Shown here one piece after another: positions 1 through 64,000 of a stretch of 64,000 nucleotides of DNA. The notes under the pieces were generated by a model, which searched no databases, had not been told where the DNA came from, and was given only the letters and a program-made list of their open reading frames with translations. Every line of letters begins with the position of its first letter. Within the stretch, counting starts at the first letter, position 1. Location: assembly GCF_002078605.1 (NCBI RefSeq), contig NZ_MSJR01000009.1:1-64000 (forward strand), written 5' to 3'. Both the position numbers and the translations under genes were made by a program. Source of the stretch: Salegentibacter sediminis (GTDB lineage: Bacteria > Bacteroidota > Bacteroidia > Flavobacteriales > Flavobacteriaceae).

Positions 1-161
1 TTTTGCCCAACGGTCCCGGCTATCGCAAGTTGCGGGAGTAGGGACGCGGAGTTGTCAGCTTATTGCTTTTCTTTCCTGGTTTCTAAAATTACACTTTTTC
101 GACTAAACCCGTTATTTGCGATGAGCCGACTTAAGTTTAAATTCTCTGAATTTTGATAGTT
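1..161. other. Non-coding left edge with imperfect hairpins
   Basis: No gene is supported here. The first 60 bases hold short inverted repeats, for example GTCCC against GGGAC and CCCG against CGGG around a TATCGCAAGTTGCG core. The stretch resembles the dispersed AACGG-type structured repeats common in Bacteroidetes genomes, but one copy cut by the window edge cannot prove that. The remaining 100 bases form the region downstream of the nuclease gene that ends at 162. Confidence 0.25.
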
Positions 162-1442
162 TTATATACCATCTAAAAAATCTTTAGTTTCTTCAACCTT
201 CTGCAAAAGTCTTTCTTCGTAAGGGATATTTTTGTATTCAGAATAGTCACTCTTTTTGAACATTTCTGGATACTCAACGTAATTTGTTCTTAAAAACGAT
301 TTGCTATAAGGAAATGTGAGTTTTTTGAATTTTCCTGTTTTATGACCACATAAAAAACTATTTACACAGTTAGCGCATTTTTTAGGATTTCTAATTTCAG
401 TGTTAAAATTGCGTATTCCTTCTTTTTTAAATTTTTGAATTTCACTATAAATATTATTTAATTTTTCTCTTGACTTTTCATTTCGTATTACTTTTTTGAA
501 ATGACATTTAGTTACATTCGGTTTCCCTAAATCGTCGTATTCGTACTTCCAATACACCAATAGCCCAAAATCAATACTATAGTCTTTTATTCCATATATG
601 TATGATAATAATTGATAGATATGATTTTCATGAAATTGTTTCTTATTCCTTTTAAGTTCAATTTTCTTTTCAAGGTCATTATAGAATGGATCATCATTAT
701 AACTATAAAATTCTTTAGGAATGTGGTAATATTTCTCTTCAACGACAATAATCCTTCCCTCTTTTTTATTAATTAATATGTAGTCAGGTTTTCCATTGTA
801 TCTTCCATTCTTACTTTCGAATATTTTCTCTTTATATTCTGACATATGGTCTGAGTACAATATTTCGAAGCCTTCAAGTGTTGTTTTTAATTCTTGGTAA
901 GATTCTTCATAATTTATATCTGGTTCCATTTGATCGCTTGTAGTAAATGATTTTTTTGATCTATTTACTATTTCATTTAAAATGCTCTTTTCATGAAGTT
1001 TGGCCCCCTCTTCGGTTGACTCCAGAGTTTTATAAAAAATAGATTTAGAAATTGAAAAGCTTACTGGGCAAAAAGTATAATTAGAGATATCTGTTGCGGA
1101 AACTTTTTTAGAAGTGTATGCTAAATCACTGAATAATTTTTTATTCTTTATACGATACTCTAATTGTAGAAATTGAAATAAAGTGAGATTTAGAGCTTCA
1201 AAAAAATCACCTTTATCTTTATAACCGATTGATGTTAAACCATCTTTTGGAATATATTTTTTCTCTCCTTTATATAAAATTTCTTTTTTCTCGCAATTGG
1301 CAATATTTTTAAACTTGGAAGAACTTTTTGATAGGTGTTCTAAAAATTCTTTAGTGAAATCATCTTCAAAAATGTTTTTACCAAAATTTAGTTTTTGCAT
1401 TAAGTATTTTAAGTAAACTTCTTGTCCTTCACTTAAATCCAT
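162..1442 (-). CDS. Orphan Cas4-like PD-(D/E)XK nuclease with Fe-S cysteines
   Basis: A 426-residue protein predicted to be a RecB/Cas4-type DNA exonuclease. The PD-(D/E)XK core is visible: P219-D220 in GKPDYILI, then E235-E236-K237 in VVEEKYY, and the RecB-type Q-x3-Y motif at Q278-Y282. Four cysteines placed as in Cas4 or AddB nucleases can bind a 4Fe-4S cluster: C125 in NYTFCPVSF and C357, C360, C366 in CANCVNSFLC. The first 110 residues look like an additional helical domain. No CRISPR array or cas1/cas2 lies nearby, so a role in spacer acquisition is not supported. The gene is AT-rich relative to the chromosome and sits beside a RAYT/REP array, suggesting acquisition by transfer. Defence or repair is inferred from the fold only. 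Confidence 0.7.
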   Translation of the reverse strand: MDLSEGQEVYLKYLMQKLNFGKNIFEDDFTKEFLEHLSKSSSKFKNIANCEKKEILYKGEKKYIPKDGLTSIGYKDKGDFFEALNLTLFQFLQLEYRIKNKKLFSDLAYTSKKVSATDISNYTFCPVSFSISKSIFYKTLESTEEGAKLHEKSILNEIVNRSKKSFTTSDQMEPDINYEESYQELKTTLEGFEILYSDHMSEYKEKIFESKNGRYNGKPDYILINKKEGRIIVVEEKYYHIPKEFYSYNDDPFYNDLEKKIELKRNKKQFHENHIYQLLSYIYGIKDYSIDFGLLVYWKYEYDDLGKPNVTKCHFKKVIRNEKSREKLNNIYSEIQKFKKEGIRNFNTEIRNPKKCANCVNSFLCGHKTGKFKKLTFPYSKSFLRTNYVEYPEMFKKSDYSEYKNIPYEERLLQKVEETKDFLDGI

Positions 1443-1656
1443 ATTACCTTTTAATATCTTATAAAATTACCACCAACTCCTTTTACCCTATAAAATCCAC
1501 ACTTTTATCGAGGCTTCACCCGGGAGTATTCTAGCCAAGTTGAGCGGCTGTTATTTGCTTCCCTGCTAAGATAATTCTTAAAACCCTATTTTTCCTATAG
1601 AAACAGGATTCTTATTAACAGGTGTTTAACATTTAAGGAGATGTTTTTGCATTTGG

Positions 1657-2515
1657 GGCCACGGTTTCAAGCGTGGCCTAATGAGTTTTTTATTTAAATT
1701 CAGGCTAAAGTTTTAAGCCTTTTAATTCTAAAACCACGGTTGAAACCGTGGTTTTATTACTCTTTCTCCAGTTTATTCAATTTTAAAAACTCTTCATATT
1801 CCTGGTTAAATGCTTTCTTTTGATGCTGGGCTTTCTGGTTCCTGATATAATGAAAAACCTTCTCCACCCCAGATTCTGAAACCGAAAAAGCTGCATAGCC
1901 GGTTTGCCAGGCAAATTTTTGAGGAATAAGATCGCTTTGATTAATATAATATGAACTATTGCCCTTTATATGCTTGATCACTTCAGCAATAGATCGCTCC
2001 GGATTTAATAAAAAAAGACGATGCACATGATCAGGCATTCCGTTAATTATCCTAACGGGGCAACCTAAAAACTTAAATTCGTCTTTCATAATGTAATAAA
2101 CCTGGTCTTCAATTTCAGGCTCAAGGAGGGGCATCCGTTCTTTGGTTGCCCAGATTGCATGAATCCAAATTTTGTTGAAGGAATGTGACATAATTATTTT
2201 TATTTTATTTCTCCCACGGTTGAAACCGTGGGCAAAGTTAAAACCGTGTGCTGTTATCAATTTTTTCCCAGGCTTATTTTATTTTTCCCAGGCTTGAAAC
2301 CTTGGGTCATGTTGAAGCCATAGGTTTTAAATTTATAGCTTTAGGCCCCGGTTTCAACCGTGGCCGGATCAGGTTGTTATTTAAATTCCATTAGACCACG
2401 GTTGAAACCGTGGCCGTGATTGGGTTTGTTAATTTTCATTTCAGGCAAGGGTTTTAACCGTGGTCGTGTTTGGATTTATTATTTTTCGTTTCAGGCAAGG
2501 GTTTTTAACCCTTGC
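1657..2515. repeat. REP-like palindrome array around a RAYT gene
   Basis: Many copies of a short GC-rich palindrome built on CCACGGTT-GA-AACCGTGG. Copies at 1657-1678, 1731-1754, 2213-2232, 2287-2306, 2344-2365, 2396-2413, around 2442-2465, and 2495-2515, with a degenerate one at 1702-1720. Copies differ by compensating changes (for example GCAAGGGTT pairing with AACCCTTGC), which points to selection for the hairpin. They lie on both sides of the transposase gene at 1757-2191; one copy ends just before the transposase stop codon and another lies about 20 bp upstream of its start. This is the arrangement expected for REPs mobilised by their cognate RAYT. Confidence 0.85.
1757..2191 (-). CDS. 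REP-associated tyrosine transposase (RAYT, IS200-like Y1 family)
   Basis: A 144-residue Y1_Tnp-domain protein. The HUH metal-binding motif is seen as D-H-V-H in MPDHVHRLF (the usual HVHLL has R for L), and the catalytic tyrosine is most likely the Y of VFHYIRNQKAQH near residue 115. RAYTs are single-strand DNA endonucleases that cut and rejoin REP hairpins. The start was placed at MSHSFNKIWIHAIW rather than 69 bp further upstream, because the longer reading frame runs through a REP palindrome and the family begins with this motif. Flanking REP copies support the assignment. No IS terminal ends are visible, so it is a resident rather than an autonomous IS. Confidence 0.85.
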   Translation of the reverse strand: MSHSFNKIWIHAIWATKERMPLLEPEIEDQVYYIMKDEFKFLGCPVRIINGMPDHVHRLFLLNPERSIAEVIKHIKGNSSYYINQSDLIPQKFAWQTGYAAFSVSESGVEKVFHYIRNQKAQHQKKAFNQEYEEFLKLNKLEKE

Positions 2516-2565
2516 TGTTATTTCCTATTTGACCTTATACCATAGTGTATAGCTCAATGTTTTTC

Positions 2566-3696
2566 TCAATCCCTCAACACCCCATATTCCCTCAACACCG
2601 GCAATATCTTTTCCATAGGTAGGGCTTCAATAGTGCCGTGATGGCCTTTGGTGGTTTCGGCCATAAACAGGGAGTTTAAAATGGCTTCTTCGGTGGCTTC
2701 GATGGCGGCCATAAATAAGGGTGACATTAAATCGTTGGGGACTACTTCCAGGCTTTGGGTATCGCTTTCAACTTTATAGGGCACCCGTACTTTTTCAGCA
2801 GTAGAAAAGGCGATCACATAATCGCCGCTGCCGTTGGAGACAATCCCGCCGGTTTTGGCGATACCCAGGAAAGCGCGTTTTCCCAGGCGTTCCAGGTTGC
2901 GGCTGTCCAGCGGTGCATCGGTGGCCACCACGATCATACAGGAGCCATCGGCATTATTCATCAGTTTATCGCTAAAACGGAATTTCTGTAGTTCCCGGCC
3001 CACCGGGGCCCCGGCGATCTGCAGCACCCCGCCAAAATTGCTTTGCACCATAACTCCCAGGGTATAACCGCCCATATTTTCAGGAAGTTTTCGTGAGGCG
3101 GTCCCGATCCCGCCCTTGAAACCAAAGGCTACGGTGCCCGTGCCGGCGCCTACATTGCCTTCTTCGGTGTTTTCTGAGGTTGCGTTCTCTATGGCGGCAA
3201 GCACATCTTGATTAGTTAAATGCTGGCCACGGATATCGTTTAGATAGCCATCGTTGGTTTCTCCCACCACCGCGTTCACCGAGTACACCTTTTCATTGCC
3301 CTCCCGGTTTAGCGTATATTTTATTACGGCATCCATCGCCGTAGCTACATTCAGGGTGTTGGTGAGGATCACCGGAGTTTCAATATTCCCCAATTCCTGC
3401 ACCTGGGTGCTGCCGGCAAGTTTTCCGAAGCCATTTCCAACATAGATCGCCGCGGGGACTTTCTGCTGAAAGATATTTCCGCCGTGCGGCAAAATGGCGG
3501 TCACTCCCGTGCGCACCGAATCGCCTTTAATCAAACTGCTATGCCCAACCTTTACGCCCTGTACATCGGTAATGGCGTTCAAAGGGCCGGTGGGGAGTAC
3601 CCCAATCTCAATCCCCAGGTCCCGGAGGCGCTGCTGCGAAAAAACTTCAGAAATATTAAAAAGAAGAATAAAAAGTAGGAGGAAAGCTCGTTTCAT
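2566..3696 (-). CDS. Secreted DmpA/P1 family (S58) aminopeptidase
   Basis: 376 residues with an N-terminal signal peptide (hydrophobic residues 4-14, cleavage likely after VFS at about residue 20). The family are N-terminal-nucleophile hydrolases that self-cleave and release N-terminal D- or L-amino acids or beta-peptides. The autoprocessing site is visible as Gly251-Ser252 in ADGSCMIVVATDAP, with Ser252 the expected nucleophile, and the oxyanion-loop region GNVGAGTGTVAFGFKGGIGT at 181-200. Length matches the family. Transcribed alone on the minus strand after the REP region. Substrate is unknown; the secreted location suggests peptide scavenging in the periplasm. Confidence 0.88.
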   Translation of the reverse strand: MKRAFLLLFILLFNISEVFSQQRLRDLGIEIGVLPTGPLNAITDVQGVKVGHSSLIKGDSVRTGVTAILPHGGNIFQQKVPAAIYVGNGFGKLAGSTQVQELGNIETPVILTNTLNVATAMDAVIKYTLNREGNEKVYSVNAVVGETNDGYLNDIRGQHLTNQDVLAAIENATSENTEEGNVGAGTGTVAFGFKGGIGTASRKLPENMGGYTLGVMVQSNFGGVLQIAGAPVGRELQKFRFSDKLMNNADGSCMIVVATDAPLDSRNLERLGKRAFLGIAKTGGIVSNGSGDYVIAFSTAEKVRVPYKVESDTQSLEVVPNDLMSPLFMAAIEATEEAILNSLFMAETTKGHHGTIEALPMEKILPVLREYGVLRD

Positions 3697-4132
3697 TTTT
3701 GTGGTTTTTGCACTGGAAGATACGAAATAGGTTTTTTTCGATTAAAGAGAAGCTTCATTTAAACCTTAAAAATGGTATAATGGGAATCGCTTTTCATTTT
3801 TTAAAACCTTTCTTTTTTGAGTGTAGTACTTTCCCGGCGTAAAATTTTTGAAGCCATGGAGAAAATTTAGGCGGGAAAGTACGGTTCCGAAGCGCAAGCG
3901 ATTCGGAAACACCTGCAAAAAAGTGTCCTTTTTTTGGTTCGTTTTTCTGCATCCGACGACCGAAGGAAGAGGAATGCACACAAAAAAATGAACAGGAAAG
4001 ATCCTTTAAGGATAAACAATATTTCGGCTCATATTTAGAATGATTCAGAACAAGAAAAACTAAGAAAGGGATTTCCAATTTAAGATCGTATCTTTGCACC
4101 CGCTTTCAGCAGAGCAGGAAAAAAAGAATTTT
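3697..4132. other. Intergenic region with paired inverted repeats
   Basis: No credible gene; reading frames across it on the minus strand run through the repeats and look spurious. Two inverted repeats stand out: an 11-bp stem GTACTTTCCCG at 3826-3836 with its complement at 3872-3882, and TTCCGAA at 3885-3891 with TTCGGAA at 3902-3908 around GCGCAAGCGA. A GC-rich structured block in an AT-rich spacer suggests a dispersed repeat or a structured RNA. The right end holds the rimO promoter. Confidence 0.4.
4089..4096 (+). promoter_or_regulatory. Bacteroidetes -7 box for rimO
   Basis: TATCTTTG matches TAnnTTTG exactly and lies 37 bp before the chosen rimO start codon. No clear -33 TTG was found at the usual 19-bp distance. 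Confidence 0.55.
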
Positions 4133-5482
4133 ATGAGGACGAAGTCGATTAAGAAGAACAGGATCAATGTAGTAACCCTTGGTTGTAGTAAGAATGTTTA
4201 CGATAGCGAGGTGTTGATGGGGCAATTGCGGGCCAATAAAAAGGACGTGGTGCACGAGCAGGACGGGAATATCGTGGTGATAAATACCTGTGGCTTTATC
4301 GATAATGCCAAGGAGGAATCGGTAAATACCATCCTGGAATATGTGAAGCAGAAGGAAGAAGGGGAAGTAGATAAGGTTTTTGTGACCGGCTGCCTGAGTG
4401 AGCGCTACAAGCCCGATCTTCAGAAAGAAATTCCCGATGTGGACGATTATTTTGGAACCACCGAACTTCCGGGACTGCTGAAAGCCCTGGAAGCCGATTA
4501 TAAACACGAGCTTTTAGGAGAACGCCTTACCACTACGCCAAAGAACTACGCCTACCTGAAAATTGCTGAAGGTTGTGACCGGCCTTGTTCTTTCTGCGCT
4601 ATTCCTTTAATGCGTGGCGGCCACAAGTCGACACCCATTGAAGATTTAGTAAAAGAAGCTAAAAACCTGGCCAAAAACGGGGTGAAAGAACTCATCCTGA
4701 TCGCACAGGACCTTACTTACTACGGTCTCGATCTCTATAAAAAACGAAATCTTGCTGAATTGCTGGAAAACCTGGTAAAGGTAGAAGGTATCGAGTGGAT
4801 ACGTTTGCATTATGCTTTTCCTACCGGTTTCCCTATGGATGTGCTGGAGGTGATGAAGCGTGAGCCTAAGGTTTGTAATTACCTGGATATTCCGCTACAG
4901 CATATCAATACCGAACTATTGAAATCTATGCGGCGTGGCACCACCCACGAGAAGACCACAAAATTGCTGAAAGATTTCCGCAGAATAGTTCCCGAAATGG
5001 CTATCAGAACGACGCTTATCGTGGGTTATCCCGGAGAGACCGAAGCTCATTTTCAGGAATTAAAAGAATGGGTTAAGGAGATGCGTTTTGAGCGTTTGGG
5101 CTGTTTCACCTACTCGCACGAGGAAAATACCCACGCCTATAATCTGGAAGACGATGTGCCGCAGGAAGTAAAGCAGGAGCGCGCCAACGAGATTATGGAA
5201 ATACAAAGTCAGATTTCCTGGGAGCTGAATCAGCAGAAGATCGGGCAGACCTTCAAGGTGGTGATAGACCGCAAGGAAGGAAACTACTTTGTAGGCCGTA
5301 CCGAATTCGATTCTCCCGATGTAGATAATGAAGTGCTGATAGACGGAACTTCCATCTATTTAAAAACCGGCGAATTCTACGAAATTAAGATCACCGATGC
5401 CGCCGATTTTGATCTCTACGGAGAACCGGTGAATGCAGCTCCAAAACCGGTTAGGAAAGAGCTGAAGGTAAAATCGGTATAG
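4133..5482 (+). CDS. rimO: Ribosomal protein S12 methylthiotransferase RimO
   Basis: 449 residues. RimO is a radical-SAM enzyme that adds a methylthio group to the conserved aspartate of ribosomal protein S12. The N-terminal MTTase domain carries the three cluster cysteines C18 (TLGCSKN), C53 (NTCGF) and C87 (TGCLSERY). The radical-SAM CxxxCxxC motif is C148, C152, C155 in CDRPCSFC. The C-terminus is a TRAM domain. RimO rather than MiaB is indicated by VTLGCSKNVYDSE. The start ATG at 4133 was chosen over one 39 bp upstream because it follows the -7 box at the right distance and the extra residues are not family-like. A hairpin terminator follows. Confidence 0.95.
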   Translation: MRTKSIKKNRINVVTLGCSKNVYDSEVLMGQLRANKKDVVHEQDGNIVVINTCGFIDNAKEESVNTILEYVKQKEEGEVDKVFVTGCLSERYKPDLQKEIPDVDDYFGTTELPGLLKALEADYKHELLGERLTTTPKNYAYLKIAEGCDRPCSFCAIPLMRGGHKSTPIEDLVKEAKNLAKNGVKELILIAQDLTYYGLDLYKKRNLAELLENLVKVEGIEWIRLHYAFPTGFPMDVLEVMKREPKVCNYLDIPLQHINTELLKSMRRGTTHEKTTKLLKDFRRIVPEMAIRTTLIVGYPGETEAHFQELKEWVKEMRFERLGCFTYSHEENTHAYNLEDDVPQEVKQERANEIMEIQSQISWELNQQKIGQTFKVVIDRKEGNYFVGRTEFDSPDVDNEVLIDGTSIYLKTGEFYEIKITDAADFDLYGEPVNAAPKPVRKELKVKSV

Positions 5483-5503
5483 AAAAAACGAATTTTAATA
5501 AAC

Positions 5504-5537
5504 TTTCCGCTTCCAATAGAAATGGGGAAGGCGGAAA
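5504..5537 (+). terminator. Terminator after rimO
   Basis: TTTCCGC-TTCC pairs with GGAA-GGCGGAAA (one bulge) and is followed by ATTTATTTTTTCG. Confidence 0.6.
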
Positions 5538-5605
5538 ATTTATTTTTTCGTTCTATTCCTAGATTTCAAAATTCGTACTTCTAATTTCGGACTTCTAACT
5601 TTGGC

Positions 5606-6664
5606 TTAGGCCACGGTAATTTGGGGTTCCAGGTAAACATCCTGAACATGTCTTAAGATATCAACCCCTTCAACAAAGGGGCGCTGAAAGGCTTTACGCC
5701 CCATAATCAAGCCCGAACCCCCGGCGCGTTTGTTTACCACAGCGGTGCGAACAGCCTCTTTAATATCTGATTCTCCTTTGGAGCCTCCCCCCGAATTGAT
5801 GAGCCCGATCTTGCCCATATAGCAATTGGCTACCTGTAGCCGGCAGAGGTCTATGGGATGATCGGTAGTGAGTTCCTCATACATCGCGTCATCATATTTT
5901 CCGAAGTCTAATTTTTTAAATCCCTGGTTGGTCTCCGGCAGCTTTTGTTTGATAATATCGGCTTTAATGGTAACCCCCAGGTGGTTGGCCTGGCCGGTAA
6001 GATCTGCCGCAGAATGGAAATCTTCTTTCTTGGTTTTGAATGCGCTATTCCGGGTGTAACACCATAAAATAGTAGCCATCCCCAGCTGATGGGCTTCCTC
6101 AAAGGCCACAGCGATCTCCTGGATTTGCCTGCTGCTTTCTTCAGAACCAAAATAAATGGTGGCTCCCACAGCCGTAGCGCCCAGGTTCCAGGCTTCTTTC
6201 ACCGTTCCGTAGGGAATCTGGTCATATTTGTTGGGATAGGTGAGCAGCTCATTATGGTTTATCTTAACCACAAAGGGGATTTTATGCGCATACTTGCGGG
6301 CATGTAATCCCAGCACCCCAAAAGTGGTTGCTACCCCGTTACATCCGGCTTCCATTGCCAGTTTGATGATGTTTTCAGGATCGAAATAATCCTGGTTTTT
6401 GTAAAAGGAAAAGGCCGCCGAATGTTCAATTCCCTGGTCTATGGGTAGAATATTCAGATAACCCGTTCCGGCCAGGTTGCCGTGGTTGTATAACTGGGAA
6501 AGGCTTTTGAGCACCTGCGGATTGCGGTCACTTTCCATAAAATTATCGATGGTCCTGGCGCCGGGAACTGTAAGTCGGTCTTTGGATATTTTTTTGCTTA
6601 CGTGTTCCAGGTAGTAGGAAGCATCTTCGCCAAGTATTTCTGTGATATCATCTAAAGTTCTCAT
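5606..6664 (-). CDS. fbaB: Class I fructose-bisphosphate aldolase (FbaB/DeoC-type)
   Basis: 352 residues of the DhnA/FbaB-type class I aldolase family, which uses a Schiff-base lysine instead of a metal to interconvert fructose 1,6-bisphosphate with dihydroxyacetone phosphate and glyceraldehyde 3-phosphate. Recognised from the barrel motifs [41 protein letters not shown] and the phosphate-binding [14 protein letters not shown] and [14 protein letters not shown]. Length and motif order match the family. It stands alone between the rimO terminator and the esterase-like gene 28 bp upstream on the same strand, so cotranscription with that gene is possible. Acts in glycolysis and gluconeogenesis in the cytoplasm. 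Confidence 0.9.
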
Positions 6665-6692
6665 AATCTTTTATTTTTTCGTTGAATATTCA

Positions 6693-7994
6693 TTAAATGC
6701 CAAAGGGATAAGTTTCAGGGGTTAGTTCAGGATGGGGATGGATCTTTAAGGGATGCAGGCCTTTAGACTTATCTATGTACATAAATGCGTCATAGCGTTC
6801 TGAAAGTCGGGAGGGCACATAGTTTCCTCTTTCGTGGGCGGGATGGTAAACAACCCCAATTGCCCGGTGGCCCATTTCTTCGGAAAAACCTTCTTTTAAG
6901 CGCCAGTCTTCCTCGAAAACGATAAGCTTATTCTGCGGACTTTCCCGGTGGAGAAGCTGTTCTACGCTTCCCTTGATGGCTTCAGGAACTTTCATCTTTT
7001 CCATGGGCGCACCCCATCTTTTCCCCGCAATCACCGAGCCCGAATAGGATCCGAATCCAACCAGGCATACCCCATCATCCCGGTGCTGTTCCCGCACGAG
7101 TTGCCCCAGGTTAATCAGGCCATCAGCAGCCATATCGGTGGCCCGGGCATCTCCTACGTGGGTGTTGTGTTCCCAAACAATGACTTTAGCATCTTTCCCG
7201 TGATGTTTCATAAGCCGGTTGAGGGTCTCGGCCATATGCCTGTCCCTGATATTCCAGGAATCTTCCCCAAAGCCTGCCATGGCCTTGTAATATTTTTCGG
7301 CATTTGCCATCACCAAAGCATTCAATTCGGCGTTTAAGCCAGCTTCTTCCTCCCGGTCGTAAGTATGGGCTTTTTTTCTAACTTCCTTAAGCAAATCTAC
7401 TACCTCCCTTTTACAGTCTGAATTCCCTGAAGAAAACACCGAAGCATAAGAATCGCGCGCTTTGAAAGGTTCAAAGCATTGCACTGCTTCCCGGGCAAGT
7501 TTGGCTGTTTCAGGGTCTTCTTTTTCCAGGTAGCCCACAATAGACTCCATAGATTCCCACAAACTATAGACATCCAGGCCATAGAAGCCTGTTTTTTTCC
7601 CGGCAGGGAGCTGGTCGTTGTGGTCCCGGAGCCAGGTGGCAAAAGCAGCGATCTCCCAGTTTGCCCACATCCAGGTTGGCCAGCGCCGGAAGCCTTTCAG
7701 TACCTCAAAAATATCCCTGGGAGTATTTTTATAATTTTTAACCCAGGAATTGATATTATAACAATCGGGCCAGTCGCCCTCTACCGCGATAAAAGAAAAG
7801 CCTTTCTCTTTGATTAGTCTTTTGGAGATTCGTGCCCTCCAGGTATAGTATTCGTGGGTGCCGTGACTGGCCTCGCCCAGCAGCACATATTTCGAATCTC
7901 CTATCTTCTCCATCAAGGGATCAAGATCTGAGGAATTTTCGAGCCGATGATAATATTTTTCCAATCCGTGAGTTGAAGTTTTTTCTGAAAACAT
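6693..7994 (-). CDS. Erythromycin esterase-like protein
   Basis: 433 residues covering the complete erythromycin-esterase domain. The family signature is GEASHGTHEYY, giving E41, H44 and H47 as candidate active-site residues, with a second histidine motif VWEHNTHVGDAR in the middle. Members such as EreA hydrolyse the macrolide lactone, but most chromosomal homologues in Bacteroidetes have no known substrate and should not be called resistance genes from sequence alone. The 28-bp gap to the aldolase gene on the same strand suggests one transcript. No mobile-element marks nearby. Confidence 0.85.
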   Translation of the reverse strand: MFSEKTSTHGLEKYYHRLENSSDLDPLMEKIGDSKYVLLGEASHGTHEYYTWRARISKRLIKEKGFSFIAVEGDWPDCYNINSWVKNYKNTPRDIFEVLKGFRRWPTWMWANWEIAAFATWLRDHNDQLPAGKKTGFYGLDVYSLWESMESIVGYLEKEDPETAKLAREAVQCFEPFKARDSYASVFSSGNSDCKREVVDLLKEVRKKAHTYDREEEAGLNAELNALVMANAEKYYKAMAGFGEDSWNIRDRHMAETLNRLMKHHGKDAKVIVWEHNTHVGDARATDMAADGLINLGQLVREQHRDDGVCLVGFGSYSGSVIAGKRWGAPMEKMKVPEAIKGSVEQLLHRESPQNKLIVFEEDWRLKEGFSEEMGHRAIGVVYHPAHERGNYVPSRLSERYDAFMYIDKSKGLHPLKIHPHPELTPETYPFGI

Positions 7995-8110
7995 ATTAGA
8001 ATGAGCTTGGTTAACTGCTTTAAGGTAAGACTTTAAGTAGAAAACCGGCTGCCGGGAGCTTATAAAAAAATTATAAAATACCCTAAGGAAGCGACCGCAC
8101 TGGATGGGCC

Positions 8111-8686
8111 TCAGGATTTGAAATTTTTCTTCCTTCTTTTACTATAATCGATATAGATATAGATCACATAAGCGATGAGGCCAACTCCTCCAATCCAGTA
8201 GAGGCCATTTTTGAGTTTGGAGATATCTTCAGAAAAAATTCCGATGGCTATAGAGAGCGGGACCATTCCGGTTAGGGTGGCAAGCATAAATTTTTTGAAT
8301 TTCATATGAAGCATCCCTGCTATAAAACTGATGGCATCATTGGAGAGAAATGGGGAGATACGAAACAGCACCACCGAACCAAAAGCGTAATTGCTGATCC
8401 AGAAATCCATTTTTTCCATCTTTTTTTCGCCAAATATCCTGGTGAGAAAAATTCCCTTGAAACTTTTTCCGATATAAAATCCTATGGTAGAAGCAATAAC
8501 CACTCCTATTAATGCTATTAGCACACCCCACCAAAACCCGTAGGCCCTAACCGCTATGATTACGGGGAGCCAGGAAGGAAAAAAAATGAGGAACATCTGC
8601 AAAATGATAAAAGCAATAATCGCCACCGGTCCCCACACCCCAAAATCTTTGAAATATTCCTGGGTATATTCCTCGTTCCCGTTCAT
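8111..8686 (-). CDS. TVP38/TMEM64 (SNARE-associated) membrane protein, start unclear
   Basis: At least 191 residues with the DedA-like SNARE-associated fold: several membrane spans, the loop ASTIGFYIGKSF and the re-entrant region FRISPFLSNDAISFIAGM. It is a paralogue of the protein encoded at 9573-10253. The reading frame stays open upstream of this ATG to 8818 and the upstream residues (ending FTDTTVNIL) align with the paralogue's N-terminal membrane segment, but there is no ATG, GTG or TTG to start it. The true start is probably an ATT near 8801-8806 giving about 230 residues, or the gene has lost its start. Likely a lipid scramblase or transporter of the cytoplasmic membrane, by family. 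Confidence 0.75.
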   Translation of the reverse strand: MNGNEEYTQEYFKDFGVWGPVAIIAFIILQMFLIFFPSWLPVIIAVRAYGFWWGVLIALIGVVIASTIGFYIGKSFKGIFLTRIFGEKKMEKMDFWISNYAFGSVVLFRISPFLSNDAISFIAGMLHMKFKKFMLATLTGMVPLSIAIGIFSEDISKLKNGLYWIGGVGLIAYVIYIYIDYSKRRKKNFKS

Positions 8687-8878
8687 CAGGATGTTAACCG
8701 TAGTGTCGGTAAATTCCCGAAAAGATGGAAGTACGAAATACGCCAGAACAGATAATCCGAGAATGCTTCCCGATAAAAGAAAGGAGGTATGTTTGGCTTT
8801 AATAATAGTTTTTAATTTTTAAGGACTTAGCTAAAATTACAAAATTATGGCATCCTGAAATCCTAAAATTTTTCGTTT

Positions 8879-9544
8879 CTATCGGTAGGTATAAAGAATA
8901 CCTTCTGAGAACGGTGTCCACAGGCAGGCTTTTAGTCCCGATCTTTTCAGGGCATTATTCGCCCAGGTATTGCAGGTTTTAAAGAGGCTAAGGAAACCCT
9001 TCGCCCTATAGAAAGCATCCCGGCGGGTATAATGCAGATCCTGGATAGGCTGTACCTTTCCATCGGCATCAAATTCAAAACTATCTTCGAGAAAAGCGGT
9101 GAGCTTTAGGTATTGTTCCCTGCTAACTTTTAGGCGAATGGTTTTTTCTGAGGAAGGTGGTTCTTCCAAAAACTCCAGGTGCAGGGCCGCCGGACTTTTG
9201 AGAAACAAGGCCCGGAATGCGGTTTTTAAGCTCAGGTCTTTCCACAGCGGTATATCTCTGTAAAACTCAAGATCACCCCAGCCAAAGGAAATATACTCTG
9301 CCCCGGGGACCCCTGAAAGACTATGCTGAAGAGAAATATTCTCTTCCCAGTTCTTTAAATCGTTCTTTAGTGGTACCACAATATCGGTATGCACCTCTGA
9401 GGACCTGAGGTAGATTTCCACGCCGTTTTCTGTTTCCCGGAAATCTGAATTTACAGGGATTAAGGCCCCCGCTATAGCTGCCAAGAAATAGAGTATTGGT
9501 AGTAAAAAAATTAAAAGAAGGGAAAATCTGAATACCTTTTTCAT
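8879..9544 (-). CDS. DUF2459 / TIGR02117 family membrane-anchored protein
   Basis: 221 residues. One N-terminal membrane segment (LLLIFLLPILYFLAAIAG) followed by an extracytoplasmic domain with the family motif SSEVHTDIVVPL and the later FGWGDLEFY and TCNTWANNALK. The start at MKKVFRFSLLLIF was chosen because the 63-bp longer frame overlaps the next gene and lacks family resemblance. The conserved H, D and C residues suggest a cysteine-peptidase-like site, but no activity is established for this family. It lies between two TVP38 paralogues on the same strand with 28 bp to the upstream one, so the three may form a membrane-related operon. Confidence 0.8.
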   Translation of the reverse strand: MKKVFRFSLLLIFLLPILYFLAAIAGALIPVNSDFRETENGVEIYLRSSEVHTDIVVPLKNDLKNWEENISLQHSLSGVPGAEYISFGWGDLEFYRDIPLWKDLSLKTAFRALFLKSPAALHLEFLEEPPSSEKTIRLKVSREQYLKLTAFLEDSFEFDADGKVQPIQDLHYTRRDAFYRAKGFLSLFKTCNTWANNALKRSGLKACLWTPFSEGILYTYR

Positions 9545-9572
9545 CCAGAAAAAGATAAAGAGAAAAAATCGA

Positions 9573-10253
9573 TTATTTTTGTTTTTTACGGTTTGTGTAA
9601 TCAACATACACGTAGATACCGTAACCTACAAGTCCGGCGCCACCTATCCAATAGAGTCCGTTTTTTAAAGTATCGGGATCTTCAGCAAAATAACCAATAG
9701 CGATCGCTAAGGGAGTTATTCCGGTGAGGGTAGCCAGGATAAACTTGCGGTATCCCATAGTTAACATACCCGCGATAATACTAATGGCATCGTTGGAAAG
9801 AAAAGGTGAAACCCGAAACAGGGCTATAGCCCAAAAGCCATATTCTTCTACCATATTATTAACTTTCTTATTCTTCTTTTTCCCCAGCACCTTTGCCAGA
9901 TTATCTTCCCCTAAAAGTCTTCCTATGGCGTATCCCAAACTGGAAGCCAGAAAAACCCCAACCACCGAAATAAGTACTCCGCCAATAAAACCATAAGCTA
10001 ATACCGCAACGATCATTGGCAGCCAACTCGGGAAAATAACCAGGAATATCTGGAGGATCATCAAAATGACTATGGCGATGGGTCCCCAGAAGCCAAAACT
10101 TTTAAAGTAATCCCTGATCCTTTCTTCATCTTTGCTTAAAAGGATATCCCAGGATTCATTGATGAAATCTCCAAATGGGGGATAGGTAAAATAGGCAATA
10201 ACCAGCCCCAGAATAATAGCCGCAGTTACGAAATAGGATATCTTTTTTGCCAA
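9573..10253 (-). CDS. TVP38/TMEM64 family membrane protein
   Basis: 226 residues, complete, beginning MAKKISYFVTAAIILG with a first membrane span, then the SNARE-associated domain (GGVLISVVGVFLASSLGYAI, FRVSPFLSNDAISIIAGM) and a last span GLYWIGGAGLVGYGIYVYV. Relatives are integral inner-membrane proteins of the DedA/VTT superfamily that move or scramble lipids or support membrane homeostasis. It shares most of its sequence with the neighbour at 8111-8686, pointing to a local duplication with the DUF2459 gene between. The gap to the upstream lipoprotein gene is 11 bp, so they are probably cotranscribed. Confidence 0.85.
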   Translation of the reverse strand: MAKKISYFVTAAIILGLVIAYFTYPPFGDFINESWDILLSKDEERIRDYFKSFGFWGPIAIVILMILQIFLVIFPSWLPMIVAVLAYGFIGGVLISVVGVFLASSLGYAIGRLLGEDNLAKVLGKKKNKKVNNMVEEYGFWAIALFRVSPFLSNDAISIIAGMLTMGYRKFILATLTGITPLAIAIGYFAEDPDTLKNGLYWIGGAGLVGYGIYVYVDYTNRKKQK

Positions 10254-10264
10254 ACTAAATTTGT

Positions 10265-10699
10265 TTATTGAGGAATTTTTGAAATTAGCCTGAATTGAGG
10301 CTTTCCTTCTTTTGAAAGTCTGTACTGATAAATGGCCTGCCCGTTGATGTGCCCATCCTCAAACTCGGCCCAGATAAAGCGCTCATTAAGGATTTCGGTA
10401 TTTATGAATTGCATTTTTCCTCCAAGCACGCCCTCCTCCGGAATTAGCTCCGGATCGCTTTTTAAAGCCTCTACGATAAAGGCTTCGGGGTTGGTAATGC
10501 TATCAAAAGCTTCAGAAAACACCACAGGATTCCGACTTTCCAACAGCAATAATTCTTTTTGTAAAGAATCATTCTCAACTTTTAGAGCGTCTACCTGGGC
10601 CTTGAGATCGTTAATCTTCAATTTGGTCTTTTCTTCTTCAGCTTTATGGCTGCAACTCAGTAAGAGGATTCCGCTAAAAATGAGTAGTAGTTTTTTCAT
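10265..10699 (-). CDS. Small lipoprotein with coiled coil
   Basis: 144 residues. The start MKKLLLIFSGILLLSC gives a lipoprotein signal with lipobox LLSC, so cleavage would leave C16 as the lipidated residue. Residues about 25-55 form a heptad-like coiled coil rich in K, L and E (DLKAQVDALKVENDSLQKE). The rest is a small beta-rich domain ending RLSKEGKPQFRLISKIP, not recognised as a known family. The start 114 bp upstream was rejected because it overlaps the antiporter gene and would destroy the signal peptide. Probably anchored in the outer membrane facing the periplasm; function unknown. Confidence 0.75.
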   Translation of the reverse strand: MKKLLLIFSGILLLSCSHKAEEEKTKLKINDLKAQVDALKVENDSLQKELLLLESRNPVVFSEAFDSITNPEAFIVEALKSDPELIPEEGVLGGKMQFINTEILNERFIWAEFEDGHINGQAIYQYRLSKEGKPQFRLISKIPQ

Positions 10700-10743
10700 C
10701 AGCATAAAATTAAACTGATTTTTATTCTCTTCCGTTAAAATTC

Positions 10744-11706
10744 TTATAATTCCCGGGCCACCAGGAAAATGGTATAAGCTAAATAGAAGATAAGCAACAG
10801 GGTGGCCTCCCATCGATCCAGCATTTTACGTTTTCCGGTAAACATGGCCAGCATAAGAAAGATCGTTCCTCCGGCCAGGATGTAAAGATCGGTATTGAAA
10901 GAATTGGTATAGCTCACCGGGCTTATCACGGAAGCGGTCCCCAGGATCAAAAGGAAGTTGAAAATATTGGAACCAATGATATTACCAACCGCGATATCGG
11001 CATTTTTCTTTGTTGCCGCAACGATAGAGGTGGCTAGTTCGGGTAGGGAAGTGCCCGCCGCAACTACGGTAAGACCGATAATTTTCTCACTGATACCTAA
11101 ATTTTCGGCTATCCCAATAGCATTGTTAACCACCAGTTGCCCCCCGATAACCAATCCTGCCAGGCCGCCAACGATAAACAGGCTCATTTTGAGACTGGAT
11201 AACTTTTTCTCAGGACTCGTTTCCAGGCTTTCTTCTGAAGTAAGTTGTTTGTAGACGTAGAATAAAAAGCCAAGGAAACCAGCAAGCAGGAGAAATCCCT
11301 CCCAGCGATTAAGTTTATTTTCGGTTCCTGAAATCAGGAAGCTATCATTTACCAGGAGGAATAATAGAATGACCGCAATGAGTGATACTGGTATCTCCTT
11401 CCAGGCTGTGCTCGATTGTACTGCCAGCGGAGTGATAAGCCCTGTGATTCCCAGGATGATGAACAGGTTAAAATTATTGCTGCCAATCACATTGCCAAAA
11501 ACGATATCCTGGTGTCCCTGAATGGAGGCAAAACTGTTCACTACCAGCTCCGGCGCGGAAGTACCGAAGGCCACGATGGTAAGCCCTATGGCCAGATCGG
11601 AAACTTTGAACTTCTTTGCCAGAGCTGAAGCACCTTCTACCAGGTAATTCGCCCCAAAAATGAGCACCAACAGACCTAAAACCAATAAAATTGATGGCAA
11701 TATCAT
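10744..11706 (-). CDS. Calcium/sodium antiporter, CaCA family (YrbG-like)
   Basis: 320 residues with the internal duplication typical of cation/Ca exchangers. The alpha-1 repeat is GTSAPELVVNS followed by GNVIGSNNFNLFIILG, and the alpha-2 repeat is GTSLPELATSIVAA followed by GNIIGSNIFNFLLILG. Both Glu residues that coordinate the ion are present. About ten membrane spans in two halves separated by a charged loop near residue 150. The protein exchanges Na+ or H+ for Ca2+ across the cytoplasmic membrane. It starts 8 bp after the M16 peptidase gene on the same strand, so they are likely one transcript. Confidence 0.92.
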   Translation of the reverse strand: MILPSILLVLGLLVLIFGANYLVEGASALAKKFKVSDLAIGLTIVAFGTSAPELVVNSFASIQGHQDIVFGNVIGSNNFNLFIILGITGLITPLAVQSSTAWKEIPVSLIAVILLFLLVNDSFLISGTENKLNRWEGFLLLAGFLGFLFYVYKQLTSEESLETSPEKKLSSLKMSLFIVGGLAGLVIGGQLVVNNAIGIAENLGISEKIIGLTVVAAGTSLPELATSIVAATKKNADIAVGNIIGSNIFNFLLILGTASVISPVSYTNSFNTDLYILAGGTIFLMLAMFTGKRKMLDRWEATLLLIFYLAYTIFLVAREL

Positions 11707-11714
11707 TTCTGCGC

Positions 11715-14528
11715 TTATTTATTTAGTAATACAGGAGTTCCCAGGCCGAGCTCTTCCAGCTTCTCTAACTGAGTCTCTGCATCACCTACAATTAAAAAAT
11801 ACATTTTTTCAGGATTGATATACTTCCCGGCTAACTCCTGGATTTCAAGAACCGAGATATTATTTACCAGGTTTTCCCTTTCACTAATATAATTATGGTC
11901 CAACTCATAATTGCTAATGTCGCTTAGCATCCCCAGTTTAGAATTGAGCGTTTCAAATTTCCGGGCTGCACTTTTTATCATAAAACCTTTGGTGACTTCC
12001 AGGTCTTCCTGATCGTAATTAAGAGCATAATCTTCCAGGATTTCTTTGATGAGTTTAACCGCATCATAAGTGATATTGGTTCTAACGCCGGTGGAGATCA
12101 TAAAAGGACCTGTATTTCTTTCTCCATAAAACCCTGAACGGATCCCGTAGGTATAGCCTTTCCCTTCTCGAAGCTGCTGGGTGAGTTGGGAGGCGAAACC
12201 ACCTCCGCCAAGCCGGTAGTTCATCACTTCAGCCGGATAAAAATCCTCATCGGTTGCAGAGAGGGCAGGAGCACCAAACCTAAGGATCGATTGTTTTGCC
12301 CCGGGAACATCATAAAAGTAAATACGGGATTGCTCCGGTTTTTGGGGTTGGGAGAGCTTTGGTATTCTAACCTGTTGTGGAGGCCAGTTGGCCGAGATGC
12401 TCTTCAGGGCATCCAGCGCGTCTTCCTTTTCTATATCTCCCACGATATGAAATGTGGCGTTAAGCGGTGATAGATTTTCCCGGTAATAGGTTTTAAGATC
12501 CTCAAGATTTATTTTTTTGAGGCTTTCTTCGGTTCCGATTACCTGGTAGGAAAGAATGTGGTTGCGGCCATAGATTAGTTTCTGAAATTCCCGGGTGGCA
12601 ATGCTGTTAGGGTTGGCGTCTTGCTGTTTAACCTGGCTCTGGGCCTGTTGTTTTACCAGCTTAAATTCGCCTTCGTCCCAGCGTGGTTCCAGAAGAATCT
12701 CCTCTACGAGTTTCATTGTTTCTGAATAGTTTCGAGCCAGGGTACTTCCGCTGAGCGTAATTTTTTCCTCTCCGGCGCGTACGCGAATATCGGCTCCCAA
12801 TAATTGAATGGCTTCTTCGAGTTCTTCCGGGGTTTTACTTTTTGTGCCCCGGGTCATTAAATTAGCCAGAAGATTAGAAACTCCTGTTTTTTCAGGGTCT
12901 TCAAGTAATAATCCCCCTTTAATTTCCAGGCTAAACTTCACCAGGGGCACTTCAGAATTGGTTATTCCCAGGATATCTAATCCCGAGGGCATCCTGCTTT
13001 CCCATATTTCCGGCACATTTAATTCGGGAGCTGCGCTGTAGGGAGGTTCCAGGCTGCGGTTAAAGCTGGAGGGTGTTTTTTCGTAAGTGACTTTAGCATT
13101 GGGGTCTACCTCATCTTCAGCGTCTTCCTTTATTTCTTCTTCGGTGATATCGGCTTCTATACTAGCTTCCAGCGCAAGGTCTTTCTGATCCTTCGGAACA
13201 AAGGAAGTCGCTATGTAATTTTGGTTGTAGAGATATTTCTCGAAGACCCTTTGCACATCATCGGCCGTTACAGCAAGGATCTTTTCTACATCCTTATTGA
13301 TATAATTGGGGTCGTTGGCAAATATTTGGTATTGGGCCAGTTGAAATCCTTTCCCGAGCACGCTGGAGAGACTGTTATAAAAATCGGTTTCCTGTCCGGC
13401 TTTTATTCGTTTTAGGTCTTTTTCTGAAATGCCGTTTTTCGCGAATTCAGCAAAAGTTTCATCGATAGCCCGGTGTACCGAATCCAGGTCGGTGCCGTCA
13501 TAGGCCCTCACCTGAAGCATGATTTGCCCGGCGAGTTCTGAGGTGTAATTGAACATTTGCACCTGGTCGGTAAGCTGCTTTTCTTCCACCAGCTTTTTAT
13601 AAAGCGGAGCGTTTTTTCCCTGAGACAGGTAGTTTGCAAGTACTTCCAGGGCGTAGGAGTCTTCGTGATAAGAATAGACTCCGGGCCAGGCTATTGTTAA
13701 TTCCGGCAGGCGTGCAAAATTATCTTCGTAATATAGTTTTTTGGTCTCTGTAAGATCTACGGGCTGTTTCTCCTGTCGTTCTATTTCTTCTCCCTCCGGA
13801 ATCTCATCAAAATATTTGTGCACCCATTCCTTAGCCTGATCTGTATCGAAATCTCCGGCAATGGTTAAGGTAACATTATTGGGGACATACCACTTATTAT
13901 AAAACTCCTTTACATCTTCCAGGGTAGCGCTCTGCAGGTCTTCCAGCGAACCTATAACCTGCCAGTTGTAGGGATGGGACTCCGGGTAAAGATTTTTATC
14001 GATAACAGAGAAGGTGTGCCCGTATGGCCGGTTATCATAATTTTGCCGTTTTTCGTTCTTTACCACCTGTTTTTCCTTGGCCAAAACAGGTTCGGTTACC
14101 GTGTTGATGAAAAAGCCGAGTTTATCGGCCTCGGCCCAGATCATCTTCTCCAAAGCGTCTTTGGGCACCGTTTGGAAATAATTTGTGCGGTCACGGCTGG
14201 TAGAGCCATTTGCTCCTGAACCCCCAATGCGGGCACTCATCTTATCGAGTCCGCCTTTGCCGAGATTTTCCGATTCCAGGAATAAGAGGTGTTCAAAAAG
14301 ATGTGCGAAACCTGTACGTCCTTCTTTCTCCCTGGCCGAGCCCACGTGAGCCGTTAAGGCTACCGCCACCACAGGGTCTGATTTATCTACGTGGAATATA
14401 ACATTCAAACCGTTCTCCAGGGTGAAAGTTTCAAAATCTACACTGAAATTAGGGGAGCTATCCTGTGAAAAGGAATTACCGGAAAAGAAAAGGAAGGAAG
14501 TGAGAAAAAGTAATCTTAGGAGTTTCAT
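11715..14528 (-). CDS. Secreted M16 (pitrilysin) zinc peptidase, two-lobed
   Basis: 937 residues with a signal peptide ending near residue 21 (FFSGNSFSQ). The inverted zinc motif HxxEH is H76-L-F-E79-H80 in GFAHLFEHLLF, with the third ligand expected in the NEKRQNYDNRPYG region. The protein has two M16 halves: the first active, the second (from about 500) lacking HxxEH and serving as the non-catalytic lobe that closes the chamber, as in family members of this length. An acidic linker (EEEIKEDAEDEVD) joins them. Cleaves peptides in the periplasm, by family. Downstream is the antiporter gene 8 bp away. Confidence 0.92.
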   Translation of the reverse strand: MKLLRLLFLTSFLFFSGNSFSQDSSPNFSVDFETFTLENGLNVIFHVDKSDPVVAVALTAHVGSAREKEGRTGFAHLFEHLLFLESENLGKGGLDKMSARIGGSGANGSTSRDRTNYFQTVPKDALEKMIWAEADKLGFFINTVTEPVLAKEKQVVKNEKRQNYDNRPYGHTFSVIDKNLYPESHPYNWQVIGSLEDLQSATLEDVKEFYNKWYVPNNVTLTIAGDFDTDQAKEWVHKYFDEIPEGEEIERQEKQPVDLTETKKLYYEDNFARLPELTIAWPGVYSYHEDSYALEVLANYLSQGKNAPLYKKLVEEKQLTDQVQMFNYTSELAGQIMLQVRAYDGTDLDSVHRAIDETFAEFAKNGISEKDLKRIKAGQETDFYNSLSSVLGKGFQLAQYQIFANDPNYINKDVEKILAVTADDVQRVFEKYLYNQNYIATSFVPKDQKDLALEASIEADITEEEIKEDAEDEVDPNAKVTYEKTPSSFNRSLEPPYSAAPELNVPEIWESRMPSGLDILGITNSEVPLVKFSLEIKGGLLLEDPEKTGVSNLLANLMTRGTKSKTPEELEEAIQLLGADIRVRAGEEKITLSGSTLARNYSETMKLVEEILLEPRWDEGEFKLVKQQAQSQVKQQDANPNSIATREFQKLIYGRNHILSYQVIGTEESLKKINLEDLKTYYRENLSPLNATFHIVGDIEKEDALDALKSISANWPPQQVRIPKLSQPQKPEQSRIYFYDVPGAKQSILRFGAPALSATDEDFYPAEVMNYRLGGGGFASQLTQQLREGKGYTYGIRSGFYGERNTGPFMISTGVRTNITYDAVKLIKEILEDYALNYDQEDLEVTKGFMIKSAARKFETLNSKLGMLSDISNYELDHNYISERENLVNNISVLEIQELAGKYINPEKMYFLIVGDAETQLEKLEELGLGTPVLLNK

Positions 14529-14621
14529 AGTTTATGCTGTTTGACCATACCAAAATTAAACTTTATTTCTCTATTCAAAATAGAAATTTTGATGAGGTCT
14601 TCATGGAGATGAAAAATAAAA

Positions 14622-14642
14622 AACCCGGGGAAGCCCCGGGTT
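14622..14642 (-). terminator. Strong terminator after the M14 peptidase gene
   Basis: AACCCGGGG, loop AAG, CCCCGGGTT; on the minus strand it is followed by a T-rich tract. Nine-base perfect stem located 28 bp after the stop codon at 14670. Confidence 0.9.
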
Positions 14643-14669
14643 AAGAAACTTTTCTTTCCAAAGAAAATC

Positions 14670-17129
14670 CTATAATCTGAATTTATCATTATTCACAAAG
14701 AAGATGGAATTCACAAAAAAGAGCTTTCCATTTTGCCAGAAACCTCTAAATAGTGGATTGTCTGCCAAATAAATAATACTGCCTTTCCCCAGCCGTTCTT
14801 CCCCGAAGATAAGAGAATTTTCGAGGTTCTTAGTGGCCTTGCTGCCAGCAAAACCGGCGATTACCTCAGGTTTTTTCAGGTAGCCCACATTATAGCCTTC
14901 ATTTAAGAGTGAAAAACTACGGTTATTCAGCTTCAGGCTAAAATAGGTGTCGCCGTATCCAAAAGCCATAGGGTGGGTATTATCAATTTTGGTTTTTATA
15001 ATACTTCCGGTGATAAGGTCTTTCGCACTTTCCCGCTCCCGCTTCGCATAAGGGATTAGATTTGCTGAGACCGTATCTTTTTCGGTTTTATTTTCTTTTA
15101 AACTCAAAGATTCTTTACCGGCAAAATTGCTCACCGCGCGGCCAAGGGCTATTACTTTTCCCCCGCTACGAATCCAGGATTTTAAATTATCGAATCCGCT
15201 TTCATCCAGCAGCTCGCTGTAATAAGCTTCAGGCATTACCAGCACATCAAATTGGGAAAGATCTACCCCTGAAAAATAATCGGTGCTAATGGAGGTGATA
15301 GGATACTGTAATTCCTGCTCGAAGAAATACCAGATCTCCCCGTAATTAAGTGAAGAGGTTCCATTGCCTCTTAAGACTGCAATTTTGGGAGGATGGATTA
15401 GCTTGATTTCGGGTGAACCAAAATCGGGGCCACTGCCGGCAAAACTGGTTTCGGCCGCTAATAAGTCTCTTTGATGTGCCTCAGCAAGCCCGGTAACTTT
15501 TTTGTCAAAATTTTCCAGGTTTCTGTTGTCGCTTTTTGTAATGACGAGGCTTCCACGGTCAAACTTTTTACCGTCGTTTTCAAAAGGCACTTCGCTGAAT
15601 CTTACTTTTATTCCTTCCTTTAATAAAGCGGCAAGAAATTGCGCATCCTGTAAAGCGTTCCATTTGCTTATATAGCCAGCTCCTGCAGGCCGGGGAGTGT
15701 TTTTGATCTCAGGTCTTTTGGAAAAGCTTTCAGAAGAAACCTCTCTTTTGCTGGCCACGGCATCCAGGCCATAAGCGTAAGGCAGGCTCCAGGCGGTAAT
15801 ATCGTAGGTTAGCGAATCTACCAGTGTGGTAGAAGGTTCAAATAAAACATCTACCATTTTTCCTTTTAGCTGATTGGTATTTACGACCAGGCTGTTTTCA
15901 CCGGTATCGAAACTTCCTGATTTATCCTGCTCATAAAGATATCCGTTTATTCGTTTTGAACTTGTTTGGCCATACTCGATCTCATGCCTGTCTAACAGCT
16001 TTCTTAAGGCTGCGATCTTATCTGGATTTCCTTTTACTACATAAGATTTTGTTTCCAATTGGCTGTTATCAAAGAATTTATTAAACTCTTTATTCAGCCG
16101 CTCTGCATTTTTAGAGGCAACCTCTACCGTTGATAATCCCGTGGTGTGGTGATGGGCTACCCGGTCTTTTAATGTTAGAACATAGCCTTCATCTGTTTTA
16201 ATGCCCAGCCCTACATGGCCGGCTTGCTCATAGGTCATCCCTATAGCACCCATATAGGTGGGATAGGTATCACCATAGCTTGGATATAAAAGGTCAAAGC
16301 GCTCTTTGGTAAAATATAACCAGCCCTCCTCGTCAAAGTAACGGGCGTGGTTTTTACCGATTTCAGTTTGAAACTCCCGTTGGAACGGAGTTATTATCTC
16401 GTGAAATGGTTCGGCAGCAGGGGCGAAGTAATAAGGTTCATTCATTCCCTGCTCGTGAAAATCTACATGAATATGTGGTAACCACTGATTATATATCTTC
16501 AGCCTTTCCCGGGTTTCAATTTGCGTGGCCCAGGCCCAGTCCCGGTTTAAATCAAAAAGGTAGTGATTGGGTCTTCCTCCCGGCCAGGGCTCGTTATGCT
16601 CAATTGCGGCCTGAGAGGTGTTGTAAGGCTCGGCTTTCACCTGGTTATACCAGTTGGCATAGCGATCGCGCCCATCGGGATTCACGGTAGGATCGATAAT
16701 CACCACCGTGTTTTCCAGGTAATCCCGTTTTTCGGTGATAAGCGCATAAAGAGTTTTCATAGAAGCCTCGGTGCTGGAAGCTTCATTGCCGTGCACATTA
16801 TAGCTAAGCCAAACGATGGCTGTTTCGGCCTCGGCCTCGTTCCGGGCATTGGCCAGATGCCGGTTTCTTATTTGTTCCAGATTTTTGATGTTTTCTTCTG
16901 AAGAAATTACCGCATAGGTAAGAGGCCTGCGTTCATTGGTCTTCCCGTAGGTGTGATATTCTACCAGGGGGGAATGTTCAGCAACGTGTTCAAAATAATT
17001 CACAACATCGGCGTGGCGGCTGAATTGCTCTCCCGGTTCATAACCAAGAAATTCTTTTGGGCTCTGAAGTTGAGCATAGCTCTGAAATATGAAAAATAGA
17101 AGAATGAAAGGAAGTAGAATTGTTTTCAT
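14670..17129 (-). CDS. Secreted M14 zinc carboxypeptidase with C-terminal amidotransferase-like domain
   Basis: 819 residues, signal peptide ending at SYAQ (about residue 20). The M14 zinc ligands are H113 and E116 in NVHGNEASS, with the third histidine in HVDFHEQG (H221 or H225). Substrate-binding features NPDGRDR and DLNRDW follow the family order. A region near 590-720 (ISTDYFSGVDLSQFDVLVMPEAYY) resembles the class I glutamine-amidotransferase-like fold often attached to these bacterial carboxypeptidases. Trims C-terminal residues from peptides outside the cytoplasm. Encoded before the M16 peptidase on the same strand, but the terminator between them makes it a separate unit. Confidence 0.92.
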   Translation of the reverse strand: MKTILLPFILLFFIFQSYAQLQSPKEFLGYEPGEQFSRHADVVNYFEHVAEHSPLVEYHTYGKTNERRPLTYAVISSEENIKNLEQIRNRHLANARNEAEAETAIVWLSYNVHGNEASSTEASMKTLYALITEKRDYLENTVVIIDPTVNPDGRDRYANWYNQVKAEPYNTSQAAIEHNEPWPGGRPNHYLFDLNRDWAWATQIETRERLKIYNQWLPHIHVDFHEQGMNEPYYFAPAAEPFHEIITPFQREFQTEIGKNHARYFDEEGWLYFTKERFDLLYPSYGDTYPTYMGAIGMTYEQAGHVGLGIKTDEGYVLTLKDRVAHHHTTGLSTVEVASKNAERLNKEFNKFFDNSQLETKSYVVKGNPDKIAALRKLLDRHEIEYGQTSSKRINGYLYEQDKSGSFDTGENSLVVNTNQLKGKMVDVLFEPSTTLVDSLTYDITAWSLPYAYGLDAVASKREVSSESFSKRPEIKNTPRPAGAGYISKWNALQDAQFLAALLKEGIKVRFSEVPFENDGKKFDRGSLVITKSDNRNLENFDKKVTGLAEAHQRDLLAAETSFAGSGPDFGSPEIKLIHPPKIAVLRGNGTSSLNYGEIWYFFEQELQYPITSISTDYFSGVDLSQFDVLVMPEAYYSELLDESGFDNLKSWIRSGGKVIALGRAVSNFAGKESLSLKENKTEKDTVSANLIPYAKRERESAKDLITGSIIKTKIDNTHPMAFGYGDTYFSLKLNNRSFSLLNEGYNVGYLKKPEVIAGFAGSKATKNLENSLIFGEERLGKGSIIYLADNPLFRGFWQNGKLFFVNSIFFVNNDKFRL

Positions 17130-17245
17130 TTATTAATTTTGAGGATTACAAACCGTAGTAAAGATATTGTTGGGAGCCAAATTAACTAAAAAACTGGCAA
17201 AAAAATATCTAATCTGGGTATCTTTACGCCATCAAAGAATTGCTA

Positions 17246-18856
17246 ATGCCAACCGAGTGTATCCCTTATAAAGAAACAAACTATTTTTCTGAACTAATTT
17301 TAGACTACCTGGCTCAAAAGGAGGAGCTTAAGCCATTTTACAACCGCTTTCCTGAAATTGAGAATTTTAAGGCCCAAATCGAAGAAAAAGCAGTGTTTCC
17401 TATGGAGAACCGGGAGATCCTGGTGCATAGTCTGAAAAAACAATACGCCGAAACAGCAGTTTCCAGCGCTACTGCCAAAAACATCGATAGTCTTTCTCAA
17501 AAAACCACTTTTACCGTGGTTACGGGACACCAGCTTAATCTCTTTACCGGACCTCTTTATTTTCTTTACAAGATCGTTTCCACGATTAATCTCACTAAAA
17601 TTTTAAAGGAAAAATATCCCGAATATAATTTTGTACCGGTTTACTGGATGGCCACCGAAGATCACGATTTTGAAGAGATCAACTTTTTTAATCTCCATGG
17701 GAAAAAATTCAAGTGGGTGAATGCTGAGGAAAGAGCCGGGCGGGATGCGGTAGGCTATCTTTCTACAAATGGCCTCGAAGAGGTATATAAGCTCTTTTCA
17801 GCAGAGATTGGCGGAGGAAAAAACGCCGAAGAGCTCAAGGAATGGTTTAAAAAAGCCTATCTGGAGCACGATAATCTTTCAGCTGCTACCAGATTTCTCG
17901 CTAACGAGCTTTTTAAAGAGCAGGGGCTGGTAATCATTGACGGACAAGGCCAGGAATTAAAAGAACTTTTCATTCCATTTGCCCGGAGAGAGCTTACCGA
18001 TCAACTTGCATATAAAACTACGCTTTCCAAAGCAGAAGCCCTGAGTGAGCTTGGCTATAACGTACAGGTGAACCCCAGGGAGATCAACCTGTTTTATTTG
18101 GACAATGAATTTCGGGAACGCATAATAGAAAGGGAAGGCCGCTATTTTGTTCATGATACCGAAATTGAATGGAGCAGGGAAGAGATCCTGAAGGAACTAA
18201 AGCAACATCCTGAACGCTTTAGCCCAAATGTGATGCTGCGGCCGCTTTATCAGGAAGTGATCCTGCCCAACCTTTGTTACATTGGCGGAGGGGGAGAACT
18301 GGCTTACTGGCTGGAGCTCAAGGATTATTTTGAAGCTGAAAAAGTGACTTTCCCGGTTTTATTGCTGCGGAATTCGGCCTTGATTCAGAATGAAAAAATC
18401 AATGAAAAACGGGAGAAGCTAAATATTTCAATAAAGGAGCTCTTTTTAAAACCCCACGAGCTCATCAACAGAAAAGTAAGACAGATATCTAATATCGATA
18501 TAGATTTTTCACCACAAAAAGAGCATTTGGTGCAGCAATTTCAGCATTTATATGAGCTTGCCGGGCAAACTGACAAATCCTTTTTAGGAGCGGTGAAAGC
18601 CCAGGAGGTAAAACAGTTAAAAGGACTTGAAAACCTGGAAAAACGACTCCTTAAGGCTCAGAAACGAAAACTGGAAGATCATGTACATCGCATAGCCGAA
18701 TTGCAGAACACTTTGTTTCCCAACCAAAGCCTGCAGGAAAGACAAACCAATTTTGCGCAACTCTATGTTGAATATGGTGAAGATCTGATCTCAAGCTTAT
18801 TAAAAGAATTAAACCCACTGGAAGCAGAATTTAAAATATTGACTTTTGGAAAATAA
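17246..18856 (+). CDS. bshC: Bacillithiol synthase BshC
   Basis: 536 residues. BshC adds cysteine to glucosaminyl-malate in the last step of bacillithiol synthesis, the low-molecular-weight thiol used by many Bacteroidetes in place of glutathione. Recognised by TVVTGHQLNLFTGPLYFLYKI, MATEDHDFEEINFF, and MLRPLYQEVILPNLCYIGGGGELAYW; the C-terminal third is the expected coiled coil (residues about 420-510). The ATG at 17246 is preferred over an in-frame TTG six bases earlier. A near-consensus -7 box TATCTTTA lies at 17219-17226. The downstream decarboxylase gene begins 4 bp after the stop, implying one operon. Confidence 0.95.
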   Translation: MPTECIPYKETNYFSELILDYLAQKEELKPFYNRFPEIENFKAQIEEKAVFPMENREILVHSLKKQYAETAVSSATAKNIDSLSQKTTFTVVTGHQLNLFTGPLYFLYKIVSTINLTKILKEKYPEYNFVPVYWMATEDHDFEEINFFNLHGKKFKWVNAEERAGRDAVGYLSTNGLEEVYKLFSAEIGGGKNAEELKEWFKKAYLEHDNLSAATRFLANELFKEQGLVIIDGQGQELKELFIPFARRELTDQLAYKTTLSKAEALSELGYNVQVNPREINLFYLDNEFRERIIEREGRYFVHDTEIEWSREEILKELKQHPERFSPNVMLRPLYQEVILPNLCYIGGGGELAYWLELKDYFEAEKVTFPVLLLRNSALIQNEKINEKREKLNISIKELFLKPHELINRKVRQISNIDIDFSPQKEHLVQQFQHLYELAGQTDKSFLGAVKAQEVKQLKGLENLEKRLLKAQKRKLEDHVHRIAELQNTLFPNQSLQERQTNFAQLYVEYGEDLISSLLKELNPLEAEFKILTFGK

Positions 18857-18860
18857 TAGA

Positions 18861-20225
18861 ATGCATACCATAGATATGGATCTGGTAGAAATGACCCTGG
18901 ATGTCATGAAGTATACCATAGACCGTATCTCTAATGTGACCCCCGAAATGGGAGCGCCTAAAAAAGAAGAAGATTTATTCCGGATTGTCGGGGAAACGAT
19001 CACTCCTGAAGGGATTGGTGGCGAGACCGCCTTTCAGTTATTCCGGGATGTGCTGGTGAAGGCCACGGTGCCTATAGACCATCCACGACATCTGGCCTTT
19101 GTGCCTGCTGCTCCTACAAGGGCGGCTATCATGTTCGATTTAGTGACTTCGGCATCCAGTATTCATGGAGCTTACTGGATGGAAGGAGCCGGCGGAATTT
19201 ACTGTGAAAACCAGGCCATGAAATGGTTGGTTTCCCTAACCGGCCTTCCCCAGGATTCCTTCGGGGTCTTTACCAGTGGAGGTACAGCGGCTAACCTATC
19301 TGCCCTGGTTACTGCCCGGGAGGAATGGCGTGCCAGAGATGCTGAAAATGAAAATCTTAAAGCTTTGATTATCACCTCTGGTGGGGCCCATAGTTCGATT
19401 AAAGCTATGGCAAAAGTAATGGATGCTGAGGTGGTACTTGCCGATTGTGGGGATGAACACCTTACCGGAGCGGAACTGCAGGAAGCTGTTAATAATCTTA
19501 GTAAGCAAGACCGAAAACGACTCTTTGCGGTGGTAGCCACCGGAGGAACAACCAATGCCGGAATTATAGATGAGCTGGATACCATTGCCGATGTTTGTGA
19601 AAAAGAAAGAATATGGCTGCACGTAGACTGCGCTTATGGTGGGGGAGCCCTGGCTGCCCTATCGGTTAGGGATTTGTTTAAAGGAATAGAACGATCTGAT
19701 AGTATCACCATAGATCCTCATAAATGGCTTTTTTCCCCATACGATTGTGGGGCGGTGATCTATAAGGATATGGAATTGGCAAAAAATGCCCATTCCCAAA
19801 AAGGGGCCTATCTTGAGATCTTTAAAGATGAAGGCGCCCGTGGTTTTAATCCGGCCGATTACCAGATCCAACTCACCAGACGAGTTAGGGGAATGCCCCT
19901 TTGGTTTTCCCTGGCTATGCACGGAACCAATAAATACCGCCAGGCGATAGAACGCGGAATAGAACTTGCCAAGATTGCCGAAAAGAAAGTAAAGGAAGAT
20001 GAGCATTTTGAACTGGTAAGGCCTTCGAGTCTTTCGGTGGTGTTATTCAAAAGAAAAGGCTGGACTCCCGAAATGTACCGGGATTGGACCTATAAAAATC
20101 ACAGGGAAGGCTTTGCCCTGGTAACTCCTACCATCTGGAACGGGGAAACCGTGGTGCGTTTCTGCTTTATAAACCCCGATACCACAGAAAAAGATATCGA
20201 TATGATCCTGGATACTTTGAAATAA
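18861..20225 (+). CDS. Group II PLP-dependent amino-acid decarboxylase
   Basis: 454 residues of the aromatic-amino-acid/glutamate decarboxylase fold. The PLP lysine is in SITIDPHKWLFSPYDCG, and the cofactor-binding TSGGTAANLSALVTAR and HVDCAYGGGALA are present. Substrate cannot be told from sequence: relatives act on tyrosine, DOPA, tryptophan, glutamate or aspartate. The start MHTIDMDLVEM was chosen because the earlier ATG overlaps the end of bshC. The 4-bp gap suggests cotranscription with bshC, though no metabolic link is known. Confidence 0.88.
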   Translation: MHTIDMDLVEMTLDVMKYTIDRISNVTPEMGAPKKEEDLFRIVGETITPEGIGGETAFQLFRDVLVKATVPIDHPRHLAFVPAAPTRAAIMFDLVTSASSIHGAYWMEGAGGIYCENQAMKWLVSLTGLPQDSFGVFTSGGTAANLSALVTAREEWRARDAENENLKALIITSGGAHSSIKAMAKVMDAEVVLADCGDEHLTGAELQEAVNNLSKQDRKRLFAVVATGGTTNAGIIDELDTIADVCEKERIWLHVDCAYGGGALAALSVRDLFKGIERSDSITIDPHKWLFSPYDCGAVIYKDMELAKNAHSQKGAYLEIFKDEGARGFNPADYQIQLTRRVRGMPLWFSLAMHGTNKYRQAIERGIELAKIAEKKVKEDEHFELVRPSSLSVVLFKRKGWTPEMYRDWTYKNHREGFALVTPTIWNGETVVRFCFINPDTTEKDIDMILDTLK

Positions 20226-20233
20226 AAAAAGGG

Positions 20234-20261
20234 CTCATAGTTTTTTAAAAGGCTGTGAGCT
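20234..20261 (-). terminator. Terminator between convergent genes
   Basis: GCTCATAG at 20234-20241 pairs with CTGTGAGC at 20254-20261 (one G-T pair); on the minus strand a CCTTTTTTTATTT tract follows, so it ends the SIMPL gene transcript. Confidence 0.6.
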
Positions 20262-20263
20262 CC

Positions 20264-20989
20264 TTATTCTATCTCATAATCTAAGCGCATAGTAATCGAT
20301 GCGGTTTTTCTTTTATCGGCGGTATTGTAAACGCCACTCCAGCTGAAATCTTCTCCACTGTTTTGGCCGGTGATTTGGAACACCCCCATATTGGCATTTT
20401 TTAGTTCGCCTAAACTTCCGCCGCTGTTTTGGGCGATTCTTTCAGCTCTTAACCGGGCATCTTCAGTAGCCTTGGAGATCATTTCCAGTTTAAGATCGGC
20501 GATTTTGGTATAATAGTACCTTGGTGGTGTGGAGTTGAATTGTACGCCCTTGTTTAGTAACTCGGTGATCTCACGGGAAACTTCTTCCACCATTTCCACT
20601 TCTGTAGCTTCTATCTTTACGTTTTGTGTAAGCAGATAGCCCTGGAAAATACTCCCCACATAATTTCCGTTTTGATATTGATTTTCCCGCTGTTCTGAGG
20701 TCTGAACCGAGGTGAAGATAATATTCTCCTCTTTTATCCCTTTATCTATCAGGTAATCTTTTACGGTCTCTTTATCGCTGTTAAGGTCATTGTAGGCCTG
20801 TTCCAGGTTTGGGTTCATCCGGCTAAAACTGCCTTCCCAAACGATAAGATCTGAGGTGAAATTCTCGCTTCCGGAGCCCGTTACCGAGATAACCCCATCA
20901 GGATTGGCCCGGCTCACGTAAGATTCACCTAAAAACCAGGCTGCAACTACAATTGCGATGGCGAAAATAATAGCACTTATATATTTCAT
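20264..20989 (-). CDS. SIMPL domain (DUF541) membrane-anchored protein
   Basis: 241 residues: an N-terminal membrane anchor (YISAIIFAIAIVVAAWFLG) and one extracytoplasmic SIMPL domain with the typical opening ISVTGSGSENFTSDLIVW and the closing pattern KRKTASITMRLDYEI. Family members form oligomeric periplasmic particles and include the outer-membrane-stress protein BP26; enzymatic role is not known. It is the last chromosomal gene before the island. Its start faces away from the displaced guaA promoter at 21044-21070, so before integration this gene and guaA were divergent neighbours. Confidence 0.85.
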   Translation of the reverse strand: MKYISAIIFAIAIVVAAWFLGESYVSRANPDGVISVTGSGSENFTSDLIVWEGSFSRMNPNLEQAYNDLNSDKETVKDYLIDKGIKEENIIFTSVQTSEQRENQYQNGNYVGSIFQGYLLTQNVKIEATEVEMVEEVSREITELLNKGVQFNSTPPRYYYTKIADLKLEMISKATEDARLRAERIAQNSGGSLGELKNANMGVFQITGQNSGEDFSWSGVYNTADKRKTASITMRLDYEIE

Positions 20990-21062
20990 TTCTAATAATA
21001 AGTTGTTAAGAATAAAGATAGAAAATAAAGTCGCTGGTTATTTTATTTTTGCCTCAAATTAT

Positions 21063-21077
21063 TACTTTTGCCTATGC
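21063..21077 (+). other. attL-like junction with the stranded guaA promoter
   Basis: TACTTTTG at 21063-21070 is a perfect -7 box and is followed by CCTATGC. The run GCCTATGC at 21070-21077 is repeated at 32583-32590, where its ATG is the guaA start codon. A second box TATTTTTG lies at 21044-21051. The sequence TTACTTTTGC also fits the core preferred by CTnDOT-type integrases (TAnnTTTGC). Read as the left end of the island: the native guaA promoter now fires into the element. Confidence 0.6.
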
Positions 21078-21137
21078 TAAAAAATAAAGCTTTTAAATCC
21101 CTATAAATAGGAGGTTTTACCTTTATTAATTGGTTAT

Positions 21138-21146
21138 TGTACAACA
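21138..21146 (+). repeat. Left arm-type repeat TGTACAACA
   Basis: TGTACAACA occurs 61 bp inside the left junction and again at 32472-32480 and 32492-32500, plus an inverted near-copy TGTTGTATA at 32522-32530 that is 52 bp inside the right junction. Similarity at the left copy and the 32492 copy extends into TATGTRTAA. These fit arm-type integrase binding sites; an alternative is that they are the true crossover sites. Confidence 0.5.
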
Positions 21147-21358
21147 TATGTATAACAATATTTTAGTTTTTTTACTTATTCTAAGATTAAAACGACTCTA
21201 AAAAGAGTTTCCTGAGGTGAAAAAAGAAAGGAATTTGATTTTAAAGCATACTCATAGCAGCCTTTAGAGTAATAAAATAGGTTAATTTTTAAACTACTGA
21301 TAATCAAGCACTTGGTTAATTGGTCGAAAAAAAGCACTTTCCCCTATAATAGTATATT

Positions 21359-21942
21359 AAGACCGTTCTGCCGCTTTTTAGAAATAACTCTTTTCAACCT
21401 AAAAAACCATCCTGTAAGGAGATAGGCAATACCTTTTCTTTATATAGGTGTGGAATCTGGTTATTTGTGTTTCTTATTCCTTGTTGCGAAAATTCATTTT
21501 CTCCTTGAATTGGTTTAGGGGTACTTTTCGCATAAAAACTATCAAACACATTAGAGTTCAGTCTTTTTAAATTAAAACAAGAAAGGTAGAGCAATTCTAA
21601 TAGTACATTAGAACCCCTTAGTATAAAGTAAATGGCTTTAAGTTGGTATAAAGTCCTAAATTGAGTTTAGGGTTTCCTAAAGTACTATTAAGTCAGTTAT
21701 TAAACATTGAGTATAGGTTCTGATTTTAGTAGTATAGGTATTAGCCCATTTACATCATACCGTTTAACCTGAATATAGTGGGTTAATCTACTGAGGTAAG
21801 AGGGTTAACTACTGTCCTGAGATGCTCTGTAAGAGACTTTCTTAGTGATGAGGTGTAAGTTGTCATTAGGCATAAGAAAAACCCCCTACAACGTGTGTAA
21901 GGGGTTGAATTATCTTTATATAAAAATAGGCAGAACGGTCTT
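21359..21942. repeat. Inverted repeat pair enclosing about 560 bp
   Basis: AAGACCGTTCTGCC at 21359-21372 is present in perfect inverted form at 21929-21942, and similarity continues outward through a TA-TATA stretch for about 22 bp in all. The right arm overlaps the stop codon of the gene at 21941-22702. Between the arms I see no convincing gene; a 66-codon frame on the minus strand at 21394-21594 has no recognisable features. Could be a decayed insertion unit or the copied 3' end of the neighbouring gene. Confidence 0.5.
21878..21906 (-). terminator. Terminator after the HTH-ended protein gene
   Basis: On the minus strand AACCCC and GGGGTT pair around TTACACACGTTGTAG and are followed by TTTTTC; about 35 bp after the stop at 21941. 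Confidence 0.75.
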
Positions 21943-22702
21943 ATATAGTAAGAGCTAATTTTTCTTTAGCATCCTTCCAGTAAGTTCTTACCGTTCTTTC
22001 ACTTACACCTAATTTCTTAGCTACATTCTTCTGAGTTGGCTTTTCTTCAGAATCCCAATTAACTATAGTGAAGTGAATTTCCTCTATTCTATTATTGCTT
22101 TTCTCTTTTCCTTGAACCTTATTAGCTAAGTCTCTTTTTTCTTGCTCAGTTAGTTCATAGTCAGGATTAAAAATAACCTTAGACTGTTTTTTAATGTTTC
22201 CTTTATAGGGTTTACTCATTATTTGTCCTGCTGCTTTTTTTATCCTTTCTATATTCTCTTCAGTAAATTTTATATTCCCTTCAATAAGGCTTTCATTATT
22301 ACCTAATTTCTTTACGTGTTGAATGAGGTTTTTAGTCTTAGGAATTTGACAGAATTCTACGAAAATATGATATAAACAATTATATAACTGTTCCTGAGTT
22401 AAATGAGGGTTGCATAACATTATTTTATAGCCTATTATTTTCAATTTAGTACCCATTTTAAAGAAAGGTAGGTCATATAGTAAATGGTCGAATCTGATAT
22501 ATTCAGCATCTTTCAGAAATATAGCAGCATCACCATTAAATAGGTGGTAGTTCTCTTCTTGCAGTAGCTTAGTATTATCTAACTGCATGTTATGTGGAAA
22601 GGGTTTAAGAGTGTTTCTCTTTTTCGGTTTAAGTTGGTATTCAGTCTGGAAATTACAACCTTCGAAAGGTTCAATAATTAGTGTTTTTTCTTCTTTTTTC
22701 AT
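21941..22702 (-). CDS. Island protein with C-terminal helix-turn-helix
   Basis: 253 residues, not recognised as a family. The last 35 residues form a clear HTH of the resolvase/sigma-like type: PTQKNVAKKLGVSERTVRTYWKDAKEKL. The middle part (residues about 70-140) is hydrophobic and aromatic, FDHLLYDLPFFKMGTKLKIIGYKIM, suggesting a globular core rather than membrane spans. It is the last gene of the minus-strand series that starts at the promoter near 25400 and it has its own terminator. A DNA-binding role, for example replication initiation or regulation of the element, is inferred from the HTH only. Confidence 0.75.
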   Translation of the reverse strand: MKKEEKTLIIEPFEGCNFQTEYQLKPKKRNTLKPFPHNMQLDNTKLLQEENYHLFNGDAAIFLKDAEYIRFDHLLYDLPFFKMGTKLKIIGYKIMLCNPHLTQEQLYNCLYHIFVEFCQIPKTKNLIQHVKKLGNNESLIEGNIKFTEENIERIKKAAGQIMSKPYKGNIKKQSKVIFNPDYELTEQEKRDLANKVQGKEKSNNRIEEIHFTIVNWDSEEKPTQKNVAKKLGVSERTVRTYWKDAKEKLALTI

Positions 22703-22837
22703 CTTTTTTAATTAATAATTTCTTCGAGATTCTGAGGTTTTACCCTCTCGATAGGCTCTCTTAGGCTCTATCTAATTCTGAATTGACTTCTACATAATTT
22801 TCTATTTTATCTTATTTATAATTTCATTCTTTAAAAG

Positions 22838-22868
22838 TAGTAATGCCCTTTTTAGGGCATCATTACTC
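22838..22868. terminator. Hairpin between recombinase and HTH gene
   Basis: AGTAATG-CCCT, T-rich loop, AGGG-CAT(CA)TTACT. Lies about 70 bp after the recombinase stop on the minus strand; no long T run, so it may instead be an attenuator or processing site. Confidence 0.45.
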
Positions 22869-22908
22869 AATAATTTAATATGTTACTTGCTTCTATGGTT
22901 TACAACCT

Positions 22909-22940
22909 TTCAGAGTTTCACATCCTAAAGGATGCTTACT
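22909..22940. repeat. Copy 1 of a three-copy island repeat
   Basis: CAGAGTTTCACATCC-TAAA-GGATGCTTACTCT, directly after the small recombinase stop codon. Related copies lie at 23624-23653 (same orientation, on the other side of the recombinase gene) and 25666-25696 (opposite orientation). Each has a CATYC/GRATG-type hairpin core. Confidence 0.6.
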
Positions 22941-23546
22941 CTAATCGTAATGCCTTGCAAGTCTCTCTAAGGCTTCTGACTGGTCTAACTTAAGGTAGTG
23001 CTCAGTCTGCTTCATTCTATCATGTCCTAATAGAAATTGAACCTCTCTAAGGTCTTTAGTCTTACTATATAAGTTAGCTCCTGCTGTACGTCTTAATGAG
23101 TGTGCTCCTGCTGTCTTAACCTTCTTACCTAACTCTCCTTGGTCATTAGCAAGGTTTAACCTCTTGTGAGTCCATTGCCTTGTATAAACCTTGTTAGTCT
23201 TATAATTAAAGAAAATAAGGTCATTAACAGTACCATGAGCTAACATACAGTAGTTATAGTAGGTCTCTATTAGCCTGTGAGTATTAGAAGAGAGTATTTT
23301 AGTCTCTAATCTTTTTTTCTTAGCTACATAGCCTGTAATGAAAGGCTTTCCATATTCATTATCTGTATTAATGTCTGAATGCTTCAGCTTTAATAAGTCA
23401 GATACTCTAAACCCTGTATCAATTCCTATAAGGATTAGTAGAGCTTCTACCTTCTTATCCTGCTCATAGGAATTCCCTTTTTCATGGAATAGGTCTATAG
23501 CATATTGTTTAGCCTGAGTGTAATTAAAAGCTGTGGTAGTATTCAT
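22941..23546 (-). CDS. Compact tyrosine recombinase
   Basis: 201 residues containing only the catalytic domain of the phage-integrase family. The active-site set is complete: R47 in DTGFRVSDLL, H149-xx-R152 in HSLRRTAG, H175 in LLGHDRM and the nucleophile Y184 in EHYLKL. The N-terminal SAM-like DNA-binding domain and arm-binding domain are missing, as in small XerC/XerD-like invertases and resolvases. Flanked at both ends by copies of a 30-bp hairpin repeat, which may be its substrate sites. Likely resolves dimers or inverts DNA within the element; the large integrase at 30939-32444 is the better candidate for integration. Confidence 0.85.
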   Translation of the reverse strand: MNTTTAFNYTQAKQYAIDLFHEKGNSYEQDKKVEALLILIGIDTGFRVSDLLKLKHSDINTDNEYGKPFITGYVAKKKRLETKILSSNTHRLIETYYNYCMLAHGTVNDLIFFNYKTNKVYTRQWTHKRLNLANDQGELGKKVKTAGAHSLRRTAGANLYSKTKDLREVQFLLGHDRMKQTEHYLKLDQSEALERLARHYD

Positions 23547-23600
23547 AATGTTTGATTGTTTGATTGATTAATATTCTATTCAGTTGTTGTGCTATACCAT

Positions 23601-23620
23601 AAATGACTAATTAGTCATTT
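23601..23620. promoter_or_regulatory. Perfect 20-bp palindrome upstream of the recombinase
   Basis: AAATGACTAA followed by its complement TTAGTCATTT, 55 bp before the recombinase start and overlapping the end of the small ORF. Candidate operator or hairpin; a degenerate version accompanies the repeat copy near 25691-25710. Confidence 0.5.
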
Positions 23621-23726
23621 ACTCAGAGTCACATTCTAAAGAATGCTTACTCTTTTCTTTTAATGAGTTGGTAAGTGCTCTTACATCCTGAATTAATTCT
23701 TCTATTTCTTCTATTTCTGTATTCAT
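23619..23726 (-). CDS. Candidate 35-residue acidic peptide
   Basis: A short frame starting MNTEIEEIEELIQDVRALT, strongly acidic and helical with regular hydrophobic spacing, ending SKHSLECDSE. It lies downstream of a good promoter (23822-23829) and a structured leader, and 72 bp before the small recombinase gene on the same strand. Its C-terminal codons are made from the repeat copy at 23624-23653. It resembles small regulatory or anti-repressor peptides in size only. Coding status rests on the promoter, the start and the composition; no family is recognised. Confidence 0.4.
   Translation of the reverse strand: MNTEIEEIEELIQDVRALTNSLKEKSKHSLECDSE
23624..23653. repeat. Copy 2 of the three-copy island repeat
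   Basis: CAGAGTCACATTC-TAAA-GAATGCTTACTCT. Differs from copy 1 mainly by matched changes in the stem (ATCC/GGAT to ATTC/GAAT), so pairing is kept. Confidence 0.6.
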
Positions 23727-23760
23727 GTTTTCTCTCTTTTTAAGTTTCTTCTTATTAATG

Positions 23761-23820
23761 GTAAGTAGTGGGAGGTAGCTGAAGGATAAAGAAGAGTAAA
23801 CCCAAACCTCCCAAACTTAC
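23761..23820 (-). ncRNA. Structured 5' leader hairpin
   Basis: GTAAGT at 23761-23766 pairs with ACTTAC at 23815-23820, and GGGAGGT at 23770-23776 pairs with ACCTCCC at 23806-23812. It begins just after the -7 box at 23822-23829, so the transcript would start in this hairpin. The phrase AAACCTCCC recurs at about 24693 upstream of the recombinase-side genes. Could be a leader attenuator or a separate small RNA. Confidence 0.45.
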
Positions 23821-23821
23821 A

Positions 23822-23866
23822 CAAATATACAATTAATCTGTTTACCTTACAACTAAATAAACTATC
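23822..23866 (-). promoter_or_regulatory. Island promoter P2 (shared architecture)
   Basis: Minus-strand -7 box TATATTTG (plus CAAATATA at 23822-23829), then 22 bp, then the element GATAGTTTATTTAGT (23852-23866). Same spacing and same element as the promoters at 25391-25435 and 29413-29457. Confidence 0.65.
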
Positions 23867-23968
23867 ATTAAGTAAACACTTATAACACTCTTCTTTATAA
23901 ATTATTGGTTTACAGTTACTTAGTTATTTTATAGTGTTTACATAATATGGTATTATGTCTACACTTTC

Positions 23969-24622
23969 TTATTCTTGTTCTTTCTGCTTAGGTATTATAG
24001 CTTCTAACATTGCCTGTGTATGTTTAGGGTGGTTAATCTTATGTAAGAAAGGTATAGAAGGGTTAGGAATTAAATTATGTCCTTTATCCTGTGTATAGTA
24101 ACCATCTAATTTTAATACTCTGAATGCTTCAGCTATTCTTATTGAGGTCTGAGCATCTGTATTTAAAATACCTTCTGCTTGTGCTCTCTCTACTAACTTA
24201 ATAAGCTCCTGAGCTATTTCTAATGCAGTACTCTGGAAAGGGTTCGAAGTATATGTAGTGTGCTTCTCTTGTATAGCTACTGTATCTAATTTGAATTGCC
24301 CTTGTTCTAACTTGTAAGGGTATTTCTTCCATTCCTTAGACTTAGTTCTAAATTCAAGTGATATACTTTTCATATCTACTCCTAAAGCATCATTATTAAA
24401 TTCATCTGAAGCATTAGGGAACTGATAAAAATCTTTAATCCATTCTTTTAAAAATACTTCTGCATTATCTTTCATCTGTACCTTTTCTTCTGGTGTGAAA
24501 GGGGTTTTTACTTCTGTCTCTACTCTTGAGATAAAAGAGTTTAAAATTTCCTCTTGTTTAGCTCCTTGAGCATTGTCTCCATTTATAGAGAATTGGTCTA
24601 CGTGTAATACATCTTTTTTCAT
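23969..24622 (-). CDS. Island protein of unknown function, 217 residues
   Basis: Not recognised. Soluble, charged, with no signal peptide or membrane span. Residues 28-75 are helical and acidic (RVETEVKTPFTPEEKVQMKDNAEVF) and a proline-asparagine loop near 185 (GHNLIPNPSIPFLHKINHPKHTQ) precedes the end. It follows the 200-residue protein gene with a 140-bp gap on the same strand and probably belongs to the unit transcribed from the promoter at 25391-25435. Position opposite the repressor-like regulator suggests an early or replication-type gene; that is inference. Confidence 0.7.
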   Translation of the reverse strand: MKKDVLHVDQFSINGDNAQGAKQEEILNSFISRVETEVKTPFTPEEKVQMKDNAEVFLKEWIKDFYQFPNASDEFNNDALGVDMKSISLEFRTKSKEWKKYPYKLEQGQFKLDTVAIQEKHTTYTSNPFQSTALEIAQELIKLVERAQAEGILNTDAQTSIRIAEAFRVLKLDGYYTQDKGHNLIPNPSIPFLHKINHPKHTQAMLEAIIPKQKEQE

Positions 24623-24762
24623 TTTTCTTCTTTTTTTAGTTATTTACTTTTTAATAAAAGGGAATTTTTCTGTAGGTATGTAGGCAGCTTAAACCTCCCT
24701 AAAGACTTGATATTCTGTGGAATACACCCCCTTTTTGATTTATTTACTTTTTAATTATTTGC

Positions 24763-25365
24763 TTAAACTTTAAATTTTCTGTTTTCAATTATTCCTGAAA
24801 AAATTCCTTTATAACTAATGTCTTTTAGAGGGAATTCATAGGATTCTAAGTGAGGTTGGTAGTAGTTCTCTAATCTATCTTTCTTTATTAATCCCTGTAG
24901 GATGTAAGAGAAAGCTTCTATATTGATTCTTATAAGCCTTAGGGAGCTATCTAATCTTTCATTAATTTGTATGTAGTAAATAGGCTTTAGGTTGTTGGTG
25001 TGGTTCTGAGTCCACTTGTGAACCTCTGAGAAAGGGTCTGAGATATGCCTGTTTAAAGTGAAGGAGTTATAATCTGAGCTTCTAAACCTGAGAGATACAC
25101 CATATACAGAACCCTCTATAAGAGCTGTAGCATCTAAGCCAGTTAGTTTATCTAACATCCCTCTTGTAATTAGTTCTATATCCTGAGCCTGTAGAGTTTC
25201 TAAAAGGATAGGTTTATACTGAAGGAATTTCTCCTGCTCAATTTTAAAACCTTCTTTATACTCTAAGTTATTATGTCCTCTATTATTCATCTCTCTTCTT
25301 GTTTCTACTACTATATGTCTGTTTTTCGCTGAATTGGGTAAAATGTTTGCTTCAGGAATAGACAT
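24763..25365 (-). CDS. Island protein of unknown function, 200 residues
   Basis: Not recognised. Soluble, mixed alpha/beta appearance, no signal peptide. Notable stretches are SVYGVSLRFRSSDYNSFTL and KPIYYIQINERLDSSLRLIRIN. The start MSIPEANILPN fits a -7 box at 25391-25398 that would put transcription start about 20 bp upstream. It is the first gene of the leftward series of the island, divergent from the regulator at 26266 across about 900 bp of empty DNA. This is where a lytic-type or excision operon would sit in a phage-like switch. Confidence 0.7.
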   Translation of the reverse strand: MSIPEANILPNSAKNRHIVVETRREMNNRGHNNLEYKEGFKIEQEKFLQYKPILLETLQAQDIELITRGMLDKLTGLDATALIEGSVYGVSLRFRSSDYNSFTLNRHISDPFSEVHKWTQNHTNNLKPIYYIQINERLDSSLRLIRINIEAFSYILQGLIKKDRLENYYQPHLESYEFPLKDISYKGIFSGIIENRKFKV

Positions 25366-25390
25366 TTAGTAAATACCTTGTTTACTTATG

Positions 25391-25435
25391 CAAATATACG
25401 AATAGTTAAAGTATTGTTAAAATAGATAAACTATT
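25391..25435 (-). promoter_or_regulatory. Island promoter P1 (shared architecture)
   Basis: Perfect minus-strand -7 box TATATTTG (plus 25391-25398), 22 bp, then AATAGTTTATCTATT (25421-25435), itself an inverted repeat AATAG/CTATT. Drives the 200-residue protein gene starting at 25365. Confidence 0.7.
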
Positions 25436-26265
25436 CTTTAGTATTGAAATAATTTCGTATGAGAAAAAGGCTCTACCTTTCTTTTATTGGGCAGGGAAAT
25501 AGTACTAATCCCTGTACAGAAGAGGAGTCGAACAAGAGAAGACTTAAATACTGCTCCCTAAGAGCTTGTATCTAATGGAGGGTGTAAGTAGAGGTAGAGT
25601 AGTATTAAAACTGTGAGAGAGTGTGTGAGCTGTGTAGGATGCTGTTAAAACCTTCTAAAGGGAGTTCCTAAAGGATGTGAGACTCTGAGTAAAATGCCTT
25701 AGGTCATTTTATGGTGTACCTCTAATCTTTATAGAGTTGTACTTATTTAGGATGTAGAATGTGAGTAGTATTATCATGAGTGTAATTTTCTACATAGATA
25801 ATCCTTTCTGAGGGGAATATAAAAAATGTAAAATACTGTATAGTAGTTAATTGAGAGTTTATCTGAAGGAATAAGGGTAAAATATACATTTATTATTGAG
25901 TGGTTGTGAACTGTGGGAATAGTTGGAGAGTTGGTGTTAGGGGGGTTAAAATGTAGAATTGCCCCAATCCACGACCTTTATTTTCTTTTATAAGAAGGTA
26001 AGTCCTTTATTTACAAGGGTTTAAAAGATTATTAGATTATGTAAATAGTTGAGGGTTAGTGTTTTACTTGGATACTAATTAGAACCTCTAAGACCTGGTA
26101 TTGAACCTATAGGATACTTATTATGAACCTGTATGTACCTATACCTTTCTTTATACTCTATATAGGGATATTCTCTTTAGGTTAGTAGAAGTTCTTGCGG
26201 AATTTAATACTATTAATAAAATTCGTATTTTTTACCAGTCATAATTAATTTAAAATTGATATCAA
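25436..26265. other. Gene-free 0.8-kb region between divergent island genes
   Basis: No frame with coding character in either strand. It contains the third, inverted copy of the island repeat at 25666-25696, followed by a degenerate AAAATG/CATTTT palindrome at 25691-25710, and is rich in GAG/GTGAG words on the plus strand. Its size and place between a regulator and the first leftward gene suit an origin, a regulatory switch or a small RNA locus; nothing in the sequence settles which. Confidence 0.4.
25666..25696. repeat. Copy 3 (inverted) of the island repeat
   Basis: TCCTAAAGGATGTGAGACTC followed by TGAGTAAAATG; its complement matches copies 1 and 2 through ACTCAGAGT and the following hairpin. 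Confidence 0.5.
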
Positions 26266-27018
26266 TTGAAAAACCTAAAAGAGTTAGCAGAACTACGGAA
26301 AATTAAAGGTATAACTTGGAATGATTTAGCTAATGGTTTACCTGTGACAGGTGAAGGTTTAAGAATTGCGTTTAACAGGGGAAAAGTACAGAAGGAATAC
26401 CTCCCAATTATTGAAGAGAATCTAAGTTTGAAAAATGAATACACTCTAAATAATCACGAAATATTGACTGCACAAGAAATTAAAGAAAAAAGGGAAGCCT
26501 TAGGACTGTCTCAAGAAGAATTGGCAAGATTAATTGGTGTTGGTAAAAACACTATTTATAATTACGAATCAGGTAAAAAAATACCTAAGGGTAAATATCC
26601 CATCCTACAGAAAGTTTTAAATAATAAGGTTGATACAAATATTGAGGAAATTAAACAGGAAATTAATAAGAGAGGCTTAACTGCCTATAAGATAAGTAAA
26701 CATGTTCCTTTAACAGAGGCAGGTATACAACGGATTATTAATGGAGATTCTAAGCCAAGGGAAAGCACCTTACTTCTTTTAAATAATTATTTGTTTGGAG
26801 ATAATTTCGAAGAAAAGGAAACTCCTTCAGAAGAGGTAAGGCATGAGAAAGAAGTATTAGAAGAAATAGAATCTTTATTACGTGAATTAAAAAAAGGTCA
26901 GGTTAAAACCCATATTGATAATCAAGAAATTTATAGTCTTATTCAGAAGCTTACTCTAAAGGTAGGTGAGATGCAAATTCAGTTAAATCAAATGCAGGAA
27001 AAGGAGAATGTAGATTAA
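26266..27018 (+). CDS. Three-HTH XRE-type regulator, TTG start
   Basis: 250 residues starting at TTG (a stop codon lies three codons upstream and no ATG is available). The central unit at residues 67-117 is a canonical XRE/Cro HTH: IKEKREALGLSQEELARLIGVGKNTIYNYESGKKIP. Residues 5-50 (ITWNDLANGLPVTGEGLRIAF) and 125-176 (GLTAYKISKHVPLTEAGIQRIINGDSKP) look like two further Cro-like units, and 190-246 is a leucine-rich coiled coil for oligomerisation. It is the only long plus-strand gene of the left half of the island and faces the leftward operon, the layout of a phage repressor. Control of the shared promoters is inferred. Confidence 0.8.
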   Translation: MKNLKELAELRKIKGITWNDLANGLPVTGEGLRIAFNRGKVQKEYLPIIEENLSLKNEYTLNNHEILTAQEIKEKREALGLSQEELARLIGVGKNTIYNYESGKKIPKGKYPILQKVLNNKVDTNIEEIKQEINKRGLTAYKISKHVPLTEAGIQRIINGDSKPRESTLLLLNNYLFGDNFEEKETPSEEVRHEKEVLEEIESLLRELKKGQVKTHIDNQEIYSLIQKLTLKVGEMQIQLNQMQEKENVD

Positions 27019-27102
27019 GAAACTACATCTAAACAAGAAACCCCCACCAACTTAATGATGAGGGTTCTCCAGAAAACAATTAATAAAAAAAATAGAAATA
27101 GT

Positions 27103-29385
27103 TTAAAATTTGGCTTTAGCTTTTATTTGCTGTACTCTTTCAGAGGTTTTACTTATCTCTGATACACTTACTACAGGTGAAGGAACTTGAGAGAATGCAT
27201 TTCCTACTCTTTCTCCTATCTTAGCTGCAAGTATATCATAATCTATAATACTTGAAGGTCTTGCATTCCCTATAGGATTACCTCCCTCAGCCATATTAAT
27301 AGCACTTAATACACCTCCATATTTCATAGTGCTTTTCTTGTTTATTACTGCTTCGTTTCCTTCTAATTCATAATCTCCGAAAATCATACCTCCATTAGCA
27401 TGGGAATTTCCTTGTAATAAACCTCCTTTAGCGAATTTCTTTTTAGTGTCTTTACTTGTAAGGCTTCCAAGTGTAGTACCTAATGCTGAAAGAGCAGCAC
27501 TACCTAATATAGATGCTGTAGCCTTAGCAGCACTTGCACCTATAATAGTATTCTGAGTTTGAGCAGCTAACATAGCAGGTACATTAGCAGGAAAGGGTAT
27601 AGCAGCAGCATTAGCTAAATTGGATGCCTGAGCAGCCTTAGTAGTTATATTTACTTTAGCAGCCTGTATAGCAGCATCTATAGCAATACCTGCAATCTGA
27701 GCAGCTAAGGAATCTCCTAAGATACCTTTAAGCATTCCATTAAGTTGGTAAGCTATATTAGCAGTTTCTTCTGCATTCTGCATTCTTATAGAAAGCTCTT
27801 CTCTCATGGTCTCACTAAATTTCTTTAGCATTTCCTCTTGAAAGTTTTCCTGAATACTACCTAAAATCTCATTTCTTTTCTCCTGAGCTAATCTTAGTAA
27901 TTCAGTCTTTTCCTCTTCCTTAAGCTGCATGTTTTCAATATCCCTTACATGAGCTTCATAATCTTGTTCTGCTTGTATCTCTGCTCTTATAATTTCGTCT
28001 TCAGCTTTCATTAGTGCAAGTTCCTGCTCTAATGCTCTTTTCTCAGCTTCAAACTCCTTAATTCTTTCTAATTTCTTTCTCTGCTCTTCCTCTTCATTAA
28101 CTACTTCATCTTTAGTAGCCTGAATCTTTTCTACTACAGCTTCTTTCTTATACTGTACTCTCTTAGCTTCACCTTCTCTTACAATAGCATTAAGCTTATT
28201 CTGTTGAGTGGTTACGGCTTCATTTTCAGCAGCTATAGCATCATTAATATCTGCAAGTTTAGTAGCAAGTTCTGCTCTGTCTGCATCTGAGGTATCATTA
28301 GCCTGTTGTTGTAATGCTATTAAATCAGCTTCTAAGTTTAATCTGTCTGTAGCATTCTTAGATATTTCTTTCTGAATTTCTATAGTTCTTCTTGCAGCAG
28401 CTTCTCTCTCAGATAAACTTTTAGTCTGGTCTTCAGCTAATCTATTCTGCTCTTTATATTCCTGTCTTAACTTACCTTGTTGAGTAATAAAATCAGCTTC
28501 AGATTTACTAAGATTTTCTTTTATTCTCTGAATTTCTTTACCTCTTGCTATAGCATCTCCCATATCAGTTTTTATAGTAGTACCGATACTTTTAATACCA
28601 TCTAAAAAGCCCTGCCAATCTCCTGTAAAGAGTTTAGCGAATGAAAGCCCTAATTCCTGTACTTGACCTTTTAAAGTCTGTACAACCTGCTTAAGAGGTG
28701 TAAGTACTCTGTTTACAGCATTAATACCATCCTGAGTCTGAGTAAGGTAAGTTACAAGAGAACCTAAAGCTATTACTAATAAACCTACTCCTGTAGATGC
28801 AAGAGCTATTCTAAATAATTTTAGTGCTCCTGTAGATTTACCCACAACCATTGCAGAAACTTTCTGTACTGCATTCATTGCCTGAGTACCTTTAGTGTAA
28901 GTTTCTTGAGCACCTGTAGCCTCTAATATGGAATCCTTGTAGTTTCCTACATTCATTTTCTGCTTTATGTGAGAATCTTGGTTCTCTTTCATAAAGTCAG
29001 TATTCTGGTCTATTTTCTTATTGATATTATCAAGAGCTGCTCTACCTTGTTCTGTTGAGATATTAACCTCTTTTCGTGCTTTCCTAAGAGCCTTATTATT
29101 AGCTTCAGCATCTCCAAGGGTTTTAACCTCCTTTTTAAGTTCATTAGTTAGGTTCTTAGTAGCTCCTGTAACCTCTTGTAAGGTCTTTTCTTGTGCTCTA
29201 TAAGTACTATTAGCTGTTTTTAAATCCGCTGCATTCTGAATGAACTGAGTACTATTTTCCTCTCCTGAGTCTTTAAGTTCTTTCTGAGCTTTCTTAAGGT
29301 CATTAATTTGAGCCTTAGTAGCTTTCATAGACTGTAGAAGACTGTCTGTGTTTATTTTTAATTCTGCAATTTTAACCGTTTCCAT
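27103..29385 (-). CDS. Phage tail tape-measure-like protein
   Basis: 760 residues. Residues 1-130 are coiled coil (LKINTDSLLQSMKATKAQI). Residues 188-214 are strongly hydrophobic (LALASTGVGLL-type helix). Residues about 275-520 are a long coiled coil rich in K, E and Q. Residues 560-650 are an Ala-rich hydrophobic segment. The C-terminus has the glycine-rich FAKGGLLQGNSHANGGMIFG and ELEGNEAVINKKS typical of tape measure proteins of Bacteroidetes phages. In a tail these set the length and help DNA entry. Here no tail tube, chaperone, sheath, baseplate or head gene accompanies it. It has a promoter of the shared island type. May be a remnant or a decoy that acts on another phage. Confidence 0.78.
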   Translation of the reverse strand: METVKIAELKINTDSLLQSMKATKAQINDLKKAQKELKDSGEENSTQFIQNAADLKTANSTYRAQEKTLQEVTGATKNLTNELKKEVKTLGDAEANNKALRKARKEVNISTEQGRAALDNINKKIDQNTDFMKENQDSHIKQKMNVGNYKDSILEATGAQETYTKGTQAMNAVQKVSAMVVGKSTGALKLFRIALASTGVGLLVIALGSLVTYLTQTQDGINAVNRVLTPLKQVVQTLKGQVQELGLSFAKLFTGDWQGFLDGIKSIGTTIKTDMGDAIARGKEIQRIKENLSKSEADFITQQGKLRQEYKEQNRLAEDQTKSLSEREAAARRTIEIQKEISKNATDRLNLEADLIALQQQANDTSDADRAELATKLADINDAIAAENEAVTTQQNKLNAIVREGEAKRVQYKKEAVVEKIQATKDEVVNEEEEQRKKLERIKEFEAEKRALEQELALMKAEDEIIRAEIQAEQDYEAHVRDIENMQLKEEEKTELLRLAQEKRNEILGSIQENFQEEMLKKFSETMREELSIRMQNAEETANIAYQLNGMLKGILGDSLAAQIAGIAIDAAIQAAKVNITTKAAQASNLANAAAIPFPANVPAMLAAQTQNTIIGASAAKATASILGSAALSALGTTLGSLTSKDTKKKFAKGGLLQGNSHANGGMIFGDYELEGNEAVINKKSTMKYGGVLSAINMAEGGNPIGNARPSSIIDYDILAAKIGERVGNAFSQVPSPVVSVSEISKTSERVQQIKAKAKF

Positions 29386-29412
29386 TTAATTTTTTCTATT
29401 TCTATTTCCTTC

Positions 29413-29457
29413 TACATAGATACAACTAATTTCTTAGTTGAAAAAATAGATAAACTA
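29413..29457 (-). promoter_or_regulatory. Island promoter P3 (shared architecture)
   Basis: Minus-strand TATCTATG (one mismatch to TAnnTTTG) at 29413-29420, 22 bp, then AATAGTTTATCTATT at 29443-29457, identical to the element at 25421-25435. It lies 28 bp before the tape-measure gene start. Confidence 0.65.
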
Positions 29458-29761
29458 TTATTTAACCCTAAAAACCAAGGGGTTAGGGGTTGTTTAAGAG
29501 GGGTGTTTAGGGTAAATTCATAGTAAATTATTCAATACTCTGGAGGTCACATTTTTTAAAGTGTAGACATATTAACAATTTCATAATTAACAACTATTGT
29601 AAGTATCTGAATAACAATTAATTAATGGGTTTGTTTGATATTTTGGTGTTAATAAATTGCCTCAACTTTATTTATATAGCATATACATAACCGTTATATT
29701 TGTTTAAATAATTAACGTGTAGTTTTAAGGGGCATAACTACTTAACTGACAAATTTTTACG

Positions 29762-29950
29762 ATGGAATTTATTGAGTTAGCAGTATTATCTATTGCGGTT
29801 GAAACAATTAGGGCAGGAGGTAGGATTTTTCAACATGAAATAAGAGACTACTTAAAAAACTTCAGATTTAAACGGTGGCACTATGCTGTTTTTTATGTAG
29901 TAGGTATTTATATAGCTCTCTTGACAGTAGTATTATTAATATTTGGTTAG
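29762..29950 (+). CDS. Small membrane protein
   Basis: 62 residues with an ATG start. Residues 41-61 (AVFYVVGIYIALLTVVLLIF) form one membrane span; the preceding part is basic and amphipathic (RDYLKNFRFKRWHY), so the N-terminus is expected inside the cell. It ends 4 bp before the stop of a convergent gene. Size and topology recall holin-like or toxin-like phage peptides, but no family is recognised. It is transcribed opposite to the tape-measure gene from a 376-bp spacer with no other gene. Confidence 0.5.
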   Translation: MEFIELAVLSIAVETIRAGGRIFQHEIRDYLKNFRFKRWHYAVFYVVGIYIALLTVVLLIFG

Positions 29951-29954
29951 TAGA

Positions 29955-30329
29955 TTAGGTTTCTAATTGTTCAAGAATTAAGAGCTTATTTTCAATATCT
30001 TTTTCAGGGTCTATAGATAAGCTTACATATTCCTCATAAAGATTCCCCTTACTTACCTTAGAGAGAAGTCTATTAATAAACTTTTTCTGAGTTATACCTC
30101 CTACCTTACCTGAGTAGTGTAGAAGAAAGGTCATATTTTTTAGGGCTTCATCATATCTTTTCTCCCTTGCTAAAATATCTGCCATCTGGCGATACATCAT
30201 GTACCACAAGGAATGACCTTCAGTAAGAAGTTTTAGCATATTCTCATTAGCTTTTTTCCAAGCTAAATTATATTCCTTTCTCTTCTTTAGAGTGGTTACT
30301 TCATTAGTATAGTCTTCGAAATTGTTCAA
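29955..30329 (-). CDS. TPR-like helical protein
   Basis: 124 residues, all helical. Residues 15-85 resemble two tetratricopeptide-like helix pairs (EYNLAWKKANENMLKLL and YDEALKNMTFLLHYSGK). No signal peptide. It lies within the leftward set of genes on the right side of the island and ends almost where the small membrane protein ends on the other strand. A protein-protein interaction role is inferred from the repeat-like pattern only; not recognised further. Confidence 0.65.
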   Translation of the reverse strand: MNNFEDYTNEVTTLKKRKEYNLAWKKANENMLKLLTEGHSLWYMMYRQMADILAREKRYDEALKNMTFLLHYSGKVGGITQKKFINRLLSKVSKGNLYEEYVSLSIDPEKDIENKLLILEQLET

Positions 30330-30400
30330 ATTAATTTATGTGAAACCTTAATATAGTAGAGAATAAAATAAGAGGTAAACGAGTATGAATATAATTTTTA

Positions 30401-30829
30401 TTAATTAGCCTTTTCTAAATAGATTGTTATAGCACCTCCATGTACATAGCCTTCTTCTACATCTAAAACCATTTCTCCAGAGTTGATACTTTCAATTTCT
30501 GCCCTCATTCTAACTGTACCTGAATAAGCACCCTCATGTTCAAGTTCTAAAATATCTCCTGTAATAAGATATTCTCCTTCAGCATCTCCATTACCGCAAT
30601 ACTGTCTAACTACCTCTCCATTATTATAAAAGTTTAAAGAATGGGGAGCTTCATCACATTCATATTCCCGTTCTGTACCATCATCCCAAACCATTTGAGT
30701 GAATTCCCATTTTCCTATAATTAATTCCTTATTAGCGTTTCTATTTTCTTCCTCAGTAGAGTCATCCTCTGAGCAACTTATAAATAGAAAAATAAAACAT
30801 AGTAAATAAAGGGGGGTAAATTTTTTCAT
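30401..30829 (-). CDS. Lipocalin-like lipoprotein carried on the island
   Basis: 142 residues. The signal MKKFTPLYLLCFIFLFISC ends in a lipobox (FISC) followed by SEDDS, the acidic +2 to +5 pattern linked to surface export of Bacteroidetes lipoproteins. The mature part has the LIIGKWEFTQMVW opening of small lipocalin-like proteins and a beta-rich ending. A similar chromosomal protein is at 39375-39770. As the only obvious cargo of the island it may change the host surface, for example block an entering phage, but that is inference. Confidence 0.75.
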   Translation of the reverse strand: MKKFTPLYLLCFIFLFISCSEDDSTEEENRNANKELIIGKWEFTQMVWDDGTEREYECDEAPHSLNFYNNGEVVRQYCGNGDAEGEYLITGDILELEHEGAYSGTVRMRAEIESINSGEMVLDVEEGYVHGGAITIYLEKAN

Positions 30830-30938
30830 AATTAATGATTTTTAGTAAAAATATTTAAGAGATTAAGATACTAATCTTTTAGGAATGGATAAACTAACTT
30901 AAGTAAAAGCTCTTACAGTATGTAGTAAGCTCTAATTC

Positions 30939-32444
30939 TTATAATGAAGGTATTTTTTGATTCAATCCTAAAGAATCCTTAGTAGCTAATGTTCTTCTAT
31001 AAAGTTCTGTAGTGCCTATAGAGTTATGACCTAAAGCCATAGATATATAGTGAGTATTTACATTAGATTCTAATAAAAGTTGAGTAAAGGTATGTCTACT
31101 ACTGTGAGTACTAATAGGAGTCTTTATATCTAACTTTTTACCCATTCTTTTAATCTGTTGGTTATATTTACTTCTCTCATTATTTATCTTTTCATAGTCC
31201 TTCTCATTAATAAGCTCTACCTTTAAATTAACAGTAGGTTGATTCTTTTTCTCATCCCATAAAAAAGGAAATACAAGCTCATCAGGATATTTTAGGTGTG
31301 CTTCTTGAATTTTCTCTTTATAAAGGTCAAGTAGTCGCTCATTAGTTCTTTTTAATATTATTTCGTGTTCCTTAATTGCACTTTTTAAAATTATATAATC
31401 CTTTTCTTTAGCTATTAATTCATACATATCTTCAAATTGACCTGCTGCTATTGCTTTATATATTTCTAAAGGAGAATCTCTTAGCTTTTCTTCTTCTTCT
31501 AAATCATAATATTTCACTTTTATTGACTCCTCAAACATCTCTTTCTTTTTATACAACTCCTTAAGCTTCTTAGTCATATCAGGAAAGTATCTACTTAGAG
31601 GTAAGTCAAGGTATTCTAACCCATTGTGAAACAGGTTAGCAATCATTCTTTTATTAGTCTTGAAGGTTTTATAATCTAAAATTATATTTCCATCCTCTAC
31701 ATAAAGATTATCCCAAGTGAGAGTAAGTACATCTGAAACCCTTAAACCTCCTCCATATAATTGAAACATAAACATATCTCTATACAGGTTATGTTTCTTT
31801 TTTTTCCAATTCTTTTCACTAAAAATCTTAAGCTCTTCTTTAGTGAGTGCTTTATTCCTTACAGGACTTCTTTTAAACTTTATTCTGTGGAAAGGATTAT
31901 AATTATCTGGTAGCTTTATCTCTTCATCTTCTTTAGCATAATTTACAAATAGTTGTAGAGTCTGTAAGTACTGATTAGCTGAATTACTTTTAATTCCATC
32001 TTTCAGCATAAACATATTAAAGGATTCCAGTAGGTGAGGAGTGAGTTGTGCGAAGGTCAGGTCTAATTTATCTATACTTTCTAAATACTTCTGAAATTTC
32101 TTCTTAGCTGAGGTTCTTATATTGACTGTACCTTGGTTAGGTGTATTCTCTATTACTTTTTCTATGTATGGTAGTATCTGGTGCTTTTTAGAAAGTTTCT
32201 CTCTTACATACTCTTTTTCTCCTACACCTCTTATAGAATTTAATTCCCTTTTTATAGTCTCATTAATTTCTTTATAGTTTGGTTCTAATGAAGTCACTCC
32301 ATCACCTGACTTTCTGAAATTTTTAGTATTTATTTTAAAACCTAATGATTTAAAAGTACTTTTGCGGTTAATTATAGTCCTTATAAAAAGATAGGATTTA
32401 GAAGGTTCTTTAGGAACTTTCCTCAGGATTAATTTTACACTCAT
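30939..32444 (-). CDS. Large tyrosine integrase of the island
   Basis: 501 residues. N-terminal arm-binding region (to about 90), SAM-like core-binding domain (100-190) with SANQYLQTLQLFVNYA, then the catalytic domain with R in YGGGLRVSDVLTL, H-xx-R in STHSSRHTFTQ, H in MALGHNS and Y in TELYRRTL. Between the first arginine and the HxxR box lies an extra segment of about 100 residues rich in K and E, likely coiled coil, which is unusual. The start MSVKLILRKVPKEPS was chosen because the longer frame runs through the repeat-rich att region. Its place next to the right junction and its CTnDOT-like target make it the probable integrase. Confidence 0.88.
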   Translation of the reverse strand: MSVKLILRKVPKEPSKSYLFIRTIINRKSTFKSLGFKINTKNFRKSGDGVTSLEPNYKEINETIKRELNSIRGVGEKEYVREKLSKKHQILPYIEKVIENTPNQGTVNIRTSAKKKFQKYLESIDKLDLTFAQLTPHLLESFNMFMLKDGIKSNSANQYLQTLQLFVNYAKEDEEIKLPDNYNPFHRIKFKRSPVRNKALTKEELKIFSEKNWKKKKHNLYRDMFMFQLYGGGLRVSDVLTLTWDNLYVEDGNIILDYKTFKTNKRMIANLFHNGLEYLDLPLSRYFPDMTKKLKELYKKKEMFEESIKVKYYDLEEEEKLRDSPLEIYKAIAAGQFEDMYELIAKEKDYIILKSAIKEHEIILKRTNERLLDLYKEKIQEAHLKYPDELVFPFLWDEKKNQPTVNLKVELINEKDYEKINNERSKYNQQIKRMGKKLDIKTPISTHSSRHTFTQLLLESNVNTHYISMALGHNSIGTTELYRRTLATKDSLGLNQKIPSL

Positions 32445-32471
32445 GATGTTTGATTTATAGTAGAATTCAAA

Positions 32472-32530
32472 TGTACAACAAGGAGTGTTTTTGTACAACA
32501 ATATGTGTAAAACTATAGGAATGTTGTATA
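32472..32530. repeat. Right arm-type repeats
   Basis: TGTACAACA at 32472-32480 and 32492-32500 (20 bp apart, two helical turns) and inverted TGTTGTATA at 32522-32530. Matches the left copy at 21138-21146. They lie just upstream of the integrase gene, where self-regulation by Int binding is common. Confidence 0.5.
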
Positions 32531-32574
32531 AAAAATATTTATAAACCATTAATAATAAAGGCGTTATGTCAATA

Positions 32575-32590
32575 TAATTTTAGCCTATGC
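32575..32590 (+). promoter_or_regulatory. attR-like junction and replacement promoter for guaA
   Basis: TAATTTTA-GCCTATGC, where GCCTATGC repeats the left junction and ATG is the guaA start. TAATTTTA is one base from the -7 consensus TAnnTTTG and lies 5 bp before the ATG, so guaA mRNA may be nearly leaderless. The island therefore seems to bring its own -7 box to restore expression of this essential gene. Confidence 0.55.
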
Positions 32591-34119
32591 AACAAAACGT
32601 ACTTATTTTAGACTTCGGTTCGCAGTATACGCAGCTTATTGCAAGGCGCGTAAGAGAACTAAATATTTACTGCGAAATTCATCCCTACAACAAAATTCCA
32701 AAAGATCTTTCGGACTTTAAAGCGGTTATCCTTTCGGGTAGTCCCTTTTCTGTAAGGGCAGAAAACGCTCCGCACCCGGACCTTTCGCAAATTCGTGGAA
32801 AGAAACCAATGCTGGCAGTTTGCTATGGAGCTCAGTATCTGGCCCAGTTTCACGGTGGAAAAGTGGAAGCTTCTGAAACACGGGAATATGGCCGAGCCAA
32901 TCTTTCGGTGATCAAAGATGCGGAACTTTTGTTCGAAAACATAATGGAAAATTCACAGGTTTGGATGAGCCATAGTGATACTATAAAGGAATTACCCACT
33001 AATAGTGTGCGTCTCGCCAGTACAACCGATGTGCTAAACGCCGCATACAGAATTGAAGGGGAAGAGACTTTTGCGATTCAGTTTCATCCGGAAGTATATC
33101 ATTCCACCGATGGGAAACAACTCCTGGAAAACTTTCTTGTGAAAATTGCCGGAGTAGCGCAAACCTGGACCCCGGGAAAATTTGTAGATCTCACGGTTTC
33201 AGAATTAAAGGAAAAAATAGGAGACGAAAAGGTGGTGCTTGGCCTAAGTGGCGGAGTAGATTCCAGCGTGGCTGCGGTGCTTCTGCATAAAGCTATCGGG
33301 AAAAACCTCTACTGTATCTTCGTAAATAACGGACTTCTTCGTAAGAACGAATTTGAAAGTGTACTGGACCAGTATAAAGATATGGGGCTTAATGTAAAAG
33401 GAGTAGATGCTTCGGCACGGTTTCTGAAAGCTCTTGAAGGTATTAGCGAGCCCGAAGCCAAGCGAAAAGCTATCGGTAATACTTTTATCGAAGTATTTGA
33501 TGATGAGGCACACGAAATTAAAGACGTGACCTATCTTGCTCAGGGCACTATTTACCCCGATGTGATTGAATCGGTTTCGGTAAGTGGAGGACCTTCAGCA
33601 ACAATTAAGTCGCATCATAATGTAGGTGGTTTGCCAGATTTTATGAAACTTAAGATCGTGGAACCTTTGAAGATGCTCTTTAAGGATGAAGTTAGAAGAG
33701 TGGGTGCTGAAATGGGCATAGACAAAGAATTACTCGGAAGACATCCTTTTCCCGGCCCTGGCCTGGCGATAAGAATCCTGGGAGATATTACCGCCGAGAA
33801 GGTGCGTATTCTTCAGGAAGTAGATCATATTTTTATCCAGGGATTAAGGGACTGGATGCTTTATGATAAGGTTTGGCAGGCAGGAGCGATCCTGTTACCG
33901 GTTAGTTCGGTAGGGGTTATGGGAGATGAAAGAACCTATGAGAAAGTAGTGGCCTTGAGAGCCGTAGAATCTACCGATGGTATGACTGCCGATTGGGTGA
34001 ACCTGCCCTATGAGTTTTTGCAAAAAACCTCTAATACCATAATAAATCGGGTTAAGGGCGTTAATAGAGTAGTATATGATATAAGTTCTAAACCCCCGGC
34101 AACTATTGAGTGGGAGTAG
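32587..34119 (+). CDS. guaA: GMP synthase (glutamine-hydrolysing)
   Basis: 510 residues, complete. Converts XMP to GMP using ATP and glutamine. The class I amidotransferase domain (1-190) has C79 in [11 protein letters not shown] and the His-Glu pair in [10 protein letters not shown]. The ATP pyrophosphatase domain has the PP-loop [16 protein letters not shown]. The C-terminal dimerisation domain ends [14 protein letters not shown] as in the family. The coding sequence is intact although the island ends at its start codon. Followed 21 bp later by a LysM protein gene and then two more genes with TAATG overlaps, so guaA may head a four-gene unit. Confidence 0.97.
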
Positions 34120-34140
34120 ACTTTTAATCTGATTAAAATA

Positions 34141-36117
34141 ATGGATATGAGATACCTTTTTATTTTGTTCTTTGCTTTTCAGTTTTGTACGGCTTCTGTT
34201 TTTGCGCAGGAGTATAAATATCATTCTGTAAAGCCCGGAGAGACTGTTTATAGCATAGCGAAATCCTATAATATTAGTGAAGAAGCCATATATAAATATA
34301 ATCCGGATGCCAGGAATGGGATAGGGGTGTCTTCAAAGCTGGTTATTCCAATAAGCGAGGCGAAAGCTCCTGTAGAAGCAAGTGAAGATTTTAGGTTTAA
34401 AACCCATAAGGTAGCAAGAAGAGAAACCCTGTATAGCCTTTCTAAGGAATATGAGGTGAGCATAGAGGACATCAAACGCTATAATCCCCATTTATATTCG
34501 GCCGAATTGCGAAACGGGGAAGAGGTGAGAATCCCGGTTGGTGGAAGCGAACCAGCTCCTGCCACCCCCGAAAGAAGGAGCAATGCCGATATAAAAAATC
34601 AAATTACCGAAACACGTGAACACGTGGTGCTTCCTAAAGAAACCAAGTATGGAATCGCCCGTAAATACGGCTTAACCGTTAAGGAGCTGGAAGCTCTTAA
34701 TCCTAAAGTAGAGGTTTTGCAACCGGGAATTATGCTTAGGGTAGGCACGAAGGTGCTGGATCAACCGGTAATTCTCACCGATAATAATTTTGAATTTTAC
34801 GAAGTTCAGCCAAAAGAAACCCTTTATAGTCTGTCAAGGCGATTTGAGGTGGAGCAGGATTCCCTTATAGCCTTGAACCCTGCCTTGGAAGATGGGCTTA
34901 AGACGGGAATGGTTTTAAAAGTTCCAAATAAAGGACAGGGCTTTGGCAATCTCTCTACCTCTGAAACCGAAGAATTAAACGATCCGGATCGGGTTGAAAT
35001 GGAGGCTTTGGCCTCTGAAAAACTCGACTTGAAAAAGTTGATTCGTAATTATGAGACCAAAGAAATCGCGCTTATGCTCCCTTTTAACCTGCATAAGATT
35101 GAGTCAGATTCTATAGCGCATTTTAAAAATGCCATTCAGAATGAAAGAATTATGCGACTTTCCCTTGATTTTTATGGGGGCGCTATAATGGCTATTGAAG
35201 AGGCAAAGGAACTGGGGATTTCAACCAGGGTCAAAACCTATGATACCCGCCAGAATGCCGGAGAGGTAGTGAATATCATCAACACCAATAATTTTGATAA
35301 TGTAGATGCGGTTATTGGACCATTTTTGCAAAGCACCACCGAGGCTGCGGCTGCCAGATTGGAATCCAGAGGAATTCCGGTGATAAGTCCCTTGTCCAAC
35401 AGGGCTATGAGACCATTTGATAATTTGTTCCAGTCCAGACCTACCGATACTATGCTTCAGGATGCCATGTTGGAATACCTGAAAGAACATGCCGGAAACA
35501 GAAATATTGTAATTATTGCTGATGGGCAGGCCTACCAAATTAAAGAACGATTGAGAAATATTTTTCCGGCAGCGCGGGTAATAACCCCTTCAAATGGAAA
35601 TATCACTGCATCGAATTTAGATGAATCCCTGGTAGAAGGCCGTGAAAACTGGGTGATACTCGAATCTTCCAGTGTGGGGGTTATAAGCAGTGCAACTTCA
35701 GCTTTAAATCGTCTGGCCAGAGATCGTGATATAATCCTGTTAACCACCGATAAGAATAGTACCTACGATAATTTTAATGTATCCAACGATCACCTGGCCC
35801 GGTTAAAACTGCATTATCCTTCGGTAGACAGGGAATACAACCGGGAGGTTTCCAAAGAATTTCTTGAAGAATATGAAGAGAAATATGGGGTAGAACCTAA
35901 TCAATATGCTGTTAGAGGCTATGATTTGACCCTGGATATTCTTCTTAGACTGGCATCGGCTAAAAATTTATACGAATCCTTTGAGAATCATAGAGGTTAT
36001 ACCGAATACAACGAAAATAAGTTCTTTTATACCAAAGAAGACAGAGGCGGGTATCACAACCAGGCGGTTTATATTATGAGGCTGAATGAAGATCTAACTC
36101 TAAGCACAGTAGAATAA
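34141..36117 (+). CDS. LysM / periplasmic-binding-fold protein
   Basis: 658 residues with a signal peptide ending VFAQ (residue 23). Four LysM-type modules at about 27-70, 88-132, 160-202 and 218-262, each with the ETxYS(I/L) pattern, bind peptidoglycan. From about 300 the protein has a type 1 periplasmic-binding fold (EIALMLPFNLHKIESDS, VNIINTNNFDNVDAVIGPFLQ), related in fold to LpoA and branched-chain amino-acid receptors. Probably a cell-wall-associated regulator or sensor in the periplasm. Stop and next start overlap as TAATG, indicating translational coupling with the OsmC gene. Confidence 0.85.
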   Translation: MDMRYLFILFFAFQFCTASVFAQEYKYHSVKPGETVYSIAKSYNISEEAIYKYNPDARNGIGVSSKLVIPISEAKAPVEASEDFRFKTHKVARRETLYSLSKEYEVSIEDIKRYNPHLYSAELRNGEEVRIPVGGSEPAPATPERRSNADIKNQITETREHVVLPKETKYGIARKYGLTVKELEALNPKVEVLQPGIMLRVGTKVLDQPVILTDNNFEFYEVQPKETLYSLSRRFEVEQDSLIALNPALEDGLKTGMVLKVPNKGQGFGNLSTSETEELNDPDRVEMEALASEKLDLKKLIRNYETKEIALMLPFNLHKIESDSIAHFKNAIQNERIMRLSLDFYGGAIMAIEEAKELGISTRVKTYDTRQNAGEVVNIINTNNFDNVDAVIGPFLQSTTEAAAARLESRGIPVISPLSNRAMRPFDNLFQSRPTDTMLQDAMLEYLKEHAGNRNIVIIADGQAYQIKERLRNIFPAARVITPSNGNITASNLDESLVEGRENWVILESSSVGVISSATSALNRLARDRDIILLTTDKNSTYDNFNVSNDHLARLKLHYPSVDREYNREVSKEFLEEYEEKYGVEPNQYAVRGYDLTLDILLRLASAKNLYESFENHRGYTEYNENKFFYTKEDRGGYHNQAVYIMRLNEDLTLSTVE

Positions 36118-36521
36118 TGACATCAAAAGTTGTATATAAAGGGAAGCTTAGAACTGAAGCCGAACATTTACAAAGCGGGTCCAGGATGATTACTGATGCC
36201 CCAACAGATAACCACGGGAAAGGAGAAGCTTTTTCTCCCACCGATACTGTGGCTACTGCTCTTGCCACCTGTATGATCACTATGATGGGGATTAAAGCAG
36301 AAGAGATGGGGCTTGACCTGGAAGGAACCCAGGGCGAAGTCACAAAAACCATGGCTGCAAACCCGCGACGCATTTCTAAGATAGAGGTGAAGCTTGATTT
36401 CCCTGTAGTTTATTCTGAAAAACAGACCAAAATCCTGGAACATACCGCGAGAACCTGCCCGGTCTTGCAAAGTTTGCATCCTGAAATCGAAAAGCTCATC
36501 ACTTTTAATTATCCCTCGTAA
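36117..36521 (+). CDS. OsmC family peroxiredoxin-like protein
   Basis: 134 residues of the OsmC/Ohr fold. The conserved peroxidatic cysteines are in TALATCMITMMGI and in ARTCPVLQSL, and the opening VVYKGKLRTEAEHLQSGSRM fits the YhfA-type subgroup. OsmC proteins reduce organic hydroperoxides with thiol partners, here plausibly bacillithiol or a lipoyl partner. Start and stop are shared by TAATG overlaps with both neighbours, so translation is coupled along the unit. Cytoplasmic. Confidence 0.88.
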   Translation: MTSKVVYKGKLRTEAEHLQSGSRMITDAPTDNHGKGEAFSPTDTVATALATCMITMMGIKAEEMGLDLEGTQGEVTKTMAANPRRISKIEVKLDFPVVYSEKQTKILEHTARTCPVLQSLHPEIEKLITFNYPS

Positions 36522-37063
36522 TGAGGCAGTTTTTCTTCATTCTAGTTCTGCTTTTTTCTGCTGAAATTTCTTTTTCTCAGGAACAGGAAAAAATTGAATG
36601 GGTGGAAGGAGAAAAACTAACCTGGGCCGATTTTAAAGGCACTCCAAAGCAAGGGGTCGCTTATGAGGCCAATACCAATTCAGGGATTTCTTTTTCCTGG
36701 AGTTACAGCACCGAAAGTGGAAAGCCCGTTTTAGAATATGCGGTCGTTACGAATTTCTTTCCCCTGCTTTCCTGGGTAAAAGAGGCTGAAGAAGATGAAT
36801 ATCTGCTGGGCCACGAGCAGCTGCATTTTGATATTTCTGAACTGCACGCCCGCAAATTGCGTAAAGCCATTGATGAATATGAACCTGATAGAAATATTAG
36901 GCGTGATCTGAATACCTTATATGAAAAGATTGAAAAAGATCGGGTAGCGATGCAGAATTTGTTTGATGCAGAAACCAAACACAGCACCAATAAAGAGGCT
37001 GAAGCCGGCTGGAGAAAATTCGTAAAAGAAGTATTAAGTAAACTAAGCGCCTACCGCGATTAA
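36521..37063 (+). CDS. Secreted DUF922-type zinc-protease-like protein
   Basis: 180 residues with a signal peptide (cleavage near SFSQ, residue 20). The HExxH motif is H98-E-Q-L-H102 in LLGHEQLHFDISELHARKL, which together with WADFKGTP matches the DUF922 family of predicted secreted Zn-dependent proteases. Substrate unknown. Last gene of the coupled set following guaA; it overlaps the stop of the convergent NPD-type gene by 4 bp. Confidence 0.82.
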   Translation: MRQFFFILVLLFSAEISFSQEQEKIEWVEGEKLTWADFKGTPKQGVAYEANTNSGISFSWSYSTESGKPVLEYAVVTNFFPLLSWVKEAEEDEYLLGHEQLHFDISELHARKLRKAIDEYEPDRNIRRDLNTLYEKIEKDRVAMQNLFDAETKHSTNKEAEAGWRKFVKEVLSKLSAYRD

Positions 37064-38004
37064 AGCTGCGCTATTTCTGCTTTAGCCGTTTCAAACTCCT
37101 CTATCATTTCCTTAACTATCTCAGCTGCTGGTTTTATCTGGTGAATAAGTCCCGCTATTTGACCTATTTCCAGTTCCCCTTCTTCCAGGTCTCCTTCAAA
37201 CATTCCTCTTTTTGCCCTGGCTCTGCCCAGCAACCCGATGAGATCTTCTTTAGAAGGTGAACGGCGGTACATTCTTTCTATATCCTGATAGAATTTGTTT
37301 TTAAGCAGTCTTACCGGTGCGAGTTCCTTAAGGGTTAAGATAGTGTCACCTTCACCGGCTTTCACCACCATCTCTTTAAAATTTGGGTGAGAAGAAGCTT
37401 CGTGGGAAGCCACAAAACGACTCCCAACCTGGACGGCATCAGCACCCAGAACCATCGCCGCCAGCATTCCCCGGCCCGTACCGATTCCCCCCGCGGCGAT
37501 AAGCGGAATTTTTATTTTTTCCTTCACCATAGGAATTAGGGTGAAGGTGGTGGTTTCATCGCGGCCGTTATGTCCACCGGCTTCAAAGCCTTCAGCGACT
37601 ACAGCATCAACCCCGGCCTCCTCCGATTTCAGGGCGAATTTTACGCTGCTCACTACATGTACCACCTTTATACCTTTCTCCTGTAAATGTTTTGTCCAAA
37701 CTTTAGGGTTCCCTGCAGAGGTAAAGACGATCTTCACACCTTCTTCCACGATGATCTCCATAAGCTTTTCGATATCGGGGTAGAGCATAGGCACGTTCAC
37801 CGCAAAAGGCTTATCGGTAGCTTTTTTACACTTCTGGATGTGTTCTCTTAAAATATCGGGATACATAGAACCCGAGCCTATGATGCCAAGGCCGCCGGCA
37901 TTGCTTACCGCGCTGGCAAGACGCCACCCGCTGGCCCAGATCATTCCGGCCTGAATAAGTGGATATTTTATATTGAAAAGGGAGGTGATTCTGTTTTTAG
38001 ACAT
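37060..38004 (-). CDS. Nitronate monooxygenase / FabK-like flavoprotein
   Basis: 314 residues with the FMN barrel of the NPD/FabK superfamily: PLIQAGMIWASGWRLASAVSNAGGLGIIGSG at the start (active-site region) and GGHNGRDETTTFTLIP and AAGGIGTGRGMLAAMVLGADAVQVGSRF for flavin phosphate binding. Either oxidises alkyl nitronates or reduces enoyl-ACP; the AEGFEAGGHNG stretch is shared by both, so the name is left open. Cytoplasmic. Its end is convergent with the DUF922 gene and 19 bp separate it from mnmA upstream. Confidence 0.85.
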   Translation of the reverse strand: MSKNRITSLFNIKYPLIQAGMIWASGWRLASAVSNAGGLGIIGSGSMYPDILREHIQKCKKATDKPFAVNVPMLYPDIEKLMEIIVEEGVKIVFTSAGNPKVWTKHLQEKGIKVVHVVSSVKFALKSEEAGVDAVVAEGFEAGGHNGRDETTTFTLIPMVKEKIKIPLIAAGGIGTGRGMLAAMVLGADAVQVGSRFVASHEASSHPNFKEMVVKAGEGDTILTLKELAPVRLLKNKFYQDIERMYRRSPSKEDLIGLLGRARAKRGMFEGDLEEGELEIGQIAGLIHQIKPAAEIVKEMIEEFETAKAEIAQL

Positions 38005-38023
38005 TGCGTAATTTTTCCCGAAT

Positions 38024-39214
38024 TTAAGAAATAACCCCAGAACCTAATAATTCTTCCCCATCATACCAGGCAACAAACTGACCTTCGGTAATAGAAGCCT
38101 GTGGCTTTTCGAAAACCACGTACATTCCGTTTTCAGTTTGATAAAGTTTTGCCGCCTGCAATGGCTGGCGGTACCGAATTCTGGCCATTACGGCTAAACT
38201 CTCATCGGTCGTAATAGCAAGGTCTTGCCGTACCCAGTGTACTTCTTCATTATTGATAAAAAGAGCTTTCCTGTAAATCCCGGGATGATCTTTTCCCTGG
38301 CCGGTATAGATCACGTTTTTCTCAACATCGGTGTCTATAACAAACAGCGGCTCCGGAGTACCACCTACAGCGAGCCCCTTGCGCTGGCCCTTGGTGAAGT
38401 AATGAGCCCCCTGGTGTTTGCCTACTATTTTACCATCTTTAGCAGAATATTCATATTTTTTTGATAGGAAATCCAATTCTTCCTGTTTGTTGCTGAAGTT
38501 CGGGCTTGGACTTTTATATAAATCCTTATTGGCTTCAATCTCTATGATTACCCCTTCTTTAGGCTCTAGTTTCTGCTGAAGGAATTCCGGCAGGCGAACC
38601 TTTCCGATAAAGCATAGTCCCTGGGAATCCTTTTTATTGGCGGTTACCAAATCCTGTTCCGCAGCAATCCGGCGGACTTCAGATTTTTGTAATTCCCCGA
38701 TAGGGAAAAGGGTCTTCGAAAGTTGTTCCTGGGTAAGCTGGCATAGAAAATAGGACTGATCTTTATTATTGTCTTTTCCTGCAAGCAGCTGGTAGACGGT
38801 CTCTCCTTCTTTTTCAAGCTCTCCTTTACGGCAATAATGCCCGGTGGCCACATAATCGGCGCCAAGGGAGAGAGCAATTTTCATAAAGACATCAAATTTG
38901 ATTTCGCGGTTACAAAGAACATCGGGATTGGGCGTGCGCCCTTTTTCGTATTCGTTGAACATATAATCTACGATACGCTCTTTATATTGCTCGCTAAGAT
39001 CAACGGTTTGGAAAGGGATGCTGAGTTTCTCGGCTACCATCATAGCATCATTACTGTCGTCCAGCCAGGGGCATTCATCAGATATGGTAACCGAATCGTC
39101 GTGCCAGTTCTTCATAAAAAGTCCGATTACCTCATAGCCCTGCTGCTGTAAAAGATATGCAGAAACACTGGAATCCACTCCGCCCGATAAACCTACTACA
39201 ACTTTCTTTTTCAT
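38024..39214 (-). CDS. mnmA: tRNA-specific 2-thiouridylase MnmA
   Basis: 396 residues. Thiolates U34 of tRNA Lys, Glu and Gln. The PP-loop is [15 protein letters not shown] at residues 8-22. The two catalytic cysteines are in [12 protein letters not shown] and [11 protein letters not shown]-terminal beta-barrel present. The start [12 protein letters not shown] was chosen; the frame extends 129 bp upstream but without family resemblance and across the promoter. A perfect minus-strand -7 box TAATTTTG lies at 39263-39270. Shares direction with the NPD-like gene 19 bp downstream, so probably cotranscribed. Confidence 0.96.
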
Positions 39215-39262
39215 TAAGTTTGTTTTGTTTTCTTTCCGAAGAGAAAGTCGGAAAGCAGGCTG

Positions 39263-39270
39263 CAAAATTA
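39263..39270 (-). promoter_or_regulatory. -7 box for mnmA
   Basis: Plus CAAAATTA, that is TAATTTTG on the minus strand, 49 bp upstream of the mnmA start. Confidence 0.55.
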
Positions 39271-39331
39271 CGAAATATAAGAGATATGGAATATTATAAG
39301 TATAATGCTTTCTTATTATTGCATCAATAAA

Positions 39332-39355
39332 AAAGGGTGGCATTGGCCACCCTTT
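39332..39355. terminator. Terminator between lipoprotein gene and mnmA
   Basis: AAAGGGTGGC, loop ATTG, GCCACCCTTT, with A and T tracts on both sides. Serves the lipoprotein gene on the minus strand. Confidence 0.85.
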
Positions 39356-39374
39356 AAAAATTCTTTTTATAAAA

Positions 39375-39770
39375 TTATTTCTCGAAGGTAAGGCTAACCC
39401 CCGGCAGTGATGGAACCGAAAATTTAAACTGGTTGTTCCCCAAAAACTCTACATCTCCGGTTTGTCTTCCAAAGAAAGGTAATACTAAAGTATATTGGCC
39501 ATTAGCGTTTCTTTCCCATTCGGCAGTTTCAGCCTCAAATTCACATTCCCCCTCAACTTCTTCATAGAATTCAGAATCTGCTGTATTGTCGGCTTTAAAA
39601 GTAATATTCGAATTCATATTACACTCGGTTAATTCGTCATCGCTAAAAGCATTTTCTAAATCTACTACGTACCAGGTGCCCAGGATTGGATCTTCTCCAT
39701 CGTTGTCATCATCACTGCTACAGGCAGTAAACATCATAAACACGGCTAATAATGCAATTATTTTTTTCAT
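39375..39770 (-). CDS. Lipocalin-like lipoprotein
   Basis: 131 residues: signal [17 protein letters not shown] with lipobox FTAC, then the acidic [10 protein letters not shown] export-type stretch. The mature domain opens with [14 protein letters not shown] and contains paired cysteines (ECNMNSN and GECEFE), fitting the small lipocalin-like family common in flavobacteria. Function unknown, probably surface or outer-membrane bound. Monocistronic by its own terminator. Confidence 0.78.
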
Positions 39771-39812
39771 AATTTTTTGAGTTTAGTTAGATAAATATAT
39801 GGATTTTTGATC

Positions 39813-40478
39813 TCAATGCTCTTTTTTCTTTTCTAAATTTCCCTCTTTAAAGTAGCGCCAGTTTCCGGTTTTTCTGTCTTCATGGTATTCGCCCTCGATG
39901 AGTTTTTCGCCCGCCGCATTATAGTAGCTTGCCGGCCCGTGTAAGGCCCCGTTTTTATAGTTCAGATGTTGGAGAACCTGCCCGTTCTTGCCATAGATTA
40001 AACTTTCACCGTGTTTTTTGCCGTGTCTGTATTCGGTTTTCTCGGCTGTGGTGCCATCGGGGAAATAGGTGATCTGGACTCCGTTTAATTCCCCTCCGGA
40101 ATATTCTTCTATCATCATGGTATCTTCCGATTTATGATGAAAGTATACCCAGGTGCCTTCCCTTTGCTTATTTTTCATCGTTCCCTGGCTAATGGGTTTA
40201 CCTTCCTGGGTGTAATAGGTAGCCTGAGCGGTGGCAGCATCCTGAAATTCCATTACGGCTGTAGGATGCTCCTGAAATCCTTTTTTATAGAATTTAAATT
40301 TCCCGGTTTCTTTTCCGTGTTGAAATGTCCCTTCGAATTTAAGCTGATTCGTCCCCTCAAAATTAACTCTCCATTCCCCGTGCCGTTGGCCCTGTTCGTC
40401 TGTCTGGTTTATTTTCTGCTGAGCAAATAGGGGAAGGCAAATGACTAAGAATAAACAATTTAACTTGTGTTTAAACAT
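39813..40478 (-). CDS. MORN/YwqK-repeat secreted protein
   Basis: 221 residues starting MFKHKLNCLFLVICLPLFAQ, a signal peptide. The rest is a series of about seven MORN-like repeats with the pattern G-x-W-x-x-(Y/F)-x-x-G (RHGEWRVNF, KETGKFKFYKKG, QREGTWVYFHHKS, HGPASYYNAAG, KTGNWRYFKEG). Such YwqK-type proteins in flavobacteria are exported and of unknown role; the antitoxin label used for a relative is not informative here. The next gene is divergent, so the spacer at 40479-40550 serves both. Confidence 0.8.
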   Translation of the reverse strand: MFKHKLNCLFLVICLPLFAQQKINQTDEQGQRHGEWRVNFEGTNQLKFEGTFQHGKETGKFKFYKKGFQEHPTAVMEFQDAATAQATYYTQEGKPISQGTMKNKQREGTWVYFHHKSEDTMMIEEYSGGELNGVQITYFPDGTTAEKTEYRHGKKHGESLIYGKNGQVLQHLNYKNGALHGPASYYNAAGEKLIEGEYHEDRKTGNWRYFKEGNLEKKKEH

Positions 40479-40550
40479 AATTAACAAATATTAAACAAGA
40501 CTATGTGTTCGTCTACTTTACTTTTACATTATAACTTAAAACATAAAAAG

Positions 40551-41522
40551 ATGACTTTTATTTCAAAAATTTCAAAATTCGCCCTTATCGCCTTATTGGT
40601 GACCGGGTTTGTATCGTGCAGTGATGACGATGAGGCAGGGGATATTATTGTGCCTTCAAACAGCATTGCAGATTTTGTCGCTGCTAACGATAATTATTCA
40701 TCTCTTGCAGCCGCACTCGAGGTTGCAGACTTAACTGCCACCCTGGACGGGTCTGCAAATTACACGGTTTTTGCGCCAAACAATGCCGCCTTCAATGCTT
40801 TTTTATCGGCAAATGGTTTCGGCAGTCTTGATGAGGTACCGGAAAACCTGCTAAGAGAAGTACTTCTTAACCACGTACAAAGTGGAGTAATTATGTCTTC
40901 TGATCTTTCTACAGGGTATATCAGCAGTATGGCTACCGGGATGGCTTCTGAAGAACCTCTCAGTATGTATATTAACACCGAAGACGGGGTAATGATAAAC
41001 GGTATGGCCGAAGTCACCAATGCCGATATTGAAGTAGATAACGGAGTTATTCACGCTGTGGATGCTGTTATAGGATTACCTAACATTGTAGATTTTGCTA
41101 CTGCCGATCCAACTTTTGATATTCTTGTACAGGCTTTAACCCGGGAAGAGGAATTCACCTTTGTTGAGACATTGCAAATGACAGAAGCTCCCGCTCCGTT
41201 TACTGTTTTTGCTCCTACCAATGATGCTTTCGTAGCCTTACTTGATGAATTGGGAGCAGATAGTTTAGATGATATTCCTACTGAAACGCTTTCTGCCGTC
41301 TTAACCTATCACGTAGTTGCAGGAGCCAATGTACGCTCTGGTGATTTAACTGATGGATTGATGGTGGAAACCCTGAATGGTGATTCATTTACTGTTAACC
41401 TTGGAGATGCCGTAACTATTACCGATGCCAGGGATAGAACTTCTACTGTGGTAGCGGCCGATGTACAAGCCAATAACGGGGTTATACATGCTATTGACAC
41501 GGTGATTCTTCCAGGAGAATAG
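40551..41522 (+). CDS. Lipoprotein with two fasciclin (FAS1) domains
   Basis: 323 residues. Signal and lipobox MTFISKISKFALIALLVTG then FVSC, followed by SDDDEAG. Two FAS1 domains: about 35-175 (YTVFAPNNAAFNAFL and VIHAVDAVIGLP) and 180-322 (FTVFAPTNDAFVALL and VIHAIDTVILP). FAS1 modules mediate adhesion or carbohydrate and matrix contacts, here from the cell surface. The start was taken at the ATG that opens the signal peptide, not 48 bp upstream. A strong terminator follows. Confidence 0.9.
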   Translation: MTFISKISKFALIALLVTGFVSCSDDDEAGDIIVPSNSIADFVAANDNYSSLAAALEVADLTATLDGSANYTVFAPNNAAFNAFLSANGFGSLDEVPENLLREVLLNHVQSGVIMSSDLSTGYISSMATGMASEEPLSMYINTEDGVMINGMAEVTNADIEVDNGVIHAVDAVIGLPNIVDFATADPTFDILVQALTREEEFTFVETLQMTEAPAPFTVFAPTNDAFVALLDELGADSLDDIPTETLSAVLTYHVVAGANVRSGDLTDGLMVETLNGDSFTVNLGDAVTITDARDRTSTVVAADVQANNGVIHAIDTVILPGE

Positions 41523-41548
41523 TAGATTAAGTCTCTTTTTCTTACAAC

Positions 41549-41579
41549 AAAAAGCCCCCGCGGGTAGCGGGGGCTTTTT
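41549..41579. terminator. Strong bidirectional terminator
   Basis: AAAAAGCCCCCGC, loop GGGTA, GCGGGGGCTTTTT, between the convergent fasciclin and yidC genes. Confidence 0.95.
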
Positions 41580-41603
41580 ACTTTTTCACAGGAAATACTT
41601 AAA

Positions 41604-43469
41604 CTATTTTTTCCCTTTTTGTTTCTGCTGTTGTTCAGCTTGCTCCATCATCTCCTGCATTTTCCTGGTGAACCTGTTTTGCTTTTTAGGCTTCTTTTTG
41701 TTCTCCTGAATCTTGGCGTGAATCTTATCTTCATCTATGATCACGTATTTGATCACTAACATAATTCCAATGGTAATTAGGTTAGAGGTGAAGTAGTATA
41801 AAGAAAGTCCACTTGCATAGTTGTTAAAGAAGAACAACATCATTAATGGAGACAAATACATTATAAACTTCATATTAGGCATTCCCGGCTGTTGGGTTTG
41901 AGCCATACTCTGGCCGGTGGTCATCATCATATAGATGAAGATTGCGATGGAAGCCAGAATAGGGAAAAGACTAACGTGATCCCCATAAAATGGGATATGA
42001 AAAGGTAACTGGGCTATAGTATCATAACTGGAAAGGTCATCGGCCCAAAGGAATCCTTTCTGTCTAAGCTGAAAAGCACTCGGGAAGAACTGAAACAAAG
42101 CGTAGAAAACAGGAATCTGCATCAATGCCGGCAAACAACCACTCATTGGGCTGGCCCCTGCCTTGCTGTAGAGTTTCATGGTTTCCTGTTGCTTTTTCAT
42201 CGGGTTGTCCTTATACTTCTCATTAAGCTCGTTAATCTCGGGTCTTAAAACCTTCATCTTAGCCTGAGATAAATATGACTTATAAGTAACAGGAGAAAGA
42301 ACGATCCTCACAACAATTGTCATTACGATAATTGCTATTCCGTAGCTAGGTAGTACCCCACTGAGGAAGCTGAAAAACGGAATAAAGATATGTTGGTTTA
42401 TCCACCCAAAGATTCCCCATCCTAATGGTACGATTTCATCAAGGTTACGATCATAATCATTAAGTATCTTATAATCTGTTGGCCCGTAGTACCAGTTCAT
42501 ATTATAGTTTAGCTCTCCGCCATTAAGTTCCAGTGGCATGCGTGCGGCAAAGGCTTTGGTGTAGACGGTATCTACTTCCTCATCCTGCACCAGATTTTCC
42601 GATGTAAATTTTCCCCGTTTAAATGGAGTGTCGGTAAGCAGAATAGAGGTGAAGAAGTGCTGTTTAAAAGCTACATAGGTTATATTTTCTTCCTCATCCT
42701 CGGTGAAATCTCCCTGCCCCAGGTAATCATCGTTACCATCATCATACTCATATATTAGTTCGGTGTACCGGTTTTCGTAAGAGATACTCTTAGCGTGACG
42801 GTAGCCTTTGAGTTCCCAGTCTAAAGCAATATCCTGGTTAGGATTTAAAACGCGGTTGAGACCCTGCGATCTTATGCTGAAATCCAGCATATACTCGCCG
42901 GGTTTCAGGACATAACGGTATTCCAGAAATTCGGTCTCTGAAACCTTTAGTTTCATAGAAAGCACCTTATTTTCACCATTCTGACTGAGTTCAGGTTCAA
43001 AATAAAGATTTTGGGTATCCAGAACCCTACCATCGGTTGTGGTGAAATTAAGGTTGAAAGAGGCATTGCCGTCTTTTATCAGGTAAACCGGGATAGAATC
43101 GTAGGTTTTGTAATTGAGAATGTGTGCTTCAGAAATACTTCCTCCTTTGTTATCTATCTTTAATTCCAGGACATCGTTGGAGATGGTCGTGCTTTCGTCA
43201 CTGGCAGAAGCCAATCCTGCAGAATAACCGAAAGGTCCCAGGCTTTCTCTGGCTTGCGCCATTGCGGTAGAATCCTGAATTTCTGTGGCCTGGGTTTTGG
43301 CCGGTGGCTCATTAGCATCGGTATTCCCTGGGATTTCTACCTGTTCGGTATTTTGTTCAGCTTCTAATTCCTCTTCGGTAGGAGTGTTGTTATACAACAT
43401 CCACAGTAAGATTCCACCAATAAGTAAAAACCCGATTAAGGATTGAACATCAAACTTTTTTTCTTCCAT
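41604..43469 (-). CDS. yidC: Membrane protein insertase YidC
   Basis: 621 residues. Inserts and folds inner-membrane proteins with or without SecYEG. N-terminal span (IGFLLIGGILLWMLY), large periplasmic beta domain to about 340 and the conserved five-span core with SYGIAIIVMTIVVRIVLSPVTYKS, MSGCLPALMQIPVFYALFQFF and PLMMLFFFNNYASGLSLYYF. The basic C-terminal tail (QKQKGKK) contacts ribosomes. Next gene upstream is pyrG, 45 bp away on the same strand, a gene order also common in Bacteroidetes. Confidence 0.96.
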   Translation of the reverse strand: MEEKKFDVQSLIGFLLIGGILLWMLYNNTPTEEELEAEQNTEQVEIPGNTDANEPPAKTQATEIQDSTAMAQARESLGPFGYSAGLASASDESTTISNDVLELKIDNKGGSISEAHILNYKTYDSIPVYLIKDGNASFNLNFTTTDGRVLDTQNLYFEPELSQNGENKVLSMKLKVSETEFLEYRYVLKPGEYMLDFSIRSQGLNRVLNPNQDIALDWELKGYRHAKSISYENRYTELIYEYDDGNDDYLGQGDFTEDEEENITYVAFKQHFFTSILLTDTPFKRGKFTSENLVQDEEVDTVYTKAFAARMPLELNGGELNYNMNWYYGPTDYKILNDYDRNLDEIVPLGWGIFGWINQHIFIPFFSFLSGVLPSYGIAIIVMTIVVRIVLSPVTYKSYLSQAKMKVLRPEINELNEKYKDNPMKKQQETMKLYSKAGASPMSGCLPALMQIPVFYALFQFFPSAFQLRQKGFLWADDLSSYDTIAQLPFHIPFYGDHVSLFPILASIAIFIYMMMTTGQSMAQTQQPGMPNMKFIMYLSPLMMLFFFNNYASGLSLYYFTSNLITIGIMLVIKYVIIDEDKIHAKIQENKKKPKKQNRFTRKMQEMMEQAEQQQKQKGKK

Positions 43470-43514
43470 GTTTTTCTTTAACTGTAACTTGCCTTAGGTC
43501 AAAAAACTGACCAT

Positions 43515-45245
<1,731 letters not shown>

Positions 45246-45267
45246 TTAGGGCCTCCAGGCCCTGTTA

Positions 45268-45507
45268 TTATCTCCCTTTGGGATACCTTTTTCTTATTTG
45301 TCTTAATATGCCTTCCATCCCGTTTAACTTTAATTCGAAAACCTGCTGCATTTGCTCCCCGGTTTTTCCCTGGGGGAAGCCTTTTTGCCGGTACCATACT
45401 AAATAATACTCCGGAATATCGCTTAGAAAGTAGCCTTTATATTTCCCGAAATGCATTTTAGCATAGGCCAGTTCTATAAGGGTTTCCTGGGAGGGTTTTA
45501 GTTTCAA
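45268..45507 (-). CDS. DUF3820 family small protein
   Basis: 79 residues with the DUF3820 signature MHFGKYKGYFLSDIPEYYLVWYRQKG: a G-K-Y/H-K-G loop followed by a YL-W pattern. Relatives include exonuclease-associated domains and the so-called quorum-sensing-regulated virulence factor, without a proven activity. No signal peptide. Encoded 109 bp upstream of pyrG on the same strand and opposite to the next gene. Confidence 0.82.
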   Translation of the reverse strand: MKLKPSQETLIELAYAKMHFGKYKGYFLSDIPEYYLVWYRQKGFPQGKTGEQMQQVFELKLNGMEGILRQIRKRYPKGR

Positions 45508-45633
45508 TTTATTCGTTTAATTGTGGAGTTAAACCGGCTAAATTAGTTTTTAAACTTCAGGCTGCAATTTTAAATTGCTTTTTCATTCAATTACATTAGT
45601 ATTTATGTAGAATTTAGTCGGTGCAGGTTTTGC

Positions 45634-45677
45634 TTTCCCGACCCCTGTTATCATAAAGCGGGAAAAGCGTAATTTTG
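45634..45677 (+). promoter_or_regulatory. Promoter with inverted repeat before the FAD protein
   Basis: Perfect -7 box TAATTTTG at 45670-45677, 16 bp before the ATG. TTTCCCG at 45634-45640 and CGGGAAA at 45659-45665 form an inverted repeat over the -33 to -12 region, a candidate operator. Confidence 0.5.
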
Positions 45678-45693
45678 CTGAAGACAATAAACG

Positions 45694-47256
45694 ATGAGAT
45701 ATCAATTTCAACTCCAGGTAAGCCCTGAACAGGCGGCAGTCAAAGAAAAATTATGGAAAGTAGTTTCCCGGAAGTCAGATATTCCACTTTCTGAAATATC
45801 CCATATTGAAATTTTAAAGCGTTCTATAGATGCCCGCCAAAAAAACATTAAGATCAATCTGAAGCTTGAGGTCTATATTAATGAAGCTTTTCAGAAAAAT
45901 AAGATCGAAATTCCCGATTATCAGAATGTGGGTGATAAAGAAGAAGTGATCATCGTGGGGGCCGGCCCTGCCGGTTTATTCGCGGCGCTAAAATGTATAG
46001 AGTCCGGTCTAAAACCCGTGATTGTGGAGCGTGGGAAAGATGTACGAAGCAGAAGAAGAGACCTGAAAGCCCTGAACATCGAGCATATCGTAAACGAAGA
46101 TTCTAATTATTGTTTTGGCGAAGGCGGGGCAGGCACCTACAGCGACGGGAAACTATATACACGTTCCAAAAAGCGTGGCGATGTAGATCGCATTTTAAAA
46201 CTGCTGGTTGCTTTTGGGGCTACTCCCGAAATTTTGGTGGAGGCTCATCCGCATATTGGTACCAATAAACTTCCGGCCATAATTGCCGATATCAGGGAAA
46301 AGATTATTTCCTGCGGGGGAGAGGTTCTTTTTAATTCCAGACTTACCGATATTATAATTAAAAATAATGAAGTTGCCGGAATTCAAACGCTGAATGGCGA
46401 GACTATTAAAGCCCGCAAATTGATTCTGGCTACAGGTCATTCGGCCAGGGATATCTTTGAATTGCTACATGCTAAAAATATTAAAATAGAAGCAAAAGCT
46501 TTCGCCCTTGGGGTGAGGGTGGAACATCCGCAGGAACTTATTGATAAGATTCAGTATAAATGTCAAACTAGAGGGGAGTTTCTACCACCATCACCCTACA
46601 GCATCGTGAAGCAAATTGATGGCAGAGGTATGTACTCCTTTTGTATGTGCCCCGGCGGAATTATTGCGCCCTGTGCCACCGCACCCGGTGAGGTGGTTAC
46701 TAACGGCTGGTCTCCAAGCAAGCGGGATCAACCTACAGCCAATTCGGGGATTGTGGTGGAGTTAAGACTTTCAGATTTTGCCGGCGTCTCGGCGAATCCC
46801 CTCGCCGCGATGGAATTTCAGAAGAAAATAGAACAGAAATCCTGGGAAGAAGCCGGTAAAACGCAGCGGGTACCGGCACAAAGACTCATGGATTTTACCA
46901 ATGGAAAATTATCAGAAAATTTACCGTTAACCTCTTATAAGCCCGGAGTTACTTCGGTAGAATTGGAGCGTGTTTTTCCAGCGTTTATCCATAAAACGCT
47001 CCAGGCAGGATTCAAAGAATTTGATAAAAGCATGCGCGGATTTCTAACCAATGAGGCGGTTGTTCATGCACCCGAGTCGCGTACTTCTTCCCCGGTGAGG
47101 ATACCCAGAGATCCCTATACTTTTGAGCATATACAGATTAAAGGCTTATATCCCTGCGGAGAAGGAGCAGGTTATGCCGGGGGGATAGTTTCTGCTGCGA
47201 TTGATGGTGAGAAATGTGCCGAAAAATGTGCGGAAAGTATAAAGGCCCAAAGGTAG
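45694..47256 (+). CDS. FAD-dependent oxidoreductase (uncharacterised YtfP/HI0933-like group)
   Basis: 520 residues. An N-terminal RNA-binding-like domain of about 85 residues (KVVSRKSDIPLSEISHIEIL) precedes the Rossmann FAD site EEVIIVGAGPAGLFAALKC and the glutamate of VIVERGKDVRSRRRD. The glycine-rich GEGGAGTYSDGKLYTRSK and terminal YPCGEGAGYAGGIVSAAIDG are typical of this uncharacterised family of bacterial FAD proteins. Substrate is unknown; cytoplasmic. Monocistronic, with its own promoter. Confidence 0.85.
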   Translation: MRYQFQLQVSPEQAAVKEKLWKVVSRKSDIPLSEISHIEILKRSIDARQKNIKINLKLEVYINEAFQKNKIEIPDYQNVGDKEEVIIVGAGPAGLFAALKCIESGLKPVIVERGKDVRSRRRDLKALNIEHIVNEDSNYCFGEGGAGTYSDGKLYTRSKKRGDVDRILKLLVAFGATPEILVEAHPHIGTNKLPAIIADIREKIISCGGEVLFNSRLTDIIIKNNEVAGIQTLNGETIKARKLILATGHSARDIFELLHAKNIKIEAKAFALGVRVEHPQELIDKIQYKCQTRGEFLPPSPYSIVKQIDGRGMYSFCMCPGGIIAPCATAPGEVVTNGWSPSKRDQPTANSGIVVELRLSDFAGVSANPLAAMEFQKKIEQKSWEEAGKTQRVPAQRLMDFTNGKLSENLPLTSYKPGVTSVELERVFPAFIHKTLQAGFKEFDKSMRGFLTNEAVVHAPESRTSSPVRIPRDPYTFEHIQIKGLYPCGEGAGYAGGIVSAAIDGEKCAEKCAESIKAQR

Positions 47257-47370
47257 TGCAGGAGGCTTTTAAAGGTTAAATAATTGATAATTGCTGAAAC
47301 ATATTGAATCTTAAATTTGCTTTTTTTTATCTTCAATTTTTCAAAATAACTTCAAGTAAATTAAAGCAAT

Positions 47371-48906
47371 ATGGCCATAGTAGGTTCTATAATAAAGAGT
47401 CTTATCGATTTAAGGGATAATTTAGTTTCAGAACCCGATGCTCAGAAAGCCCAGAAGGAAGTCCTTCAGAAATTATTGAAAACGGCGAAAAATACCGCGT
47501 TTGGGAAACATTACAACTTTGAGGCTATCCTCGACTCTGGAGATATTAGCAAGACCTTTGCTCAAAAAGTTCCTTACTTCGATTATCATAAACTTGAAAA
47601 AGACTGGTGGCATAGGGTGCACGAGGGGGAGGAAAATATCACCTGGCCGGGACGACCTCCTTATTTTGCCCTTAGCTCTGGTACCACCGGGAAATCAAGT
47701 AAAAGGATTCCTGTTACCACCGAGATGCTGGAAGCGATCAGGAAGGCAGGGATCAAACAAGTTAGCGCCCTGAGTAATTTTGACCTGCCACCAGATTTCT
47801 TCGAAAAAGAGATTATGATGCTTGGCAGCTCCACCGACCTTCAAAGTGAAGGTGACCATAAGGAAGGCGAGATAAGTGGAATTAGCGCCAGCAATATCCC
47901 GTTCTGGTTTCGTGGTTACTATAAGCCGGGGGATGATATTGCAAAGATTGAAGAATGGGATGAACGGGTGCAACGCATTGCCGAAAATGCTAAAAATTGG
48001 GATATAGGTGCCTTAAGCGGAATCCCCTCCTGGCTGGAGTTGATGATGAAAAAGGTGATAGAATATAACAACCTGGAAAATATTCATGATATATGGCCTA
48101 ACCTCCAGGTTTATGCTTCGGGAGGAGTGGCTTTCGAGCCCTATGAAAAAAGCTTTAATGCACTTTTGGGTCATCCGGTAACGGTGATAGATACTTATCT
48201 GGCTTCAGAAGGCTTCCTGGCCATCCAGGAAAGGCCTGAGACCAATGCCATGAAGCTTATTCTGGATAACGGAATTTATTTTGAATTTGTTCCTTTTAAA
48301 GCCGAATATATCAATCAGGATGGATCGCTGGTGGAGGATGCTCCGGTAATTTCCCTGGCCGATGTTAAGGAGGATGAAGATTACGTTCTACTCATCAGTA
48401 CTGTTTCTGGTGCCTGGCGCTACCTTATTGGTGACACCATTAAATTTACCGATGTGGCCCGGAAAGAGATCAGAATTACCGGAAGGACCAAATTCTTTCT
48501 GAATGTTGTTGGGTCGCAGCTTTCGGTAAACAAGATGAATGATGCCGTGCAGGAACTTGAAGAAAGATTCGATATTAAGATCCCCGAATTCACCCTTGCC
48601 GCGGTTCGAATAGATGGAGAGTTTCATCATCACTGGTACCTGGGAACCGAAACAGATATTTCTGAAGAAAAACTCGCCGATGCCCTAGATGAATCCCTGA
48701 AGAATGCCAATAAAAATTACAGGGTAGCCCGCTCTAAAGCCTTGAAAGGAATTAAGGTAAGCAAAGTACATCCCGGGATGTTCCCAGAGTGGAATGCTGC
48801 CAACAAGAAAAAAGGCGGACAGGTAAAAATGGAAAAAGTGATGAATGAAGAGAAATTCGCTGCCTGGGAGAAATTCGTTGAAGAAAACAGAAACAGGATA
48901 TCTTAA
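47371..48906 (+). CDS. GH3-family acyl-adenylating protein
   Basis: 511 residues of the GH3 family, which activates an acyl acid with ATP and couples it to an amino acid. The ATP loop is FALSSGTTGKSSKRIP and the second motif is YASGGVAFEPYEKSF; the third, YLIGDTIKFTD, closes the site. Plant members conjugate auxin or jasmonate; bacterial substrates are unknown and the label auxin-responsive should not be taken literally. The next gene begins 28 bp after the stop. Confidence 0.9.
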   Translation: MAIVGSIIKSLIDLRDNLVSEPDAQKAQKEVLQKLLKTAKNTAFGKHYNFEAILDSGDISKTFAQKVPYFDYHKLEKDWWHRVHEGEENITWPGRPPYFALSSGTTGKSSKRIPVTTEMLEAIRKAGIKQVSALSNFDLPPDFFEKEIMMLGSSTDLQSEGDHKEGEISGISASNIPFWFRGYYKPGDDIAKIEEWDERVQRIAENAKNWDIGALSGIPSWLELMMKKVIEYNNLENIHDIWPNLQVYASGGVAFEPYEKSFNALLGHPVTVIDTYLASEGFLAIQERPETNAMKLILDNGIYFEFVPFKAEYINQDGSLVEDAPVISLADVKEDEDYVLLISTVSGAWRYLIGDTIKFTDVARKEIRITGRTKFFLNVVGSQLSVNKMNDAVQELEERFDIKIPEFTLAAVRIDGEFHHHWYLGTETDISEEKLADALDESLKNANKNYRVARSKALKGIKVSKVHPGMFPEWNAANKKKGGQVKMEKVMNEEKFAAWEKFVEENRNRIS

Positions 48907-48934
48907 AAGGTCCTGTAATATAAAAACCGGAATT

Positions 48935-49720
48935 ATGCCTGAATTACCTGAAATAACGAATTTTAAAAGTTTTCTTACAGAAACCGTTCTCGACAAAGAA
49001 ATAATTGAAGTCGAATTTCCTGAAACTAAATTATTACAGGCATCAACCACCGATTTTAAAAAAGCCCTGCTCAATAATAAGTTTACCGGCGCACAGCAAC
49101 TCGGGAAATATCTTTTCCTCAGGACTAATAAAAAGAAAAGTTTGGTTTTTCATTTCGGGATGACGGGGAAATTTGAGGTATATCAACATAATGAAACTCC
49201 AAAGCACACTCATTTACTTATCAGGTTCAGGGACTCTTCACATTTAGCTTTCGTATGTGTGAGAAAACTGGGTAAGATCTATCTCGCAGATGGACTGGAG
49301 GAGTTCCGAAAAGAACAGGGATTGGGAAAACACGCCCTGGACCTCGAGGAGGATGAATTCCAGGAAATTGTTCAGGAGAAAAAGGGAGGGGTGAAATCGG
49401 CCCTTACCGATCAACATTTCATCTCTGGCATCGGGAATGTCTATGCCGATGAGATCCTGTTTCAATCGGAGGTCCATCCCAAAACCCGGGTTGAAAAACT
49501 TTCGGAAAAGGAGATAAAAAGACTTTTTGATCAAATGCATGAGGTTTTAAACACTGCGATAAAAAAAGAAGGAGAACGATCGGAATTTCCTTCGAATTAC
49601 CTTAGCCGTTCCCGGAAGGAGGGCGCAGATTGCCCCAAATGCTCAGGAAAAATTTCGATGATCAAGGTTTCCGGAAGAAGTACCTATTTCTGCCCTAAAT
49701 GCCAAAAGGAAAAATCATGA
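48935..49720 (+). CDS. Fpg/Nei family DNA glycosylase
   Basis: 261 residues starting MPELPEITNFKSF, the proline nucleophile motif (P2, E3) of Fpg/Nei enzymes that excise oxidised bases and nick the strand. The H2TH region is DQHFISGIGNVYADEILF and the zinc finger is CPKCSGKISMIKVSGRSTYFCPKC in two CxxC pairs. The start is fixed because P2 must follow the initiator methionine; the 90-bp longer frame is rejected. Overlaps the next gene by 4 bp (ATGA), so translation is coupled. Substrate, 8-oxoG or oxidised pyrimidine, not resolved. Confidence 0.93.
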   Translation: MPELPEITNFKSFLTETVLDKEIIEVEFPETKLLQASTTDFKKALLNNKFTGAQQLGKYLFLRTNKKKSLVFHFGMTGKFEVYQHNETPKHTHLLIRFRDSSHLAFVCVRKLGKIYLADGLEEFRKEQGLGKHALDLEEDEFQEIVQEKKGGVKSALTDQHFISGIGNVYADEILFQSEVHPKTRVEKLSEKEIKRLFDQMHEVLNTAIKKEGERSEFPSNYLSRSRKEGADCPKCSGKISMIKVSGRSTYFCPKCQKEKS

Positions 49721-50442
49721 AAGTAAATATTGGTTGTTCAGGTTGGAATTACCGCGGCTGGAAAGAGCGTTTTTATCCTGAAGGACTGCCTCAAAAAGAT
49801 TGGTTGAAATATTATTCGGGTGTTTTTAACACAGTGGAGATCAACAGCACTTTTTATAGGTTTCCCAGGGATTCCACCCTGATAAAATGGAAAGATACTG
49901 TTCCTGATGAATTTAAGATTAGCCTGAAAGGCAGCCGGTATATTACCCATATGAAAAAGCTGAACGAGGTGGAGGAGAGCGTGGAGAAATTTTATAAAGC
50001 CGCTTACCTCCTGGAGGATAAAAAGAGCTGCATCCTATGGCAGTTACCGCCAGGCCTTCACCGTGATGATGAAGAGCTGGCGACTTTTTGTGAAATGCTT
50101 AATCCCGATTTTACCAATGTAATTGAGTTTCGTCACCTCTCCTGGTTTGATGAGCAGGTCTATGCGCTTCTTTCTAAATACAAGGTAGTGTTTTGTTCAA
50201 TTTCCAGTCCGGTTTTTCCCGAGACAATGATCATTACCGGGAAGACAGGCTATGTCCGATTTCACGGTAAAGGCAGAAAATGGTATGATTACGATTACTC
50301 CCGGGCAGAATTGCATAGTTGGTATGAGGAGATTAAAAACTCAGATCTAGAGGAGTTGTATGTATACTTTAACAATGATTTGGGCGCCAGTGCCCCTGAA
50401 AATGCCCGCTTACTGAGATCTTTTTTTGAAAAAGAAAATTAG
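49717..50442 (+). CDS. DUF72 family protein
   Basis: 241 residues with the DUF72 barrel: NIGCSGWNYRGWKERFYPE at the start, EINSTFYRFP, and the end YVYFNNDLGASAPENARLL. Structural relatives are TIM barrels of unknown activity that often sit beside DNA repair genes; the coupling here by the ATGA overlap with the Fpg/Nei glycosylase fits that. The start 18 bp earlier is less likely because of the overlap arrangement. Its last 4 bp overlap the convergent MBL-fold gene. Confidence 0.88.
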   Translation: MKVNIGCSGWNYRGWKERFYPEGLPQKDWLKYYSGVFNTVEINSTFYRFPRDSTLIKWKDTVPDEFKISLKGSRYITHMKKLNEVEESVEKFYKAAYLLEDKKSCILWQLPPGLHRDDEELATFCEMLNPDFTNVIEFRHLSWFDEQVYALLSKYKVVFCSISSPVFPETMIITGKTGYVRFHGKGRKWYDYDYSRAELHSWYEEIKNSDLEELYVYFNNDLGASAPENARLLRSFFEKEN

Positions 50443-51125
50443 ATATCTATCCTTAAACCATCAGAAGCAGGGATTATGACGGTACCCTCAGTTTCCATAG
50501 ATTTTAGTTTTCTTATGCTTTCTTCGGGCTTATTATAAAACCAGTCTCCATAATGGGTAAATACCAGTTTTGGGCTAAGCGGACCTAAAATACGAAGCAG
50601 ATCAGGAATTCCGGTATGGCCATAAATCTTATCGCCACTACGGTTTATCCTACCGCCTTTCTGAATTAAGGTAGCTTCCGTAACAATAAGATCTACCTGC
50701 CCGATTTCTTTAAGATGGGCTTTTTCTATCCAGGCCACATCCCCGGTGAAGAAAACCCGCTTTCCGTCTTTTTCTACCAGGTATCCATTTGATTTTAGAT
50801 TTTTGGCGTGAATTACCGGGATTGGGCTTATACTATACCCTAATATTTCGGTTTTTGCTGAAATGATTTTCAGTTTTGGAATAAGGGGATGGGTTTCAGG
50901 TCCATAATGAGGGATTTCTGGTGAGAAAGTTTCTTCCTTAAAAACAAAGAAGGCATGGTCCGGATGAAAATGTGTAAAGATAATAGCTTTTGGCTTTCTC
51001 TCAAGAAAGGCTTTTTCTCCAACATCAATAAGGAGTTTATCATCGATGAGAAATCCGCTGTGATTTTTATAATTTGGCGCCGATGCCTTGATTTTTCCAC
51101 GACACCCCAGGATTTCGATTTTCAT
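50439..51125 (-). CDS. MBL-fold metallo-hydrolase
   Basis: 228 residues with a complete metallo-beta-lactamase metal site: THFHPDHAFF (HxHxDH), a later H in ILGYSISPIPVIHAKN, D in VFFTGDVAW and the last H in LVFTHYGDW. Overall it matches the RNase Z / phosphodiesterase-like side of the fold; the substrate is unknown. Start at MKIEILGCRGKIK. The upstream metallopeptidase-like gene ends 10 bp away on the same strand, so they form a pair. Confidence 0.85.
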   Translation of the reverse strand: MKIEILGCRGKIKASAPNYKNHSGFLIDDKLLIDVGEKAFLERKPKAIIFTHFHPDHAFFVFKEETFSPEIPHYGPETHPLIPKLKIISAKTEILGYSISPIPVIHAKNLKSNGYLVEKDGKRVFFTGDVAWIEKAHLKEIGQVDLIVTEATLIQKGGRINRSGDKIYGHTGIPDLLRILGPLSPKLVFTHYGDWFYNKPEESIRKLKSMETEGTVIIPASDGLRIDI

Positions 51126-51135
51126 ATCACGGGCT

Positions 51136-51780
51136 TTATTCCAATTCATCAATTAACATCATGATCTCCTCCTGGGACAGATAGAGTTTTTTAATCCGGT
51201 CTTTATAGACATCGGAGAGGTGTGCGTGGTTCAGGATAAAGTCTTTTGTGGCGATAATATATTTCCCCATGCCGTGGTTTACTGCGTAGGTATCGGCAAC
51301 CCTTTCGGCTTCCTGAATATAGGTTTTGGAAGCAAAGTATTTTAAGCCAAACCAAATCATATTCAGGCCGCTTCTTTCCCGGTAATCCATAATATGTCCC
51401 AGTTCATGCCCAAGCCAGCCAATAAGAACATCTGAAGGGACGGTGGTTACATCAAAGACTTCATCTTCTATCTCGATTTTCTCACTTATCATAATAAAAT
51501 AGGCACGCTCTTTTTTGTTTTTAAAAAGACCGGAAATCTTAGGTTGGGCTTGCATAAATGATTTCTGGATATCCTTCTTGAACTTAAATTCTATAGGCGT
51601 ATCCTTTAACTCGGGGTAGTGAGCAAGGGCGATATAGGTTTCCCGCCAAATGATATCGGGAACAATTTTATTATTGAACTTTAAGCTATCTTTTTGTTTC
51701 ATAGATTGCGCATAACCGGGGTATGACAGTCCTAAAGACAGGAATGTAAACATTAAAATGCTGATAACCGGTAATTTCAA
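51136..51780 (-). CDS. Secreted HExxH metallopeptidase-like protein
   Basis: 214 residues, signal peptide ending GYAQ (residue 25). The zinc motif is H125-E-L-G-H129 in IGWLGHELGHIMDYRER and the third ligand may be the E of QEAERVADTYAVNHG. It fits the minimal gluzincin pattern seen in M48-like proteins but lacks their membrane spans. Substrate unknown; probably periplasmic. Encoded just upstream of the MBL-fold gene on the same strand. Confidence 0.75.
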   Translation of the reverse strand: MKLPVISILMFTFLSLGLSYPGYAQSMKQKDSLKFNNKIVPDIIWRETYIALAHYPELKDTPIEFKFKKDIQKSFMQAQPKISGLFKNKKERAYFIMISEKIEIEDEVFDVTTVPSDVLIGWLGHELGHIMDYRERSGLNMIWFGLKYFASKTYIQEAERVADTYAVNHGMGKYIIATKDFILNHAHLSDVYKDRIKKLYLSQEEIMMLIDELE

Positions 51781-51866
51781 AATAATTAAACTTTCCTTTA
51801 ATTCCTAAAATATGGAATAAGAGGGGAATGGAACAAACCTGATGTTATAAAAAATCCATAAAAAAA

Positions 51867-51888
51867 GCCCTGCAAATTAATGCAGGGC
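51867..51888 (-). terminator. Terminator after the cold-shock gene
   Basis: GCCCTGCA, loop AATTAA, TGCAGGGC, followed on the minus strand by a TTTTTT run. Confidence 0.92.
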
Positions 51889-51923
51889 CTGAAAATCTTT
51901 ATAAACTGGTATTATAAAAAAGC

Positions 51924-52115
51924 CTAAGCTTGTTTTACGTTTACCGCATTTAAACCTTTTCTTCCTTCTTCAAGATCAAACACAACTTCATCATTCTCTC
52001 TGATTTCGTCAATTAAGCCGTTTGCGTGTACAAAATACTCCTTGTTTGATTCTTCTTCGGTTATAAAACCAAATCCTTTTGAGTCGTTAAAGAATTTAAC
52101 TGTTCCTCTGTTCAT
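51924..52115 (-). CDS. Cold-shock domain protein
   Basis: 63 residues, a single CSD of the CspA family: RNP1 KGFGFI and RNP2 YFVHAN, with GTVKFFNDSKGFGFITEEE at the start. Binds single-stranded RNA and DNA and melts RNA structure during cold or rapid growth. Shorter than E. coli CspA by a few residues, as usual in Bacteroidetes. A perfect -7 box TATATTTG (plus CAAATATA at 52140-52147) lies 25 bp upstream, and a strong terminator follows. Confidence 0.95.
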   Translation of the reverse strand: MNRGTVKFFNDSKGFGFITEEESNKEYFVHANGLIDEIRENDEVVFDLEEGRKGLNAVNVKQA

Positions 52116-52139
52116 TGTAACTATTATTTATATTGACTG

Positions 52140-52147
52140 CAAATATA
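52140..52147 (-). promoter_or_regulatory. -7 box for the cold-shock gene
   Basis: CAAATATA on the plus strand, TATATTTG on the minus strand; transcription would begin about 18 bp before the ATG. Confidence 0.65.
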
Positions 52148-52257
52148 CATGATATTTAAATAGTTTGCATCAAAAAATAGATTTTATTTTAATTTTTTTA
52201 AAATGATTATTATTTTATTGAGAATTTTCAATGAGCTGAAAGCTTTAAGACATAAAA

Positions 52258-52283
52258 AAAGCGGCAGAATAATTTGCCGCTTT
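52258..52283 (-). terminator. Terminator after the DUF4168 gene
   Basis: AAAGCGGCA, loop, TGCCGCTTT with a T-rich tail on the minus strand. Confidence 0.88.
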
Positions 52284-52305
52284 ATAGTTTTCATCAAGGT
52301 TTATA

Positions 52306-52791
52306 TTATCCTTTTCTCTGCATAAGTTTCTGCAGTCTTTGTTGCAGTGCAGTATCTCGTTGCAAGGCCATAGCCAATTGCTCATAGCGCTCAACGCTAA
52401 GTCCTTGTTCTTTGATTACTTCTTCCATTTCTGCCTGGAATTCACTTTGCATGCCTTCAATTTCTGAAACCACTTCTTTGTGTTGGGCTTTTTCTTCACT
52501 TGTAACTTCTACTTCCTTATTTGGATCCAGAGAAGCCTGGTGAATTTCATTAAAGCGCTTTACATCAAAACCACTATCCTCAACAACCTTTATCATTTCT
52601 TGTTGGGCCTGTTGGTTAATAACCGTAATTCCCTGATATGCATTGGCAAACTTTGTTAGCTCTTCATCATTAACTTCCACTTGCTGCTGTTGTTGTGGTG
52701 CCATTTGTTGTGGAGTTTGAGCCACAGCCGTGAAGCTACCTATAACAGCCGTAAAAAATAGGGAAGTTGCAATTCTTTTCAATCTAAGCAT
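52306..52791 (-). CDS. Secreted DUF4168 protein
   Basis: 161 residues: signal peptide to about residue 24 (FTAVAQ), a Gln-rich segment (QQMAPQQQQQVE), then the DUF4168 helical domain KFANAYQGITVINQQAQQE. Domain members are small periplasmic proteins of unknown role. Start at MLRLKRIATSLFF, because the 30-bp longer frame lacks a signal-like start. Monocistronic with its own terminator. Confidence 0.85.
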   Translation of the reverse strand: MLRLKRIATSLFFTAVIGSFTAVAQTPQQMAPQQQQQVEVNDEELTKFANAYQGITVINQQAQQEMIKVVEDSGFDVKRFNEIHQASLDPNKEVEVTSEEKAQHKEVVSEIEGMQSEFQAEMEEVIKEQGLSVERYEQLAMALQRDTALQQRLQKLMQRKG

Positions 52792-52916
52792 AATCGTTGT
52801 TTGTTTTAAATTTTTGAGCACCGAAACTATTGAAATATATTGGCTTGTAAAACTCTTTGGGAATAAATTCTATGGCGTTGGAAAAATCTTAACACTTAAA
52901 TTCCTAATTGTTAAAT

Positions 52917-54782
52917 TTAAAATTGCTGTGCTGAAATTACTTCCAGTTGTATCGGTTGTTCTATACTTTCCTCTATTTGTCTTTTAATATCCACCACATC
53001 GTCCTTTTCTAGACTTTCGGTACCTACCAGGGTAAGACTTACTTTTAAAGGAGTGCCAAAGCGTACCTTCACATCCCGCAGGATAACCTCATTAAACCTG
53101 GAGCCTTCTAGTTGCCTGGTTATGCTTGCTTCCTGCTTAATGCGATTAAATGAAAGCGAAAGAGGGACCAGGATTAAGGCAATGATTATAAAAGTATAAA
53201 CCAGTCCCATCTTGGCTCGTTTAAAAGGTGCAAAACCTAATATGAGAAAGGTGATTCCTGCAAACATAATAATTCCTGCCAGGTTGGTGAGATAAAGTAG
53301 AAAGGCTCCGGAGAAGACATTCCAGTCCCACCAGCCAATCCCTATTCCTGCTACGGCAAGTGGAGGTACCAGGGCAACGGCAATCGCAACTCCCGCAAGG
53401 CTTTTGGCAATGCCCTCTTCGGCGTGAGCATAGGCAGCCGCAATACCAGATGCTACAGCTATGCCCATATCTAAAAGAGTGGGGGAAAGACGGGCGTCGA
53501 TCTCGGAGGTAAGGACTTTAAGCGGAATGACAAGGCTAACCCCGGCGGCGAATAAAAGAGAAACGCCCGTCCCGATTAGGATAGTGATTAAACCCGTTTT
53601 GAGCATTTGTACATCGTAACGCACCATGCCCATAGAAAAAGAGACTATAGGCGCAATAATAGGAGCCAGGATCATCGCTCCAATTATTACCGGGGAAGAG
53701 TTACCAAAAAGCCCAAATGTCGCGATAAGGGTAGAAAGAATCATCATTATCACATACGGGGATGTGGTCACTGCATTTTCCCGTAATACCTTAAACAGAT
53801 CTTCAAATTCCTCGGCCGTGGCCCGGGGGAAAATAGGCAGGGACCGCTTGGTTAATTCCTCTCTTTTTTGTCCTGTAGGCAGCTTGTCTATTCTGAAACT
53901 TTTCTTAACATCAGGTCCTTTTTCTTCGGTACAATAGATGCTTACCTGTTTTAAGGCCAGGGCCTCTGGCTGTACTTCAAGTTTAATGCTTTGGGCAGTA
54001 TCTGTCTGTCCATCAACCGTATATTCTATCTGGGAAGAGTTTTCTATTTCCAGGTTAGAGATCTTAATCTGCCCGATGAAAGCGGGTAGTTTTCCCAGCT
54101 TTTTCTTGATTGGAATTAAGCTCCGCAATAAAAACAGCATTAATTCAAAAAGATTCTGGGGCGAGAGGATCAGCACGTTGAACATGCCATCGTTCATAGC
54201 GCTTTCTGAAACCAACCTTTTGGCAACCACCGAACTCAAAGGGTGTTCCACCACGATGATTCCCAAAGCCGAGGTTTGGATTAATTTTTCGCCATCGGTT
54301 TTTAAAAGATACGAATGATGAGATAGGGAAGAAAGCCGCCGTATATTTTTTATAAAGGTCTTTACCTCAAAAAAGAAACTATTCTCTTTGTCTTCTTCTG
54401 AAAAAATAAAGGCATTCCCCAGGTTTACCGCCTGAAAAACCGGTTTGCCATTACAAAATAACAGGTCCAACTTGTGGCTTTCTTCAGCAACAAGGATTTC
54501 CTCCATGGCTTCCGACATTTTTGTAGAAATCCCTAAACCTTTAGAGGTGTATAAATTTTCTGGATGCGGTAAAATCCCCACCGGCCAATCCTGGTTGGCT
54601 GCACGGGGCAAAAACTCCCGGAGATATTCATCGCTTAAATAGGTGATTAATACGCTTGCATTCCCGGGTTTGAATTCGGGATTCGAATACTCAACTAATT
54701 TATACTCCTTTCCGTCTAAGAGTGAAATAAGATTTTCTTTCACTTCCGATTCATCGTTCGGGTGATAAAGGATATAAATCAT
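52917..54782 (-). CDS. Lipid-kinase-like/DUF389 (TIGR00341) fusion membrane protein
   Basis: 621 residues in two parts. Residues 1-300 have the fold and order of a YegS-type diacylglycerol kinase (NAD-kinase-like) but lack the GGDGT nucleotide loop; the position holds NQDWPVGILPHPENLYT. Residues 325-560 are the DUF389 domain with six or more spans (VIMMILSTLIATFGLFGNSS, AMILAPIIAPIVSFSMG, LAVAGIGIGWWDWNVF). The end (540-621) is a soluble domain. The family TIGR00341 is uncharacterised and often called hydrophobic. The kinase-like part is probably catalytically dead, so binding of lipid or nucleotide is the inferred role. Confidence 0.85.
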   Translation of the reverse strand: MIYILYHPNDESEVKENLISLLDGKEYKLVEYSNPEFKPGNASVLITYLSDEYLREFLPRAANQDWPVGILPHPENLYTSKGLGISTKMSEAMEEILVAEESHKLDLLFCNGKPVFQAVNLGNAFIFSEEDKENSFFFEVKTFIKNIRRLSSLSHHSYLLKTDGEKLIQTSALGIIVVEHPLSSVVAKRLVSESAMNDGMFNVLILSPQNLFELMLFLLRSLIPIKKKLGKLPAFIGQIKISNLEIENSSQIEYTVDGQTDTAQSIKLEVQPEALALKQVSIYCTEEKGPDVKKSFRIDKLPTGQKREELTKRSLPIFPRATAEEFEDLFKVLRENAVTTSPYVIMMILSTLIATFGLFGNSSPVIIGAMILAPIIAPIVSFSMGMVRYDVQMLKTGLITILIGTGVSLLFAAGVSLVIPLKVLTSEIDARLSPTLLDMGIAVASGIAAAYAHAEEGIAKSLAGVAIAVALVPPLAVAGIGIGWWDWNVFSGAFLLYLTNLAGIIMFAGITFLILGFAPFKRAKMGLVYTFIIIALILVPLSLSFNRIKQEASITRQLEGSRFNEVILRDVKVRFGTPLKVSLTLVGTESLEKDDVVDIKRQIEESIEQPIQLEVISAQQF

Positions 54783-54916
54783 AGCCTGGTTGGTCTTTAA
54801 CCCGCAAGTTAAGACTTTTTGACAGTCAAAATAAAAGTTTTAACCTCAGTTTTAGACTTAAAGGCGGCAATTAAAGTATCTTGTAGAGTGCTAATAAACC
54901 GAAAAAATTTTGGGCT

Positions 54917-55357
54917 ATGCCAGTACAAAAATCACCGGCGATAATTCTTTTCGCTGCAACTTCAGAAGTCAATAAATATAACCTCAGAAAAGACCATGAT
55001 ACCATTAGGGTAAGAGACCTGAAAGCCTCTGCCGATTTCTACGGAAACATCCTTGGCCTGGAAGAGATTCATAACGGGGGCCTTGGTGACCATATTAAAT
55101 GGTTTCAGCTAAACGACAGGGTGCAGCTTCATCTTATGGAGAGTAAAGAAGTAATCGAGAAATATAAAGGGGTGCATATGGCCATGAGAACAGATCTTTT
55201 AGATGCTTTTATGGATCATCTGAAATCAAAGAATATACATTTTGAAACCTGGAAAGGTGAAGCAGGGACCTCCAATACCCGGCCAGACGGCATCCGGCAA
55301 ATATATTTTCAAGACCCCGATGGTTACTGGATCGAGGTTAACGATGGCCGCCATTAG
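54917..55357 (+). CDS. VOC family (glyoxalase-like) protein
   Basis: 146 residues with two beta-alpha-beta-beta-beta modules of the vicinal-oxygen-chelate fold: TIRVRDLKASADFYGNILGLEE in the first and HMAMRTDLLDAF with RQIYFQDPDGYWIEVND in the second, giving H and E metal ligands. Enzyme identity unknown (lyase, dioxygenase or resistance type). The first 25 residues (to NKYNLRK) are not family-like and the start may be internal. Overlaps the convergent nudK end by 4 bp. Confidence 0.82.
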   Translation: MPVQKSPAIILFAATSEVNKYNLRKDHDTIRVRDLKASADFYGNILGLEEIHNGGLGDHIKWFQLNDRVQLHLMESKEVIEKYKGVHMAMRTDLLDAFMDHLKSKNIHFETWKGEAGTSNTRPDGIRQIYFQDPDGYWIEVNDGRH

Positions 55358-55932
55358 AACAAGCTATTTATTTTGGCATATTGCAGGAGCATAATAGTTT
55401 TGGCATCTTTTATCGCACCGGTGGCGATCATTTTATAAGCCGTCTCAAATTCCATTTCTAAAACCTCAATATCCTCCTGTTCCCCGGCAAGGCCACCGCC
55501 TTTCCCGGTTTTCATCTCTTTGGAATATTCGCCTATGAAGAAGTGTATGACCTCAGTAACCGAGCCGGGAGACATATAGGATTCGAAGATCTTTTTAACT
55601 TCTCCTATGCTATAACCTGTTTCTTCTTCGGTTTCGCGCTTTATGCAGTTCTCGGGATCATCGTTGTCTAAAAGCCCTGCACAAGCCTCTACCAACATCC
55701 CATCAGGATTCCCGTTTAAAAAAGTAGGCAACCGAAACTGCCTGGTTAGCACAATCTTATTGCTCTTTTTGTTGTAAAGCAAAATACAGGCCCCGTCGCC
55801 ACGATCATATGCTTCCCGGTTTTGAAGCTCCCAGCGCCCATCCTGTCGCTGGTATTGGAAGGTGATTTCCTTTAGTACCGCCCACTGGTTCGACAATACT
55901 TCTTTTCTTTCAATTTTTATCCTGCTGCTCAA
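55354..55932 (-). CDS. nudK: GDP-mannose pyrophosphatase NudK
   Basis: 192 residues with the Nudix box in EACAGLLDNDDPENCIKRET and EEETGYSIGEVKK. The surrounding ESYMSPGSVTEVIHFFIGEYS and the GGGLAGEQEDIEVLEMEF stretch match E. coli NudK, which hydrolyses GDP-mannose to GMP and mannose 1-phosphate. Length matches. Cytoplasmic, alone on its strand, convergent with the VOC gene. Confidence 0.9.
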   Translation of the reverse strand: MSSRIKIERKEVLSNQWAVLKEITFQYQRQDGRWELQNREAYDRGDGACILLYNKKSNKIVLTRQFRLPTFLNGNPDGMLVEACAGLLDNDDPENCIKRETEEETGYSIGEVKKIFESYMSPGSVTEVIHFFIGEYSKEMKTGKGGGLAGEQEDIEVLEMEFETAYKMIATGAIKDAKTIMLLQYAKINSLF

Positions 55933-56207
55933 ACTTCGTCATATTTGCGGCTAAATTATTTTATTCTGAAAATCAGACCCGCCTTTTTATAAAATTTTTG
56001 TACCTCTTTAGCAGAGTTTTATGATGGTTCAATTTTTATTTCTCTCTTGTTCCTAAAACCCGATACTTAAACTGAAATTTTTAGCAAGGATTTAAGGAAT
56101 GCATATATAATTTGTTGGGCACTCCTGCGTTTTATTTTTTTATAACCCGGTCAATATCCTGAAGGGAAGCCCTTTATTTTTAAGATAATGACTTAAAAAA
56201 ACGTATT

Positions 56208-56963
56208 ATGAATATGAAGAGAATTAAGCTTTTAGGAATTACTTTGTTAACTGCCCTTATAGGATTTTCCTGCAGTTCTGATGATGATGACGCTCTTACT
56301 ACCGAAGTAGATCTTAATGCCACAGCAACTAAAGCCGATGCCCACGTGCAAACCTCCAGTTTGCCTCAGCCTATCCTGGATTATGTATCTACCACCTATC
56401 CCGATCTTACCATAAAAAAGGCCGAAATTGAGGATGATGATACTTATGAAATTACCCTTAGTGATGAAACAGAGCTGATTTTTGATATGCAGGGTAATTT
56501 TCTGGGTATAGATGACGATGATGTTGATGATTTTGGGGATGAAGATTTAGATCCCTCTGATCTCCCACAAAATATCCGGGATTTTATTGCTCAATATTTC
56601 CCGGGAGTAGGTATTGATGAGGCCGAAAGGGAAAATAATGCTAATTATGAAGTGGAATTAGAAAACGGTGTAGATCTTATTTTCAATGCCGATGGCGAAT
56701 TTTTAGGCAGGGGAGAAGATGAGGACCAGGATTATGACGACGACGATGAAGATGTAGACCCTGCTGATCTTCCGCAGCTTATTCTGGATTATATCGACGA
56801 AAATTATCCCGAACAAAGCATTATAGAAGCAGAGAAGGAAGATGACGGATATGAAGTTACCCTTAACAACGGGCTTGAACTAAAATTTGATGCTGATGGT
56901 GCCTTTGTGAGCGCAGAAGATAAAAACGGGGACGATGAGGATGATGAAAATGAGGATGACTAG
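56208..56963 (+). CDS. Lipoprotein with three PepSY-like repeats and acidic linkers
   Basis: 251 residues, lipobox near residue 22 (LIGFSC). Three PepSY-like repeats (PF11396 type) at about 52-105, 118-170 and 190-235, each opening LPQxI(L/R)D(Y/F)I and ending LxFDxxGxFLG, separated by runs of D and E (for example DEDQDYDDDDEDVD). PepSY-like domains are proposed peptidase inhibitors; the acidic linkers may bind Ca2+ or other cations. Surface-exposed by its lipoprotein signal. A terminator follows at 56988-57022. Confidence 0.82.
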   Translation: MNMKRIKLLGITLLTALIGFSCSSDDDDALTTEVDLNATATKADAHVQTSSLPQPILDYVSTTYPDLTIKKAEIEDDDTYEITLSDETELIFDMQGNFLGIDDDDVDDFGDEDLDPSDLPQNIRDFIAQYFPGVGIDEAERENNANYEVELENGVDLIFNADGEFLGRGEDEDQDYDDDDEDVDPADLPQLILDYIDENYPEQSIIEAEKEDDGYEVTLNNGLELKFDADGAFVSAEDKNGDDEDDENEDD

Positions 56964-56987
56964 GGAATAAAATACCCTGGATTAAAA

Positions 56988-57022
56988 ATAAAAAGGCTGC
57001 TTAAAATGAATAAGCAGCCTTT
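56988..57022. terminator. Terminator after the PepSY-like lipoprotein gene
   Basis: AAAAAGGCTGCTT, loop AAAATGAAT, AAGCAGCCTTTTT. Confidence 0.9.
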
Positions 57023-57078
57023 TTATTTTTTAAATGTCATTAGGTTTAACAAATCATTGCTATTCTTCCATAAGCCAT

Positions 57079-58371
57079 TTAATTTTCAGAACGGGGTTGC
57101 CCGCATTCGAAACACTGTAAAAGCTGCGGACTTAACTCAATATCTTCCGATCCTTTCAGGGGTTCACTGAGCAATTCTTTTTCAGAAATAATCCGGTGAA
57201 ATTCCTTTGCGGTTTGAACCAGGTTCTTCCTCCTACTTTTAATCTTGGTTTTTATTTCTTCGCCGTCCAGGGCATAAATATTATCGGGCCAAACCTTAAA
57301 GGCCGAGTCTATGGCCTTATCGCTCATAAGCTCCTGAAGTTTTTGAGCCTCTTCAATAAAAATTTCCTCCGGGGTATATCTCAGGAAGTACACATCGGTG
57401 GGGTAGACAAGCCCGGGGAGATAATCTATCTCTTTCTCAAATGGCCGTACCATAGGTTCTATATTTTTATTTGAAATAATTTCGGGGATCACACCGTCAA
57501 TATTGAAAAATGCATTGTCCCGGTCGCCGGCTAGCGGATAAGCCTTAAACCTGTTTGCTTTCTTTTGGACTACCCATCCCCACTGTTTGGCGTGGCGGTC
57601 CCAGTCACCAATTAGCAAGTCAAAAAGTCTTGCCCGAACCAAAGCGCTTTCATCAATACTTAAAGCTGCACCGTATTGCTGCTTCCATTCCTGCAGATGT
57701 TTCGTATCCAGGATTTCCACAACCTTATTTACTTTTGTCCAGTTCTTTTCACCTTCGGTTTCATATTCCAACAGGAAAAGCCGGTTTCCGTATTTCTCGT
57801 TATATTTTTCTCCAAGAAAATCCTGTTTGGGAATAAAGACCAGCCAGGGATGGGTGTGGAGAACACCGGCGGCTTCAGAGAGTGATGCCGAAAGAATGGC
57901 CCCATAAGGGTGCGAAGCCGAGATGGCATCTATTACGATATTTTCAAGGCCAAGGCTACGGGCGAATTCCGGAACATGGGAGGCTGGATCTTTGTTTACA
58001 CTGCGAAGGGAAAAAAGAACCCCATCCTGGCCTTCCAGGCGCAGGGAATGGGTTTGACTCCCGCCACCTTCCTTGACGATCTTCATCCCGCCAAAAAGGG
58101 TATCGAGAAACACAACCGGTACCTTCACAGGAGCTGACCAGGCTGCCCGGTAATTTTCTCCCTGGATAATATCTTTTAATATATTGGCTTCATAAAGGCT
58201 ACTCGCAGCCACAACTACAGAGTCATGTTTGCTGAAATCTACTTGCTCCAGGTCTTTAAATTCTTTAATATTCGCTGTTTCGAATTCTTTTTCGTTGCCG
58301 GATACAGAGATGTATACCAGGCTAATTAAAAGCAGGAAGATCAGAAGGATTATCCAGAGAATCTTTTTCAT
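57079..58371 (-). CDS. Periplasmic HipA/Fam20-like kinase-fold protein
   Basis: 430 residues with an N-terminal signal anchor (ILWIILLIFLLLISLVYIS). A glycine-rich stretch GGMKIVKEGGGSQTHSLRL near residue 95-112 could be a nucleotide loop. The catalytic-type motifs are D256-W-D258-R-H260 in LIGDWDRHAKQW and D283-R-D285-N-A-F in GDRDNAFF, the pattern of atypical kinases such as HipA, CotH and Fam20. That would make it an extracytoplasmic protein or sugar kinase. No close family is recalled, so the kinase assignment is inferred from motifs. Not in a toxin-antitoxin arrangement: no HipB-like gene adjoins it. Confidence 0.6.
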   Translation of the reverse strand: MKKILWIILLIFLLLISLVYISVSGNEKEFETANIKEFKDLEQVDFSKHDSVVVAASSLYEANILKDIIQGENYRAAWSAPVKVPVVFLDTLFGGMKIVKEGGGSQTHSLRLEGQDGVLFSLRSVNKDPASHVPEFARSLGLENIVIDAISASHPYGAILSASLSEAAGVLHTHPWLVFIPKQDFLGEKYNEKYGNRLFLLEYETEGEKNWTKVNKVVEILDTKHLQEWKQQYGAALSIDESALVRARLFDLLIGDWDRHAKQWGWVVQKKANRFKAYPLAGDRDNAFFNIDGVIPEIISNKNIEPMVRPFEKEIDYLPGLVYPTDVYFLRYTPEEIFIEEAQKLQELMSDKAIDSAFKVWPDNIYALDGEEIKTKIKSRRKNLVQTAKEFHRIISEKELLSEPLKGSEDIELSPQLLQCFECGQPRSEN

Positions 58372-58516
58372 TGAGCTATTACTTTCTGGGAATAAAACTA
58401 TGATTTTAGGAGGGAATTCAAGGGAAATTTTTCAGGATTTTTTCAGAAGATATTCCTGAGCCTGGTTTCCGCCCGGGTAAGAGGAAAGCTTTTTCCAGCA
58501 AGGTATAGGAAATAAA

Positions 58517-58543
58517 AAGGCCATCTCTTTTGAGACGGCCTTT
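58517..58543 (-). terminator. Terminator after the fasciclin gene
   Basis: AAAGGCC-TCTC and GAGA-GGCCTTT with one mismatch; on the minus strand it is followed by TTTATT. Confidence 0.75.
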
Positions 58544-58569
58544 AACAATTCAAACAAAACTAATCTAAA

Positions 58570-59220
58570 CTATTCTATAGGCAAAAGCACCGCATTGATA
58601 ACGTGAATAATTCCGTTAGAAGCTGAAATATTCGGGATCACGATATCGGCAGTGCTGCCGATGGCAGTAATTTTCTTCTCAGGGTTAACGCTAAAACTCT
58701 CTCCGAGCAAGGTTTCGATGCTACGATAGTTTTTTGGAGGCACTACACTGTTGGAGGCTCTGCGGCCTTCGGTCACATGGTATAAAAGCACATTAAGTAC
58801 CAATTCGGCAGGCAGATCGCGTGTACTGTCAATGCCAAGTGCTATGTAGAGATTTTCAAAAGCTTCATCGGTTGGGGCGAAGACGGTGTACTGGTCGGTG
58901 CCGTTAAGGAAGAGTTCTACCAGGCCCGCATCAAGCTCTTCATCAACATAAAAAAGCGCATCTACCAGTTCATCAAAACCTGCTTCTATTGCTATGGCAG
59001 CAATAGGATCATCTCCGGGTGCAGGAGCACCTTTCTTTTTGCTGGCATCTGCTTTTTTGGTGTTTGCTTCTAAAACATCATAAACGGTCATCTCGTAAGA
59101 TTCGACTTCGGTCATTGTTTCTTCTTTTTCACAGGAAACCAGGAAAAGAGATAAAAAGACAATAAAAAAGATCGATACAGCAATTCTGTTGTAATGGATC
59201 GGTAAGGCATAATTCTTCAT
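58570..59220 (-). CDS. Single-FAS1-domain lipoprotein
   Basis: 216 residues with a long hydrophobic signal and lipobox LVSC at residue 30, then the EKEETMTEVES stretch. One FAS1 domain at about 70-215 (YTVFAPTDEAFENLYIALG, LLYHVTEGRR, GIIHVINAVLLP). Adhesive or matrix-binding role by family. It is the second fasciclin gene in the window, unrelated in position to 40551-41522. Monocistronic. Confidence 0.87.
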   Translation of the reverse strand: MKNYALPIHYNRIAVSIFFIVFLSLFLVSCEKEETMTEVESYEMTVYDVLEANTKKADASKKKGAPAPGDDPIAAIAIEAGFDELVDALFYVDEELDAGLVELFLNGTDQYTVFAPTDEAFENLYIALGIDSTRDLPAELVLNVLLYHVTEGRRASNSVVPPKNYRSIETLLGESFSVNPEKKITAIGSTADIVIPNISASNGIIHVINAVLLPIE

Positions 59221-59534
59221 AACAATTCAATTTTTTAATTGATTAATAATGAGGTAAATATATTAAACAAAATCATATTGTTTAATAATTTAACTAAATG
59301 TTTAGACAAAAAAATATTTTGTAAGAAGAGGATTTCAAGATCCGGAATTAGATTCGGGTAAAAGAAATAGAATTTTAGACAAAAGCTAGAGGTTTAAAAT
59401 GTGAAGGAATGCCTAATAGAAGATTATAAGCATTTTTATACTGTTTTTCTAAATCGGATCCTTTGCAATTTCTCAACATATCCGTTTTTTCCATTCCTTA
59501 AAAATTAATCCTGGATATGTAAGAAGCGGCCAAC

Positions 59535-59550
59535 TGTAACTTATGTTACA
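59535..59550 (+). promoter_or_regulatory. Crp/Fnr-type palindrome before the HMA gene
   Basis: TGTAAC-TTAT-GTTACA, a perfect 6-4-6 palindrome. Its centre lies about 42 bp before the transcription start predicted by the -7 box at 59572-59579, the place used by class II activators. Confidence 0.6.
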
Positions 59551-59571
59551 AGCCTGGGCTGCCCGGAATAC

Positions 59572-59579
59572 TAATTTTG
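59572..59579 (+). promoter_or_regulatory. -7 box for the HMA gene
   Basis: TAATTTTG, a perfect match to TAnnTTTG, 22 bp before the ATG. Confidence 0.65.
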
Positions 59580-59601
59580 GAAATCTTAAAATTCTTTGAA
59601 A

Positions 59602-59865
59602 ATGAATATGACAATAACAGTACAAAATTTAAAATGTGGTGGGTGTGTAAACACCATTACTACCAAAATTTCAGAAATGGAAAATATCCGGGAGGTCCAG
59701 GTAGATAAGGAGACCTCGGCAATATCATTTGAATATACAGGGCCGGAAGATGCAATAAAGGTTAAGGAGAAATTGAGAAAGCTGGGCTATCCGGCAGTTG
59801 ATGAAAAGAACTCGCTGGTGTCAAAAGCCAATTCTATGATCAGTTGTGCTACCGGCAAATTCTAA
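59602..59865 (+). CDS. Heavy-metal-associated (HMA) metallochaperone
   Basis: 87 residues, one ferredoxin-like HMA domain. The metal site is C12-G-G-C15 in LKCGGCVNTI (one residue between... pattern CxxC), with the helix and strand order of CopZ/Atx1. Binds Cu(I) or another soft metal and passes it to an ATPase or oxidase. No ATPase or efflux gene adjoins it. The ATG at 59602 is preferred over an in-frame TTG 6 bp earlier. Its promoter carries a Crp/Fnr-type palindrome, suggesting control by redox or oxygen state. Confidence 0.85.
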   Translation: MNMTITVQNLKCGGCVNTITTKISEMENIREVQVDKETSAISFEYTGPEDAIKVKEKLRKLGYPAVDEKNSLVSKANSMISCATGKF

Positions 59866-59886
59866 TAAGCTATTAAAAAAGCTAAT

Positions 59887-59916
59887 TCCGGCCCTTCTTA
59901 GATAGCAAGGGCCGGA
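59887..59916 (+). terminator. Terminator after the HMA gene
   Basis: TCCGGCCCTT, loop CTTAGATAGC, AAGGGCCGGA, then TGTTTTTATG. Confidence 0.88.
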
Positions 59917-59969
59917 TGTTTTTATGAAATTTCGGGATTCATTTTCCAGGGAATAAGGTATAATCCAAT

Positions 59970-60533
59970 TCAGGAATCGCTTACAGCATCGGAGGGCTTG
60001 TCTAAGAAAAACTCTCCAAAACTATCCCAGCTTTTACCATTGTGCTTGAACAGCACCAGGCTGTTAGCTATAAAAGAGGCTCTGAATTTACGGTCCTGGA
60101 GTTCTTTCCAGGCGGGCTCGAAGTTTTGATAGCTGAGGTCTCGGGTGGCTAAGGTGAAGTGTGGGTGGAAGTTGCGGCCTTTTTCGTTTTCCTTTAAGTG
60201 CAAAGCTTTGTCAAGATATTTTTGCAGCTTGTGGTGGAGTTCCTGCAGCGCTGGGTTTTTGGCTATGCCTATAAATAGAACTTTTCGGGAAAACCTTCCA
60301 AAACCTTCGGTTTCCACCTGAAATGCCTGTTGTTGTGCGGCGAAATCTTCCAGAAGCTTTTTTAGTTTTTCCTCTTTGGCTGCTGCCATTTTAAAAGGAA
60401 CCTGCAGGGTAATATGTGCCGGGAGTTTCAGTGCGTGCCTGCTGTGGTATTTTTTGGCCAGCTCCAGCTTCAACTCTTTGATGCTTTGACTCAGGGTTTC
60501 GGGCGGGAGTATGGCGATAAAATACAGGCTCAT
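59970..60533 (-). CDS. 2H phosphoesterase (2'-5' RNA ligase / LigT-like)
   Basis: 187 residues with the paired HxT motifs of the 2H superfamily: H40-I-T42 in KLPAHITLQV and H125-F-T127 in FHPHFTLATRD. Members cleave or join 2',5'-linked RNA or hydrolyse cyclic phosphates; the precise substrate is unknown. Cytoplasmic. Encoded 73 bp downstream of lysA on the same strand, so it may share that transcript. Confidence 0.88.
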   Translation of the reverse strand: MSLYFIAILPPETLSQSIKELKLELAKKYHSRHALKLPAHITLQVPFKMAAAKEEKLKKLLEDFAAQQQAFQVETEGFGRFSRKVLFIGIAKNPALQELHHKLQKYLDKALHLKENEKGRNFHPHFTLATRDLSYQNFEPAWKELQDRKFRASFIANSLVLFKHNGKSWDSFGEFFLDKPSDAVSDS

Positions 60534-60606
60534 CGTGTGGGTATTTTTCCGTAGGGAAAGTTAATTAAAACCCTTTGTTTTTTAATTATCATCCTCCGTA
60601 GAAATA

Positions 60607-61830
60607 CTATTCAGAGGCCGGGGGCCCCAGATCTATGATCACCTGGTGTCTTAACAGGTCTTCAAAGGTTTCTCTTTCCCTAATCAGGTGGGCTTTATCC
60701 TTATACCAAAGCACTTCGGCGGGACGGAAGCGGGAGTTAAAATTACTGGCCATTGAAAAACTGTAGGCTCCGGCATTGCTGAAAGCCAGAATGTCACCCT
60801 CGGTGATCTCGGCGATGCGGCGGTTATTGGCAAAAGTATCGGTCTCGCAGATGTAACCTACCACAGAGTAAAACCGCTGTTTTCCTTCAGGATTCGAGAT
60901 ATTGTGAATGTCGTGATGCGAACCGTAGAACATTGGGCGAATGAGGTGGTTAAAACCCGTGTCTACCCCCGCGAACACCGTAGAGGTGGTTTGTTTGATC
61001 ACGTTTACCTTTGCAAGGAATTTCCCGGCCTCGCTCACTAAAAACTTTCCGGGTTCGAAGACCAGGGTGAGTTCGCGACCGTAATCTTTGCAGAAATCAT
61101 GGAACCTGTGGGTGAGTTTCTCGCCCAACTCTTCGATATCGGTCTCGATATCACCTTCGGTATAAGGTACTTTGAAACCGCTTCCAAAGTCGAGAAACTC
61201 CAGATTTTTAAAGTTCTTAGCCGAATCAAATAGAATTTCAGAAGCACGAAGAAAAACCTCGATATCCAGGATGTCGCTCCCGGTGTGCATATGGATTCCG
61301 TTGATGTTCATTCCGGTATTTTCTACGATGCGCAGCAAAAGTGGCATCTGGTGAATGGAAATTCCGAATTTTGAATCTACATGGCCCACAGATATCTTTG
61401 CATTTCCACCCGCAAGAATGTGAGGGTTTATTCGAATACATACTGGCACTTCAGGATGTTTGGCACCAAACTGCTCCAGGATAGAAAGATTGTCGATATT
61501 GATTTGTGCACCCAATTCTACCACTTCCTCTATCTCCTCCAGCGAAACCCCGTTGGGCGTATAGATAATATCTTTAGGATCCACGCCAGCTTTGAGACCC
61601 AACATCACTTCCTGTACCGAGACCGTATCGAGCCCGCAGCCCATAGAATTGAGAAACTTCAAAATAGAAATATTGGAAAGCGCTTTTACGGCATAATGTA
61701 TGCGCAGGTCTTTCACTTCGCTAAAAGCATTCTTCAGGCGGTTGTACTGAAAAGCGATCTTTTCAGCATCATAAACATACACAGGGCTTCCAAATTCTTT
61801 GGCAACGGCCAGCAGGTCTTGATTGGTCAT
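60607..61830 (-). CDS. lysA: Diaminopimelate decarboxylase
   Basis: 407 residues. Makes lysine from meso-diaminopimelate with PLP. The PLP lysine is K49 in IHYAVKALSN, and the barrel signature FLDFGSGFKVPYTEGD and substrate cysteine in GYICETDTFANN fit LysA of Bacteroidetes. The C-terminal beta domain contains FSNAGAYSFSMASNFNSRFRP. Length matches. Cytoplasmic. Starts at MTNQDLLAVAKEFG; divergent to sucC across a 275-bp spacer. Confidence 0.95.
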   Translation of the reverse strand: MTNQDLLAVAKEFGSPVYVYDAEKIAFQYNRLKNAFSEVKDLRIHYAVKALSNISILKFLNSMGCGLDTVSVQEVMLGLKAGVDPKDIIYTPNGVSLEEIEEVVELGAQINIDNLSILEQFGAKHPEVPVCIRINPHILAGGNAKISVGHVDSKFGISIHQMPLLLRIVENTGMNINGIHMHTGSDILDIEVFLRASEILFDSAKNFKNLEFLDFGSGFKVPYTEGDIETDIEELGEKLTHRFHDFCKDYGRELTLVFEPGKFLVSEAGKFLAKVNVIKQTTSTVFAGVDTGFNHLIRPMFYGSHHDIHNISNPEGKQRFYSVVGYICETDTFANNRRIAEITEGDILAFSNAGAYSFSMASNFNSRFRPAEVLWYKDKAHLIRERETFEDLLRHQVIIDLGPPASE

Positions 61831-62048
61831 AATGGGGAAATATTAAGGCACAAAATACAGGAGAAAATAAAACTCCCGCAAGTGCAAGTCCCAAAAATAA
61901 CGAATTCCTCTTAATTGTTTTCTTCGGAATAAACTCAGAGATAGACCCGGTTGTCCAAAAATAGCTTTTTTAAGGATTATTTGGCCACAAATCAATTAAT
62001 TGCTACCTGTGGAAACCTCTATTATTAAAGGAAAAAAGATTGGTACAA

Positions 62049-62071
62049 TACTTTTGGTTTTGTTACTTTTG
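62049..62071 (+). promoter_or_regulatory. Tandem -7 boxes for sucC
   Basis: TACTTTTG at 62049-62056 and again at 62064-62071, both exact to TAnnTTTG; the second is 34 bp before the sucC ATG. Confidence 0.55.
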
Positions 62072-62105
62072 TTAACCGTAATTAAATCTGAAGAAATACC
62101 TGATT

Positions 62106-63299
62106 ATGAACATACACGAATATCAAGGAAAAGAGATTTTAAATAGTTTTGGAGTGCGCATTCAGCGTGGGATTGTAGCTCATAATGCTACTGAAGCCGT
62201 GAACGCAGCCAAAGAATTAACCGAACAAACCGGAACCGGTTGGCACGTGATTAAAGCACAGGTGCACGCTGGAGGCCGTGGTAAAGGGGGAGGTGTGAAA
62301 CTTGCCAAAAACCTTAAGGAGGTAGAAGAAATTGCAGGGGATATTATCGGGATGAACCTGGTTACTCCACAAACTTCAGCCGAAGGAAAAAAAGTACACC
62401 AGGTACTTGTTGCCGAGGATGTTTATTATCCCGGCGACAGCGAAACCTCAGAGATTTATATGTCGGTGCTCCTTAACCGTGCTACCGGAAGGAATATGAT
62501 CATGTATTCTACCGAAGGTGGAGTAGATATCGAAAGTGTTGCCGAAAAGACACCGCACCTTATTTTTAACGAAGAGATCGATCCTACGGTAGGATTGCTT
62601 CCTTTCCAGGCGCGTCGCATAGCCTTTAATTTAGGCCTTAGCGGAACCGCATTCAAAGAAATGGTGAAATTCGTAACCGCGCTTTACACCGCCTTTGAAA
62701 AATCTGATTCTTCTCTTTTTGAGATCAATCCTGTTTTAAAAACCAGCGACGATAAGATCCTTGCCGTTGATGCTAAAGTAACCCTTGATGATAATGCGCT
62801 TTTCCGTCATAAAGATTATGCTGAAATGCGGGACATTCGTGAAGAGAATCCTACTGAAGTTGAAGCCAAGGAGGTAGGACTTAACTATGTAGACCTTGAC
62901 GGAAACGTGGGTTGTATGGTTAACGGTGCCGGGCTTGCTATGGCAACGATGGACCTTATCAAGCAGGCGGGTGGAGAACCTGCAAACTTCCTTGATGTTG
63001 GTGGTACTGCCGATGCTAAAAGAGTGGAAGAAGCTTTCAGAATTATTCTGAAGGATGAAAAAGTAGAAGCTATTTTGGTTAATATCTTTGGAGGTATTGT
63101 TCGTTGTGACCGTGTGGCGCAGGGAATTGTTGATGCCTACAAGAATCTTGGAGATAAGATAAATGTACCAATTATTGTGCGTCTGCAGGGAACTAATGCC
63201 GATATCGCAAAAGAACTTATAGACAACAGCGGATTGAAAATTCACTCTGCCGTGGAATTCCAGGAAGCAGCCGATAAAGTACAGGAAGTACTTAGCTAA
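62106..63299 (+). CDS. sucC: Succinyl-CoA synthetase beta subunit
   Basis: 397 residues. With SucD converts succinyl-CoA to succinate while forming ATP or GTP in the TCA cycle. N-terminal ATP-grasp domain begins MNIHEYQGKEILNSFGV; HAGGRGKGGGVKLAKN binds nucleotide; the C-terminal ligase domain has GCMVNGAGLAMATMD and VEAILVNIFGGIVRCD. sucD is not in the window downstream, so the genes are split, as in some Flavobacteriaceae. A terminator follows at 63322-63350. Confidence 0.96.
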   Translation: MNIHEYQGKEILNSFGVRIQRGIVAHNATEAVNAAKELTEQTGTGWHVIKAQVHAGGRGKGGGVKLAKNLKEVEEIAGDIIGMNLVTPQTSAEGKKVHQVLVAEDVYYPGDSETSEIYMSVLLNRATGRNMIMYSTEGGVDIESVAEKTPHLIFNEEIDPTVGLLPFQARRIAFNLGLSGTAFKEMVKFVTALYTAFEKSDSSLFEINPVLKTSDDKILAVDAKVTLDDNALFRHKDYAEMRDIREENPTEVEAKEVGLNYVDLDGNVGCMVNGAGLAMATMDLIKQAGGEPANFLDVGGTADAKRVEEAFRIILKDEKVEAILVNIFGGIVRCDRVAQGIVDAYKNLGDKINVPIIVRLQGTNADIAKELIDNSGLKIHSAVEFQEAADKVQEVLS

Positions 63300-63321
63300 A
63301 ACCTGAGTAAATATTATACTG

Positions 63322-63350
63322 AAAAGCCGCCCGGAAGGGTGGCTTTTTTT
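63322..63350 (+). terminator. Terminator after sucC
   Basis: AAAAGCC-CCC and GGG-GGCTTTT (one mismatch) with a run of T. Confidence 0.9.
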
Positions 63351-63363
63351 TTATGTTTTCATT

Positions 63364-63516
63364 CGTCATTCCAGGCCTGACCCGGAATCTCATCTAGGAA
63401 CTTTTTTGACTCCGCCGGGATCTTTTCTTCTCTACAGCTTTTGAGTGAGATTCTGAATCAAGTTCAGAATGACGTTTCTACGGAATCGTCATTCCGGGAT
63501 AGACCAGGAATCTCAT
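63364..63516. repeat. Three-copy CGTCATTCC..GGAATCTCAT repeat
   Basis: Copies at 63364-63393 (plus), 63446-63474 (inverted) and 63487-63516 (plus), each running CGTCATTC(C)-GGAATCTCAT with a variable middle. The inverted middle copy makes the block able to fold. This type of GC-rich intergenic repeat is common in flavobacteria. It fills most of the gap between sucC and the last gene. Confidence 0.7.
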
Positions 63517-63641
63517 GCTGCGTAATGTCCCCCTGGTAGGCTCTCTTTCTTTTAAAAAAAATATAGAATTCTAACTCCAACTGTAACATCTAAAATTTTA
63601 TAGGGTCTTTTTTAATGTATAACCTTATAAATCATTTTATT

Positions 63642-63974
63642 ATGAAAAATTTACAGTTATTTTTGCTGGTGCTGGCCATTGGTTTCGGAACAGCAGTGAA
63701 GGCAGCTTATCTGCCAATCGACCCGACTTCTGCTTTTAAATATGAAGTGGAAAAACTTCTTGAGGATTTACCTATAGAACTTGAGGAGGCAGAGAAAACA
63801 GTTAATCTTTCTATTACCTTCAACGATGATAATGAGATCGTGGTTTTATCGGTAGAATGTGACGACCCGTATGTAGAAAGTGTGATTAAGAAGCGTTTGA
63901 ACTACAAGAAGGTAGAAACACAACTAGATAAATCTATAAGAGTTTACAAATTGCCCATCAGACTCAAAGCTTAA
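63642..63974 (+). CDS. Small secreted protein, unknown
   Basis: 110 residues. MKNLQLFLLVLAIGFGTAVKA is a signal peptide with cleavage after VKA. The mature part is acidic then basic: VEKLLEDLPIELEEAEKTVNLSITF, then NDDNEIVVLSVECDD and KKRLNYKKVETQL. The beta-rich core SITFNDDNEIVVLSVE looks like a TonB-C-like or carboxypeptidase-regulatory fold, but this is weak. The 27-bp longer start is rejected because it spoils the signal peptide. Close to the right edge; no partner gene visible. Confidence 0.7.
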   Translation: MKNLQLFLLVLAIGFGTAVKAAYLPIDPTSAFKYEVEKLLEDLPIELEEAEKTVNLSITFNDDNEIVVLSVECDDPYVESVIKKRLNYKKVETQLDKSIRVYKLPIRLKA

Positions 63975-64000
63975 GATCGATCAAAAAATGTAAAGAACAA

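Follow-up and report, generated by a model that had tools for sequence, protein, structure and literature searches.

We lean, by analogy with known systems, towards reading the region around positions 27103–29385 of the window (the whole stretch of 64,000 nucleotides analysed here, from Salegentibacter sediminis) as a phage satellite that inserts its own tape measure protein (TMP) into the tail of a helper phage. The data show the boundaries of an integrated element, an intact TMP with no other recognised virion gene, a palindrome that the TMP shares with further element genes, two sister elements in which a TMP likewise stands alone, and different phage relatives for the three TMPs. Its mobilisation, its packaging, its regulation and the entry of its TMP into virions are inferred.

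The ends of the element are defined by an 8-bp att core, GCCTATGC, present at both ends; because its copies occupy 21070–21077 and 32583–32590, the element is placed at 21078–32590. The empty site was recovered in eight of the nine same-genus loci fetched, where both flanks are joined, while the ninth locus (L031) holds one flank only. The same-genus genomes G200, G208, G209 and G211 gave a left-flank match but no locus could be obtained from them, and G210 gave no match. A second sequence, TTGTACAAC, has just two plus-strand copies in the 64 kb, each 60–90 bp inside an element end, placed as integrase arm sites would be; this role is inferred from position. The boundary features are as follows.

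21078–32590, no strand: integrated element of 11,513 bp, GC 0.318 against about 0.43 around it (flanks joined in same-genus loci, att core, composition).
21070–21077, no strand: left att core GCCTATGC, a direct repeat at the junction with host sequence.
32583–32590, no strand: right att core GCCTATGC, a direct repeat at the junction, overlapping the guaA start codon.
21137–21145, plus-strand copy: possible integrase arm site TTGTACAAC, left; role inferred.
32491–32499, plus-strand copy: possible integrase arm site TTGTACAAC, right; role inferred.

The interval is a discrete mobile element with its own integrase and att sites; that it moves is inferred. No close relative of it was found in the searches run, so selection on the window TMP could not be measured. 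A scan of genome contigs using the TMP alone confirmed none of 33 candidates, and one copy of the element is known. As a separate observation, the insertion cuts guaA off from its native upstream region (32560–32600). At the empty site TACTTTTG, which we take to be a -7-like box, stands just before the guaA start codon, and the element supplies TAATTTTA in its place.

Besides the TMP, the element encodes an integrase, a small second tyrosine recombinase, an XRE regulator, proteins of 217 and 200 aa, a 253-aa HTH-like protein and three small ORFs.

27103–29385, minus strand: lone TMP, 760 aa (PHROGs matches, alignment with phage TMPs, C-terminal pattern, hydrophobic segment).
30939–32549, minus strand: main tyrosine integrase, 536 aa as listed, or 501 aa from a later ATG at 32444 (Phage_integrase and SAM_5 domains).
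22941–23546, minus strand: second tyrosine recombinase, 201 aa, catalytic domain only (Phage_integrase, E 3.7e-21).
26266–27018, plus strand: XRE/HTH_3 regulator, 250 aa (Pfam HTH_3, E 3.9e-20).
23969–24622, minus strand: 217-aa protein of a family common to sister elements (12 strong loci including the window).
24763–25365, minus strand: 200-aa orphan protein, encoded on the strand of the 217-aa gene and upstream of it (present in 1 of 397 family genomes, its own).
21941–22702, minus strand: 253-aa protein with a C-terminal helix-turn-helix (weak HTH matches at about residues 212–251, below cut-offs).
29762–29950, plus strand: 62-aa small membrane-protein-like ORF (sequence inspection; family matches not meaningful).
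29955–30329, minus strand: 124-aa ORF, weakly TPR-like (below cut-off).
30401–30829, minus strand: 142-aa lipoprotein-like ORF, possible cargo (signal-like N-terminus by inspection; weak matches below cut-offs).

The two recombinases and the XRE regulator had been named in an earlier, sequence-only reading of the window, and Pfam and PHROGs searches confirmed them. A single-sequence fold of the 200-aa orphan reached a pLDDT of only 31.9. The three small ORFs between the TMP and the integrase (29762–30829) look like cargo, and the lipoprotein-like one has a weak, sub-cut-off resemblance to an immunity protein family. An Rfam search of the element returned no matches; about 0.8 kb of it (25440–26260), which has no Rfam match and no 60-aa ORF, could hold a packaging or replication site. 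A 23-nt inverted repeat, 91% complementary (21358–21380 and 21921–21943, at the 3' end of the 253-aa ORF), brackets 540 bp without an ORF longer than 66 aa and might serve the small second recombinase as a substrate.

The ORF at 27103–29385 runs on the minus strand through 760 codons from ATG to stop, with no internal stop or frameshift. Five PHROGs tape-measure families match it (best phrog_3336, E 2.8e-8; weakest, E 0.15). A Pfam search of the ORF returned no family named TMP, and NCBIfam gave coiled-coil matches only, far under the cut-off (SMC, 30 bits against 567). Aligned with the TMP of L012, an IMG/VR phage with head and tail genes whose locus carries terminase, endolysin and tail genes beside the TMP, the protein is 41.9% identical over 874 columns, covering residues 2–760. 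Among 50,697 phage records, 86 match the window TMP, every one at less than 60% identity, and none spans 80% of it in one place. In the 11 phage TMPs examined the strongest hydrophobic segment falls at 131–231, a range that includes its position in the window TMP (residue 193); the C-terminal pattern G-x4-G-x2-H-x2-GG, invariant across 13 TMPs, is kept too. Full-length homology, hydrophobic segment and C-terminal pattern together identify the ORF as an intact phage TMP; that it sets tail length in a virion is inferred. No second TMP of similar type was found in the host genome.

The window and the 20 kb that follow it were searched with 13 phage and integrase queries, together with the ORFs of four phage loci, and yielded no further homologue of a terminase, portal, capsid or tail gene. 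Compared with these four loci and with an 11-locus phage reference set, the TMP was the sole match in the element, and neither structural nor lysis remnants appeared. Neither family searches nor the four phage loci revealed a lysis gene in the element. The same two approaches gave no candidate for a tail chaperone or hub gene, of which a very divergent one could escape. The sequence-only reading had described an intact, frameshift-free, 760-residue tape-measure-like protein with no other virion gene; the first part held in the ORF check, the PHROGs matches and the L012 alignment, and the second in the family searches and the comparisons with 13 queries and four phage loci. The element thus lacks a complete set of virion and terminase genes, as satellites do; its dependence on a helper for packaging and transfer is inferred.

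The TMP gene is linked to the rest of the element by a 15-bp palindrome, AATAGATAAACTATT.

29445–29459, no strand: operator-like palindrome AATAGATAAACTATT, 60 bp ahead of the start of the TMP gene, an exact copy of 25421–25435; role inferred.
25421–25435, no strand: palindrome AATAGATAAACTATT, exact copy, 56 bp ahead of the 200-aa gene (itself followed by the 217-aa gene); role inferred.
23852–23866, no strand: degenerate AATAGATAAACTATT copy with three mismatches, about 300 bp upstream of the small recombinase, adjoining TATATTTG.

We take TATATTTG to be a -7-like box. Exact copies of AATAGATAAACTATT in the window number two, against 3e-4 expected in the element from base composition. With a tolerance of up to three mismatches, 14 matches occur in the window when palindromic sites are counted on both strands, where 6.2 are expected from shuffles of the whole window, a sequence less AT-rich than the element; a two-mismatch palindrome also lies outside the element, at 41594. 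Since the exact palindrome is common to the TMP and the 200/217-aa genes, the TMP appears to be wired into the element's own control. The sequence-only reading had given the TMP its own promoter of the island type, a claim that held at the level of sequence only, through this palindrome. Control of the TMP through an operator shared with the 200/217-aa genes is likewise an inference from sequence alone.

How often this type of TMP stands alone was examined with a profile of 13 TMPs (E <= 1e-10), run over 397 family genomes drawn evenly from the larger family. Because genomes were subsampled and at most two candidates were scored per genome, some TMPs may have been missed. The TMP type was found in 14 of the 397 genomes, among phage genes in 12 and alone in two, namely the window and Mesoflavibacter zeaxanthinifaciens DSM 18436 (L051; L061 is the same place). 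At nine of the 12 phage-context loci a terminase large subunit was present (by terminase matches in seven, by homology in two). At the other three (L026, L089 and L090) no terminase was seen in 20 kb, and these were counted as phage loci on TMP neighbours that match each other and other phage-like loci. The contexts of L021–L026 were judged from ORF lists, with terminase matches in five of the six. On each side of L051, 20 kb gave no match to terminase, portal, capsid or TMP queries. Incidentally to the survey, the prophage around the G363 TMP (L086) matches IMG/VR contig 2693429858_000001 (L082) gene for gene, with very high scores.

The two lone TMPs of the survey share a neighbour. A gene of the 217-aa family is present at both lone-TMP loci and at none of 18 phage loci, some of them near-duplicates (Fisher one-sided p 0.011). 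The 18 phage loci were searched with a profile of the family; two members used as queries found no match in the 50,697 phage records. Scans of viral contigs with the 200-aa protein, the 217-aa protein and the 217-family alignment confirmed no locus, and a PDB fold search with a model of the family (mean pLDDT 68.7) gave nothing at E <= 0.001. Strong members were found at 12 loci, counting the window; L063 is the same place as L019. Weak matches in G307, G580, G502, G531 and G660 (E about 1e-5 to 1e-3; L056, L072–L075) were left out of the counts; two of these loci, L073 and L074, are Mu-like by inspection. Integrase candidates in the sister elements match Phage_integrase or its SAM-like domain at E <= 1e-5 in nine cases out of ten, L018 being the exception.

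Three of the 12 strong loci carry a TMP: the window, L051 and L062. The last, a 6.7-kb Marixanthomonas MAG contig without an integrase, supplied a third lone TMP that was reached through the 217-family search and not through a TMP search. With the window excluded, as it had been found through its TMP, two of 11 strong loci carry a TMP against about 2e-4 expected per 20-kb locus (P about 2e-6). This expectation assumes a mean genome of 3.6 Mb, ignores the clustering of mobile genes and is stated for 20 kb, a length that three of the loci do not reach. Eight of the 12 show neither a TMP nor the lone tail protein described next, L052 and L053 among them being cut by contig ends soon after the 217 gene. 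The remaining locus, L071, comes from a different family of the order. Instead of a TMP it carries a lone homologue, at E values down to 2e-40, of a tail protein encoded next to the TMP in phages; in 10 of 11 reference loci the gene for this protein is directly upstream of the TMP gene or separated from it by one small gene. The relative of this tail protein in phage phi46:1, gp20, is annotated as present in virions by mass spectrometry. The sequence-only reading had suggested looking for co-occurrence of the TMP with the two recombinases and the XRE regulator. That failed for the second recombinase and the regulator, since no clear counterpart of either was seen in the strong sister elements; co-occurrence held for the 217-aa gene as the partner of the TMP.

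Among the sister elements, L051 has a small terminase (Terminase_2, 26.7 bits against a Pfam cut-off of 26.1; phrog_51, E 1e-11), and the cut edge of L062 shows the apparent end of another (phrog_51, E 0.0027). L019 carries a homologue (E 1.6e-24) of the gene immediately preceding the terminase large subunit in L082, a gene with no named family.

Some other features of the sister loci were noted in passing. At L071, a satellite-like element (7643–18072) holds the homologue of the TMP-neighbour tail protein (11094–13217), a primase and a small basic protein resembling DUF5681-type proteins in other sister elements. In L051, a cytosine-methyltransferase-like gene and its neighbours (14365–18124) resemble restriction cargo by inspection. 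The L051 element adjoins tmRNA, as do L020 and L050.

The lone TMPs are only 25–28% identical to one another, and each is closer to a phage TMP: 42% for the window with L012, 46% for L051 with L023 and 39% for L062 with L082. A maximum-likelihood tree of 14 TMPs requires, on its starred branches, three label changes to account for the three lone TMPs. The window groups with L012 (support 100/100) and L051 with L023 and phi46:1 (100/100); the grouping of L062 with L081 and L082 falls just below the starred level (94/98). Because each is placed with different phage TMPs, the lone TMPs appear to have been captured independently. Three label changes could formally also be produced by one gain and two losses, which remains possible; three captures are the simpler reading because the identities point to different phage TMPs. 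We consider it likely that the three were captured separately from different phage lineages. Shortening was rejected as a rule for lone TMPs, whose lengths of 760, 905 and 940 aa compare with 859, 908 and 904 aa in the nearest phages and with 810–1022 aa across 11 phage TMPs.

A helper resident in the host genome was not detected with the terminase and portal families searched: Terminase_3 and portal-family searches gave no match. Matches to phrog_2 were rejected as a resident helper's terminase, being by inspection a PhoH-like ORF (C3) and a DEAD-box-helicase-like ORF (C19). The host genome does carry other integrases. A resident helper is not excluded, because further terminase families, such as phrog_38 of L023, fell outside the search. 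With none detected, the helper may come from outside.

From these observations we propose that the element is an 11.5-kb integrated parasite that would move by means of a tailed helper phage encoded elsewhere, putatively a relative of L012. On replication of the helper, the element would excise with its own integrase, and the TMP would be expressed together with the 200/217-aa genes under their shared operator. The satellite TMP would then replace that of the helper, and the particles containing satellite DNA would have chimeric tails. For packaging, the argument depends on the sister elements because family searches recognised no small terminase (TerS), primase or capsid-redirecting gene in the window element.

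The sequence-only reading had raised three possibilities: an anti-phage decoy, parasitism of a helper's tail, and membership of a satellite. The comparative evidence supports the last two jointly and neither shows nor excludes the decoy. We favour the satellite and tail-parasite readings because the element is bounded by att sites, the 217-aa family recurs beside lone TMPs, a sister element has a small terminase, the TMPs belong to different lineages, and the PLE satellites of Vibrio cholerae provide a precedent. The outcome that would have counted against the earlier reading, relatives always lying in full tail operons with this copy degraded, did not materialise: the copy is intact and two other lone TMPs exist. 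A decoy remains possible. In that case the TMP would poison tail assembly of an incoming phage by sequestering its tube, chaperone or baseplate, and would protect the host without any role in satellite particles. Since tails assemble on the TMP as a scaffold, one that does not match could block their formation; interference with tail or virion assembly is known in other systems (PMC12987554, PMC11364771, PMC10884400), and the cytosine-methyltransferase-like gene in L051, identified by inspection, suggests that such elements can carry defence genes. However, a decoy would not need full length, yet the lone TMPs measure 760, 905 and 940 aa against 810–1022 in phages and keep both the hydrophobic segment and the C-terminal pattern. 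PADLOC matches to the window TMP are weak (best E 0.014, to SMC-like JetC).

It is unlikely that the region is a prophage relic, or an element in which a TMP acquired by chance rides as a passenger without present function. The phage origin of the TMP, the lack of a recognised satellite packaging gene in the element and the single known copy speak for this view. Against it, the TMP is open over 760 codons with its invariant positions kept; integrase, recombinase and att sites are in place; the palindrome is exactly common to the TMP and other element genes; and lone TMPs of different phage lineages stand beside one family, the 217-aa proteins. A prophage remnant in particular was rejected, as no other phage gene was recognised while att sites, integrase and TMP are all in place. 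Least probable, and in our view very doubtful, is a different virus-like element with its own unusual particle or injection device, for which the TMP would be the ruler of a tube encoded elsewhere in the genome. Several element genes do lack a recognised family, which leaves some room for this, but searches with the tail genes of four phage loci found no homologue across the window and the 20 kb beyond it.

A bolder version of the satellite reading, which we hold tentatively and would not yet bet on, is that the 217-aa family marks an undescribed lineage of Bacteroidota satellites. These would reprogramme helper tails by capturing single tail components (the TMP or its neighbour), each from the phage lineage parasitised, and the TMP alone would suffice for the swap. 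In the open-access literature searched (titles and abstract openings, with partial coverage), we found no report of TMP-bearing satellites in Bacteroidota. If the satellite reading is true, tail takeover would become a general strategy of satellites, given lone TMPs captured separately by distant elements of the Flavobacteriaceae; if the bolder version is true, it would be a repeated, convergent one beyond Vibrio. Each captured TMP indicates a helper lineage, so helpers can be sought. The question of how a satellite TMP displaces that of its helper would find its simplest setting in an element with one tail gene.

Compared with same-family tailed prophages and Cellulophaga phage phi46:1, the window element has a homologous TMP, and integrase and HTH genes of the same broad families, but it differs in lacking a recognised terminase, portal, capsid, tail tube, baseplate or lysis gene. 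PICI and SaPI-type islands are generally recognised by a TerS that redirects packaging and by a primase/replication module. The window element resembles them in size range, tyrosine integrase, regulator and specific att site, and its sister L051 has a TerS. It differs from PICIs in that TerS, primase and a capsid-redirecting gene were not recognised in it, although a primase is present in the sister L071. The cf-PICIs, for which putative tmp genes are indicated (Extended Data Fig. 10 legend; PMC12987554), share a predicted tmp in satellites outside Vibrio; they form capsids, whereas no capsid gene was found in the window element.

The closest parallel is with the PLEs, the first satellites known to manipulate tail assembly, takeover of capsids and packaging having been known earlier (PMC12987554). 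PLEs encode an alternative TMP (tmp), a tail chaperone (tac) and a hub protein (bhuB); their TMP replaces that of the phage in satellite virions, which have chimeric tails (PMC12987554). Deletion of tmp cut transduction by about 99.9% for PLE11, 96% for PLE1 and 99% for PLE4 (PMC12987554), and PLE tails are 10 nm shorter, as expected, in an experimental demonstration dated 2026 (PMC12987554). Unlike the PLEs, the window element resides in a host of another phylum and has no recognised tail chaperone or hub, its sister elements carry a small terminase (L051) or a lone TMP-neighbour tail protein (L071), and the evidence presented here is not experimental. Like the PLEs, it is integrated, lacks a complete tail module and encodes a TMP of its own that has diverged from those of phages. 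The length gap is also of similar size, 95 aa for PLE and 99 aa for the window TMP relative to that of its nearest phage, which is not a known helper.
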